A stretch of DNA of 64,000 bases from Musa acuminata AAA Group (Eukaryota > Streptophyta > Magnoliopsida > Zingiberales > Musaceae): assembly GCF_036884655.1 (NCBI RefSeq), contig NC_088340.1, positions 30,318,001 to 30,382,000 on the forward strand, in the 5' to 3' direction. The translations under genes and the position numbers were made by a program. Below the pieces are notes generated by a model. It ran no database searches. It was not told the DNA's origin and saw nothing but the letters and a program-made list of their open reading frames with translations. Positions 1 to 64,000 of this stretch are shown piece after piece. The first letter of the stretch is position 1. Each line of letters starts with the position of its first letter.

Positions 1-669
1 AAAGCCATCGAGAACCAACTTTAAATGAAGTTAAGATCGATAAGAGAGTTTCATTATGCTTCATTTTTCACAAAGATCAAGATATACATATGAAATTAAA
101 TCCTTACAAGTGTTCATCTCAAAAAATCTTCCTTCATCAAGAAGGAATTCATGTGAGAGAATCATTACATCAAATTCATTTCTCAATAAAAATTCACAAA
201 AGATAAGTTCATACGAGATGCATTTGTCAATTAATTCCATGTATCAAAAATCATTTATTGATAGAGCATAGATATGAAATAAATTTGATATGGCATAGGC
301 TCATGAACTCTCCATTCAAGAACTACACTAAGTCCGGAAGAGAAATACAATAAAATCATGCATTCGGACAATGTTTTGTCATAGCTTTTTAATCACAATC
401 ATGAAGGTAAAATCATCAGTGCTTTGTAGTGCTCAAAGATTAAGAATCCGATGTATGATTAAAACTTCTCTAATCATAATCATGAAAGTATAACATGCTC
501 ATCATCATGGAAACTTTTAGCATCAAGGCACAAAATTTCCAACATCAAAGTAAACATGTTATTGAAGCACACAATCTTATCATCATGTAAAATTCATATT
601 ATAAAATTCTCAGCACCGAATTTAAGTGATCAAAGAATCAAGAAAGTCCGAAAATAAAATTTAACAAAT
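1..669 (-). other. 3' non-coding part of S1
   Basis: AT-rich DNA between the RNase H stop codon of S1 and the window edge. No frame of note. In S4 the same interval is about 950 bp and ends in the polypurine tract, so the tract and 3' LTR of S1 probably lie outside the window. Confidence 0.6.
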
Positions 670-2080
670 TCATGCATTCGGACAAATCAACATTCCTAAC
701 TCTCTTCTAATGACATCAAATTGTTCTTCACTTAAAGGTTTTATAAAAATATCAGCTAATTGATATTTTGTATTAATAAACTCTAGGATTACATCATGAT
801 TAGTGACATGATCTCGTATAAAGTGATACCTAATGTCAATAGGTTTTGTTCTAGAGTATTGAATGAGATTCTTTGTTAAACATATTGCACTTGTGTTATC
901 ACATTTTATGGGGATATTTTTAAGATGAATCTTATAATCTTCTAAAGTGTTTTTCATCCATACAACTTATGTACAGCATGCACTAGCTGCAATATATTCA
1001 GCTTCGATTATAGACAGTGCAACTGAGTTTTGTTTCTTAGATGACCAAGAAACAAATGCGTGTCCTAAAAACTGACATATTCCAGATGTACTTTTTCTAT
1101 CTAATCTACATCCAGCAAAATCTGCATCAACAGAAGCAATTAACTCAAAATTCTCGGATTTTGGATACCATAGTCTTAGGTTTGTGGTTCCTTTAAGATA
1201 TCTAAGTATTCTTTTAACTACTTTGAGATGAGATATTTTAGGATTAGATTGAAACCTAGTACAAAGACCTACACTAAACATGATATCCGATCTTGTTGTG
1301 GTGAGGTATAGTAGACTTCCTATCATACCCCTATAAGTTTTTTGATCAAATCTTTCTCCACTTTCATCAATTTCTAACTTAGTAGAGGTGCTCGTGGGAG
1401 TGTTGATAGCTTTTGAGCTATCCATATTGAACCTTTTTAGCAAATCTAAAGTGTATTTTGTTTGACTAAGAAATGTATCATTACTTAGTTGTTTGATTTG
1501 TAAGCCCAAAATAAAAGTTAATTCCCCCATCAAACTCATTTCAAATTCAAGACTCATACTTTTAGCAAATGATTCACAAAGAGATTCATTCGTTGAACCG
1601 AAAATAATATCATTAACATAAATTTGAATAATAAAAAAATTATTTTTAAAATTTCTGATAAACAATGTAGCATCGACCTTCCCTTTAGAGAAATTATTTT
1701 CAATAAGAAATGAACTAAGTCTCTCATACCAAGCCCTTAGGGTGCGTTTTAAACCAAAGTTATTCAACATAAACTTCTTCAGAAATAAAGCCATTAAAAA
1801 AAGTACTTTTAACATCCATTTGAAATAACTTAAAATTATTACTACTAGTATAGGCAAGGAGCATCCTTATGGCTTCTAATCGAGCTATAAGAGTGAAGGT
1901 TTCTTCATAATCGATACCTTCTTCTTAGTTAAAACTTTTGGCCACTAATCTAGCCTTGTTTCTAACTATGATACCATATTCATCTTGTTTGTTTCTAAAG
2001 ACCTATTTAGTACCAATAACTACATGGTCATTTGGCCTAGGAACAAGCTTTCACACATCATTTCTCTCAAATTGATTTAA
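670..2080 (-). pseudogene. S1 reverse transcriptase and RNase H (Copia pol C-terminus), broken
   Basis: The longest frame (1857 down to 967) holds the RT palm with YVNDIIFG, where YVDD is usual, so a catalytic Asp is replaced. It continues into RNase H with DADFAGC and KSTSG. An ochre codon at 967-969, consistent with CAA to TAA, interrupts the frame. RNase H resumes in the same frame at 957 with CDNTSAICL and ends with a RRELGM motif. The RT N-terminal part (about 1858-2080) is readable only in another frame. The enzyme would copy genomic RNA to cDNA in a virus-like particle; this copy cannot. Confidence 0.88.
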
Positions 2081-2081
2081 C

Positions 2082-3130
2082 TCATTTTGTATTGCGATAA
2101 TCCATGGTCATTTGAACCCTTTTAGATGTGTCACCTATGATTAGCTCCTTAGGATGAGCATCTACATACTTCCAATCCTTGGGTAAGGATGTTTTGGAAG
2201 TAGATGCATCCAAGTTGCTAGATGGAGAAAGGATTTCATTTAAATTCAAAGCATCAAAATTAACATCATCATCAAAATCATCTTTCTTAATTTCGGAAAC
2301 CTCATTGAAAATAACATGAATGGATTCTTCTATAATCAAAGTTTTTTTATTAAATATATGAAATACTTTAGAAATAGAAGAATAGCCAAGAAAAATTCCT
2401 TCATCGGATTTAACATCAAATTTTCTTAAGGCATCTTTTTCATTCAAGATAAAACACTTACACCCAAAAACTTTAAAATATGAAACATTGAGTTTTTTGT
2501 TATTCCACAACTCATTAGGAGTTTTGGTGAGTATGGGTCTTACTAGAACTCTATTCATGACATAGCATGCTATGTTTACCGTTTCGGCCCAAAAATATTT
2601 GGGTAGGCTATGTTCATTCAACATGGTTCTTGCCATTTCTTGTAAATTTCTATTCTTTCTTTCTACTACTCTATTTTGTTGAGGATTTTTTAGAGCAGAA
2701 AAGTTGTGGTTATATCCATTAGATTCACAAAATTCTTGAAAATCACTATTTTGAAATTCACTACCGTGATTACTTCTAATTGTCGAAATCATAGAACCCT
2801 TTTCATTTTGAACAAGTTTACAAAACTTAGTAAAATATCTAAAGCATTCACTTTTGTGTGTCAAAAAATAAGTCCATGTATATCTACTATAATCATCTAC
2901 AATGACAAAAGCGTATTTGCTACCTCTTAGGCTTAATATAGAAATTGGTCCGAACAAGTCCATATGGATCAATTGCAAAGGTTTAGAGGTGCTTATTTGG
3001 TTCTTAGGTTTGAAGCTACCTTTTATTTGTTTTTCTGATTGTCAAGCATCACACACATTATCTTTGACGAACTTGATATGAGGAATTCCTCTTATAAGTT
3101 CTTTAGATGAAATTTCATTGCAAAACAAAA
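2082..3130 (-). pseudogene. S1 integrase, broken
   Basis: The main frame (2978 down to 2082) shows the integrase core: an Asp in VIVDDYSRY, RSNHGSEFQN where the second catalytic Asp is Asn, and the Glu in RVVERKN. It continues into the Copia integrase C-terminal region (FKVFGCKCF, FLGYS). Upstream, the zinc-binding CDAC motif is damaged: a TGA follows CDA. Loss of the second Asp and the stop imply an inactive protein. Integrase joins the cDNA to host DNA in the nucleus. Confidence 0.87.
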
Positions 3131-3517
3131 AAACATATTTCATTACAAAGATCATTAATGTCAATAGTGTATACGTTATTTTGTTTTAATGCAATCATAG
3201 ATTTGTTTTTGTTGGTTTTTCAATAATGCAAGCATTAGATTAAAATTTAACAAAATATCCTTTATCACATAATTGACTAATGCTTAAGAGGTTATGTTTT
3301 AAACCATCTACTAACAAAACATCTTCAATAAAGAAGTTAGATTTGTTACCTATGGTTCCTTTGCCAATTATTTTACCCTTTTGTTGTCTTCGAAGGTGAC
3401 AAATCCTTCGTCTATACTAGTGAGCTTAGAGAATTGAGATGGATCTTCGGTCATATGCTTTGAGCATCCACTATCAAGGTACCATCTCTTGCTCCTAGCT
3501 TGAGGTGGTATACATTT
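3131..3517 (-). pseudogene. S1 protease and pre-integrase region, decayed
   Basis: Translation of the minus strand gives pieces of the Copia protease to pre-integrase region: a WYLDSGCSKH-like active-site stretch near 3455-3485 and an LLSISQL segment near 3270-3300. The pieces are in different frames. The protease would cleave the Gag-Pol polyprotein. Compare the better preserved S4 copy at 27990-28335. Confidence 0.6.
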
Positions 3518-4021
3518 CTATAAAAAAGGATGATTTTTTGATACCCAATTGACCTTGGGTGCCTCAAAAATCGATCTATATTGCTTATCATGTTGCATGG
3601 AATTCTTTACGGTTCCTTTAGGAACCCAAATCAATTTGTTTGGACTATACTTTTTAAATGGACAATGATAAGCTTTATGTCCATGTTTGTAACAAAAGTT
3701 GCATTTATTTTGGGGCGAAATATGCAAGATAGGGCCTTTAATGGAAGTGGTTGGATTTTGATGAGAGCTACTCACAAATCCGATTCCACTTCTTTTATGA
3801 ACGTGACCCTTATTGGTCAGGATCATGTTCAATGACTTGCTACCATCTTTAAATTTCTTCAAGGTATCTTTGAGTAGCAAGTTCTCCTTTTGGAGTATTT
3901 CTAAATTATGACATTTCGTATATGGAGTTAAACTATTATTATGCTCAATTTTTAATTTACCAAAATTGCTAACAAGAGATTCATGCTCCTTTTTTAATGA
4001 TTTATATTTTTTACATTAGAT
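3518..4021 (-). pseudogene. S1 gag C-terminus with second zinc knuckle
   Basis: Frame 3880 to 3518 carries a CX2CX4HX4C knuckle (CNFCYKHGHKAYHC) followed by LIWVPKGT, as in S4 (CNFCCKSGHIAYKC at about 28470). The coiled coil-like region to its right is cut near 4016-4021, where the sequence changes abruptly to an LTR end. Gag coats the genomic RNA; the N-terminal part is absent here. Confidence 0.8.
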
Positions 4022-4114
4022 AAAAACTATCGAAGCATCCTACGTCACTCAAAACACAGATTAAATCATAAACACATATCAAGCGGTTTCATCATCAAAA
4101 TATGAGATTCAACA
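4022..4114 (-). repeat. S2 3' LTR remnant
   Basis: About 93 bp matching the end of other SIRE LTRs in the window (compare 21976-22054): a CGAAGCATCC stretch, the CATCATCAAAATA stretch and the terminal TTCAACA. The outer part of the LTR is missing and the sequence abuts gag of S1. Confidence 0.85.
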
Positions 4115-4127
4115 ATCTCCCCCTTTT
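4115..4127 (-). other. S2 polypurine tract
   Basis: Reads as a run of A followed by GGGGGAGAT on the minus strand, directly before the LTR. It is the expected primer for second-strand cDNA synthesis. The same tract abuts the 3' LTR in S3, S4 and S6. Confidence 0.85.
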
Positions 4128-7100
4128 TTATGATGACAACCACTTGATGACGGAGTTAACCTTAACTCCCGGAGTTTAAACAAACTCCTCCTATCAATAT
4201 GCCATGTTGATCGAACATTAAATTCAAGCCAAATTCAAGTCATTGCAAATATTCATCATGAATATTTACAACAAGTCATCATGCATAACATGATCATACT
4301 TCTCCCCCTTTGTCATCAACAAAAAGGAGAAGTGTCACTTTCTATGTGTTTGAGAGATGAATTCAACTTATTGCATGAAAAACATAATATCAAGTTTTAT
4401 CATCATGCAATTTGTAAGCTTGAAAATTTTGCAAATGCTACATCATGCAGGCTAGCAAAAATTTAGCAAGTGCTATATCACATTAGAATATGCAAGCTAT
4501 CAAGTTTTACATATTCAAGATAGTAAAATAGCATGTCCTACTTTACAACATTTAATAACATTTTAGAACATGCAAGCTTGCAGTTTTAAGATGTTCAAAG
4601 AGCAACTCTTGCTTCTTGAAATATGCAAGTTGCAAGCTATCAAATTTTGCTTCCTTTGCAATGTTTGAGCTTGCAATTTTGCTTCCATTGCAAAGTGCAA
4701 AGTGCAAGTTTAGCATGTTTAGTATCTTGAGATAGTAACTGTTTGCTTCTCTTTAGACTACAAGCTAGCAATTTTTATGATATGCAAGTTTTACTACATA
4801 CAAGATAGCAAAAATTTCGAAAGCAAATGCAAGATAGCTTTCTTGTGTAAGCTCATGATTCTTGCTTCCTATTTGCTTCCCAGTTGTAAGTTTTGCTTCT
4901 TGAGATAGGCAAGATAGCACATTTGCTTGAGATTACAAGATAGCATTTCTTGCTTTTGAGATGAGCAAGCTAATAAGTTTTGCCCCATTTTGCGATGTAT
5001 ACGTTTGTAATTTTTTGCTTCTCTTGTCTTGTGCAAGCTAGCTATCTCCCCCTTTGTCATTGTCAAAAAGAAGGGAAGACCCTTTACATCGATTATGACA
5101 AAGGTAAGTATCAATCTTATTTGTGCATCATTATATTTTCGAATTAAAACATGCTCATTTTCAAAAACCTTATATTTCATTCATGCACGATATTGAATAA
5201 ATCAATCAACATTATGAGCATATCATACATGATACTAAAATTTTTAACTATTTATTAACATTTTGATCATGATACCAAAAATTCATCATTTAGAGCATTC
5301 ATGATACAAAACATTAAATCAACATTTATAATACATCATTTTAGCAACAACTCATAGCATTTTAAATCATGATTCACATCATATATAATACATCACATCA
5401 TAATTAAAAAGCACAAGTATTGCATGCATCATTGCAAATTATAAATGTTTCATATTATGATGGTATCAATTTGTCAAATTTCATCCTACCATGATCATAA
5501 CTTTTTTTCATTTTATCATTGTAAACAAGAAAGAATAAGGGAAGAATAAAATAGTACAAAATATTTCAATTATTTCAAGGCATACAAGCCATAAATCCAA
5601 TGACATCATGTCATGAAAGATAAGACCTCTTGAATTACAAAATACATTATTCATTTTATCAAATCTCTTTTTTTTATAAATAACAAAAATTGTAGGTGTA
5701 CAAAGAAGATATTGTGATTAAAAAAGAATCTCAAGTAGTAAATCCAAGAAATCAATATCATAATTTGAATACAAACTCATTCAAATTCAAATCGTCAAAT
5801 TCATCAAAATCTCAACATTACTTTCAAGAGATTCAAAATGGTATACATAGATTTATCATAATAATCATCAAGATCAATAAGATAGAGAAAAATAATTTTT
5901 CAAGGAAAAAATATTTTCCTCTTTTTAGTTGTTTCAATTCATATGATTTTATTTCATGTATGCCAAATAAAAACATGTATCATGTTTAAAACCAAAGGTG
6001 TAAGATTTATTACAACAAAGATCAATAAGGAACTTTTATTATGGTAAAAATCAATAATCCGTAAATCGCAAGATTCATCATGCGTAATTTCAAAATTTAT
6101 TAAGCATGATCATTATGCACGACACTAAAACATGGTTTTAAAATGTTTAATATTTTCATTAATAATTTCATCATTATTCATCATCATATTTTCAAATTCG
6201 AACATGCACAATTTCAAAACTATATCTTTCATTTTTCATGTATGATACAAATAACACAATCATCATTATGAGCATATTATATATGATATTCAAGCATTCA
6301 TGATATATCATTTTGGCAACATGATCATAGCTTTTCAAATGATAGTATCTAAATGTCAAAGTTCATTACATCCTTTCATGCATGATCATTAACTTCTCAT
6401 TTGTATTTCATACATTATTCAAAATATCAAGAGAATTTTGGTGATGAAATATACATTTCATGAATGCAAGAAATTTTACATAATAAAATTCAAGTCATAA
6501 ATTATCAAGATGTCGAGTAGCATATGTTAATTTGAATAAATCATTTTTAGTCAATACCAAGAAAAATCACATCATAAAAGAATTTTGATTCATGGAAAAA
6601 TTTCATGTATCGAGAAATCAAGATGATAATTTATAAAAAAAAATATTATAAGTTATATTCAAGAGAAAAATCATCATTCGTTTTCAACTCATTCAATTTG
6701 TCAAATCAATATCATGATTTTGATATAACTTATTTCAAATTCAAATCATCAAATCAAAATCATTTTCAAGATATTTATATAAATCAATAAGATAGAGAAA
6801 AATAATTTTCAAGAAAAATGCTTTTCTCTTTCTAGTTATTTAAATTCATGTCATTTATTTCATTTATGCTAGATAAATATGTGCATCAACATTTAGGATC
6901 GAAAAATAAATTTTGTCATAAAAACCATCAAGATCAATAAACCACAAAAATTATTATGTATAACTTTACAATCTCATGCATAAAATCATCAAATCATAGT
7001 ATCAAAATTTCAATATTTTCATTCCATCATTTTGCATTGGTTTCATTGAACATAATTTTGAATGATTCTTATAGATAACTAAAACTTCTTTAGTTTTAAT

Positions 7101-7456
7101 TTATGTGATTGACTTTATATTAGCATGCTCAAATTTTGTTCTTAAGTCAAAACCATACATCATGTTTGACAACCAAAGACATTGTTCGAAATAAAAAATC
7201 ATCAAGCCTTCCATGCAAAAGCCATGCATCATTATTAAGCATGATATTAAATTTCTCAACATTTTCATTAAGACATCAACATGGTTTCAATCAAAATCGT
7301 AAATCATCAAAATACACATTCTTACTTCTCAAGCACATACATAATATTTATATTTAACATTTTATTACATTTTCATTTTTAAACATTAAATTATTAAACA
7401 AGTAATTTTTAAAAAAATTAATCCTAAACTAAATTAAAAATAACTCATGAAAAGTA
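4128..7456 (-). other. S2 AT-rich non-coding internal region
   Basis: 3.3 kb between gag and the polypurine tract where full SIRE elements carry pol. No coding match in any frame. It resembles the same interval in S3 and S6: the purine-tract-like block TCTCCCCCTTTGTCAT recurs (about 4300 and 5046), and a degenerate GCAAG(C/A)TAGC motif recurs densely at 4430-5040. The rest (5180-7456) is rich in ATCATGATTT-like words. Confidence 0.75.
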
Positions 7457-8380
7457 TTATGTAATTTTGAAATAAATTAGGGGGATTTCGATTACCTCAT
7501 CATTGAAAGTGGTTAAGGCATAGTTTGCCAACTCGCCTTTCTTGATTTTCTCCTCATCTTCGGAGGAGCTTGATTCATCCCAATTTGTGTTTTTCTTCTT
7601 GCGTTCAAAGCAAATAGTTCTATTCTTTTTATTTTTTAATTTTTGTTTTATTTGTAGTTTAAGTTTACCATCACTGGAGCTTATGCTCGAGTAGTCTTCA
7701 TGTGTTCTATATCCCAAATCCTTCCTGTCCTTTGGAAGGTTGTTCTCGAGTTCCCTTTCTGTCATATTGTTCATTTCGTAGGTCATTAAAGACCCAATTA
7801 GTTCTTCGAGAGGAAATGTCTTAAGGTCCTTGGTCTCTTGAATAGCTGTAATTTTTGGATCCCAACTTTTTGGAAGGAATCTTAATATTTTAGTTACTCG
7901 TTCAAAGTTAGAAAAACTTTTACCAAGAGTTTTGAGTCTATTGATGACATCCATGAAACGGGTGTACATGTCTCCGATGAACTCACTTAGTTTTATTCGG
8001 AAAAGTTCGTAAGAGTGCATAAGAATGTTAATTTTAGACTCTTTCACTCGGCTAGTACCTTCATGAGTGACCTCAAGAGTTCTCCATATATCAAAAGTCG
8101 AATCACAAATCGAAACGCGATTAAATTCATTTTTTTCAAGTGCACAATATAAGACATTCATACCCTTTATGTTTAAAGCAAAAACTTTCTTCTCCGATTC
8201 ATCCCATACGCTCATCGGAAGAGAAGATTTTTGAAATCCATTTTCAACTTTGTGCCATAAATTCAAATCCAAAGAAAGTAAGAAAACTCTCATTCGAGTT
8301 TTCTAATAAGTGTAGTATGTCCCATTGAAAAAGGGAGGACGAATGAGAGAGCAACCCTCTTGAAGGCAGAAAAGAGCCAT
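7457..8380 (-). pseudogene. S2 Gag without zinc knuckle
   Basis: A 278-codon frame (8293 to 7457) is open, and the full Gag start lies at 8380 (MALFCLQEG). One TAG at 8303-8305 replaces the Trp of YTYWKTR. It matches the Copia Gag capsid domain: FDIWRTLEVTHEG, then MYTRF and LEELIGSLMTYEM. Where S4 has a CX2CX4HX4C knuckle, this frame runs from ICFERKKK straight to NWDESSSSEDEE, so the knuckle is deleted in frame. It ends IPLIYFKIT, as in S3 and S6 (IPLIYFEIT in S6). Capsid assembly is the likely role; RNA binding by a knuckle is not possible. Confidence 0.88.
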
Positions 8381-8415
8381 TTCTATTTGGGTGTTAAACT
8401 AAAGTAGAAAATCGT

Positions 8416-8430
8416 GGCTCTGATACCAAT
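8416..8430 (-). other. S2 primer binding site
   Basis: The minus strand reads ATTGGTATCAGAGCC immediately after the 5' LTR. It is complementary to the 3' end of initiator tRNA-Met, the usual Copia primer. Confidence 0.92.
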
Positions 8431-8949
8431 TGTTATGATCGGAGTGGCACTAAGAGGGGGGGGGCTGAATTAGTGCAACGGATTAAAACTTGTAAGTTTT
8501 AAAAATGATTTCTTAAATACGAGGAGATTTCGTTTCAATAGTAACTTGAGTAGATGAAAACCGAAAGCTAGCAGTAGTGTAAATAACAATTTCAGGAAAG
8601 TAAGAACTCACACATTCAAGGAACACACCAATTTAAAGTGGTTCGGTCAAAATGACCTACATCCACTTATGAAGCTTTCTTCGAAGAGGCTCCCAACTTC
8701 CACTAGCAAATCACTTTGAAGGGGAAGGACAAATACCCCTCTTACAACCTTTTACATTGGTTCACACTCTTATAAATTTTCAACGAGAAAGAAGGAGGTG
8801 AACACTCAAGCAATTGAAAACAAGACTTGCTAAAGACTTTGCTAAGGCTTTTTTTCTCAATCTATTGCTTCTAAAATGTTGTGTTCTCTACTAAGAATTG
8901 AGGGGTATTTATAGACCCTAAGAGGATTCAAATTTAGGCTCCAAATTTT
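8431..8949 (-). repeat. S2 5' LTR, segment 1 (U5/R end)
   Basis: Begins TGTTATGATC and includes the GCACTAA...TTAGTGC hairpin with a G run. TATTTATA (TATAAATA on the element strand) is near 8908. It is cut at 8949 by S3; ATTTT at 8945-8949 is the left target duplication of S3. Continuation is at 16395. Confidence 0.88.
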
Positions 8950-10969
8950 TGTTTGGATCGAGAGCACTAAGAGGGGGGGGTGAATTAGTGCAATGGAAAA
9001 CTTTCTACGATTAAAATCGAAAGCTGCGTTCGAACGATAAAAACAACTTCTGTATTAAAGTCAAACTATACAGGCAGTTTGCAGCTATGATGAAAACCAG
9101 AATATCAGCGCAAACTGAAATCCGACATTCGTACGAAGAAACTGGTTTACGTCTAAATGCTTATTCGTAAATCACTTGATTAGCTAAGACGCAGTTTAAG
9201 CAGGAGTATAAAGGCAGTGTGCAGTTATGGTAAAGCTCAAAACGTAAACGCAATCTGTAATATGATGATCATACGAAAAAGTAGGTTTACGTTTAAACAC
9301 AGATTTATGTCTGAACCTTGAAACTCGTTCGTAAAATCGCAGAGGGCAGTAAGCTATTGAGAAGTTTGCAGTGAAGATAAAATGCTCAAAGGAAATGCAA
9401 ACCGAGATTTAGAGTGGTTCGGTCAATCTTGACCTACTCCACTTTTGGCTTCCTCCACCGACGAGGTCACCGACATCAACTAGAGGCCTTCCTTCAATAG
9501 GCGAAGGCCAACCACCCTCTTACAGATTCACTCCTTTTGACGGGCTTAGGAGACAACCCTTACAGAAGTTTTCTCTCCTCTCTTTACAACTCAAACTTTG
9601 AAGAACAGAAAGAGGAGAACTAGCAGTTTTGAGCTCTAAGAACCATAGAAAGACAGCAAGATTTCGAGTGTATGTTCTTACTCTTTCAGTGCTGAATGGG
9701 TGGGGTATTTATAGGCCCCAACCTAGTTCAAATTTGGAGCTCAAATCTGTCAATTCCCGGAATTCCGGGATCAGGCGGTTGCACCTCCTGATTGGGGCGG
9801 TTGCATCGCCTAGCAGAGCTCGAAGACTAAGCCTCTAGGCGATGCCACCTCTGTTAGGGGCGGTTGCACCTCTCTGCTAGAGCTCGAAGACCGAGCTCAG
9901 GCGGTTGCACCGCCTAACTAGGGAGGTTGCACCGCCTGGCAGAGCTCGAAACTTGAGCTCTGACGGTGCTACCTCTTGAAAGAAGAGGTTGCACCGCCCA
10001 GTCTCGCTCAGAGACTGAGCCCGGGGCAGTGCCACCTCTTGGCTGGGGCGGTTGCACCGCCCAGTCTCGCTGGGAGACATAGCCTGGGCGGTGCTACCTC
10101 CTGGCTTGGGCGGTTGCACCTCCCAGAGTAATCAAGGTCCGAATGGGTTAATCCATTCGGTCCAATTTGATTCTTTCTGGGGCCCAATTGCCCCAAGATT
10201 AAGTTAATGGGATCACCTCCCATTTCTAACTTAATCAATGTGCTAACTACGATTATTTCCTAAGACATATTCTGCAGCTTGCTCCGGTGCGTCAATCGCT
10301 TCTTCCGGCGAACTTCCGTCGATCATCCGATGAACCCTCGGTGATCCTCCTGCGGACTTCCGGCAAACTCCTGGACTTGCGACGATCCACTTGGCAAGTT
10401 CCGACGAGCTCCTTTGGCAAGCTTCTGGACTTCTCGGATTTGTTCCCGCAGAACCTCCGACGATTGTCCGAACTTCCGTCGAGCTCTTGAACTCCCAACG
10501 TGATCATTTTCATGACTCTGGCATAACTCCTATTGCATGTCTTTCTTCCATCATAGTTAATCCTGCACACTCAAAACAAAAACTTCGATCAAGACAATTA
10601 ATCCTAAGCAATTAACCAAGTTGTTCGGCATTTCATTGGTCCCTCGACGCTTCGTCCGATTCTTCGGCGCATCATCCTTTCCTGCAGCCTATTGCCCAAT
10701 CGGCCAGTTGACTCCGCAACTCCGATATCCTTGGCACAATACCCGCTCTTCTTGGCCCGATGCCCGAGTCCACGGCCCGAAGCCTTCTGTCGATACGTCG
10801 ACCGATCCACCGGCCCGACGTCCAATCTTCTAACATGTTCCTCCGGCACAACATGATATTCCTGCTTTAATTGTCTCATCTTAATCAAAGCATCCTGCGT
10901 CACTCAAAACGCAGATTAATTCACAAACATACATCAAGTGGTTTCATCATCAAAATACGAGATTCAATA
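8950..10969 (-). repeat. S3 3' LTR
   Basis: 2020 bp, starts TGTTTGGATC and ends TTCAATA (terminal CA mutated). It holds the GCACTAA/TTAGTGC hairpin (about 8963-8990), TATTTATA near 9704-9711, an array of GGCGGT...ACCGCC palindromes (about 9773-10125), the CCGAATGG...CCATTCGG hairpin (about 10139) and a stretch of TTCCGRCGA-like units (10270-10480). Apparent reading frames here are by-products of the GC-rich repeats. Confidence 0.92.
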
Positions 10970-10985
10970 ATCTCCCCCTTTTTGA
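10970..10985 (-). other. S3 polypurine tract
   Basis: The minus strand reads AAAAAGGGGGAGAT directly before the LTR, as in S2, S4 and S6. Confidence 0.88.
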
Positions 10986-13322
10986 TGATGACAACCACCT
11001 GATGACGGAGTTAACCTTAACTCCCGAAGTTTAAACAAACTCCCCCTATCAATATGCCATATTGATAAAACCTTGAATTCAAACTGAATTCAAGTCATTG
11101 CAATATTCATCATGAATACTTGCAACACGTCATCATGAACTTATGCATAAACTTATGCATAACATCATACTTCTCCCCCTTTGTCATCAACAAAAAGGAG
11201 AAGTACCACAATCAAGCGTTTGTGATATTGGTTCAACTTATTGCATGAAAAACATAATATCTATTGTTATCATCATGCAAGTTTGCTATCATCAAATGGT
11301 AAGATATCAACATGTAAAATTACGATTCAAGTTATTGATATCTTAACATGATATGACATTCATAGCACCTATTCATATGAATGCTGCTTTTGATATCTCA
11401 TCATAATATGGCATTCATAACATCTATTCATATTCTTCAAATATGGCACTCATAGTATCAATTATATATTTCTCCCCCTTTGTCATTAACAACACGGAGA
11501 ACGATATAAGCAAATTTTAAATATAAGTGCGATGCCATAAGTTGGTTCATGTCATTTTCCAACAGTGAGTGATAGGATACCAATTATGCAAACATCTCGA
11601 GGAAAACATGACATGGAGATCACTCACTCATTTTCCAACAGTGAGTGATAGGATACCAATTATTTCAATCAAAAAAGTCACGTTTAATTATTCAGACATA
11701 TTTTTGCCATAGTTTTTCAAATATAATCATGAAGATAAGGCATGCTCATCATCATGGTAGTATGATAGCAAGTTTACCATATACAAGCTAGCAAAATATT
11801 TCTACATTTTAAGGCCCGCAAGCTAGCAATTTTGAGATGTTCCAGAAAGCAACTCTTGCTTCTTGAAATATAAGTTTTGCTAGATGTGCAAGTTAACTTT
11901 TTGCTTCTTGAGATAGGCAAGATAGCATTCCTTGGTGATGTTCAATATAGCTAAGTTCTACATCATGCAAGCTAGTGAATTTTATAACATTTTAGAACAT
12001 GCATAATCACCAAAGCATCATAAATTTTAATGATGTGCAAAATTACAAATTTTGCATGATTGCATTTGTGTGTCTTGAGATTTGCAAGATAGCACTTCTT
12101 GGTGATGTTCAAGATAGCAATTTCTTCTCTTTTGAGAAGTGCAAATTTTGCTTTCTTCTTGAATTGTGCAAGCTAGCTATCTCCCCTTTTGTCATTGTCA
12201 AAAAAAAGGGAAAAAACCCTTTACATTAATTTTCAAATCATGACAAAGGTTAGTATCAATCTCATTTGTGCATCATTATATTTTCAAATTAAAACATGCA
12301 CATTTTCAAAACATATAAACTCATTATTATATGCATGATTCCAAATCATCATTCATATTATTTCAATCATTGTTTCACTCATCACTATAGCTTATCATGC
12401 ATAATATGTAAAACCATTTAACATGATATAAACATTTATTTATTTAATTTTTTAAGCATTCATGATACATCATACATTATCATAATAAAAAGCATATGCA
12501 TCATTCCAAATCATAAATATTTCAAATCATCATGGTATTAATTTGTCACATTGCATCCTACCATGCATGATCGAAGCTTCTCATTTGCCTATATCAAAAT
12601 AAATTCATGAATATCTCATGCATTCATATCATCACTTGAGGAATATTGAAAAAGAAATAATTGGGTGATGAGATAAATATTTCATGAATACAAAGAATTG
12701 TATAAAAATCATATCATGAATACAAGGAATACAAGTCACAATCATTCAAGAGAAAAATCAAGATCATGATTTTGATAAAACTCATTTCAAATTTAAATCA
12801 TCAAAATCATTTTTATGGCTCACAAAATTTATAACATAAATAGATTCATGATTTCATTGATAATATATTTTACCCCTTTTTAAGTGTTTCATTTTAAGTG
12901 ATCGATTTCATGTTAGCATGCCTTTTCATTTATGAAAACATGCATCAATTTTTTAAAGCCACTGTTATTATTATGAAAATCGATAATCCATAAATATCAA
13001 GAATCATCATAATTTCAAAAATATATACTCATTAATCATAACTTCAAATTAAACATGATTTCATATACTCAAAATCGAGAAATAACAATGGAAGTCAACA
13101 TGATACACATTATTACTTCTCAACCACATATAGCATGATTTCATAAGATATTTTTAATCAAAATCATTTTGTTTATCATAAACATGCAATTTTCATGATT
13201 ATTTTCAAAATTACTAGAATGATAAGCATGATTCCTAATTTTTTGTATTTTCATTATAAAATTATTAAACATGCAATTTTCAAGAAAATTAAATAAAAAA
13301 GAAAAATGCATTATGAAAAGCA
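10986..13322 (-). other. S3 AT-rich non-coding internal region
   Basis: 2.3 kb without coding matches. It is colinear with 49531-52852 of S6 in opposite orientation, for example around 11930-12130 versus 51190-51420. It holds extra purine-tract-like blocks at about 11173, 11470 and 12179 and a perfect 35 bp direct repeat at 11553-11587 and 11629-11663. Confidence 0.78.
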
Positions 13323-14245
13323 TTATGTAATTTCAAAGTAAATTAAAGGCATTTTGATTACCTCAGCGTCGAAAGGCGTAAAGGCGTAGTTTGCCACCTC
13401 GCCTTTGTTGATTTTCTCCTCGTCTTCGGAGGAGCTCGATTCATCCCAATTTATGTTCTTCTTCTTGCGTTCAAAGCAAGTAGTTCCGTTCTTTTTACTT
13501 TTTAATTTTTGTTTCATTTGTTGTTTAAGTTCACCATCACTTGAGCTTATACTCGAGTGGTCTTCAAATGTTCTATGTCCCAAATCCTTCCTGTTCTTTG
13601 GAAGGTGGTTCTCATATTCTTCACGTGCATTGCACATCATTTCATATGTGATCAATGAACCAATTAGTTCTTCAAGTGGAAAAATATTTAAATCTTTTGT
13701 TTCTTGTAAAGCCATTACTTTTGAATCCCACTTCTTAGAAAGAGAACGCAAAATCTTGTTCACAAGTTCAGAATTCGAAAAACATTTGCCAAGAGCTCTT
13801 AAACCATTGACGACATTCGTAAAACGGGTGTACATGTCACCAATGGTTTCGCTTGGCTTCATTTGAAAAAGCTCGAAATCATGCAATAAAATATTAACTT
13901 TCGAGTCTTTGACTCTACTAGTTCTCTCGTGCGTGATTTCAAGAGTGCGCCAAATATCGAAAGCCGTTTCGCACAAAGAAACCCGATTGAACTCATTTTT
14001 GTCCAAAGCGCAAAATAAGACATTCATAGCCTTTGCGTTTAAAGAAAAATGCTTCTTCTCTAAATCCGACCATTCGTTCATCGGTTTAGAGTGAAGATGA
14101 AAGCCGTTTTCAATGATATTCCATAAATCCAAATTCATAGAAATCAAGAAAACTCTCATTCAAGTTTTCCAATAAGTGTAGTCCAATCCGTTAAACAACG
14201 GTGGACGAAAAAGTGAAAAGCCCTCTTGAAAGCCATGAAGACCAT
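13323..14245 (-). pseudogene. S3 Gag without zinc knuckle
   Basis: A 278-codon frame (14159 to 13323) is open. The Gag start at 14245 is separated from it by a 1-base deletion just after the ATG (relative to S6) and by a TGA at 14160-14162, where S6 has CGA. Capsid motifs FDIWRTLEITHE, MYTRF and LEELIGSLITYEM are intact. The knuckle is missing: TTCFERKKK joins NWDESSSSEDEE, as in S2. The frame ends MPLIYFEIT. The same knuckle-free architecture in three copies argues for an established family and not independent decay. Confidence 0.88.
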
Positions 14246-14279
14246 TTCTCTCAGGTGTAAATCCGAAATGAGAAAAACC

Positions 14280-14295
14280 GGGCTCTGATACCAAC
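14280..14295 (-). other. S3 primer binding site
   Basis: The minus strand reads TTGGTATCAGAGCCC next to the 5' LTR, with the initiator tRNA-Met complement intact. Confidence 0.92.
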
Positions 14296-16389
14296 TGTAG
14301 GATCGAGAGCACTAAGAGGGGGGGGGGGGGGTGAATTAGTGCAGCGGAAAACTTTCTGCGATTAAAATCGAAAGCTGCGTTCGAACGATAAAAACAACTT
14401 CTATATGAAATTTGATACTAAGCAAGGTTAAAGTCAAACTATGCAGGCAGTTTGCAACTATGATGAAAATCAGAATATCGGCGCAAACTGAAATCCGACG
14501 TTCGTACGAAGAAACTGATTTACGTCTAAATGCTGATTCATAAATCACTTGATTAGATAAGACGCAGTTTAAGCAGGAGTATAAAGGCAGTGTGCAGTTA
14601 TGGTAAAGCTCAAAACGTAAACGCAATCTGCAATATGATGATCATACGAAAAAGCATATTTACGTCTAAACGCAGATTTACGTCTAAATGCATATTTACA
14701 TCTAAACGCAGATTTACGTCTGAACCTTGAAACTCGTTCGTAAAATCGCAGAGGGCAGTAAGCTATTGAGAAGTTTGCAGTGAAGGTAAAATGCTCAAAG
14801 GAAATGCAAACAGAGATTTAGAGTGGTTCGGTCAATCTTGACCTACTCCACTTTTGGCTTCCTCCACCGACGAAGTCACCAACATCAACTAGAGGCCTTC
14901 CTTCAATAGGCGAAGGCCAACCACCCTCTTACAGATTCACTCCTTTTGACAGGCTTAGGAGACAACCCTTACAGAAGTTTTCTCTCCTCTCTTTACAACT
15001 CAAACTTTGAAGAACAGAAAGAGGAGAACTAGCAGTTTTGAGCTCTAAGAACCACAGAAAGACAGCAAGATTTCGAGTGTGTGTTCTTACTCTTTTAGTG
15101 CTGAATGGGTGGGGTATTTATAGGTCCCAACCCAGTTCAAATTTGGAGCTCAAATCTGTCAATTCCCGGAATTCCGGGATCAGGCGGTTGCACCTCTTGA
15201 CTAGGGCGGTTGCACCGCTTGGTAGAGCTCGAAGACTGAGCCTCTGGGCGGTGCCACCTCTGTCAGGGGCGGTTGCACCTCTCTGCTAGAGCTCGAAGAC
15301 CGAGCTCAGGCGGTTGCACCGCCTGACTGGGGAGGTTGCACCACCTGGCAGAGCTCGAAACTTGAGCTCTAGCGGTGCTACCTCTTGACAGAAGAGGTTG
15401 CACCGCCCAGTCTCGCACGGAGACTGAGCCCGGGGCGGTGCCACCTCTTGGCTGGGGCGGTTGCACTGCCCAGTCTCGCTGGGAGACATAGCCTGGGCGG
15501 TGCTACCTCCTGGCTTGGGTGGTTGCACCTCCCACAGCAATCAGGGTCCGAATGGGTTAATCCATTCGGCCCAATTTGATTCTTTCAAGGGCCCAATTGC
15601 CCCAAGATTATGCTAATGGGATCACCTCCCATTTCTAACTTAATCAATATGCTAACTATGATTATTTCCTAAGACATATTCTGCAGCTTGCTCCGGTGCG
15701 TCAATCGCTTCTTCCGGCGAGTTTCCGGCGAACTTCCGTCGATCATCCGACGAACCCTCGGTGATCCTCCTACGGACTTCCGGCAAACTCCTGGACTTGC
15801 GACGATCCACTTGGCAAGTTCCGACGAGCTCCTTTGGCAAGCTTCTGGACTTCTCGGATTTGTTCCCGCAGAACCTCCGATGACTGTCCGAACTTCCATC
15901 GAGCTCTTGAACTCCCAACGTGATCATTGTCATGACTCCGGCGCAACTCCTGCTGCATGTCTTTCTTCCATCATAGTTAATCCTGCACACTCAAAACAAA
16001 AACTTCGATCGAGACAATTAATCCTAAGCAATTAACCAAGTTGTCCGGCATGTCATTGGTCTCTCGACGCTTCGTCCGATTCTTCGGCGCATCGTCCTTT
16101 CTTGCAGCCTATTGCCCAATCGGCCGGTTGACTCCGCAACTCCGATATCCTTGGCACAATACCCGCTCTTCTTGGCCCGATGCCCAAGTCCACGGCCCGA
16201 AGCCTTCTGTCGATACGTCGACCGATCCACCGGCCCGACGTCCAATCTTCTGACATGTTCCTCCGGCACAACATGATATTCCTGCTTTAATTGTCTCATT
16301 CTGATCAAAGCATCCTGCGTCACTCAAAACGCAGATTAATTCACAAACATACATCAAGTGGTTTCATCATCAAAATACGAGATTCAACA
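14296..16389 (-). repeat. S3 5' LTR
   Basis: 2094 bp, starts TGTAGGATC and ends TTCAACA. Same landmarks as the 3' copy: hairpin with a run of about 14 G (14305-14345), TATTTATA near 15116, GC palindrome array (about 15182-15535) and the CCGAATGG hairpin (about 15549). It is longer than the 3' LTR, partly because of four 18 bp units at 14654-14725. Confidence 0.92.
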
Positions 16390-16394
16390 ATTTT

Positions 16395-16769
16395 AAATTC
16401 TCTTGGGTTCTCGATACTGGCGGTGCCACCGCCTGTTAGTGTCTGACATAGACAGTGTACTAGCGGTGCCACTACCGGACCTCTCAAGTGTTGGGCGGTG
16501 CCACCGCCCTGTCCGGCGGTACCACCGCCTAATCCTCAGGTTTTGGGCGGTGCCACCGCCTAGTCCGGCGGTTCCACCGCCTAGTCCGGCGGTTCCACCG
16601 CCCGATCCTACGGGTTACTAGATGGACTTCAAATCTGGCCCAAACTAGGTAATATCGGGCCTAGTTGACCCATAACCAGGATATAGGATTATCCATTAAT
16701 CCTAACCCTAATTACATGCAAACTACACAACTGAAAACATAGTCCTAAGCAAGTTTTCAACCGACAAAC
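16395..16769 (-). repeat. S2 5' LTR, segment 2
   Basis: Continuation of the LTR after S3. It has an array of GGCGGTGCCACCGCC and GGCGGTTCCACCGCC palindromes at about 16419-16605, upstream of the TATA box on the element strand. It is cut at 16769 by L1. Confidence 0.85.
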
Positions 16770-17215
16770 TGTCACGGACAAACTTTGAAACAGGATGTTT
16801 GATGTAATGCTTATATCTGTCCGTGTCTGTTGGCATGTTCATGCCCTGTACAGCGTGTAGAGGGGCAGCCGAAGGCTTATAAGTCCCATTTTAGTTGGGT
16901 TGGTGGCCTCTTTAGGCTTGTAAATAAATGTTGTGTCATGTGGACACGTGAAAGAGCTTTTCGGTCTATAATGGACCATTTTACCCTTTGTTGTGCCACT
17001 GTTCAGAGCTTGTAAAGTCTGTTTGTAATTTGCATTGTCTATAAAGTGTTTTTCGGACATGTCTGCTTGTGGATCCTGATTGAGGCGTTCTCTTTAACCC
17101 GTTCTCTCTTTTGTTGGTCCTAAGGGACAATGGGAGGCTTCGGGGAGGCTGACCTTTGCGGACGGACGCGCGAGGGTGCCGCACGACTTAGGCAAAACCA
17201 GCTAAGTCCGTGTCA
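16770..17215 (+). repeat. L1 5' LTR
   Basis: 446 bp, TGTCACGGAC to CCGTGTCA. It contains GTAAATAAATG and CTATAAAGTG stretches; the latter, near 17038, could be a TATA box, but this was not resolved. Confidence 0.92.
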
Positions 17216-17217
17216 TA

Positions 17218-17230
17218 TGGTATCAGAGCG
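17218..17230 (+). other. L1 primer binding site
   Basis: TGGTATCAGAGCG two bases after the 5' LTR, complementary to initiator tRNA-Met. Confidence 0.92.
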
Positions 17231-20200
17231 GGACAAGCACTCATAGAAACACTTGACATGCAAACGTGGGAGACCTAGCGGGGCTGCGTTGAGGGCAGTC
17301 AGCACACGCGCGACCGTTTGAGGGAAAACGGGCATGGAGATGTAGGGAAAAGGAGTCGCTCAGAGGAGCGGGCATCTGAGATTGGCATTAAGAGGAATGG
17401 CCAACCCTTCGCGCAAGAGGCACCACGAGAATAGGCAAGCTTGAAAGAATTTGGAGCGCACAAAGGTTGGGATGGCTGAGTTTGAGCTACGGCTCAACGT
17501 TGACAACTATACTTGATGGTGCTCTAGGCAAGCGAGGCGCTTGGCATGAATGAGACCATGCAAGGTAGAATGAGTTGCTCAACGACTAAAAGAGTTATGC
17601 AAAGCTTACAGAGGTGAGGGGAATTGCTAACTCGAAGAATTTGGTACTCATGCATGGGCTTGTATGCGGACGATGGAATGTTCGTGGCCATCCCAAGGCG
17701 ACCGAAACTTGGCGCCATGGAGCATTGAAACTTTCTCTTCGGCATGTGAAGGATACGTCCGTCGGAGGCTAAAGTGTGCAACGAGTTCAGTATGTTGCTA
17801 GGCCTTGAGGGGTGCAGCGGGGGCTGTATTGACATGGAGTCACAATCTAGCAAGTGCGTTTGCAGGAGGCAGAACAGTGCACAGTTTGTTAAGCAGATCG
17901 GAGTAGTCCAAGGGGATGGTGGTCTCCGAAACGAAGAGAAATGTTGCTCCAATGGGATAGTTATCCAGGAGGGATAAGTCCCGGCTCTCCAGAGGGAGAA
18001 TCATGTGAGACGGACCTCACATGTTGAGGAGGAGTACCTCAACAAACAACAACTCCACGAAGCTCGATGGACTGACCAAGCGGCGAGGAGTTGTCGCATG
18101 ATCTCGCTCGAGAGAATGCATTGGTGGATGCATTGTGAGATCAAGTGAGGGAGCGACCTAAAGCAACTTAAATGAAGGCACACTTAGAGTCGATGTGGAG
18201 ATCGGACTCAAGGGAGGGCTGACCCGTGGAATGGTGGGCACGAGGGCCACCATCGACTCAATGCAAAAACGAGGAGCGGAGCAACTTGGGTGTAACTTGG
18301 CGAAGTACCCAAGCCGCATGAAGGGAGCCAGCATAGAAGTTGGAACGTGGAGCAGAGGCACTGTGCTTTCCTTAGACAGAGGTCAAGGACATGAACTCTT
18401 GCAGAGGCAATAGTAGGATCATGTTGTTCCATGGGTCCTTCATTCTAACGGAGCGAACTCATCTTGCATGGTGCCAAAGACGAAGGGAGCTTTGGGGCAC
18501 ATGCACCTTATCTCGGAGAAGCATTTGATGGAGGAACTAAGGCGACTCAATTTGCGGAGGCAAAGTTGGGTTCAGAAGGCCTTAGCACGGGGCAAGAGGA
18601 CGCAGAGGCGGGTACTCTTGAAGAATATGCCATAGTGTTGCCATTCGAGTTGCTATGAAGGAAGCGGTGCGCAGCAGAGATTGTGCTGGTAGGGGCAGAG
18701 GCCCAGGATTCAGACAATGGTGCACAAATTACAGTGAAGTCGGTGGACTTCGGGAGCTACTAGGCGACGGACTGTCCTAGAGCAGTGCTTCATCTAGGTG
18801 TGACCCAAGAGTGGGTGGATGAAGGTCAATTGCCAAAGGAACAAACAAAATCGAAGGTGGAGGAGACCCTGCGATGTATTGGCAGAGGCCACACATGGAG
18901 GGTTCACAATTCGAGTTTATTCCACAAGGATCAGAATGCAATGGAGATGTCACCAGGAGGCGACATGGTGCAGCGGATCGTGGTGGAACAGTTCGTGGCA
19001 ATGCGATACACACAACAGAGTCCCGTGAGGGATGAGATCATATGGAGGTATGATCGGGAGCTACTGGGAGCTCCACTTTGGTGAACAACACGACGGCAAG
19101 AAGGGCTATGGATTCAAGGAGTGAAGGCCATGGTACCGCAGAGGCGGGTCTTTCGGGCGTGCACTGAATTTTGCATCGGATGAAAACCTTGGTCATCAGC
19201 ATATGGGAGCTAGGTTCCACCAAGGGAAAAGTTCGAATGCAAGTACCAGTGAGTTCCATGGGAGGGACTTGATCATGTAGAGGTATGATCAAAGCAGCTG
19301 GAGAGTTGGACTGCTCCATAGCTCATATTTGCTTAAGGGAGCCCGACAAGTCAGAGGACAAGGTCGAGTAAGCGAACGTTGCTACCAAGGAAGCTAAGGA
19401 GAACAGAATTGGTGCAAACCCTACAACGCGATGGCAGAGGCCATGCATGGGAGTTGCAGTCTGTCTTTCCATCGACCAAACAGACTGCTTGGAGAACACA
19501 GAGGTGTTGAAGCAGGGGGTCGAAAGGGGCGAGGAAGCGACGACGAGTCCAGAGGGACTTAGCTACCCAAAATCAAGCATCAGTCAGAATGGAGGTGGAC
19601 TCAGAGGAGTGCCACGGAGACATATCTACTGATTGTGAAGAAAAGGGATTCAGAGGCGAGGCGACGGATAGTAGTGCTGTGGGCATGGCAACGCCATGGT
19701 ACCGCAGAGGCGGGACTTCCGTGAAAGTCATTGATCCCTTGCTCTCATGGAGGGAGAGCGCTTGGTCGTGAAAGGGGCCAAGGAGGTGGAGCATGCAGAG
19801 GCAATCTCCAAGTACCGAGACAAGGCTGAAGGGCAGAGGCCAAGAAACTTCGTAAGACCAGTGTCAACAAGTTTCTCATCAAGTTAGCCGTAAGTGAAGG
19901 ACTTCGGGTCATGCAAGAGTGCACGACCAAGGAACGAAGCAGGCAGTACGCGGTGCTGTACCTTTACTACTCAGTGGAGTAGGCGGCAGGGTTGATGGAG
20001 AAGACGGTACAATCCCAGAGGCGACCTCATCTATCAGAGAATTACTCCAAGTTGGGGTGAAAATTTCTCGCATTCCAGAAGTTCGATGGCATTGAGAAGG
20101 TGAATCACAGTAGCTAACTCAACGCAAGGAGTGCAAACACTTGAAGTACTTCAGAAGTGTGAGCAAAGAGCAGGCGAAGGCCAGTAACCAGCTCGATGCA

Positions 20201-20878
20201 TGAAGTACAACCTCGAGGAGGCGGGCGAAGTCAAGTAACCTTTGCCTTCTCAACTCTTAAGAGAATGGGCGAAACCGAGTACCCCAGTTCTCTTATCTAT
20301 CCAGCAGAGGAGCTCTGCGCAAGTTCAAAGATGCTTCGAAGATAATGGAAGACAATAGTTGTCAAATCCTCACCAACGGGGATCAGTGCTACTGAGAGTA
20401 GATTGTCCGCTTCATTTCCCAACGAAATGCCAATCGAAAGCGGAAGTGATGCGAACCTACTTGGATGCGACAACTAACTGAAAGAAGAGTCAATGAGCAG
20501 ATTTTGTGGAGGAAGGACCCAAAACTTCAGAAGTTTGCGAGGCGATGCTCGTTAAAGCTCCAACAAGCATCCACCCAGTTCAAGCAGCATGTGGAAATTT
20601 TGAGAAACTGGCGCAGTAAGAATGGTCTTTTCCTTCATTTGGTGGATCCGCAGGAATCAACGTGGATCAACACAACTCAACCAACCCCACACCAGAGTCA
20701 GAGTCATTGGCGAGTTGAAGCAGCATGGCGGATCAAAGGTTCGACTACTCAAAAACAGCAGCGGAGAGCAGCTGGGAGCCAGGAGGCGCATTGCAGCTGG
20801 AGCGAAAGATTGAAGACTCAGCAAAGGCGAAGAGTTGCAGTGTTCACAAAGGCTTCGACGAGGACGTCGAAGGGATAA
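17231..20878 (+). other. L1 non-coding internal region
   Basis: 3.65 kb with no Gag, protease, RT, RNase H or integrase motif in any frame. It has a higher GC content than its surroundings. The word GCAGAGGC recurs many times, including two copies of GGTACCGCAGAGGCGGG (about 19132 and 19698). Frames up to 142 codons occur but show no domain and are probably chance. Confidence 0.75.
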
Positions 20879-20889
20879 GTGGGGGAGAA
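20879..20889 (+). other. L1 polypurine tract
   Basis: GTGGGGGAGAA directly before TGTCACGG of the 3' LTR. Confidence 0.88.
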
Positions 20890-21335
20890 TGTCACGGACA
20901 AACTTTGAAACAGGATGTTTGATGTAATGCTTATATCTGTCCATGTCTGTTGGCATGTTCATGCCCTGTACAGCGTGTAGAGGGGCAGCCGAAGGCTTAT
21001 AAGTCCCATTTTAGTTGGGTTGGTGGCCTCTTTAGGCTTGTAAATAAATGTTGTGTCATGTGGACACGTGAGAGAGCTTTTCGGTCTGTAATGGACCATT
21101 TTACCCTTTGTTGTGCCACTGTTCAGAGCTTGTAAAGTCTGTTTGTAATTTGCATTGTCTATAAAGTGTTTTTCGGATATGTCTGCTTGTGGATCCCGAT
21201 TGAGGCGTTCTCTTTAACCCGTTCTCTCTTTTGTTGGTCCTAAGGGACAATGGGAGGCTTCGGGGAGGCTGACCTTTGCGGACGGACGCGCGAGGGTGCC
21301 GCACGACTTAGGCAAAACCAGCTAAGTCCGTGTCA
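20890..21335 (+). repeat. L1 3' LTR
   Basis: 446 bp, the same length as the 5' copy with only a few transitions between them. Confidence 0.92.
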
Positions 21336-22054
21336 AAATGTCGAGTCTCCTTCCGGCAAACTTTTCGACGATCTTCTGGTGGACTTCCTATACACTCTCG
21401 GATATCTTCTGGTGGACTCCCAACAGGCTCCTAATCTTGTGGCGAGTTCAACGAGTAGCCGAGACTTCTCGGTGATCTCCGTGAACCTCCGACGATCTCT
21501 TCGGTGGACTTCTGAAAACTCCGACAAGTCCCCGATTTCTTCTCGGTTGGTTCCGACAGCATCTCCGACGAATCTTTGGACTCTCGAATACACATCGAAC
21601 TTGACTCCGGTAGAGTTGCTTTATGTCTTCAAGCTATCGTAGTTAATCCTGCATATGTAAAACAAAAGTTCGATCTAGCCAATTACTCCTAAGCAATTAA
21701 TCAAGTTGTTCGGCATGTCATTGGTCTCTCGACACTTCGTTCGATTCTTCGGCGCATCATCCTCTCTTGTGGCCTATTGCCTAATCGGCCAGTTGACTCC
21801 ATATCTCCAATATCCTTGGCGCAATACCCGCTCTTCTTGGCTCGATGCCCGAATCCATGGCCCGAAGCCTTCTATCGATACGTCGACCGATCCACTGGCC
21901 CGACATCCAATCTTCTGATATGTTCCTCCGGCACAACATGATTTTCCTGCTTTAATTGTCTCATCCTAATCGAAGCATCCTGTGTCACTCAAAACGTAAA
22001 TTAAATCATAAACACATATCAAGTGGTTTCATCATCAAAATATGAGATTCAACA
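21336..22054 (-). repeat. S2 5' LTR, segment 3 (U3 end)
   Basis: Resumes after L1 with TTCCGGCAAACTT-like units and ends ATGAGATTCAACA, the start of U3 on the element strand (TGTTGAATCTC). TTATA follows, the presumed target duplication. Confidence 0.87.
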
Positions 22055-22754
22055 TTATAGACCCCAATGAGTTCAAAAATGAAGCCTAAAAGTGTCCATT
22101 CCCGAATTTTCGAGGTCCTAGCGGTACCACCGCTATTACTTGGTAGTACTATTGATTATCATCGGGCACTGGGCGGTACTACCGCTTAGTCTAGGCGGTA
22201 CTACCGCTTGACAGCACTCGAAGACCGAGCTCTGGCGGTACCACCGCTTGACAAAGGCAGTACCACCATTGGCAGTAATAATTGTCGATTGTACCACCGC
22301 CTGACAGGGGTGGTACCACTGCCCAGAAATCCTAGGAGATCGAGTCTCCCTACCGGGCCACTGTCGGCCAGGATTTTAAGGACCGAATGGGCTATTCCGT
22401 TCGGCCCAATTTGGGTCCGTTAAGGGCCTAATTGGCCCCTGATTAAGTTAGTGGGATCACCTCCCAATTCTAACTTAATCTACACTCTAACTATGACAAT
22501 TAAGACATCATTACTGCAATTCATGTTCCGGTGCGTCAATCGCTTCTTCCGGCAAGCTTCCGGCGAACTTCTAGCGAACATCCGACGAACCCTCGGTGAT
22601 ACTCTAGTGGTCTCCTAGCAAGCTCCTAGACTTCTTGGCAATCTTCTTGGCGAGTTTTGACGAGCTTCTATGGCAAGCTCCTGGACTTCTCGGCTAGTTC
22701 CCGTAGAACTTCCGACGAACGTCCAGATTTCTGATGAACTCTCGGACTCCCAAC
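22055..22754 (-). repeat. Truncated SIRE-type LTR into which S2 inserted
   Basis: About 700 bp: palindromes of the GGCGGTACYACCGC type (22110-22330), a CCGAATGG/CCGTTCGG hairpin (about 22382), and TTCCGGCGAACTT-like units to 22740. The TATA box half starts exactly at the S2 junction. At 22748-22754 the sequence passes into a gag fragment through the shared word TCCCAAC. Confidence 0.78.
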
Positions 22755-23097
22755 TTTTTGGAAGGGGTCTAAATATCTTGTTAATAAGTTCAAAATCAAA
22801 AAAAATTTGCCAAGTGCTTTTAGATCATTGACAACATCCGTAAAAAGAGTGTACATGTATCCAATGTTCTCACTTGGTTTCATGCGAAACAACTCATAGC
22901 TATGAACCAAAAGATTAATTTTTGACTCTTTCACCCTACTTGTGCCTTCGTGTGTGACTTTGAGTGTATGTCAAATCTTATATGCAGTTTTGCATATAGA
23001 AACTCGATTAAATATGTTTTTATTAAGAGCACAAAATAAAATATTCATTGCTTTAGCATTTAAGGAGAAGGTCTTCTTTTCCAAATCATTTCATTTG
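22748..23097 (-). pseudogene. S5 gag fragment, part 1
   Basis: Minus-strand translation gives Copia Gag capsid pieces: VKESKINLLVHSYELFRMKP, then YTLFTDVVNDLKALGK, with a frameshift after. The piece is joined on the left to an LTR by a TCCCAAC microhomology and cut on the right by S4. ATTTG at 23093-23097 is the left S4 target duplication. The rest of this gag is at 31139-31276. Confidence 0.8.
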
Positions 23098-24314
23098 TGT
23101 TAGGATCAGAGCGGCACTAAGAGGGGGGGGGGGGGGTGAATTAGTGCAACGGCTTAAAACGTTGGTTTCGACAAATATTTCGTACGATAAAAATCAGAAT
23201 CGGAAGTGCTTAACTTGAAAGAGTATTCGCAAAGTTGTGCAGTAAATGTAATGAGGAAATAAAGCAAGTAAGAGGGTTTGCAGTAATGTAAATAGCAGTA
23301 ATGAAATGCAAACCAGAGATTATGCCGTTTTTAAAGTGGTTCGGTCAAGTGACCTACATCCACTTGCGAGGCCCCTCTTCGATGAGGCTCCCACCTTCCA
23401 CTAGCAAATCTCTTGAAAGGGAAGGGTAAATACCCCTCTTACAACTTTTACAAGCGGTTCACTCTCTTACAGATTTTCAGCAAGAAAGAAGGAGGTGAAC
23501 ACTAGCAAATTGAAAATAAGAAAGGCAAAGACTCTTCTAAGACTTTTCTCTCAATCACTTGCTGCTCAAAAAGTTATCTTCTCAGCTGAGACTTGAGGGG
23601 TATTTATAGGTCTCAACAGGATTCAAATTTGGGCTCCAAAAAATTTGAATTCTCTTATGTTCCCGATGCTGGCGGTGTCACCGCCCAGCCAAGCGGTGCC
23701 ACCGCCCAGCGCTCGGGTGCTAGACGGTGCAACCACCCAGCCCAGGAGGTGTCACCGCCCAGCTCTCGGGTGCTGGGTGGTGCCACCGCCTGGCTCTCTG
23801 ATTCACTGGTTTAACTTAATTTTAGCCCAAACCAAATCTGACTTTGGGCCCAGTTGGCCCCTAACCAGGATATAGGATTATCTCTTAATCCTAATCCTAA
23901 TTACAAGTGAACTACATAACAAAAAAAACATCCTAAGCAAGTTTTTAACCGCGAACGTCGAGTCTTGTTCCGGCGAGCTTTCCGACGAACTTCTTCCGAC
24001 GGATTCCCTACAAGCTCCCGATCTTGTGATAACTTTAACGAGTAGCTGAGCCTTCTCGGTGATCTCCATGAACCTCCGATGATGTCTTTGACGAACTTCC
24101 GAAAATTTTGATAGGTTCCCGATTTCTTCTCGGTTGGTTCCGGCAGCATCTCCGACGATTCTTCGGACTCTTAAATGTCCATCGATCTTGACTCCGATAT
24201 TCTTGCTTTGTGTTTTTTGGTTATCGTAGTTAATCCTGCACACTTAACTTAATAATATGGATTAGATCAATTAACCCATCAATTGATTTTATCATCAAAA
24301 TCCGAGATTCAACA
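23098..24314 (-). repeat. S4 3' LTR
   Basis: Starts TGTTAGGATC, ends TTCAACA. Landmarks: GCACTAA/TTAGTGC hairpin with 14 G (about 23116-23149), TATTTATA near 23601, GC palindromes (about 23670-23790) and TTCCGRCGA-like units (23960-24160). Confidence 0.95.
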
Positions 24315-24330
24315 ATCTCCCCCTTTTTGA
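24315..24330 (-). other. S4 polypurine tract
   Basis: AAAAAGGGGGAGAT on the minus strand, immediately before the LTR. A second purine block of the same kind is near 24750, inside the 3' non-coding region. Confidence 0.9.
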
Positions 24331-25264
24331 TGATGACAATCAATTGATGACGGAGTTAAACATTACTCCCCCTATCTATATGCCATATTATGAGAAGATG
24401 AAAACACTTGAATTCCATCCATAGAATTCAAGCATAAACTGATAAGTTCTAACCGTAGAACTTATCGTTATTCTCATTAAGCAATAGTAAATACAAAACC
24501 TCGATGAAAATTATTTTCAAGTAGAATGATAAGAGACAATTTTTACTACGATAGGAGATAAAGATTTTCAACATGAATTTCATGATATAAATGTAAGGCA
24601 AGCTTTCAATATGATTAATCAATCTTGCGATATTCTCAAGGATTTTGCAAGGCATTTTGCAAGGCATATAAGACATTCATATCACACATGCTTTTGAAAT
24701 TCATATAAGTCATGCTATCAAAATGGTACAAGTCATCACTTTTCTCCCCCTTTGTCATCAACAAAAAGGGAATGAGACTTGAAGAATATAACTTGTGATT
24801 ATAATATCAGGAATTCAGCATTGATCATACGAAAATCCATCATCCAAAATTAAGTATGCTAAAATATTTACGCAGAGTTCACCTAAAGGAAAATTCAGCA
24901 TTCATCCATTTTATCAAATCTCTTTTTTCTATAAATAACACAAATTGTAGGTGTGCAAGGAAGAGATTGTGATTAAAAAATATCAAGTAGTAACTCCAAT
25001 AAGTCAAGATCATAATTCGAATACAAACTCATTTAAATTTACATCGTCAAATTGAAACTCATAATCAAGCCATCAAAATCAATTTCGAGATTCATAAAAT
25101 ATCATAAAATCATTAATCTTGATCAGATGGGAGCGGTGTTTGACTCAAGATAGGATAAGATAATTTAACATGTCATTTAGAATCGAAAGAGAAGGATCAG
25201 ATTCATCGAGGAACAGAGAGAGGATGAAAAACTTTACGGAAAATCCATTCAAACAAGTTTATTT
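24331..25264 (-). other. S4 3' non-coding region
   Basis: About 930 bp, AT-rich, between the RNase H stop and the polypurine tract. Some SIRE elements carry an envelope-like frame here; none was seen. It shares words with the AT-rich DNA of the gag-only elements, such as ATAAATAACACAAATTGTAG (24934-24953), matched near 5676-5695 in S2. Confidence 0.7.
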
Positions 25265-26667
25265 TTAGGGATAATTTAACATACCTAATTCCCTTCTAAT
25301 GAATTCAAATTGGTCTTCGTTCAAAGCTTTTGTAAATATATCTGCTAATTGATGCTTTGTGTCAATGAATTCTAGAACAACATCATTGTTAAGGACATGA
25401 TCGCGTATGAAATGATGCCTAACGTTGATGTGCTTAGTTCTAGAGTGCTGAATTGGATTTTTAGTAAGACATATGGCACTAGTATTATCACATTTTATGG
25501 GAATGTTTTTAAAGTGAATTCCATAGTCTTCTAATGTATTTTTCATCCAAATAACTTGTGCACAACATGCACTTGTAGCAATGTATTCGGCTTCCACCGT
25601 AGATAGTGCAACTGAATTTTGTTTCTTGGAAGTCCAAGAAACAAGTGCATGCCCTAAAAATTGGCATGTTCCGGATGTACTTTTTCTATCTATCCTACAT
25701 CCGCCAAAATCGACATCTGCATAAGCTATTAGATCAAATTTTTTAAATTTTGGATACCACAATCCTAAATTTGGAGTTCCTTTAAGATACCTAAATATTT
25801 TTTTTAACACTCTTAAGATGAGATAATTTAGGATTAGATTGAAACCTAGCGCAAAGTTCTACACTAAACATAATATCTGATTTAGTCGCGGTGAGGTAAA
25901 GTAGACTACCTATCATTCCCCTATATGTTTTTGATCGAAATTTCTACTATTTTCATCCATATCTAACTTAGTCGCAGTACTCATAGGGGTGTTTATTGCT
26001 TTTGAATTATCCATGTTAAATCGTTTTAACAATTCTAATGTATATTTGGATTGGTTAAGAAATATACCATCACTAAGTTGTTTGATTTGTAATCCTAAAA
26101 AAAAAGTTAATTCACCCATTAAACTCATTTCAAATTCATGACTCATACATTTGGCAAATGATTCATATAGTGATTCATCCGAAGAGCCAAAAATAATATC
26201 GTCAACATAAAATTGCACAATAAGAAAATTATTTTCAAAATGTTTAATAAACAATGTAGTATCAACCTTTCATAAGAAAGGTTTAAAATAAGAAAGGAAC
26301 TAAGCCTTTCATACCAAGCTCTAGGAGCTTGTTTCAAGCCATAGAGAGCTTTAGTCAATTTGAATACATGATTAGGAAGAAGAGAATTTTCAAATCCGGG
26401 AGGTTGTTCGACATATACTTCTTCGGAAATAAAACTATTCAAGAAAGCACTTTTAATATCCATTTGAAATAGTTTAAAATTATTACTACTAGCATAGGCA
26501 AGGAGCATCCTTATGGCTTCTAATCGAGCCACGGGGGCAAAGGTTTCTTCGTAATCGATACCTTCTTCTTGGTTGAAACCTTTGGCCACTAATCTAGCCT
26601 TGTTTCTAACCACGAACCACGATACCATTTTCATCTTGCTTGTTTCTAAAGACCCATTTAGTACCAA
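25265..26667 (-). pseudogene. S4 reverse transcriptase and RNase H, broken by frameshifts
   Basis: Three frames cover the region. RT N-terminus (26667-26143) has [30 protein letters not shown] and [17 protein letters not shown] palm (26254-25913) has YVDDIIFGS, so the catalytic pair is intact. RNase H (25810-25265) has KSTSGTCQFLG, SKKQNSVALSTVEAEYI and CDNTSAICL. RNase H ends ELGMLNYP. A short tandem duplication of ACCACGA near 26610-26625 shifts the frame between integrase and RT. The SIRE assignment rests on the RNase H motifs. Confidence 0.92.
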
Positions 26668-28249
26668 TGACTAAATGGTCACTAGGTCTAGGAACAAGCT
26701 TCCATACCTTATTCCTCTCAAATTGATTCAATTCCTCTTGCATTGCAATAACCCAAAAATCATCTTTTATGGCCTCGTCAATGCATTTAGGTTCAATTTG
26801 AGAAAGGAAGGTGGCATTAGCACAAAAATTCTTGAAAGAGGAACGAGTTTGAACCCCTTTTGATGTATCTCCTATAATTAGCTCATTTGGATGAGCATCT
26901 ATATACTTCCATTCCTTAGGTAAGGAAATTTCGGAAGAAGGTGCATCCAAGTTGCTATTTTGAGGAGGAGGTTCATTTAAATTTAAATTATCAAAACCAA
27001 GATCATCATCAAAATCATTTTTCTTTAAATTAGAAATTTCATTAAAAACTACATGAATAGACTCTTCTATTACTAACGTTCTTTTGTTAAAAACCCGAAA
27101 AACCTTAGAAACGGAAGAGTAACCAAGAAAGATGCCTTCATCGGATTTAGCATCAAATTTTCCTAAGACATCCCTTTCATTCAAAATAAAGCATTTACAA
27201 CCGAAAACTTTAAAATAGGAAATATTTGGTTTTTTGTTATTCCACAATTCATAGGGAGTTTTTTATAAGGATGGTCTTATTAGGACTCTATTCATGATGT
27301 AGCAAGCCGTATTTACGGCTTCGGCCAAAAAATACTTAGGTAAACTATGTTCATTTAACATAGTTCTTGCCATTTCTTGTAGGTTTCTATTTTTTCTTTC
27401 AACTACTCCATTTTGTTGGGGATTCCTCGGAGTGGAGAAGTTGTGATTGTATCCATTAACTTCACAAAAATTTTGAAAGTCACGGTTTTGAAATTCGCCA
27501 CCGTGATCACTCCAAATTGATGAAATCATGAAACCTTTTTCGTTTTGAGTGAGTTTACAAAATTTAGAGAAGCACTTGAAGCAATCACTTTTGTGGACTA
27601 AGAAATAGGTCCAAGTGTACCTAGTATAGTCATCTACAATTACAAACCCATATTTGCTTCCTCCTATACTTATTGTGTCAATTGGTCCGAATAAGTCCAA
27701 ATGGATCAATTGTAGTGGTCTAGTGGTGCTAATTTGATTTTTTGGTTTGAAACTAGTTTTTATTTGTTTACCTAGTTGACATGCATCACATACTTTGTCC
27801 TTAGTAAACTTCATATTTGGAATCCCTCGTACTAATTCTCTAGATGAGATCTTAGATATTAGTTTCATGCTTGCATGGCCTAATCTCCTATGCCAAAGCC
27901 AAGCATCATCATTTAGAGCGGAGAAGCACATTTCATTACTTAGTTCATCAAGGTTGATGGTGTAGACATTATTTTGTTTTAATGCAATCATAGTCAAGTT
28001 ATTGTTTGGTTTTTCGATAATACACATATTTGATTCGAATCTAACGATATAACATTTATCGCATAGTTGACTAATACTCAAGAGATTATGTTTCAATCCA
28101 TCAACTAGTAAAGCATCATCAATGGAAAAACTAAATTTGTTACCAATAGTTCCCTTGCCAATGATTTTGCCTTTGTTGTTGTCTCCGAAGGTGACGTACC
28201 CTTCTTCTTTGTTAGTGAGCATAGAAAAATGAGATGGATCTCCAGTCAT
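26606..28249 (-). pseudogene. S4 integrase
   Basis: The frame 28249-27263 holds the pre-integrase zinc motif (LWHRRLGH near residue 120, then CDAC) and the catalytic core: Asp in VDDYTRY, Asp in SDHGGEFQN, Glu in GVVERKN. A TAA near 27263 interrupts it, and the same frame resumes at 27247 with FKVFGCKCF and FLGYSSVSK, running to 26606 at the junction with RT. All three acidic residues are present, so the copy was active before the stop arose. Confidence 0.92.
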
Positions 28250-28335
28250 ATGTCTTGAGCATCCACTATCGAGATACCATCTCTTGCTCCTAGCTTGTGG
28301 GTTTGTCTAAAAAGAGGATGACTTTTAGGTACCTA
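27990..28335 (-). pseudogene. S4 aspartic protease region
   Basis: The Copia protease active site is readable as WYLDSGCSRHMTGD around 28240-28275 on the minus strand. A frameshift and a TAG at 28333-28335 separate it from gag. Downstream residues (VDGLKHNLLSISQL) are in the integrase frame, as is usual for a single gag-pol polyprotein. Confidence 0.82.
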
Positions 28336-29871
28336 TTTGATTTTGGGTGCCTTAAAAATTGATCCACTAACTTTGTTATTTATTATTGAATCCTTTATAG
28401 TTCCTTTAGGAACCCATATTAATTTTTGTGAACTAATTTTCCTAAATGAACATTTGTAGGCAATATGTCCGGATTTGCAACAGAAGTTGCATTTCATATA
28501 AGAGGAAACATATAATGTAGGTCCTTTTATGAAAGTGGTAGGATTTTGATGTAATCCTTTTACAAATCCAATTCCATTTCTATTTGCGACGTGACCCTTG
28601 TGTGCAAGGATCATATCTAATCCTTTGCTACCAACCTTAAACTTGTTTAAAGTTTCTTTAAGAAGCAAATTTTTATTTTTTATTGCTTCTAAATGCTCAC
28701 ACTTAGAGCATGGAGGAGTTTGAAGACTATCAAACTTATCTTGTAGCAAAGCATGCTCTTTCTTTAAGATACTTAACTTCTTGCTAACAGTTCTACATTC
28801 ATCAAATAATTCATGAAAAGCGATAGAGAGTTCTTCAAAAGATAAATCTTCATTAAATAAATCACATACCTCTTCTCCTAAAGCCATTAGCGCGTAATGA
28901 GCAACTTGCTCGATGTTGGACTCCTCTTCTTCGGACGCGCTTGAATCATCCCACGTTGCCTTGAGCGCCTTCTTCTTTGATGTTCTCTTTTTGGCTTGAG
29001 GACAAACGTTCTTGTAGTGTCCCGATTTTTTGCATTCATAGCAAATCACTTGGTCCTTCTTTTGTTCAAATTTATTTTTTGTATTATTTTTAAATTTGTT
29101 CTTTCTTAAATATTTTTTAAATTTTTGAGTCAAAAGTGCAATGTCATTGTCACTGTCCTCATCACTTGATGTTCCTTTCAAGTGGTCTTCTTATGATTTG
29201 AGTGTCATATCCTTCCTGTTCTTTGGAAGGGGGTTCTCGAGCTCGTCATGAGCTTGACATGTCATTTCGTAGGTCATTAGAGACCTAATGAGTTCTTCAA
29301 GAGGGAATGCTTTAAGGTCTTTGGCCTCTTGAATTACCGTAACTTTTGGATCCCAACTTTTAGGGAGGGATCTTAAGATTTTAGTTACTAGTTCAAATTT
29401 AGTAAAATCTTTACCAAGAGCTTTGAGTCCATTGATGACATCCGTAAATCGGGTGTATATGTCTCCGATGGACTCACTTGGTTTCATTCGGAAAAGTTCG
29501 TAAGAGTGCACAAGGATGTTGATTTTGGACTCTTTCACTCGGCTAGTGCCTTCATGAGTGACCTCAAGAGTTCTCCAAATATCAAAAGCCAAATCACAAA
29601 TTGAAACACGATTAAATTCATTTTTGTCTAGTGCGCAAAACAAGGCATTCATAGCCTTTGCATTTAAAGCAAAAACCTTCTTCTCCGATTCATTCCATTC
29701 GCTCATCGGAAGAGAAGATTTTTGAAATCCAATTTCAACAATAGTCCAAAGCTTGAAATCCATAGAAATGAGGAAGATCCTCATCTGAGTCTTCCAATAA
29801 GTATAATCCGACCCATTAGACAATGGTGGACGTGTGATAGAATGACCCTCATGCATGCTGGAGTAAGCCAT
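28333..29871 (-). pseudogene. S4 Gag with two zinc knuckles
   Basis: Starts at 29871 (MAYSSMHEGHSITRPPLSNG). Capsid domain motifs: YWKTQMRIFLIS, FDIWRTLEVTHEG, LEELIRSLMTYEM. An in-frame TAA at 29191-29193 interrupts it and reading resumes at once. A first CX2CX4HX4C knuckle (CYECKKSGHYKNVC) lies near 29030-29070 and a second (CNFCCKSGHIAYKC) near 28460-28500. The frame closes at a TAG at 28333. Gag packages element RNA into particles. This copy is the reference for what S2, S3 and S6 have lost. Confidence 0.92.
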
Positions 29872-29905
29872 CTCTCTTGGGTATTAAACCAAATATGAGA
29901 GTGAG

Positions 29906-29923
29906 CCTTGCTCTAATACCAAT
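29906..29923 (-). other. S4 primer binding site, mutated
   Basis: The minus strand reads AATTGGTATTAGAGCAAG beside the LTR. Relative to TTGGTATCAGAGC it has one transition, consistent with post-insertion decay. Confidence 0.85.
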
Positions 29924-31138
29924 TGTTAGGATCGAAGCAGCACTAAGAGGGGGGGGGGGGTGAATTAGTGCAGCGGCTTAAAACGTTGGTTTTGACAAAT
30001 CTTTCGTACGATAAAAATCGGAATCGGAAGTGCTTAACTTGAAAGAGTATTCGCAAAGTTGTGCAATAAATGTAATGAGGAAATAAAGCAAGTAAGAGGG
30101 TTTGCAGTAATGTAAATAGCAGTAATGAAATGCAAACCAGAGATTATGCCGTTTTTAAAGTGGTTCGGTCAAGTGACCTACATCCACTTGCGAGGCCCCT
30201 CTTCGATGAGGCTCCCACCTTCCACTAGCAAATCTCTTGAAAGGGAAGGGTAAATACCCCTCTTACAACTTTTACAAGCGGTTCACTCTCTTACAGATTT
30301 TCAGCAAGAAAGAAGGAGGTGAACACTAGCAAATTGAAAATAAGAAAGGCAAAGACTCTTCTAAGACTTTTCTCTCAATCACTTGCTGCTCAAAAAGTTA
30401 TCTTCTCAGTTGAGACTTGAGGGGTATTTATAGGTCTCAACAGGATTCAAATTTGGGCTCCAAAAAATTTGAATTCTCTTATGTTCCCGATGCTGGCGGT
30501 GTCACCGCCCAGCCAAGCGGTGCCACCGCCCAGCGCTCGGGTGCTAGACGGTGCAACCGCCCAGCCCAGGAGGTGTCACCGCCCAGCTCTCGGGTGCTGG
30601 GTGGTGCCAACGCCTGGCTCTCTGATTCACTGGTTTAACTTAATTTTAGCCCAAACCAAATCTGACTTTGGGCCCAGTTGGCCCCTAACCAGGATATAGG
30701 ATTATCTCTTAATCCTAATCCTAATTACAAGTGAACTAGATAACAAAAAAAACATCCTAAGCAAGTTTTCAACCGCGAACGTCGAGTCTTGTTCCGGCGA
30801 GCTTTCCGACGAACTTCTTCCGACGGATTCCCTGCAAGCTCCCGATCTTGTGATGACTTTAACGAGTAGCCGAGCCTTCTTGATGATCTCCGTGAACCTC
30901 CGACGATGTCTTTGGCGAACTTCCGAAAATTCCGATAGGTTCTCGATTTCTTCTCGGTTGGTTCCGGCAGCATCTCCGACGATTCTTCGGACTCTTAAAT
31001 GTCCATCGATCTTGACTCCGATATTCTTGCTTTGTATTTTCTGGTTATCATAGTTAATCCTACACACTTAACTCAATAATATGGATTAGATCAATTAACC
31101 CATCAATTGATTTTATCATCAAAATCTGAGATTCAACA
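29924..31138 (-). repeat. S4 5' LTR
   Basis: 1215 bp, TGTTAGGATC to TTCAACA. TATTTATA at 30425-30432 gives TATAAATA on the element strand. GC palindromes lie at about 30494-30610, upstream of that box in element orientation. ATTTG follows at 31139. Confidence 0.95.
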
Positions 31139-31276
31139 ATTTGTTCATTGGTTTGGAAGACTTCTCAAAACCGCTTTCAACAATGTTCCACATAGGAGGA
31201 CGAGTGATAGAAAGTCCCTCTTAATTGCCAGCAAAAGCCATCTCTCTTGGGTTTTAAATCAAATAGAGAGTATCAT
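31139..31276 (-). pseudogene. S5 gag fragment, part 2 (N-terminus)
   Basis: Continues the S5 gag across the S4 insertion. Minus-strand translation gives Gag N-terminal residues, with an ATG near 31241 in the GCCATCTCTC context seen at the start of other SIRE gags. It is followed by the degraded primer site (GGTATCAAAGCAATG on the minus strand). Confidence 0.78.
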
Positions 31277-31291
31277 TGCTTTGATACCAAT
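31277..31291 (-). other. S5 primer binding site, mutated
   Basis: The minus strand reads AATTGGTATCAAAGC: one transition from the initiator tRNA-Met complement. Confidence 0.82.
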
Positions 31292-32672
31292 TGCTAGGAT
31301 CAAGTTAGCACTAAGAGGGGGGGGGGGGGTTGAATTAGTGCTTTCGTAAATAATTATGTTGAAAAAAAAAACTTTGTTTCGATTAAACCTGTATCAGAAT
31401 TGCGTTTAGCATAAAGAAGGTGTGAAGTAGAGTAAGCAGCCAAGTCAATAAGCAATATAAGGAAAAGCATAATAGAAATGGCAAAGAAAAGATCACACCG
31501 AATTTATAGTGGTTCGATTATGATGACCTATGTCCACTCCTGATTCCTCCTTGTTGAGGCCACCGGCGTCCAGTAATAGTCTTCCTTCATTGGGCGAAGA
31601 CCAACCACCCTCTTACAACACTTACTCCTTTTCACAGGTTTAGGAGACAACCCTTACAAGCCTCACATCTCTTCTTGAATGATTACAAAACTAAAGAAGG
31701 ATGAGGAGGACACTTAAAACTTTCTCAACACTTTCACATCCCAAATTACAAGACTTTTGTTTACACTTTCGTTGCTCTTTAATGCAGGAAATAGTGGTGT
31801 ATTTATAGGCCCTAATAGCTTCAAAAATGAAGCCAAAAAGTGTCTCATCTCGTGTTTTCAGGGTACTAGCGGTACCACCGCCATTATTAGACGGTACCAT
31901 CGCCTGCAAACTGACACTGGGCGATACCACCACCTAGTTTGGGTGGTACGATCGCCTGACAAAGCCTAGGAGACTAGGTTCTAGTTGTACCATCACCTGA
32001 TATGGTGGTACTACCGCTTGGCAGCATTAATTACCGGCGGTACCACTACCCAATCTGGGCGGTGCCACCGCCAAAACTCCTTAGGAGGTCAAGCCTCGAG
32101 CGGTTCCACCGCCAGCTCTATTGGTGCCACTACTTGACGTGGCTTCAAGTGGCCGAGTGGGCCATCCATTCAGCCTAACTCATCCTTGTTTTGGGCCCAG
32201 TTGGCCCCTAATTGAGTTTATAGGATTTCTCCCAAAACTAACTCAATTTAAAGTCTTAACTATAATAAAGGCTAAAACAACTACAAGTAATCTAAGTGGT
32301 CCGGAACGTCAATTGTTTAATAGAACTCTCGATGAACTTCTGGCGAACTCTCAGCGATCTTCCTGCGAGCATTCGACGAACTCCTGACGATCTTCTGGCG
32401 AGCCTTCGGTGAACTCCCATGATCTTTCAGCGAGCTTTCGATGAACTTCTAGTGAATTTCCGGTGAGCTTTTACTGCATCGTTCGATCCTTCGGTGTATC
32501 CCCTGATTCATCTAGCCCGATGCCCAATTATTGACTCTGGCCCAACTTCGATTCTTCTTTAATCATTTTGCCTTCCTCACGATCGTAGTTAGTCCTGCAT
32601 TACTTATCTCAACATATGGATTAGATCATTAATTCATAAATTGATTTCATCATTAAAATCTGAGATTCAATA
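31292..32672 (-). repeat. S5 5' LTR
   Basis: 1381 bp, starts TGCTAGGATC and ends TTCAATA. GCACTAA/TTAGTGC hairpin with 13 G at about 31307-31341, TATTTATA near 31800, palindromes of the GGCGGTACCACCGCC type (31865-32120). GAGTC follows at 32673-32677; its partner is missing because the other end of S5 is not in the window or was lost. Confidence 0.88.
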
Positions 32673-32890
32673 GAGTCATGGAGCCCAACATGTAACACCG
32701 AATAAGAATAGAGTCATCTATGTACTTCACGTAACGAGCGATCTCATCCTTGCTTACCCCTTTCTCATACATAGGCATCACTATATCAAGGACGTATACT
32801 ATTTTCTCCGCCATGAGAATGATTCTCAAGTTATGGAGCTAATCCATATAATTTGGACCAGTGAGGTGGTTGACATCAAATATGCCATTT
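32673..32890 (-). pseudogene. T1 Tork-like Copia Gag, N-terminal fragment
   Basis: The minus strand encodes pieces typical of this Gag family: FDVNHLTGPNYMD, then a TAG where Trp is expected, then LHNLRIIL, then AEKIVYVLD, then KYIDDS and RCYMLGSM. The fragment is cut at 32673 by S5. The downstream gag and pol of T1 should therefore lie on the other side of the S5 complex, probably left of the window. Confidence 0.8.
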
Positions 32891-34672
32891 AAGGGATTTA
32901 AAAGTGATATTTTCTAAAAATAAATATATAGTAGAAAGAAAGAACATGCAAACTTCGTAAAAAGTAAACAACTAAGATATGGTCTACTATTTTAATATAC
33001 TCCCACTATTTTCTTGTGAAACACACAACTCTCTCCGGTATGTGAATCAAAGATCTCCAACGGATCTCTAGTGGGGATCAGGATCCAATCGGAGTCTCAA
33101 CATAACCTCGAGGGATTCGACCAATCACACTAAGTCCAAAAGGTTGGCAACTCTTATCGATCATAAATTCTCGTCTTGTTCAACCTCTGAACTATCATAG
33201 TCTCAAGGGACTCGACCAACCATGATATTTGGTTAAGTCATCACTATCGTTACAAAATGAGTCAGATTAGATGATATGCCCTCGAGGGACTCTATCAAGC
33301 ATACCACATCCTCAGGTCACTAGTGACATCTCTATGTCATAGGTAAGATCTCAAATCGTAATATAGATGTACCTCGAGGGACTTGACCAACTCAACCTAC
33401 GTTGGGAATCAATTTCTTCCTATAATGATGGAAGGTCACATGGGTCAATCTAATGCATTACATTTACTTACTTAATATTATCAAGAGACGGGATTTTAAT
33501 TCGGTCTCCTAATATGATATGTCACATCTATACATATTTAATATATATCCATATCGCATGCAAATATATACATATATATCTAGTAGGTGTATAAGCAATC
33601 ACATATCACATGAGCAATCACACCTGATGATCATAGACCACAAAATAATATGATTAGGCCTGAGCCAATGGGCCCAATCACTCACATCAAGATCTATGTG
33701 TGCCGTGGTGCATCTCCATGTCATGTGATCATCTATCTTGTCCTCGTTAGTTCCATTGGCATCTTGACGTATCTTTATGCGTTGCGATCGTCCGTCTTAG
33801 CTTTTCGGTTCCACTATTGCTTCCACACTCCTGCTATGTATCCTCATGTAATTATAACTTAATCACAAGCGCACATGGCCAACAATAAATGAGAAATAAA
33901 TTAATGGCTCGTAGGCCCGAATAATAATAATAATCAATTACATCACATGGTCCATGATTATCCATCTACATCACACATCACATGTATACATCATCATGTA
34001 GTACTACTAGAGAATAATAATAATAATTAATTAAACTATTTAATTAATTATTTTATAGTATTTTGGAAACCCTACCATAGGGTGCCCCCATATGGTAGGT
34101 AGTTTCTTAAGTGGCTAGGAAATCTCAACTACTAAGGACTCCCCTATGGCCAAGAATCCTAGGCCACACGGCTACCTTGTGTGGCTAGGAAACCCTAGCC
34201 ACTTAGGAGAAATGGCTACCTGCTTGCCCCATACGGCTAGGAGTCTTGGATGCCAAGGGCACTTAAGCGGCTAGGAATCCCTAGCCGCTTGTGGTGCCCC
34301 TTGCAGTTAGGAAACCTGGCTGCAGGGGCTCCTAACTCCTAGGCAAAGAGCCCCTTTGCTGCTCTTAGCCTTGCTACCTTTTGCCAGGCCGAGAGTAGCA
34401 TGGTGTGCTCTCAACTAAGGCTGCAAGTAGCCTTCAGCCAAACTCCGGGGCAGCAATAGTTGCTGCCCTTTTCCCTTTGTTTTTTGATAACTTATTTGGT
34501 GACAAAACATCGATTTAAAATACCTTTTAACAGGGAGAAGACATGCAGTTCAAATCTCAAAAACTACAACAAAAATCACGGCAATTGTGCAAAACAGTTT
34601 CTATGTGATTGAACACAACACACGCAATTTAAAAACAAATTTGTTGCATAAGTATCTTGGATCTGATATCAC
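32891..34672 (-). other. T1 5' leader (non-coding)
   Basis: 1.8 kb between the LTR and gag of T1. Visible structure: four spaced copies of a CTCGAGGGACTCGACCAA-like word (33106-33390); a TA-rich stretch near 33530-33590; two perfect 9 bp stem hairpins at 34181-34202 and 34267-34288. The part from 34080 to 34672 resembles 36279-36353 plus 40374-40750. The minus strand ends in GTGATATCAGATCC, a decayed primer site (34659-34672). Confidence 0.7.
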
Positions 34673-36278
34673 TATTGAGAAATCTAGGGTCAACATCACA
34701 TGTATAGTGGAAGAACAGAAAATAAAAATCTTAGATTTCCTAAAAAGGTATTCTTCATCGTGCGAAGATTGGTTCACAAAAACCCAAGAAACTAAAAACC
34801 ATGTGTGAGATAGTTGTGTTACCTAGCGAGATCATATATCTCTAAATTCTTGCAGATCTATGGGAGAGGATAAAGGAGGTCAAGCGCTCCTCTCTAGCGA
34901 TGATCCGCACGGTAGGGGCTACGAAAAAGCTCCCCAAATCACTACCTAAATCTCTATACCTATTGGCTAAGGAGGAGAAAGGAGAGGAGAATAGGAGGTG
35001 GCAACCAAGAAGACCCTACCTATGGCCCTTTGATTATCTCCTATTTATAGAGGCCACCTATCAACTTTACCCTAATGGATCCTACCCTATTGGGTACTAG
35101 ATCTCTATCCAACTACTCAAGCCTCTTAAATTAGTGGATCTCTAACCAATAATCTCTTATTCGCACTTATTAGATCTCCTCCATAGGCTCCAATAATTTA
35201 GGGGCTTATTGGATATCCAATAAGATAGAGGCTCCAGCGGATATCTCAAATCTGAATCTCTACTCATCACAACGTCTACAATATGTGTGTGACCCTCTAG
35301 GCTCAATATCGAGCTGGCCGTGAGTCATACCTGTTAGAACTCCTTTTGGCTCAGTGAATTATTATCTTCATAATAATTCACTTGACTCATCAACTACGGA
35401 CATACTAGGCACCTACGCCATAGTCCCCAAATGATATAGGGGAATCCAATCCATTGGATATGTTTGTCCTTAGTTACCATGTATCTATAATCCCTCATCC
35501 ATCTAATATCCTAAAGATAATATACTAGGCATGGTGCTGTTAGGCCTATATGATTTCTACTCGAGTCTCACTCTAATCGATTTTTCCCAAAGAACTCTTT
35601 CTCTCTCAATCTGAATGACCCTAATCATGGATTTGTTTGAGCCAGAATAGCTAGGATATTCCTCTCATGATATCAAGAGTATATGATCCTCTATCAACAC
35701 TCAATAGCCCTCGTAAGGTTGGCTATCACTCCCGATGACCGATTGAGCTAGATCTGTAACTTTCAAACCTATAAGTCTGATATCAAAAAGTGGAGTACTT
35801 ATATATGACATCCTTAGTGTCTCAAGTCTAAGGAACAGGTATACTACTGGGTTGACGAAATAGCTATCTAATAATGTGATATCATCAATCATCCAGCATT
35901 CTATAAGAGGATCAATCAGTGAACTCATTCTACAATGAGCATATATACTATATCCCTAGTGTCCCCACATGAGGAGCTATGAGACCAGTTGCCTCGATCA
36001 TATGGATGGGTATACAGTATACCAATCTGTTTGGTTATCTCAATGCCCCTCTCAAATAACCTATGACCGAGATTATTTAGAGTCTATGTTTAAAGGTGAA
36101 TCGGTCTCATTATCGTAATCTCATCATAATCCAATTCCCATTGCACGGATCTACAAACATCATAATAATTATATGCAATAAGCAATATAAAGTGAGAAAA
36201 TACCATAATAATAATAAGCAAAAAGACTGTGTGCTATGTCACTCATGTGATTGGCTTGCAAGGCACCAATGACTAGCA
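34673..36278 (-). repeat. T1 5' LTR (Tork-like)
   Basis: 1606 bp, on the plus strand TATTGAGAAATC (mutated TGTTGG) to GACTAGCA. TATTTATA near 35042 marks the promoter on the minus strand. Similar LTRs: 40751-44040 (split), 42133-43739 (opposite strand), 60801-61774 and 61775-62839. Short frames inside are not genes. Confidence 0.83.
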
Positions 36279-36519
36279 GCCACCACCTTCCCTGCTTGGA
36301 GTCCTAGCCGTCGAGGACTCTTGGGCAACTAGGAAACCCTAGCCGCCTATAGTTGTAATATCCCTCACTTTTGAAAATTTATTAATAAGGATTTATATGT
36401 AAATTGGAGGACCTATATGTAAATATAGAAATTTCAAGGACTAAACTATTAAGTTAAAAAAGAAAAAAATAAAGAAAACCGAAAATTTCGGTTTTATCCC
36501 ACCACCTCCCACGGTCTCT

Positions 36520-37990
36520 GTTTCGAGAGGAGTGGTGGGGCGTGGGGAGAAGAAGAGAGGAAGAAGAGGGAGAAGAGAACAAGAAGAAGAAGAGAGGAGG
36601 ATAGCTGCGGTAAGGCTGCAGCGAGGAGGTGTGTGGCGTTGGGGAGGAAAAGGGAAGAGGAGAAGAAGAGAAGGAGAAGAAGAGGGAAAAGAGAGGGAAG
36701 AGAGAGAGGAGCGAGAGGTGGCAGCAGCTAGGGCTGCAGCACCTCTGTTTCCTGCAGGTGGAAACAGAGAAGAGGTGTGGGGCGTTCGAAGAGGAGAAGA
36801 AGAAGAAGAGGAAGAGAAGAAGAAGAGGTTGTGATACCTCTGTTTCCTGTAGAGGAAACAGAGGAGAGGGTGTGTGTGACGCTGGGGAGGAGGAGGGAAG
36901 AAGAAGAGGAGAAGAAGAGAAGGGAAAGGAGGAGCTACGGCTGCGGCAGTGGCGGCTACAGCTAGAAGAGAAGGAGAGGAAGAGAAGGTGAGGAAGAAGA
37001 GAAGAAGAAGAAAGGAAGGAGAAAGAAGAAGAAGAAGAAGAAGAGGAAAAAGAAGAAGAGAAAAAGAAAAAAAAGGATGGCTGCGGCATGGGCTACTGTG
37101 AGAAGGTGTGGGGTGTCGGGTAGGAGAAGGGAAGAAGAGGAGAAAAAGAAGGAGAAGAAGGAGAAGAAGAAGAAGAGGAAGAGAAGAAGTAGAAGCGGGT
37201 GAAGAGGCGGCACCTCTGTTTCCTGCAGGAGGAAACAGAGGAGAGGAGGTGCTGTTCGTCGAGGAGAAGAAGGGGAGGAAGGAGAAGAAGAGAAGAAGAA
37301 GAAAGGAAGGAGAAGGAACAGGAGAAGGGAAAGAAGTAGCTGCGGCTGCGGTTGTGGCAGGGAAAGAGGAAGAGGAAGGAAGAAGGGAAGGAGAGGAAGA
37401 AGAGAAGGGGAAGAAGGGGCTGCGGCTGCAGCGATGGCAGCTGCAGTTGGAAGAGAAGAAGGAGAGGAAAATGAGCAGGAGAGGAAGAAGAGGCTGCGGC
37501 CATGGCTGAGGCTACGACTGCAGCAGTGCAGCTGGGAAAGAAGAGAAGGAAAGGAAGAAGAAGAGAAAGGAAAAGGGAAGAAGAGAGGGAGAGGAGAAGG
37601 GGAGGTAGCTGCAGCTGGAAGAGAAGGAGAGGAAACAGAGCAGGGGAGGAAGAAGAGGCTGCGGCTGTGGTGGCTGCAGCCATGGCTGCGACTGCAGCTG
37701 CGGCTGTGACATTGGCAGCGGTAGCTGCGGCAGCGGTGGTGGCTGCAGCGGCTACTTCTGGGAAAGAGAAAGAAAGGAAAGGGAAAGAAGAAGAGGTTGC
37801 GGTTGTGGTGGTGGCGGCTGCGTTTGCGGCAGCTATGTTTGGGAAAGAAAAAAGTAGGAACAAGAGAAGGGAGGAAGGAAGTAGTATAGTAGAAGGGGCT
37901 ACGGTTGTGACGGAAGGGGTGGTCGTGGCTACGACTGTGGTAGTGGCAGCGGCGATGGCTGCGATAGCTGCATTTGAAAAAAAAAAGAAA
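36520..37990 (+). repeat. Purine-rich low-complexity block in G1
   Basis: The plus strand is mostly GAAGAA, GGAGAA and GAGGAA words, with GCGGCTGCAG-type inserts after 37330. Long frames on both strands here are Arg/Glu-rich or Ser/Phe/Leu-rich and are composition artefacts. Three copies of a CCTCTGTTTCC...GGAAACAGAGG palindrome are embedded (36742-36770, 36837-36864, 37213-37241). Confidence 0.9.
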
Positions 37991-38227
37991 ACGAATGAAT
38001 GAGAGTAAGAGAGATCAGGTGACTATGCCTCTATGTTCTGCATGAGCTGTAGTTGTGGAGGAAAAAGAGAAGACATGTAGAAAATGAAACAGGGAGAGGA
38101 TACGGAGGAAAAGTAGAAGGATTTTGGCTGACACATTCTTTGGATCTTCGGATCAAAATCTTTGGAAGGCAAGTTTCCCGATCGTTTCTCCTGTAATTGT
38201 TCTAATTTTTCTTATTGAAAGTATTAT

Positions 38228-38380
38228 GATCTTCCTCGTGCAAGTGTTCTTATCTTTCCTATTACAAGTGTTCTGATCCTTTCTATTGTAAGCTTTCTAA
38301 TCTTTTCTCTTGTAAGTGTTCTGATCCTTCCTATTGTAAGCTTTGTAATCTTTCCTATTGCAAGTGTCCTGATCTTTCCT
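38228..38380 (+). repeat. 24 bp tandem repeat in G1
   Basis: About six degenerate copies of a 24 bp unit of the form TCTGATCYTTCCTATTGYAAG plus 3-4 bases. Confidence 0.85.
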
Positions 38381-38692
38381 TACTATAATTTTATCTCTAC
38401 ATTTGATTTGAATATGAGGAACTTTGAATTGTTCTAGCCTTGCATTTGATATATCTCTTGTTTAGACATATCGATCCGAATCTATGCAACTTCTGAGATT
38501 CTGACCTTTCTACCTTGTTATGATTATAACTTCATGTATTGACCTTTGATTTGGACAAAACTTATTTGATCGGAATATAGACTCATAAACATTTTTTTTG
38601 ATAGCTTTATTGAGTATATTGGAGCACGATTGATAGTTTGAATCATTTGTTCAATGTGCCTCTTGAATTCTGCCAAAAATCGAGCTTTGGTC

Positions 38693-39115
38693 GATTTCGC
38701 ATATTCTGGTTTCATTCCTTTGGAAATTGATATTCTTTGGCTTTCTTATTCAATTGAGCTTTATATTACTACTTTGAATTCTTGTATGCTCTTGTCCTTA
38801 AAATTATTTGCATTCTTGAAAACTATTGTGTAATGTTTATGCTATATCGTATTGACTCATATAGGCACATGTATATCCTATTGTTCCGCATTTGCTTTCG
38901 ATATGTGCCTATTCCAGTTTCATTCTTTTGGACATTGAATTCATCTAACCTTCTTATTTGAATTGAGTTATATGTGATTGCTTGGAATCCTTGAATGCTA
39001 TTGCTTTCATTTCCTTTCAAATCTGAATACAATTGTGAAATATTATTGCTTACTTCGTATTGACTCGTAAAGGCACATGTACATTTTGTTGTTCCGCGTG
39101 TGCTTCCGATATGTG
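38693..39115 (+). repeat. Tandem duplication of about 210 bp in G1
   Basis: Two diverged copies. Each runs from TTTCATTCYTTTGGA through CTTATTYRAATTGAG and CGTATTGACTC to TTGTTCCGC and CGATATGTGC (about 38705-38915 and 38917-39115). Confidence 0.78.
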
Positions 39116-39476
39116 CTATTCATTGTTCATACTCTCCTTTTGTACTCTGGTGTTTGTGGGATATTATGAACCTTTGCCAGAAATGGTGAAGGGAGTTATG
39201 CATAGAGCCTGTGATGCTCTGCCGGCCCCTATGACTTCACTCAAACATGGGTGGATGGAGCTCCCAAACGTGGGAGACCTCCAAGACGTGGGAGACTTAT
39301 GTTTGGTGGTCATTCAGAAATGAATGTACCATATTATGTTATGGTCCCACTTCACCTTCTATATGTTTGATATGGTATCCAGAGCTTTGGTTATGTGTTT
39401 CTATACATGCTTTGAATAAGAATGAAATGAATGCAACGTCAATTCGACGTTTGAGCTTCTATTTTGTATTCGTTCT

Positions 39477-39672
39477 TTGATATGCTCCGAAATGGTCCAT
39501 ATGCCATTGATATGTTTCGAAATGTCCCATTTGTTATTGATATGCTCCGAAACATTTCAAACGCCTTTGATATGCTCCAAAATGTTTCATTTGCTATTAT
39601 TATGCTTCGAAATGTTCCATATGTTGTTAATATGCTCCGGAACATTTCATACGCTATTGATATGCTCCAATT
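39477..39672 (+). repeat. 30 bp tandem repeat in G1
   Basis: Six to seven copies of a 30 bp unit built from GATATGCTCCGAAATGTTCC and ATATGCTATT. Because 30 is divisible by three, all frames stay open and give 10-residue repeats on both strands; these are not evidence of a protein. Confidence 0.88.
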
Positions 39673-42132
39673 ATTCTATGCTCCATTTGTTATGAACCAA
39701 ATAGGTTTTGAATGACATGACACATATGATTTTGTATCTAATGATATGTTATCTTGAAAATTCTTGTATTCTGCCTTGCTTTATAATATCTTACTTGTTT
39801 GAAATCGTTCCTTTTGTCCAGAATATGCTTTGTCACTTGCTGAACTGTTTTTAGTTCACTCCATTGTTATATAAATTTTTCAGGTCAGCTTGTCACTCTT
39901 TGAGATGTTTGAATTAGGCTGAGGTAGTAGAGAGCTATTCAGAACTATGGGCAAGTCTTGTTGGTTATTATGTTATTGTTGTATAAGCATATTTTGTATG
40001 AAATGAAATGTTGTCGATGAATCGAAATGGATATACTATGTAAAAGTGTTAGAAGATCTCTTTTATTTGGAATTTCAAAATGTTAAGTTTAATTTATGAT
40101 GATATGAACTTGTGGTGAATAGTTGGAGTTCTGATTGTATAATTTATTTAGCTTGTGGATTTATAAATGTTGTTCATGTTTGTCAAGTTGGCTTGGGTTG
40201 CCATAAATGTGAATTATCGAGTGATGTGATATATGATTATAAACTGCACAGGTTTTATAGATGTGAATTTGATAGAATATTTTTCAGTGTCCTCAAATGT
40301 GTGTTTGGATCCTGGATGGATTTGTGATGGAAAATTTTAATATCATGGATATTTTGAGGGGCGTGACAATAGTGCCACCTACAACCAAGAAACCTGGTTG
40401 TAGGGGCTACAAACCTGCAGGCCAAGAGCTCTCTTACAGCTCTTGGCCTCCGTGCTTTTGGCCAAGTTGAGAGCAGCAAGATGTGCTCTTAGCCAAGGCT
40501 GCATGCAGCCTTCGACCAAATTGTAGGGTCGCAACAGGTGCTGCCCTTTGTCCCCATTTTGCATCAACAATTTTGATATTAAAAGACCTCTCTAAAACAA
40601 CTATTAATAGTAAGAAAAGGTGTAGCATAGATTTGAAAACTACGATAAAAAAAATTGTGGCAATCGTGTAAAACAATTCTACGTAATTGAACACAACACA
40701 TGTAGTTTAAAAGTCAATCTTTTACACGAGCAACCTGACTTTAATACCACTGTTGGAAAATCTAGGATGACATCATATGCACAGTAGGAGAATAAAAACA
40801 AAAACATATATTTTCTATAGATAAAAGGTTTCTTATCGTCATGCAAAATTGGTGTGTAAAAACCTATGAAATTAAAAAATTACATGTACATAGGAGATTG
40901 TATTACCTAGAGAGATCGTATACCCTTGAATTCCTACAGATCTATAGGAGAGGATGAAGAAGGTTAACTGTCCTCCTCTCTAGTAGTGATCCACATGGTA
41001 GGGGCGGTAAAGACGCTCCTCAAATCGCTGCACAATCCTCCTTGTAATGTGCACCACATAATCAATAAAGAGCTGTCCCTTCTTGCCATACACACACCCC
41101 CAAATAGAGGCTGCAGGTTGAGGAAGAGAGGGAGAGAGGAGAATAGGAGATAGTAGTCAAAAAGAACCTAGACTATGGCCCTTTGGTTCCCTCATATTTA
41201 TAGAGATCCCTTGTCAATTTAACCTTACTGGATCCTGCCCTATTGGGCATTAAATCTCTATCTAATTACCCAAGCCTCTTAGATTAGTGGGTCTCTACCC
41301 AATAATCTCTTATTAGGATCTCATCTATAGGATCCAATAATTCAGGGGCTTAATGGGTATCCAATAAGATACGGGCTCTAACGGATATCTCATATCTGAA
41401 CCTTTACTCGTCGTAGTACCTACCATATATATATGACCCTCTATGCCCAATATCGAGCTAGCTATGAGTCATACTTGTCAGAACTTCTTTTGGATCAATG
41501 AGTTATTATCTCCATAATAATTCACTTGACTCATTGATTGCGAACATACCATGTCATTATGCTGAAGTCCCTAGGCAATACAAGCGAATCTAATCCTTTG
41601 GACTTATCTATCCTTAGTTATCGTGCACCTATAGCCCCTAATCCATCTAATATCTTAGAGATCATATACTAGGCATGGTGCTGTCAGACCCATATAGTTT
41701 CTCGAGTCTCGCTATAATTGGATTATCCCAAAGAACTCTTTCTCTCTTAATCTGAACGACCTTAGCTAAGGATTTGTTTGAGCAAGAATACATGGGATAT
41801 TCCTCTTATGATACCGAGAGTGAGTGATCTTCTATCGATACTCAATAGCCCTCTTAAGGTTGACTGCGACTCCCGATGATCGGTTGTGCTAGATCTGAAA
41901 CTTTCAAACCTATAAGCCTGGAATCAACGAGTGGAGTACTCATACAGGACATCCTTGGTGTCTCAAGTCTAAGGACAAAGTACACCACTATGATGATAGA
42001 ATTGGTCTGATAATGAGGTATCATTAATCATCCAACATTCTATGAGTGGATCAATCAGTAAATTTATTCTCCAATGAGCACTTGCACTATAGCCCTAGTG
42101 TCTCCACATAAGCATATTTAAGACTAGTTGTC

Positions 42133-43739
42133 TGCTAGTCATAAGTGCCTTGTAAGCCAATCATGTGAGTGATGTCACCTGTGACTTGATATGTAGTCTT
42201 TTTTCTTATCATTATTATTTGGTATTTTATCACTTTATATTACATATTGCATGAATATATTATGATATCCATGGATCTATGTAATAGGAATCAGATCATG
42301 ATGAGATCATGATAATTAGACCGATTCGACTTTAAACACAAATCCTAAATAATCCCGATCATAGGTTACTCGAGAGGAGCATCAAGATAATCGGATAAAC
42401 TGGTGTACTGTATGCCTATCCATATGATGGAGATAACTAACTGGTCTTATAGCTGCTCGTGTGAGGACACCAGGGCTACATTACAAGTGCTCATTGAAGA
42501 ATGAGTTCACTGATTGATTCACTCACGGAATGTTATATGGTTGATGACACCTTATTGTCAGATAATGATTTTGTCATTCCAGTGGTGTATCTGTTGAGAC
42601 ACCAAGGATGTTCTATATGAGTACTCCACTATTTGATATCGGACTTATAGGTATGGAGGTTCCAAATCTAGTACAACCGATCATCGGGTGTAGTAGCTAA
42701 CCTTACGAGGGCTATTGAGTGTCAATAGAGGATCATCCACTCTTAGTGTCATGAGAGAAATATCTCATGTATTCTTATTCAGATAAATCCCTAGCCAGGG
42801 TCATTCGGGTTGAGAGAGAAAGAGTTCTCCGGGAGAATCCGATTAGAGTGAGACTCGAGTAGAAATTATATGGGCCTGATAATACCATTCACGGTATATG
42901 GTCTCTAGAGTATTAGATAGAAAAGGGACTATAGGTATATGATAACTGAGGATAGATAGGTCTAATGGATTGGATTCCCCTATATCATCTACGGGACTAT
43001 GGCGTAGTGGCCTAGTACATCCGTAGTCAACGAGTCAAGTGATTTATTATGAAGATAATAATTCACTTAGCTAGATGAAGTTCAGACAGATATGACTTAC
43101 GGTCGGTTCGATATTGGGCCAAGAGGGTCACATACATATGGTAGGCATTGCGACGAGTAGAGGTTCGGATATGAGATATTCGTTAGAGCCCCTATTTTAT
43201 TGGATATCCAATAATCCCCTGAATTATTGGATCCTATGGATGAGATCCACTAAGAGCCAATGAGAGATTATTGGATAGAGATCCACTAATCTAAGAGGCT
43301 TGGGTAATTGGATGGAGATCCAATACCCAATAGGGTAGGATCCATTATGGTTAAGTTGATAGGGGGCCTCTATAAATAGGAGAGAACTAAAGGTTCATAG
43401 GCTAGAGGTTTTCTTGGTTGCCACCTCCTATTCTCCTCTCCCCTTCTCCTATTCAGATAGTAAGACTAGAGATTTGAGGAGCATCATTGCAACCCTACTA
43501 TGTGGATCACTACTAGAGAGGAGGATGCTTGATCTCCTTCATCCTCTCTTACAGATATGTAGGGATTCAAGAATATATGATCTCCCTAGTTAACATAATT
43601 ATCTCATGCGTGGTTTTCAGTTTTACAGATTTTACGTACCAATATTCTAACGATGACAAACACATCTTTAGGGAATTTGGGGATTTTGTTTTATGTTCTT
43701 TCGCTGTGCATCTGATGTCGCCCCTAGAATTTCCCTACA
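42133..43739 (+). mobile_element. T3: solo Tork-like LTR in opposite orientation
   Basis: Starts TGCTAGTCATAAG and ends TTTCCCTACA, about 1607 bp, the reverse orientation of the LTR it sits in. TATAAATA is at 43371-43378 on the plus strand. No internal sequence. Flanks TTGTC and CTACC differ only by three transitions and may be a decayed duplication. It lies directly against the homologous half of T2, forming a long inverted repeat. Confidence 0.78.
43371..43378 (+). promoter_or_regulatory. TATA box of T3 LTR
   Basis: TATAAATA in the context GGCCTCTATAAATAGG. Equivalent boxes sit at the same place in the other Tork-like LTRs. Confidence 0.7.
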
Positions 43740-44040
43740 CTACCTCCATCATATAGATATATATATAGCACTCTAGTCTATCTAGTTATCTCGATGTCCC
43801 TCTTGAGTAACCTATGACCAGGATTATTTATGTCTGTGTTTAAAAGTGAATCAATCTCATTATCATGATATCATCAGGATATTATTCCCATTGCATAGAT
43901 CCATGGACATCACAATATACTTATGCATCAAGTAATATAAAATGATAAAATATCAAAATAATAATAAGTAAAAAGATATCATGTCATGTCATACGTGCTA
44001 TCACTCACATGATTAGCTTGCAAAGCACCTATAACTAGCA

Positions 44041-44266
44041 TCTTGGCAACCAAGCGAAGATATCGGTGTTTTTTTATCAAAATGTCAATGAGTTGGACTC
44101 GTTCCTTTTCTGGGAGCTCAGACCCAGCCTTCATAACTTTGTCTTGTCGACTTTTATCGAGGGGGACCTCTAGTATCTTCTCGGTTGGCTTAGGATGATG
44201 TGGCAGTTTGGCAGCGTCTCGGGTATTGAACACGGGCGGCTCAAATTTTAGCTTCTTAGGTTGCAT
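44041..44266 (-). pseudogene. G2 protease-RT linker and RT start
   Basis: The minus strand encodes a linker with GSELPEKERVQLIDIL, followed after a frameshift in a poly-A run by KNTDIFAWLP, the usual beginning of Tat-type RT. Sequence switches to a Tork-like LTR end at 44040. Confidence 0.8.
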
Positions 44267-44274
44267 GACAACTG

Positions 44275-44720
44275 CTAGATAACATTTCCTTGACTCCTGA
44301 GGATCACTCCTTCTCCGATCCTAGTGTGAATTGGAAACTTTACTACCGGGTGATAGGTAGATATGATAGCTCTTAACTTGTCGAGGGTCGGGCGGCCTAG
44401 GATAACGTTGTATGCTGAAAGGAGCCCGACCACCATGAAGGTAACCATCACGGTCTTGGACCTTGGCTCCTCCCTAATGGTGACCGATAACGTGGTAGTG
44501 CCAAGGGGTGAGATAGAATCTTCGGTGAACCTGGTGAGAGCCGAGGCCATAGGGGCGAGGTCTTTTCTGGTCAAACTAAGCTTCTAGAAGGTGTTGAGGT
44601 ATAGGACGTTGGCTGAGCTTCTAGTGTCTACCATTATCCTTTTGACCTGAGCATTGGCGATCCTAACCGAGATCACCAGGGTGCTCGGCTTCCCGTATTA
44701 GGAAGGTGATCTCGGGTTTG
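44275..44720 (-). pseudogene. G2 aspartic protease
   Basis: The active-site region reads IMVDTRSSANVLYLNTF (about 44585-44640) with DTR where DTG is normal, so it is inactivated. The frame from 44574 to 44275 continues with YNVILGRPTLDKLRAIIST and YHPVVKFP, characteristic of Tat/Athila-type Gypsy protease. It would have matured the Gag-Pol precursor. Confidence 0.85.
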
Positions 44721-44779
44721 TCCTATTTCCAGGGATGCTTTTCCTTGGTTGCTCGAGTGTAGGTTTTTTATACCAACGC

Positions 44780-46386
44780 GTTGTCTCCTCCGGAAGCTGG
44801 GCCACTGATGATGACATCGATCTATTTTTCAACAAGGCCTAGGGGGTGCAAGGAGGATTCCCGTGTCTTCTTAATGTAGCGTTTGAGATGCCCCCTGAGG
44901 ATAAGCTCCTTAATCTGGTTATTTAGGTCGTGGCACTCCTTGGTGTCATGACTGTAGTTGTAGTGGAACCGATAATACTTGGAGTGATCTCTGAGCTCGT
45001 GTGGGGTCTTCATCAGGGTGGGTGCTCTTAGGAGCCCCTTCTCTCTTATCTGAAGGAAGATCTTCATTCTGGATGAACTCAAGGGTAGGAGAGGTGGCCT
45101 CGGGAGTAGTGGTTTGGGTTGGTCGAGCCTTCTTCTTAGTGGGCCCAAGGGCTGCCATCAGGATTGCTATATGCAAGGCCTCTTATCCTCCTCGCACTTT
45201 CCTACCACTAGGGCCTCGATGGCAATGTACTGATTTGCATGTTGGAGCATCTCGGGGACAATCATCGCCAATCGCTCAACCAACGACCAGGAGAACCTGG
45301 ACGGTCGTAGGCCCATCAAGAATGCTTGCATGATGAGTTAGGGGTGGGCATCGGGGACTCCTCGGATCTCAATGGCGAAGCGAGCGACGAAGTGAGAGAG
45401 GGGTTCATCGTCCTTCTGACTTTGACCGAAGAGCATGGCTGTAGTCAATTTTGGTCATGCGCTAGCTAGGAAATTAAGCTCAAATTCCCTTGCAAGCTGA
45501 TCAAAAGATGAAACCAAGGCCAGCCTTAGTCGAGTGTACCACATCCTAGTCGAACCCTAGAGAGTGGTGGAAAACACCCAACACATTAGGGCATCGGAAG
45601 TACCATATAAGGCCATTTGAGCCCGAAAGGTAGTGACGTGCTTTGCCAGGTTGGAGTCGCCATCGTAAGCTTTAAGCATAGGGAGGTGGAAGTTTAGTGG
45701 TATTGGTTTATCCTGGATTTCCTACACAAAGGAGGACCCTATCGAGGAGGCCTTCTTTGGACTTGTGAAACTCCATTTGGACCTCATTCAAATGTCGATT
45801 GACTGAGCGCAACTGAGCTCAAAGAGAGTCCACTGGGTTGGATAATAAGGGGTTAGGCTTGGGGCAGCTTGGTGTGGTGTGTCGGGGCCCTAGGGCATTG
45901 TGCTTTGGTGTTGGCCTCGGGTTCCCCAATTACTCCTTGGGTAACAAATTAATGTCTTTTGCTCTAGGTTGCTGACGGATTGGAGATGGCACTTGTGGTT
46001 TAGTGAGAGCAATTGGCGGGTCCCATGGTAGTAGTAGCGGTTGGGGCAATACTGACTACTGGGCAAGCTGGAGGATTAGGGGAATGATAGCCTGTATCAT
46101 CCCTACTAAAGTTTATACTTGGTGTGTGAGGCTGAGGAAAGCCTCGATTGAGACAGTAGGTTGCCCCATGATGGTTTTGGGAGGTGATAGCCCAAAATCA
46201 TTAAACAACCGCCAATAGTGGCTTGGGGTCATGGCCGAAGTATTCCCCTCTAGGCTCAACAGAAGTGGGGGCTATCCTCCAAACCCAAAGATCGAGTGAG
46301 TTAAGGGTGGCTCTTCTCCGGGACGCTCTCCTAGGTTGCTCGGCTAGGGGCATTCTTATGAAATCAGGCCCTCCTTCTAGTGCCAA
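44780..46386 (-). pseudogene. G2 Gag
   Basis: Start at 46386 (MALEGGPDFIRMPLAEQPRR). Capsid motifs on the minus strand: [17 protein letters not shown] near 45690, [19 protein letters not shown], then after a stop [11 protein letters not shown], then [16 protein letters not shown]. The C-terminal frame (45148-44822) has YSHDTKECHDLNNQIKELI and RGHLKRYIKK. Stops within the capsid show it is non-functional. It is a retrotransposon gag of the Gypsy type, distinct from the Copia gags elsewhere. Confidence 0.85.
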
Positions 46387-46388
46387 AA

Positions 46389-46551
46389 TGTTGGTGAACC
46401 TTTACACAGTGGTTGAAGTTTTAGCACGGCTCGGTCCGATCTCGGATGTACAAGGTTGCCCAAGTAGAGACTCAGGTGGTGGAAGGGAGCATTAGGTTGG
46501 GTTGAGTTGTGGGCCTCCTTGCCTAATTCTTCGTCACAAACTCCTGCACTC
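46389..46551 (-). repeat. G2 LTR segment 1
   Basis: Begins TGTTGGTGAACC after the primer-site region and is cut at 46551 by S6. CACTC at 46547-46551 is the left S6 duplication. Confidence 0.62.
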
Positions 46552-48520
46552 TGTTGAATCTGTTATTTTGATGATGAAACCACTTGATATATGTTTATGA
46601 TTTAATCTACATTTTGAGTGACGCAGGCTGCATCGATCAGGATGAGACAATTAAAACAAGAAAAATCATGTTGTGCCGGAGGAACATGTTAGAAGATTGG
46701 ACATCGGGCCGGTGGATCGGTCGACGTATCGACAAATAGCTTCGGGTCGTGGATCGGTCGACGTATCGACAAATAGCTTCGGGTCGTGGACTCGGGCATC
46801 GGGACAAGAAGAGCGGGTATTGTGCCAAGGATATCGGAGTTGCGGAGTCAACTGGCCGATTGGGCAATAGGCCGCAGGAGAGGACGATGCGCCGAAGAAT
46901 CAGACGAAGCGTCGAGGGACCAATGACATGCCAGACAACTTGGTTAATTGCTTAGGATTAATTGTCTCGATCGAAGTTTTGTTTTACATGTGCAGGATTA
47001 ACTACGATGAAAATAAGATATGCAACAGGAGTTGCGCCAGAGTCAAGACAATGATCACGTTGGGAGTTCGAGAGTTCGACGGAAGTTCGGACAGTCGTCG
47101 GAGGTTCTACGGGAACAAATCCGAGAAGTCCATGAGCTTGCCAAAGAAGCTCGTCGGAACTCGCCAAGTGGATCGTCGCAAGTCTAGGAGTTTTCCGGAA
47201 ATCCGTAGGAGCATCACCGAGGGTTCATCGGATGATCGACGGAAGTTCGCCGGAAACTCACCGGAAGAAGCGATTGACGCATCGGAGCAAGTTGTAGTAA
47301 ATATCTTAGGAAAAATCATAGTTAGCACAATGATTAAGTTGGAAATGGGAGGTGATCCTATTAACTTAATCTTGGGGCAATTGGGCCCCTGAAAAACCCA
47401 AATTAGGCCGAATGGATCAACCCATTCGGACCCTGATTTCTGCCAGGCGGTTGAACCGCCCAAGCCAGGAGGTGGCACCGCCTGGGCTGAGTCTCCGAGC
47501 GAGACTGGGCGGTGCAACCACCCCAGCCAAGAGGTGGCACCGCCTGGGCTCAGTCTCCGAGCGAGACTGGGTGGTGCAACCTCCCCTGACAGAGGTGGCA
47601 CCGCCTGGGCTCGGTCTCTGAGCTCTGGTTGAGCGGTGCAACCGCCTAAGCTCGGTATTCGAGCTCTGGCAGGAGGTGTAACCGCCCCTGACAGGAGGTG
47701 GCATCGCCCAGAGGCTCAGTCTTCGAGTTCTGCTAGGCGGGGCAACCGCTCCAGTCAGGAGGTGCAACCGCCAGATCCCGAAATTTCGGGAATTGACAGT
47801 TTTGAGCTCGAAATTCAAACTGGGTTGGGGCCTATAAATACCCCACCCATTCAGCACTGAAAGGGGACAGCATATACACCGAAATCCTGATCTTGTTTTG
47901 TGATTTTTAGAGCTCAAAATTGTTGTGAAGGCCAAAAGTTCTTCTCCCTCTTTTCTTCCAAGTTCTGAGCTTTAAAGAGAGGAGAGAAAATTCTGTAAGG
48001 GTTGTCTCCTAAGCCCGTCAAAAGGAGTGAAACTGTAAAAGAGTGGTTGGCCTTCGCCTTTTGAAGGAAGACCTCTAGTTGACGTCGGTGACCTCATCGG
48101 TGGAGGAAGCCAAAAGTGGAGTAGGTCAAGATTGACTGAACCACTCTAAATCTCGGTTTGCATTTATTTTGAGCATCTTATCTTTACTGCAAACCTCCTC
48201 AATAGCTTACTGCCTTATGTGCTTTTACGAACGTGTTTCAAAGTTCAGTGCTTTCCGAATCGGCGTTTAGATACAAATCGCTTTTATCGTACGAACGTCG
48301 TATTTCAGTTTGCGCTTATATTCTGATTTCCATCAAAACTACAAACTGCCTTCATAGATTTACTTTAACGTCATCTCGCTTGATCTTAAATTAAAGTAAT
48401 CTTAGAATCGGCTTTCACACCGAAATCGCTTTTATCGTACGAATGCAGTTTTTATTAATCGCAGAAAGATTTCCGCTGCACTAATTCACCCCCCCCTTCT
48501 TAGTGCTCTTGATCCTAACA
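46552..48520 (+). repeat. S6 5' LTR
   Basis: TGTTGAATC to GATCCTAACA. Order in the element sense: TTCCGRCGA-like units (about 47080-47280), CCGAATGG...CCATTCGG hairpin (about 47410), GC palindrome array (47445-47775), TATA box, then U5 hairpin with eight C (48477-48507). A short direct duplication near 46711-46790 repeats GTGGATCGGTCGACGTATCG. Confidence 0.95.
47833..47840 (+). promoter_or_regulatory. TATA box of S6 5' LTR
   Basis: TATAAATA in the context GGCCTATAAATACCCCACCC. It is placed just after the GC palindrome array and is conserved in every complete SIRE LTR here (for example 54133-54140 and, reversed, 30425-30432). It would start full-length element RNA about 30 bp downstream. Confidence 0.82.
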
Positions 48521-48521
48521 A

Positions 48522-48535
48522 TTGGTATCAGAGCC
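48522..48535 (+). other. S6 primer binding site
   Basis: TTGGTATCAGAGCC right after the 5' LTR, complementary to initiator tRNA-Met. Confidence 0.94.
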
Positions 48536-48570
48536 CGGTATTTCGCATTTCGGATTTACACCCGAGAGAA

Positions 48571-49530
48571 ATGGCTCTTCATGGCTTTCAAGAGGGCTTA
48601 TCGGTTTTTCGTCCACCGTTGTTTAACGGATTGGACTACACTTATTGGAAAACTCGAATGAGAGTTTTCTTGATTTCTATGAATTTGGATTTATGGAATA
48701 TCGTTGAAAACGATTTTCACCTTCCCTCTAAACCGATGAACGAATGGTCGGATTTGGAGAAGAAGTATTTTTCTTTAAATGCAAAGGCTATGAATGCCTT
48801 ATTTTACGTTTTGGACAAAAATGAGTTCAATCGGATTTTTACGTGCGAAATGACTTTTGACATTTGGCGAACACTTGAAATCATGCACGAGGGAACTAGT
48901 AGAGTCAAAGACTCGAAAGTTAACATTTTATTGCATGATTTTGAGCTTTTTCGAATGCAACCAAGCGAGACTATAGGCGACATGTACACCCGTTTCACGG
49001 ATGTCGTCAATAGTTTAAGAGCTCTTGGAAAATGTTTTTCAGATTTTGAACTCATAAACAAGATTTTGCGTTCTCTTTCTAAGAAGTGAGATTCAAAAAT
49101 AACTGCAATACAAGAGGCTAAAAACCTAAACAACTTACCACTTGAATAACTAATTGGTTCGTTGATGACATATGAAATGGTGCACAATGTACATGATGAA
49201 TATGATGAATAAAATCACCTTCCAAAGAACAGGAAGGATTTGGAACTCCGGACAAATGAATACCACTTGAGCGATGACTCAAGTGATGAGAACAATGATG
49301 AACTTGAACTTCGAACACTAAATCTTAATAAGTTTATTAAACCAAAATCTAAAATAAACAATAAACTTGAATGAAGGAAGAGGCCAAAGAAGAAGAACAC
49401 AAAGTGGGATGAATCGAGCTCTTTTGAAGACGAGGAGAAAATCAAGAAAGGTGAGGTGGCAAACTACGCCTTAACCGCTTTCAATGATGAGGTAATCGAA
49501 ATCCCCCTAATTTATTTTGAAATTACTTGA
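48571..49530 (+). pseudogene. S6 Gag without zinc knuckle
   Basis: Starts MALHGFQEGLSVFRPPLFNG and is open for 172 codons through YWKTRMRVFLIS, FDIWRTLEIMHEG and MYTRFTDVVN. It stops at a TGA (49087-49089) where Trp is expected, with further stops in the same frame after LEELIG-like and KNRKD-like positions. The frame register is kept to the terminal IPLIYFEIT and TGA at 49528-49530. The knuckle is absent, as in S2 and S3: lysine-rich sequence leads directly to KWDESSSFEDEEK. Confidence 0.88.
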
Positions 49531-52500
49531 TGCTTTCGTGATGTATTTTCTTTTTTAGTTTAGAATTAATGTTTTTAAAAAAAATTATGATCATGCTAGT
49601 AATTTCGAAAATGATAATATTATATATTTTATGATAAACAAACAAAATGATTTTGATTGAAAATATGAAATCATAGTTAAGAAGTAATAATGTGTATCAT
49701 GTTGATGTCCATTGTTATTTCTCGATTTTGAGTATATTAAAACATGTTTAATTTGAAGTTATGATTAATGAGTATATATTTGAAATTATGTATGATGATT
49801 CTTGATAATTATGGATTATCGATTTTCATGATAATAACAGTAAAAATTGATGTATGTTTTGATTTGACATAAATGAAATAGGCATGGTTATATGAAATAG
49901 TGTAAGTGTCATGCTTGACGATTGTATACTCAATGATGCATAATGATGTAATAAAAACACTAAATGTTTGGATACCATGATTTATGATTTTATGCATAAG
50001 ATTTTAAAGTTATACATGATGATTTTGTGACTTATTGGTCTTGATGGTTTTATGATGAAATTCATTTTACGATCCTAAACGTTGATGCATGTTTTCATTT
50101 GACATAAATGAAAAGGCATGCTAACATGAAATCAATCACTTAAGATGAAACACTTAAAAAATGGAAAAAAATATATTATCAAAGAAATCATGAATCTATT
50201 TATGTTATAAATTTTGTGAGCCATAAAAATGATTTTGATGATTTAAATTTGAAATGAGTTTTATCAAAATCATGATCATGATTTGTCAAATCGAATGAAT
50301 TGAAAATGAATGATGATTTTTCTCTTGAATGATTGTGACCTGTATTCCTTGTATTCATGATATGATTTTTATGCAATTCTTTGTATTCATGAAAGGTTTA
50401 TCTCATCACCCAATTATTTTTCTTCTTGATATTCTTTATGTGATGATATGAATACATGAAATATTCATTAATTTATTTCGATGTATACAAATGAAAATTA
50501 TGATCATGCATGGTAGGATATAATTTAACAAAATTGATACCATCATGATATGAAACATTTATGATTTGCAATGATGCACGCAATACTTGAGCTTTTTAAT
50601 TATGATGTGATGTATTGCATATGATGTGAATCATGATTTAAAATGCTATGAGTTGTTGCTAAAATGAAGTATTATAAATGTTGATTTAATGTCATGAATG
50701 CTCTAAATGATGAATGTTTGGTATCATGATCAAAATGAAGTGATAAATACTTAAAAAAATATTGATTTAATGTTCGGTATCATGAACACTTTATTATCAT
50801 ACATGAAAATAGTGATAAATACTTTGAAAATAAATATTTTTATCATGTTAGATGGTTTGACATATTGTGCATTATAAGCTATAAAGATGATTGAAACAAT
50901 GATTGAAATAATAGGAATGATGATTTGAAATCATATAATAATGAGTTTATATGTTTTAAAAATATATATGATGATAATGATGCATGCAATGATGAAATAT
51001 TCATGATAAAATAATTGTTTTGACATTCAAGACTTGAGTTTTCATCAATGCTATTTACCTTTGTCATAATTTAGAAATTAACGTAAAGGGTCTTCCCTTC
51101 TTTTTGACAATGACAAAGGGGGAGCAAAACATGCTTGAAAGCTAATTTGCTAGCTCATATAATTCAAAAAAAAGGAGAAAGAAAATAATTACACTTCTCA
51201 AAAGAAAAGGAATTGCTATCTTGAACGTCACCAAGAAGTTCTATCTTGCAAATCTCAAGATGCACAAATGCAAACATGCAAAATTTGTAATTTTGCATAT
51301 CATTAAAATTTATGATGCTTTGGTGATTATGCATGTTCTAAAATGTTATAAGATTCACTAGCTTGCATGATGTAGAACTTGCTATATTGAACATCACCAA
51401 GGAATGATATATTGTAGAAGCAAAAAGTTAACTTGCACATCTAGCAAAACTTATATTTCAAGAAGCAAGAGTTGCTTTCTTGAACATCTCAAAATTACTA
51501 GCTTGCGTGTCTTAAAATTGTAAACTTGCCATCATACTAGCATGGCAAAACTACGTCCGAATGATTGAACATGTTAAAATTATTTTTTTGAACTTTCTTG
51601 ATTGAATGATCAAATCACTTGATTGCCATAATGATTATACACAATTACATGTTGGAAATTATGTGCTTGAATACAAAACTTCCATGATAACAAGCATGCT
51701 TTACCTTCATGATTGTAATTGAATATCTATAGCAAAACCTTGTCCGAATGCATGAAAGTGTTAATTTCATTTTCGGATTCGCTTAACAATTGGTATCCTA
51801 ACAATCGGATTTTCTCATACACTTATGAAAAATATTTTTTTGAAATGGATTTGATGAAATGATTCCTGCTTTTAAATTCCATCTTGAAATATGAATGATA
51901 GTGTTTTTACTTGCAAGGATTTGTTTCACATACATATCTTGATCCTTGTAAAAATGAAGCATGATTTAATCTCTCATCGATTTTAACTTCACTCGAAGTA
52001 AACTCACAAATAGCATGTATCACAAATAGTCTTCCTCCTTCATGCAAAAAGATAATAACAGATAAAAAGGAAGAAGTTTTCAAAGCTATCTCCATGTTAT
52101 GTTTTCCTTGAGATGTTTGTATAATTGATATCCTATCACTCACTGTTGGAAAATGACATGAACTTAGTTATGACATGAATAATTACAAGCACTTATGCTT
52201 AAAATTTGCTTATATCGTTCTCCTTTTTGTTGATGACAAAGAGGGAGAAATATATGAATTGATGCTATGAACACTGATGCTATGATTATGCCATGCTTGC
52301 ATCATCAAGAGATATATGAATTGATATGATTGCCATATTTGCAATGCTTGCATCATCAAGAGATATATGAATTGATGCTATGATTGCCAAATTTGCATTA
52401 TGCCATGTTTGCATCATGCGTTAAGATATCAAGAACTTGTATCGTAATTTTACGCGTTGATATCTTACCATGTGATGAAATGCTACAATTGATAAACACT

Positions 52501-52852
52501 TGAAATGTTTGCGTTATGATATCAAAAGCTTACATCGCAATTTTACATGTTGATATTTGATAATAGCAAACTTGCATGATGATAAAACTTGATATTAAGT
52601 TTTTCATGCAATGAGTTGAACCAATATCACAAACACTTGATTGTGGTACTTCTCCTTTTTGTTGATGACAAAGGGGGAGAAGTATGTTGATGACATGACA
52701 TGTTATGCATAAGTTTATGCATAAGTTTATGATGACATGTTGCTTGGACTTTTGAATCCAAGAGTTTCTATCAATATAGCATATTGATAGGGGGAGTTTG
52801 TTTAAACTCCGGGAGTTAAGGTTAACTCCGTCATCAAGTAGTTGTCATCATC
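49531..52852 (+). other. S6 AT-rich non-coding internal region
   Basis: 3.3 kb with no coding match. It is colinear with the S3 and S2 regions. Purine blocks of the form GACAAAGGGGGAG or variants occur near 51110, 52235 and 52670, ahead of the true tract. Confidence 0.78.
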
Positions 52853-52854
52853 AA

Positions 52855-52866
52855 ACAGGGGGAGAT
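52855..52866 (+). other. S6 polypurine tract
   Basis: ACAGGGGGAGAT directly before TGTTGAATC of the 3' LTR. Confidence 0.9.
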
Positions 52867-54822
52867 TGTTGAATCTCGTATTTTGATGATGAAACCACTT
52901 GATATATGTTTATGATTTAATCTGTGTTTTGAGTGACGCAGGCTGCATCGATCAGGATGAGACAATTAAAACAGAAAAAATCATGTTGTGCCAGAGGAAC
53001 ATGTCAGAAGATTGGACGTCGGGCCAGTGGATCGGTCGACGTCTCAACAGAAGGCTTCGGGTCGTGGACTCGGGCATCGGGCCAAGAAGAGCGGGTATTG
53101 TGCCAAGGATATCGGAGTTGCGGAGTCAATTGGCCGATTGGGTAATAGGCCGCAGGAGAGGACGATGCGCCGAAGAATCAGATGAAGCATCGAGGGACCA
53201 ATGACATGCCGGACAACTTGGTTAATTGCTTAGGATTAATTGTCTCAATTGAAGTTTTGTTTTACATGTGCAGGATTAACTACGATGAAAATAAGATATG
53301 CAACAGGAGTTGCGCCGGAGTCAAGACAATGATCACGTTGGGAGCTCGAGAGTTCGACGGAAGTTCAGACAGTCGTCGGAAGTTCTACGGGAACAAATCC
53401 GAGAAGTCCATGAGCTTGCCAAAGAAGCTCATCGAAACTCACCAAGTGGATCGTTGCAAGTCCAGGAGTTTTCCGGAAATCCGCAGGAGCATCACCGAGG
53501 GTTCATCGGATGATCGACGGAAGTTCGCCGGAAGCTCGCTGGAAGAAGCGATTGACGCACCGGAGCAAGTTACAGTAAATATCTTAGGAAAAATCGTAGT
53601 TAGCACAATGATTAAGTTGGAAATGGGAGGTGATCCCATTAACTTAATCTTGGGGCAATTGGGTCCCTGAAAAATCCAAATTGGGCCGAATGGATCAACC
53701 CATTCGGACCCTGATTTCTGCTAGGCAGTTGTACCGCCCAAGCCAGGAGGTGGCACCGCCTGGGCTAAGTCTACGAGCGAGACTGGGCGGTGCAACCGCC
53801 CCAGCCAGGAGGTGGCACCGCCTGGGCTCAGTCTCCGAGCGAGACTAGGCGGTGCAACCTCCCCTGACAGAGGTGGCACAGCATAGGCTCGGTCTCCGAG
53901 CTCTGGCTGAGCGGTGCAACCGCCTCAGTCAAGAGGTGGCATCGCCTGAGCTCGGTCTTTGAGCTCAGGCTGGAGGTGCAACCGCCCCTGATAGGAGGTG
54001 GCACCGCCCAGAGGCTCAGTCTTCGAGCTCTGCCAAGCAGTGCAACCGCTCCAGTCAGGAGGTGCAACCGCCAAATCCCGAAATTTCGGGAATTGACAGT
54101 TTTGAGCTCCAAATTCAAACTGGGTTGGGGCCTATAAATACCCCACCCGTTCAGCACTGAAAGGGGATAGCATATACACTGAAATCCTGATCTTGTTCTG
54201 TGATTTTTAGAGCTCAAAATTGTTGTGAAGGCCAAAAGTTCTTCTCCCTCTTTTCTTCCAAGTTCTGAGCTTTAAAGAGAGGAGAGAAAATTCTGTAAGG
54301 GTTGTCTCCTAAGCCCGTCAAAAGGAGTGAAACTGTAAAAGGGTGGTTGGCCTTCGCCTATTGAAGGAAGGCCTCTAGTTGACGTCGGTGACCTCGTCGG
54401 TGGAGGAAGCCAAAAGTGGAGTAGGTCAAGATTGACCGAACCACTCTAAATCTCGGTTTGCATTTATTTTGAGCATCTTATCGTTACTGCAAACCTCCTC
54501 AATAGCTTACTGCCTTCTATGCTTTTACGAATGTGTTTCAAAGTTCAGTGCTTTCCGAATCAGCGTTTAGACGCAAATCGCTTTTATCGTACGAACGTCG
54601 TATTTTAGTTTGCGCTTATATTCTGATTTCCATCATAACTGCAAACTGCCTTCATAAGTTTACTTTAACGTCATCTCGCTTGATCTTAAGTTAAAGTAAT
54701 CTTAGAATTGGCTTTCACACTGAAATCGCTTTTATCGTACGAATGCAATTTTTATTAATCGCAGAAAGATTTCCGCTGCACTAATTCACCCCCCCCCCCT
54801 CTTAGTGCTCTTGATCCTAACA
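52867..54822 (+). repeat. S6 3' LTR
   Basis: 1956 bp with the same landmarks as the 5' copy: hairpin at about 53687, GC palindrome array at 53725-54075, TATA at 54133-54140, U5 hairpin with 11 C ending near 54811. Confidence 0.95.
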
Positions 54823-54827
54823 CACTC

Positions 54828-54892
54828 AAATTAAGGTCGGGAGGGGGGGTTTCATAACTCAATCCTTTCGAAGTTTAAGTAAGAGTTGAGTG
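54828..54892 (-). repeat. G2 LTR segment 2 between S6 and S7
   Basis: 65 bp of non-SIRE sequence (AAATTAAGGTCGGGAGGGG...) bounded by the right duplication of S6 (CACTC) and the left duplication of S7 (GAGTG, 54888-54892). Its assignment to the G2 LTR follows only from position. Confidence 0.5.
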
Positions 54893-55705
54893 TGTTAGGA
54901 TCAAGAGCACTAAGAGGGGGGGGTGAATTAGTGCACTGGATAAATTTTGACGATTTAAAACGACCTTCATATGATAAAAACACTTTCGATGAAAAATCGT
55001 TTCAGAAAGTTCTTCAACTTAAGATTAAGCGAAGTATAGTTGAAGAAAAGCAATGGAGGTAATTTGCAATTAAGTTAGAGAGCAGAATATAAATGCAAAC
55101 CAAGATTTAGAATGGTTCGGTCAATCTTGACCTACATCCACTTTTGGCTTCCTCCTCCGATGAGATCACCGACGTCCACTAGAGGCCTTACTTCAATAGG
55201 TAAAGGCCAACCACCCTTTTACAGCTTTACTCCTTTTGACGGGCTTAGGAGACAACCCTTATAGATTTTTACTCCTCTCTTGAATGATTAAAACTTAGAT
55301 GAAAAGAGGGAGAAGAACTTTTGGCTTTTTACAACACTTTTGAGCTCTCAAATTCTCAGAATAAGATCAAGATTTCGGTGCCCTTTCATGCAGGAAAGGG
55401 TGGGGTTTATATAGGCCCCAACTGGTTCGAATTTGGAACTAAAAAATGTCATCTCCTAAATTTTCGGGGTCCTGGCGGTACTACCGCCATAACTGGGCAG
55501 TATTACCACCTGACACAGCTTGGAAACTGAGCTCAGGTGGTACCACTGCTTGACTTCGCTCGAAGACCGAGTTTAGACGGTACCACCACCTGACAGGGGC
55601 GGTACCACCGCGCAGCATTCCTAGGAGACTAAGCTCCTAAGCGGTGCCACCATCTGCCAAGAATTATAGGTACGAATGGGCTGATCCATTCAGCCTAATT
55701 TGGGT
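54893..55705 (-). repeat. S7 3' LTR, truncated
   Basis: TGTTAGGATC start, hairpin with eight G (54906-54935), TATA-like TTTATATAGG near 55406, GGCGGTACTACCGCC palindromes from 55473. It breaks off after CAGCCTAATTTGGGTC at about 55705. Confidence 0.9.
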
Positions 55706-56240
55706 CTCTCGTAGAACTAAAGATAATATCATCAACATAAATCTGAACAATGAGAAAATTATTTTTAAAATTTTTGATAAACAATGTAGTATTGACCTTG
55801 CCTTTAGAGAAATTATTTTTAATAAGAAAAGAACTGAGTCTCTCATACCAAACCCTTGGGGCTTATTTTAAACCATAGAGAGCTTTAGTTAATTTAAACA
55901 CATGATTAGGGAGACTATTATTCTCAAATCCAGGAGGTTGTTCAACATAAACTTCTTTGGAAATAAAGCTATTAAGAAAAGCACTTTTAACATCCATTTG
56001 AAACAACTTAAAATTATTACTACTGGCATAGGCAAAGAGCATCCTTATGGCTTCTAATCGAGCCACAGGAGTGAAGGTTTCCTCGTAATCGATATCTTCT
56101 TCTTCATTGAAACTTTTGGCCACTAATCTAACCTTGTTTCTAACCACAATACTAGATTCATCTTGCTTATTTTTAAAGACCCATTTAGTACCAATAACTA
56201 AATGTTCATTTGGCCTAGGAACAAGCTTCTACACCTCATT
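55706..56240 (-). pseudogene. S7 reverse transcriptase, N-terminal half
   Basis: Frame 56147-55863 has [31 protein letters not shown] and [11 protein letters not shown] change of frame follows at about 55862, and sequence equivalent to the YxDD strand (TTTATGTTGATGATATTA on the minus strand) is just inside the deletion junction. RNase H is absent. Confidence 0.88.
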
Positions 56241-57370
56241 TCTCTCAAATTGATTTAACTCATCTTGCATTGTGATAATCCATGAATCATCTTTCATGGC
56301 TTCATCAATACATTTAGGTTCAATTTGGGAGAGAAAAGTGGCGTTGGCACAAAAATTTTTAAGAGAAGAACATGTTTGAACCCCTTTAGATGTGTCTCCT
56401 ATGATTAGCTCCTTAGCATGACCATCTACATACTTCCAATCCTTGGGTAAGGATGTTTCGGAAGTGGATAGATCCAAGTTGCTAGTTGGAGAAGGGGTTT
56501 CATTTAAATTCAAAGTATCAAAATTAACATCATCATCAAAATCATTTTTCTTGATTTCAGAAATCTCATTGAAAACAAATGAATGGATTCTTCTGTAATT
56601 AAAGTTCTCTTATTGAAGATACGAAATGCTTTAAAAATCGAGGAATAACCAAGAAAAATTCCTTCATCGGATTTAGCATCAAATTTTCCTAAGGCATCTT
56701 TTTCATTCAAGATAAAACACTTACACCCAAAAACTTTAAAATATGAAATATTAGGTTTTTTGTTGTTCCATAACTTATAAGGAGTTTTGGTGAATAAGGG
56801 TCTTACTAGAACTCTATTCATAACATAGCATGTCGTGTTTATGGCTTCGGCTCAAAAATATCTACGTAGGCTATGTTCATTCAACATGGTTCTTGTCGTT
56901 TCTTGTAAATATCTATTCTTTCTTTTTACTACTCCATTTTGTTGAGAATTTTTTGGAGTAGAGAAGTTGTGGTTGTATCTATTAGATTCATAAAATTCTT
57001 GAAAATCATGGTTTTGAAATTCACCACCGTGATCACTTCGAATTGGTGAAATATCTAAAGCAATCACTTTTGTGTTTCAAGAAATAAGTCTATGTGTATC
57101 TACTATAATCATCTACTATAACAAAGCATATTTGCTACCTCCTAGGCTTGATGTAGAGATTGGTCCAAATAAGTCCATATGGATCAATTGCAATGGTCTA
57201 GAGATACTTATTTGATTCTTAAATTTGAAGCTACCCTTTATTTGTTTTCCTAATTGACAAGCATCACACACATTATGTTTGATAAACTTGATATGATAAA
57301 TTCCTCTTACAAGTTCTTTGGATGAAATTTGGGTGATTAGTTTCATGCTAGCATGACTTAATCTCCTATG
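56229..57370 (-). pseudogene. S7 integrase, fragmented
   Basis: Four frames in series: KLITQISSKELVRG with CDACQLGKQ (57346-57116), SPIRSDHGGEFQNHDF and GVVKRKN (57067-56852; the usual catalytic Glu in VVERKN is Lys), FKVFGCKCF and FLGYSS (56821-56510), and the region before RT (56513-56229). A deletion near 57060 removes part of the core. Inactive. Confidence 0.88.
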
Positions 57371-57760
57371 CTAAAGCTAAGCATCGTCATTCAAAATCGA
57401 AAAACATATTTCATTGCAAAGATCATTGGTGTTAATAGTGTATACGTTATTTTGTTTTAATACAATCATAGATGTGTTCTTGTGTGGTTTTTCAATAATG
57501 CAAGCATTAGATTCAAATTTAATAATACATCCTTTATCACACAAATGACTAATGCTTAAGAGGTTATGTTTTAAACAATCAACAAACAAAACATCTTAAT
57601 AAAGAAGTTGGATTTGCTACCTATGGTTCCTTTGCCATTGATTTTACCCTTGTTATTGTCTCTGAAGGTGACGTAGCCTTCATCTATGCTAGTGAGCTTA
57701 GAGAATTGAGATGGATCTTCGGTCATATGCCTTGAGCATCCACTATCAAGGTAACATCTC
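57371..57760 (-). pseudogene. S7 protease and pre-integrase region
   Basis: Minus-strand pieces: LKHNLLSISHLCDKG at 57589-57377 and a protease active-site-like stretch (DSGCSRHMTEDPSQ) near 57690-57755. Frame breaks occur between them. Confidence 0.72.
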
Positions 57761-59337
57761 TTGCTCCTAGCTTATGATGGTATATGTTTCTATAAGAAAG
57801 AATGATTTTTATGTACTCATTTAATCTTGGGTGCCTCAAAAACTGATTTAAATTATTTATCATGTTGCATAGAATTTATCATAGTTCCTTTAGGAACCAA
57901 AATCAGTTTGTTCGGACTAACTTTCTTGAATGGACAATGATAAGTTCTATGTCCATGTTTGCAACAAAGTTTGCATTTGCTTTAGTGTCGAACATGTAAG
58001 ATAAGGCCTTGAATGAAGGTGGTTGGATTTTGGTGAGGACATCTCACAAATCCGATTCTGCTTCGTTTAGGAACGTGACCCTTATTTGTAAGGATCATAT
58101 TCAAAGACTTACTACAAACCTCAAATTTTTTCAAGGTGTCCTTAAGTAGTAAGTTCTTCTTTTGGAGAGTTTCTAGATCATGGCATTTTATACATGGAGC
58201 TAAACTATCATGATATTCAGTTTTTAATTTATCAAAATTACTAATAAGACTATCATACTCTTTTTTTTAACAATTTATATTTTCTACTAATTATTTTGTA
58301 TTCATCAAATAAGTCATGGAAAGCATTTAATAATTTATCAAATGATAAATCTGCATCAATTAAATTCATTACCTCCTCTCCGATGGCTATTAGGGTGCAA
58401 TGAGCAACTTGCTCGGTGTTGGACTCCTCTTCTTTAGACGTGCTTGAGTCATCTCACATTGCTTTGAGCACCTTCTTCTTTGGTGTTCTCTTCTTGGCTT
58501 AGGGACAATAGCTTTTGTAGTGTCCCGGATTCTTGCATTCGTAGCAAATAACTTGGTCCTTCTTGGGTGCAAATTTATTTTTTATGTCATTTTTAAACTT
58601 GTTTCTTTTAATGAATTTTTGAAAATTTCTTGTTAGAAGTGTCAAGTCATCGTCATAGTCCTTATTACTTTAGTTTTCTCTTAAGTGGTCTTCTAAAGTT
58701 CTAAGTGTCAGATCCTTCCTGTTCTTTGGAAAGATGTCTTCATGCTCTTCATGAGCTTTGCAAGTCATTTCGTAGGTCATTAATGACCCGATTAATTCTT
58801 CAAGAGGTAAGTTGTTTAAATCTTTAGCCTCTTGAATAGCAGTGACTTTAGGGTCCTAACTCTTTGGAAGGGATCTTAGAATCTTATTCACAAGTTCAAA
58901 ATCTGAAAAACTTTTACCAAGTCCTTTTAGACCACTGACGACTTCCGTGAAGCGAGTGTACATGTCGCCTATAGTCTCGCTCGGTTTCACTCGAAAAAGT
59001 TCAAAAGAATGTATTAAAAGATTAATTTTTTTGACTCTTTCACTCTACTCGTGCCTTCGTGAGTCACTTCGAGTGTGTGCCAAATATCAAATGCAGTTTC
59101 ACAAACCGAAACACGATTGAACTCATTTTTATTAAGCGAAAGTCTTCTACTCCAATTCATTCCAATCGATCGTTGGAAGAGAAGACTTTGAAAATCCATT
59201 TCAACAAGATTCCAAAGTTCAAAATCCATAGAAATAAGGAAGATACTCATTCGGGTCTTCCAGTAGGTGTAGTTCATCCCATTGAACATAGGTGGACGTG
59301 TAATAGAGTGGCCCTCTTGGTTTCCGACATATGCCAT
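57761..59337 (-). pseudogene. S7 Gag, decayed
   Basis: Starts at 59337 (MAYVGNQEGHSITRPPMFNG) and reads to the capsid motifs YWKTRMSIFLIS, FDIWHTLEVTHEG, with a deletion and frameshift near 59150. Later parts are in other frames: LEELIGSLMTYEM-like near 58780, the first zinc knuckle region near 58500-58560 and the second near 57940-57970. Unlike S2, S3 and S6, the knuckle regions are present. Confidence 0.82.
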
Positions 59338-59372
59338 CTCTCGTAGGTTTTAATCCGATTGAGAGTTAACCC

Positions 59373-59387
59373 CACTCTGATACCAAT
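59373..59387 (-). other. S7 primer binding site
   Basis: The minus strand reads ATTGGTATCAGAGTG beside the LTR, one base off the tRNA-Met complement at its end. Confidence 0.88.
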
Positions 59388-60616
59388 TGTTAGGATCAAG
59401 AGCACTAAGAGGGGGGGGGGGGTGAATTAGTGCAGCGGATAACTTTCGACGATTTAAAACGATATTCATACGATAAAAACACTTTCGATGAAAAACCATT
59501 TTAAAAAGTTTTTTAACTTAAGATTAAGTGAATTATAGTTGAAGAAAAGCAATGGAGGCAGTTTGTAGTTAAGATAAAGAGCAGAATGTAAATGCAAACT
59601 GAGATTTAGAGTGGTTCGATCAATCTTGACCTACATCCACTTTTGGCTTCCTCCTCTGATAAGATCACCGATGTCCACTAGAGGCCTTCTTTCAATAGGT
59701 GAAGGCCAACCATCCTTTTACAGCTTTACTCCTTTTGACGGGCTTAGGAGACAACCCTTATAGATTTTCACTCCTCTCTTGAATGATCAAAACTTAGACA
59801 AAAAGAGGGAGAAGAACTTTTGGCCTTTTACAACACTTTTGAGCTCTCAAATTCTCAGAATAAGATCAAGATTTCAGTGCCCTTTCATGCAGGAAAGGGT
59901 GGGGTTTATATAGGCCCCAACTGGTTCAAATTTGGAGCTCAAAAATATCATTTCCCGGATTTTCAAAGTCTTGACGGTACTACCGCCATAACTGGGCAGT
60001 ACTATTGCCTAACATAGCTCAGAGACCGAGCTCAGATGGTACCACCGCCCAGCATTCCTGGGAGACTGAGCTCCTAGGCGGTGCCACCGTCGGCCAGAAA
60101 TTCTAGGTCCAAATGGGCTGATCCATTCAGCCCAATTTGAGTCTGTTAAGGGCCCAATTGCCCCCAGATTAAGTTAATAGGATCACCGCCCATTCCTAAC
60201 TTAATCTACATGCTAACTACAATATTTAAGACATTAATACTGTAACTTACTCTGGTGCATCAATCGCTTCTTTCGGCGAGCTTCCGACGAACTTCCAGCG
60301 AACATCCGACGAACCCTCGGCAATGCTCCGGTGGACTTCTGGCAAACTCCTAGACTTATGACGATCCACTTGGCAAGTTCCGACGAGTTTCTTTGGTAAG
60401 CTCTTGGACTTCTTGGATTTGTTCCCGCAGAACCTCCGATGACCGTCCGGACTTCCGTCGAACTCTCGAACCCCCAATATGATCATGGTCTTAACTCTAG
60501 TGCAACTCCTTCTGCATGTCTTACTTCCATCGTAGTTAATCTTGCACACTTATCTCAACATATGGATTAGATAATAAATGACAATTGACTTCATCGTCAA
60601 AATCCGAGATTCAATA
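59388..60616 (-). repeat. S7 5' LTR
   Basis: 1229 bp, TGTTAGGATC to TTCAATA. Hairpin with 12 G (59401-59434), TTTATATAGG near 59905, GGCGGTACTACCGCC-type palindromes (59974-60090) and TTCCGACGAACTT-like units (60280-60470). Confidence 0.92.
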
Positions 60617-60621
60617 GAGTG

Positions 60622-60800
60622 GAATAAGAGAGAGTTAAATACTTCAAAGTCCCCCTACATTCGTCAAGGGTTTGGAATTAATACCTATGAAGGGGGGGTC
60701 GGTCATTCATGATCCTTTAATAGTTGTCAACTCCTCGGGAGGATGGCTTATACCCTGCGGACGAGTGCCAATCGACCCGTACGGGTTAGTACTGTGTGGT
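60622..60800 (-). repeat. Probable G2 LTR segment 3
   Basis: Sequence between S7 and T4 with no SIRE or Tork-like match. It is compositionally different (GGGGGGGTCGGTC, CGACCCGTACGGG). Assignment to the G2 LTR is by position. Confidence 0.45.
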
Positions 60801-61774
60801 TGTTGGGAAATCTGGGACGACATCAATGCACAGCAGAAGAACAAGAATAGAAAACACATATTTCTTGCATAAAAAGTTTTCTTTTCATCGTGAAAAGATT
60901 GATGTGCAAAAACCTGTGAAACCGAAAACCTAAGCATACATAGGAGATTATGTTACCTAGGGAGATCGTATATCCCCAAATTCCTATAGATCTATAGATG
61001 AGGATGAAGGAGGTCAATTGTCCTACTCTCTAGCGGTGATCTATATGGCAGGGGCTACAAAGACACTCCTCAAATAGCAGCACAATCCTTCTCATAGCAT
61101 GCACCACACAATCAAGGAGGGGCTGCCCCTTCTTACTATCCACATACCTCAAATAGGGGCTATTGGTTGAGAAGGAGATGGAGAGAGGAGAATAGGAGGT
61201 GGTAGCCAAAAAGTACCTAGCATATGGCTCTTTGGTTCCCTCCTATTTATAAAGGCCCCTTGTCAACTTAACCCTAATGGATCCTGCCCTATTTGGTATT
61301 AGATTACCATCCAATTACCCAAGCCTCTTAGATTAGTGAGTCTCTATCCAATAGTCTCTTATTAGCTCTAATTGGATCTCATCGGATCAAATAATTCAGG
61401 AGCTTAATAAATATCCAATAAGTTAGGGGCTCCGACAGATATCTCATATTCGAACCTCTACTCGTCGTAGCACCTACCATATGTGTATGACTCTCTACGC
61501 CTAATATCTAGCTGGTCATGAGTCATACTAGTCAGAACTCCTTTTGGGTTAGTGAATTATTATCACCATAACAATTGACTCGACTCATTGACTATGAATG
61601 TAGTAGGCTACTACGTCGTAGTCCTTTGGATATATATATCCTTAATTATCGTGTACCTATAGTCTCTTATCTATATAATATCCTAGAGACTGTATACCGG
61701 ATATAGTATAATCAAGCCCATATGGTTTCTCCTTGAGTCTCACTCTAATCAAATTCTCTCAAAGAACTCTTTCT
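60801..61774 (-). repeat. T4a: Tork-like LTR, truncated
   Basis: Starts TGTTGGGAAATC and follows the T1 LTR to AAGAACTCTTTCTT, where about 40% of the LTR is replaced by the start of a second LTR. TATTTATA is near 61244. Confidence 0.82.
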
Positions 61775-62839
61775 TATAGGGAAATCTAGCAACGACATCA
61801 CATGCACAGCGAAAGAACAAAAAATAAAAATCCCCAAATTTTCCAAAAAATGTGTTCGTCATCATGCGATGGTTGGTGTGCAAAATTCACAAAACTGATT
61901 AATGAGATAGTTGTGTTACCTAAGGAGATCATATATATATATATATGAATCCCAACGGATCTGTAGGAGAGGATGAAGGAGGTTAAGCGTCCTCCACTCT
62001 AGCGGTGATCCACAAAGCAAGACTACGACGAAGCTCCTCAAATCGTTACCCCAAAACTCTAAACCTACTATCTGAAGAGAAGAAGGGGAGAGAAGAATAG
62101 GAGGTGGCAACCAAGAAAACCTCTAGCCTATGGGTGTTTGGTTCCCAACTATTTATAGAGGCCCCCTATCAACTTAACCTGAATGGATCCTGCCCTCTTG
62201 GGTATTGGATCTCCATCTAACTATCCGAGCCTCTTAGATTAGTTAAAGAGCCTCGTAAGGTTGGCTGCTATTCCCAATGATCGGTTGTGTTAGATATGAA
62301 ACTTTCAAGCCTATAAGTCCGATATCAAAGAATGGAGTACTCATGCAGGACATCCTTGGTGTCTCAAGTTTAAGGACCATGTATACCACTAGGACAATGA
62401 AATCGCTATTTGATAATGAGGTATCATTAACCATCTAGCATTCTTTGAGCGGATTAATCGATGAACTCATTCTCTAGTGAGCACCTACACTATAGCCCTA
62501 GTGTCCCCACATGAGCAACTATGAGGTTAGCTACCTCTATCATATAGATGGATATACATTACACCAGTCTATCTGGTTATCTCGATGTCCCGCTCGAGTA
62601 AACTATGACCATGATTATTTAGGGCCTTTGTTTAAAGGTGAATCAATCTCATTATCATGATCTCATCATGATCTGATTCCCATTGCATAGATCCATGGAC
62701 ATTATAATATATATATGTATATATGCAACAACAAATATAAAGTGATAAAATATTAAAATATAATAAGCAAAATGAATATGTATCATGTCACATGTGCTAT
62801 CACTCATGTGATTGGCTTGTAGGGCACCTATGACTAGCA
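61775..62839 (-). repeat. T4 3' LTR (Tork-like) with internal deletion
   Basis: Begins TATAGGGAAATC and ends GACTAGCA next to a polypurine tract. Compared with T1 it lacks about 480 bp, joined at about 62242 (AGATTAGTT to AAGAGCCTCGTAAGG). Confidence 0.82.
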
Positions 62840-62850
62840 ATCTCCCATTG
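62840..62850 (-). other. T4 polypurine tract
   Basis: The minus strand reads CAATGGGAGAT directly before the LTR start TGCTAGTCATAG. Confidence 0.82.
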
Positions 62851-62913
62851 AACTTAAAGCCAATCACCTATGTATCTAATCTCCATCAGACCCCTGTTAT
62901 GCTCAAATACAAT

Positions 62914-63284
62914 CTAAGACAATGACTTTGTCAATGGATTAGCGATGTTATCTTCCGATGAAACTCTTTTCACTACTATATCTTCACAGACCATGATCTC
63001 TCTAATAACTTGGAACCTCCTCAGAACACTTCTTATGAGACCTGGGCTCCCTCATTTGAGCAATCGCCCTATAGTTGTCGCAATATAAGGGAATTGGCTC
63101 CTCGATGCCCAACACGATTCTTAGATCTGTGATGGACTTCTTCATCCAAACTCCCTCCTTTGCTACCTTTGCTGCAACAATGTACTCTGCCTTTGTGGCC
63201 GAGTCAATAGTAGTATCTTGCTTAGAACTCTTATAGTATACTACTCCTCTATTTTGGGTGAACATGTCCCCCGAATTAGACTTG
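62914..63284 (-). pseudogene. T4 RNase H, C-terminal part of pol
   Basis: The minus strand encodes KSNSGDMFTQNRGVV, YKSSKQDTTIDSATKAEYI, PIPLYCDN and EPRSHKK. A short frameshift follows, then VLRRFQVIREIMVCED and NPLTKSLS to a TAG at 62914-62916. This order is the Copia RNase H of Tork/Angela-like elements. It is cut at 63285 by an unrelated LTR, so the rest of pol lies elsewhere. Confidence 0.85.
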
Positions 63285-63490
63285 TGTTAGAACCCTTGCA
63301 GATTCTATACTTGGGGTTGGTCTATTTAGGGGATCGGCCTCCTTAGAACTCTATAGGGGTTCCTCCCTCTAAGTTGCTGTTCAAAGGCTACAAAAAAGAT
63401 TCATCTATTGCTTATTAAAAGAAGAGGAATATATGACTATTTATAGGGCTTCTAAACCCTAACTCCTAAAAGAACTCCTACTCAAGACTT
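63285..63490 (-). repeat. C1: LTR fragment of another Copia-like family
   Basis: Begins TGTTAGAACCC after ACTTG, directly inside RNase H of T4. CTATTTATAGGG near 63434 would be a minus-strand TATA box. It is cut at 63490 by S8. The other half is outside the window. Confidence 0.6.
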
Positions 63491-64000
63491 TGTTAGGATT
63501 AGGAGGTCGACACTAAGAGGCGTGGTGAATTAGTGTAGCGATAAAAAGTATATCGGTTTAAAAAACTTCATACGATAAAAACCGTTTCCGACAAAAAATC
63601 GATTTCGGAAACATAACTTGAAAGCGTACGTAATGAATTGAAGGCAGTAAGCACTTAAGGAGGTTTGCAGTAAGGTAATAGCAAGAATAAAATGCAAACC
63701 AGAGAATACAGTAGTTTTATAGTGGTTCGGTCGTCATGACCTACATCCTCTCTACCGATTCCTCTTCCGTCGAGGCCACCGGCATCTACTATCGGTCTTC
63801 CTTCAATAGGCAAAGACCAACCACCTTTTACACCCCTCTTCTCCTTTTACCAGGTTTAGGAGATTACTCTTACAAGCACTCACTCTTCTCTCTAAACAGA
63901 ATTCTAACACTTAGACTAGAGGAGGATTCTCACAAGAGAATTCTACAGCAATTCTTCACTTTTTAAACTCTCTGTGCTTGTATGTTTTAACTAGGGATGA
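63491..64000 (-). repeat. S8: SIRE-type LTR, running off the window
   Basis: TGTTAGGATT start, then the U5 hairpin in a variant form: ACACTAA pairs with TTAGTGT and the G run is interrupted (GAGGCGTGG). Downstream, GTGGTTCGGTC and the CCTTCAATAGGCAAAGACCAACC stretch match other SIRE LTRs. The short frame at 63736-63966 is not a gene. Confidence 0.85.

What the first reader, a model, noticed from the sequence alone, without database searches (positions are those of the whole stretch)
13323..14245. A gag-only SIRE family whose Gag has lost its zinc knuckle
S2 (7457-8380), S3 (13323-14245) and S6 (48571-49530) each carry one Gag-like frame and no pol. Seen directly: the knuckle present in S4 is missing at the same place in all three, joining a lysine-rich run to NWDESSSS or KWDESSSF, and all end in PLIYFxIT. 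S2 and S3 keep a 278-codon open frame. LTRs, primer site and polypurine tract are normal. Inference: an established non-autonomous lineage that makes a capsid-only Gag and borrows enzymes (and perhaps nucleocapsid) from full elements, or that interferes with them.
Basis: partly seen in the sequence, partly recalled or inferred. Interest (0 to 1): 0.75.

Follow-up and report, generated by a model that had tools for sequence, protein, structure and literature searches.

The report
Knuckle-less gag-only plant retrotransposon family
Three jumping elements in this banana-like plant DNA make only a shell protein that has lost its usual zinc RNA-binding finger; relatives suggest a long-lived family kept by selection, which probably moves with enzymes borrowed from complete elements.

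Summary
S2, S3 and S6 are Sirevirus-type (SIRE/Maximus, Copia) elements with one gag frame and no pol: eight Pol/Gag queries by tblastn gave no hit in their interiors. In all three the same 20-codon in-frame gap removes the CCHC knuckle seen in S4/S5. Corrections: the 278-codon ORFs of S2 and S3 start at an internal Met, and both native frames are broken in the first ~30 codons; S2's LTRs are split and truncated. The lineage looks established: 19 of 120 listed homologues share the YFxIT end and none of these has a knuckle, including Musa textilis proteins. S3-S6 dN/dS is 0.34 (0.24-0.50); capsid 0.26, about 0.10 (0-0.26) after subtracting post-insertion decay. The Gag is not capsid-only: a basic, probably disordered ~100-aa tail follows the capsid. 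S2 is a mosaic: most of its LTR and capsid match autonomous-type S4, its tail and linker S3/S6. LTRs pair S3/S6 with S5 and S2 with S4. Verdict: a TR-GAG-type semi-autonomous Sirevirus lineage, unusual in knuckle loss and partner swapping. Trans-mobilisation, co-assembly and interference are untested inference.

The parts
8950..16389 (-). S3, complete gag-only Sirevirus-type element, flanked by the 5-bp duplication ATTTT (8945-8949 / 16390-16394), nested in the 5' LTR of S2
14296..16389 (-). S3 5' LTR (K2P 0.044 to the 3' LTR)
8950..10969 (-). S3 3' LTR
   Evidence: inner edge 10969 (one search printed 10968)
14282..14293 (-). S3 primer binding site TGGTATCAGAGC; junction one mismatch from the published Sirevirus 16-mer
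13323..14245 (-). S3 gag region: native frame broken near its start; 278-codon ORF 13323-14159 from an internal Met; capsid PF14223, then basic knuckle-less tail ending PLIYFEIT
10970..13322 (-). S3 linker: AT-rich, no pol found, three GGGGGAGA polypurine tracts including the terminal one
7457..8380 (-). S2 gag, one in-frame stop; capsid mostly S4-like, tail S3-like
8431..8949 (-). S2 5' LTR, inner piece, S4-like
16395..16769 (-). S2 5' LTR, middle piece, S4-like
21336..22054 (-). S2 5' LTR, outer piece: first ~420 nt S3/S6-like, then S4-like
4015..7456 (-). S2 linker, PPT and first ~90-100 nt of a truncated 3' LTR, abutting the S1 pol remnant
46552..54822 (+). S6, complete gag-only element, duplication CACTC; LTRs 46552-48520 and 52867-54822 (K2P 0.054)
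48571..49530 (+). S6 gag, native-type start, four in-frame stops, knuckle-less tail ending PLIYFEIT
23098..31138 (-). S4, full element with knuckle Gag and pol (frames broken), duplication ATTTG; autonomous-type partner of S2 by LTR and capsid
54893..60616 (-). S5, decayed element with knuckle Gag, INT and part of RT, duplication GAGTG; its LTR is the S3/S6 type

Best explanation
S3, S6 and S2 are members of an old gag-only (TR-GAG-type, semi-autonomous) Sirevirus lineage whose Gag has been kept by selection. Shown: the element is LTR - PBS - gag - long linker - PPT - LTR with no pol detected; its Gag keeps a copia-type capsid but has exchanged the CCHC knuckle for a basic, probably disordered tail with a conserved C-terminal YFxIT; dN/dS between copies is well below 1; and LTR plus capsid segments have been exchanged with an S4-type family. 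Inferred: the element is transcribed with its autonomous partner, its Gag co-assembles into shared particles and binds RNA through the basic tail, as Ty1 Gag does without a zinc finger, and protease, integrase and reverse transcriptase come in trans from the partner, which recognises the shared LTR ends, PBS and PPT. Copackaging of the two RNAs would also explain the LTR-capsid swaps by template switching.
For: No pol in 3 of 3 interiors. Same 20-codon gap at the knuckle in S2, S3 and S6. 19 of the 120 proteins listed end in YF[ED]IT and 0 of those 19 match the CCHC pattern; of the 45 further proteins, 39 match CCHC and 0 end in YFxIT. Capsid tree: 19 rows labelled gag-only form one side of a branch (99/95) against the 14 autonomous-type, outgroup, P0008 and S2 rows. 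S3-S6 dN/dS 0.34 (0.24-0.50); capsid 0.26 (0.15-0.44), 0.10 (0-0.26) after subtracting post-insertion decay; tail 0.43 (0.23-0.79). S2 breakpoint: 250 informative sites, 0 of 1000 permutations as strong. LTR pairing S3/S6 with S5 and S2 with S4. Sirevirus junction, poly-C signal and multiple PPTs. Capsid model confident over about residues 12-213, best Foldseek match Drosophila Copia capsid, then Copia and Ty1 CA-CTD chains above E 0.001; tail pLDDT mostly under 50. Precedents, passages read only: TR-GAG transposition in Arabidopsis ddm1 (PMC8704663), Quinta/Cereba (PMC11302176), Sabrina/WHAM/Wilma (PMC9744471).
Against: All three window copies are broken. S6 has four stops where its LTR clock predicts 0.61 (P 0.0015), and about the 3.3 expected if it had drifted neutrally since the S3-S6 split; S3's single stop is not significantly few on that yardstick either (P 0.14). 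The test that rejects one clade for all gag-only rows including P0008 and S2 is marginal (p-AU 0.043). Tree labels rest on text patterns: 16 of the 21 gag-only rows show the YFxIT end and only 2 of the 6 autonomous-type rows show the knuckle itself; the rest are truncated. Tail selection is weaker, with upper bounds 0.79-0.87. Database proteins came without DNA and most without organism, and ORF databases favour open frames. The basic patch exceeds composition-matched shuffles clearly in P0009 (0 of 2000 as high), modestly in P0001 (49 of 2000), not in P0008 (542 of 2000). S5 gave no match to the S4 RNase H ORF and S4 has a stop in gag, so neither partner copy is itself intact.
Confidence: 0.68

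Rival explanations
1. Interference: the knuckle-less Gag enters partner particles, lowers their RNA packaging and acts as a self-encoded restriction factor, in outcome like Ty1 p22.
For: Knuckle loss might weaken genome packaging: in Ty3 the zinc finger is critical for packaging (PMC4974528, passages). The capsid is conserved, so co-assembly is plausible. The C-lobe aligns with Ty1 p22 and Drt2 structures.
Against: The element has itself multiplied, so its own RNA has been packaged. The basic tail is kept. p22 is an N-terminally truncated Gag, unlike this full capsid. No functional data.
Confidence: 0.15
2. Neutral debris: one internally deleted copy amplified passively by an autonomous family, its gag not needed.
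For: All window copies are broken; S6's four stops match the 3.3 expected for neutral drift since the S3-S6 split.
Against: dN/dS far below 1 between S3 and S6, which lie in one capsid subclade. Under neutrality over the S2-S3 capsid divergence, one stop or fewer has simulated probability 0.012. Proteins running from native-type Met to the shared end exist.
Confidence: 0.06
3. Repeated origin: gag-only copies arise again and again from autonomous elements, so the selection seen was on autonomous ancestors.
For: P0008 and S2 carry autonomous-type capsids. Mosaic tails are seen among database proteins.
Against: The same gap and tail ending recur in S2, S3 and S6, and their linkers share patches. 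19 gag-only capsids form one clade. A search with the P0001 tail alone found 15 proteins, none showing a knuckle.
Confidence: 0.11

Closest known systems
[quoted passage not shown]
   Same: Two LTRs, one GAG ORF, no pol; one such element transposes in Arabidopsis ddm1 (AT5TE33540, PMC8704663, passages)
   Different: That case encodes a 562-aa GAG; here about 305 aa without CCHC knuckle and with a conserved alternative C-terminus. The founding paper (Chaparro 2015, doi 10.1093/gbe/evv001) was not held, so its view of zinc knuckles is unread.
RLG_Quinta with RLG_Cereba (einkorn centromeres)
   Same: Gag-only partner with matched LTR ends and PBS, Gag variants exchanged by recombination (PMC11302176, passages)
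   Different: Family there prefixed RLG (Gypsy), not Copia; carries a DUF1; the passages read do not discuss knuckle loss
RLG_Sabrina_SA and RLG_WHAM with RLG_Wilma (wheat)
   Same: Semi-autonomous families proposed to supply Gag to a cooperative complex (PMC9744471, passages)
   Different: Gypsy, keep a protease domain
Ty1 Gag of yeast
   Same: RNA binding and chaperone activity in a basic C-terminal region with no zinc finger (PMC4974528, passages); C-lobe fold aligns
   Different: Autonomous element; phmmer of P0001 against PDB chains gave no Ty1 match
SIRE/Maximus elements of banana
   Same: Lineage that makes up almost 13% of the Musa acuminata genome (PMC2956553, passages)
   Different: Gag-only members are not described in the passages read

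Membership tests
Sirevirus (Pseudoviridae, Copia) | 5' LTR/PBS junction CAATTGGTATCAGAGC | tested here: met
   0 mismatches in S2 and S6, 1 in S3, S4 and S5; motif from PMC2829016 passages
Sirevirus (Pseudoviridae, Copia) | Multiple PPT copies upstream of the 3' LTR, terminal one adjoining AT | tested here: met
   GGGGGAGA 3, 3, 2 times in the S2, S3, S6 linkers; for the looser pattern (4, 5, 3 matches) shuffled linkers average 0.14-0.17, maximum 3-4 of 500 shuffles each
Sirevirus (Pseudoviridae, Copia) | Poly-C integrase signal near the LTR end | tested here: met
   C run present in 5 of 5, ending 22-25 nt from the LTR end
Sirevirus (Pseudoviridae, Copia) | CGG-CCG repeated motif boxes in the LTR | tested here: inconclusive
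   tandem GGCGGTGCCACC-like units in the LTRs and 4-9 CGG..CCG matches per LTR, but no chance control was run
Sirevirus (Pseudoviridae, Copia) | copia-order pol (INT before RT) | tested here: not met
   not found in the gag-only copies; present in S4, with rve and RVT_2 in that order. Hence filed as non-autonomous derivatives, not as autonomous Sireviruses
TR-GAG | two LTRs, PBS, PPT, one GAG ORF, no pol | tested here: met
   S3 and S6; the gag frames of both copies carry lesions
TR-GAG | mobilised in trans | not testable with these tools
   only LTR pairing and shared termini seen
autonomous / non-autonomous partner pair | same PBS and LTR termini, shared LTR sequence | tested here: met
   S3/S6 with the S5 5' LTR 79-81% over 968-1120 nt (with the S5 3' LTR region 71-76%); S2 with S4 about 74% over 751 of 899 nt of the joined inner and middle S2 pieces; no S2-S3 match at E 1e-8, though one search shows 36-80-nt matches of S2 to S3/S6. 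The outer S2 piece is S3/S6-like for ~420 nt, so the pairing of S2 with S4 is not over the whole LTR
Ty1 p22-type restriction factor | N-terminally truncated Gag that inhibits the partner | not tested
   no functional data; several database Gag proteins start at a native-type Met with a full capsid

The most novel reading that the evidence does not exclude
A knuckle-less Gag module (basic tail, YFxIT end and linker) behaves as a portable parasite or partner unit: it jumps by template switching onto the LTR and capsid of whichever autonomous Sirevirus family is active, so that its protein always co-assembles with current host particles while its missing zinc knuckle changes which RNA is packaged.
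Probability: 0.25. Interest if true: 0.7.

Novelty: new variant of a known kind. Interest (0 to 1): 0.45.

Why it matters
Gag-only plant elements are known, but why their Gag is kept is open. This family offers a selected Gag from which the standard RNA-packaging finger is gone, beside autonomous-type relatives with matching LTRs and capsids in the same 64 kb. That makes two questions directly testable: whether semi-autonomous Gag helps or poisons its partner, and whether non-autonomous elements follow their hosts by swapping capsid and LTR modules.

Tried and rejected
Rejected: that S2 and S3 share a common LTR as a tandem element. The 8950-10969 LTR is S3's 3' LTR, and S3 is nested in S2's 5' LTR with a 5-bp duplication. 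Rejected: that the linkers hide pol or another long gene; the longest stop-free stretch per frame is 42-103 codons in sense and 53-109 in antisense, and tblastn with pol queries was negative. Rejected: capsid-only Gag.

Counts and drops: of 165 proteins fetched plus four window gags, 87 passed the capsid finder and 43 rows entered the tree; tail labels came from text patterns, ten rows stayed unlabelled (one of them, P0025, does have the YFEIT end), and one intended outgroup (P0123) did not enter. S5 was used only for one in-frame stretch (227 codons) and was left out of the tree. Codons with stops or gaps were dropped from dN/dS. The post-insertion correction uses half of each LTR K2P and assumes equal neutral rates. 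One search failed to cut one LTR (S3 3') and that row is ignored.

Full report
What is there. The window is plant DNA full of SIRE-type Copia elements. S3 runs from 8950 to 16389 on the minus strand: 5' LTR 14296-16389, PBS at 14293, gag 13323-14245, an AT-rich linker, terminal PPT, 3' LTR 8950-10969, target duplication ATTTT. S6 (46552-54822, plus strand) has the same plan and the duplication CACTC. S2 has the same plan, but its 5' LTR is split twice, by S3 and by another LTR-flanked element at 16770-21335, and its 3' LTR is cut after about 90-100 nt where the S1 pol remnant begins. LTR divergence (K2P, gaps left out) is 0.044 for S3, 0.054 for S6 and 0.025 for S4.

No pol. Seven window ORFs of S4 and S1 and residues 301-521 of P0121 were run by tblastn against five interiors: 8 of 8 hit S4 (five of them are S4's own), 7 of 8 hit S5 (not the S4 RNase H ORF), and none hit S2, S3 or S6 at E 0.01.

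The Gag. Pfam finds only Retrotran_gag_2 in the S2, S3 and S6 ORFs and in P0001 and P0016; P0121, the autonomous-type relative, also has zf-CCHC above its cut-off. S4's own knuckle ORF gave no Pfam family; its CCHC run is read from the translation. In the codon alignment the knuckle region of S4 and S5 is missing from S2, S3 and S6 by the same 20-codon gap; S2 and S3 keep a CFERKK run aligned to CYECKK, and S6 lacks six further codons there. The 278-codon ORFs of S2 and S3 are pieces of a roughly 307-codon gene broken near its start by different lesions; S6 has four stops.

An established lineage. A search with S3's ORF gave 169 proteins, 120 listed. Nineteen of the 120 end in YF[ED]IT and none of these matches the CCHC pattern; ten of the 120 match CCHC; the other 91 show neither, many being truncated. 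Of 45 further proteins from the alignment search, 39 match CCHC and none ends in YFxIT. Seven of the nineteen (P0001, P0004, P0006, P0008, P0009, P0024, P0025; 304-317 aa) also begin with a native-type Met. Seventeen of the 120 are named Musa textilis (counted by eye), among them P0016, P0024, P0025 and P0040 with knuckle-less tails; P0001-P0009 and P0014 carry no organism. A search with the P0001 tail alone gave 15 proteins, none showing a knuckle.

Selection. S3 and S6 lie in one gag-only capsid subclade (98/92), so their divergence is probably within the lineage. dS 0.352, dN 0.120, ratio 0.34 (bootstrap 0.24-0.50). Capsid alone 0.26 (0.15-0.44), falling to 0.10 (0-0.26) when 0.049 of neutral decay, from the two LTR clocks, is subtracted from both; tail 0.43 (0.23-0.79), corrected 0.37 (0.18-0.75); tail of S2 against S3 0.44 (0.23-0.87). 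Stops tell a mixed story. S3's one stop fits decay since insertion (0.51 expected). S6's four exceed the 0.61 expected since insertion (P 0.0015) and match the 3.3 expected under neutral drift since the S3-S6 split, so S6 may have been copied already broken, or its LTRs may under-date it; S3's one stop is not significantly below 3.3 (P 0.14). Over the deeper S2-S3 capsid divergence one stop or fewer is unlikely (P 0.012). The simulation is simple and ignores methylation bias beyond the transition ratio.

Mosaic S2. In codon columns 50-203 S2 matches S4 at 98 informative sites and S3 at 19; after column 220 it matches S3 at 74 and S4 at 9; the best breakpoint is column 215 and none of 1000 permutations is as strong. 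Columns 0-50 are mixed (25 S3-like, 16 S4-like). S2's LTR is S3/S6-like for its first ~420 nt and S4-like after that. Database protein P0008 (20 member sequences) is a second such recombinant by its sequence and falls with S4 and P0121 in the capsid tree (97/91); holding all gag-only rows together costs 24.4 log-likelihood units, p-AU 0.043, a marginal rejection. In that tree 16 of 21 gag-only rows show the YFxIT end and 2 of 6 autonomous-type rows show the knuckle; the others were labelled from the run before it.

Partners. S5, with a knuckle Gag, INT and part of RT, has S3/S6-type LTRs: 79-81% over 968-1120 nt from its 5' LTR, 71-76% from its 3' LTR region. S2's inner and middle LTR pieces match S4 (about 74% over 751 of 899 nt). 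S4 and S3/S6 share only pieces of up to 180 nt, S4 and S5 up to 268 nt. The LTR ends, the PBS (with one mismatch in S4 and S5) and, in the four copies printed, the PPT agree.

Place among known kinds. It meets the anatomy of TR-GAG and three published Sirevirus non-coding hallmarks; the LTR repeat boxes were seen without a control, and pol is absent. Gag-only partners with recombining Gag are described for Quinta, and Gag-supplying families for Sabrina and WHAM, in wheat. New here, as far as the ten searches listed in Tried and rejected go, are knuckle loss as a lineage trait in a Sirevirus and the exchange of LTR plus capsid segments with an autonomous-type family.

Noticed in passing
16770-21335: Separate LTR-flanked element (446-bp ends, 98.9% identical, PBS TGGTATCAGAGC at 17218) inserted in S2's 5' LTR; three ORFs overlapping it gave no Pfam match.
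   Followed up: partly
48571-49530: S6 gag has four stops where its LTR divergence predicts 0.61: mobilised when already defective, LTR gene conversion, or loss of constraint.
   Followed up: partly
4014-4029: Abrupt junction of the S1 pol remnant with the truncated S2 3' LTR.
   Followed up: no
36454-38002: GA-rich low-complexity stretch with long ORFs on both strands; the one ORF scanned (37502-38002) has no Pfam match.
   Followed up: no
34311-44040 and 60801-62839: Another repeat family in direct and inverted copies, about 71-83% alike.
   Followed up: no
22055-23097: S5/S3-type LTR fragment and a short gag-like match (22748-23089) between S2's LTR start and S4.
   Followed up: no
P0002, P0003, P0005, P0007: Database Gag tails carrying both tail types in tandem around a repeated LPKNRKDL-like run, as if by unequal exchange.
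   Followed up: no
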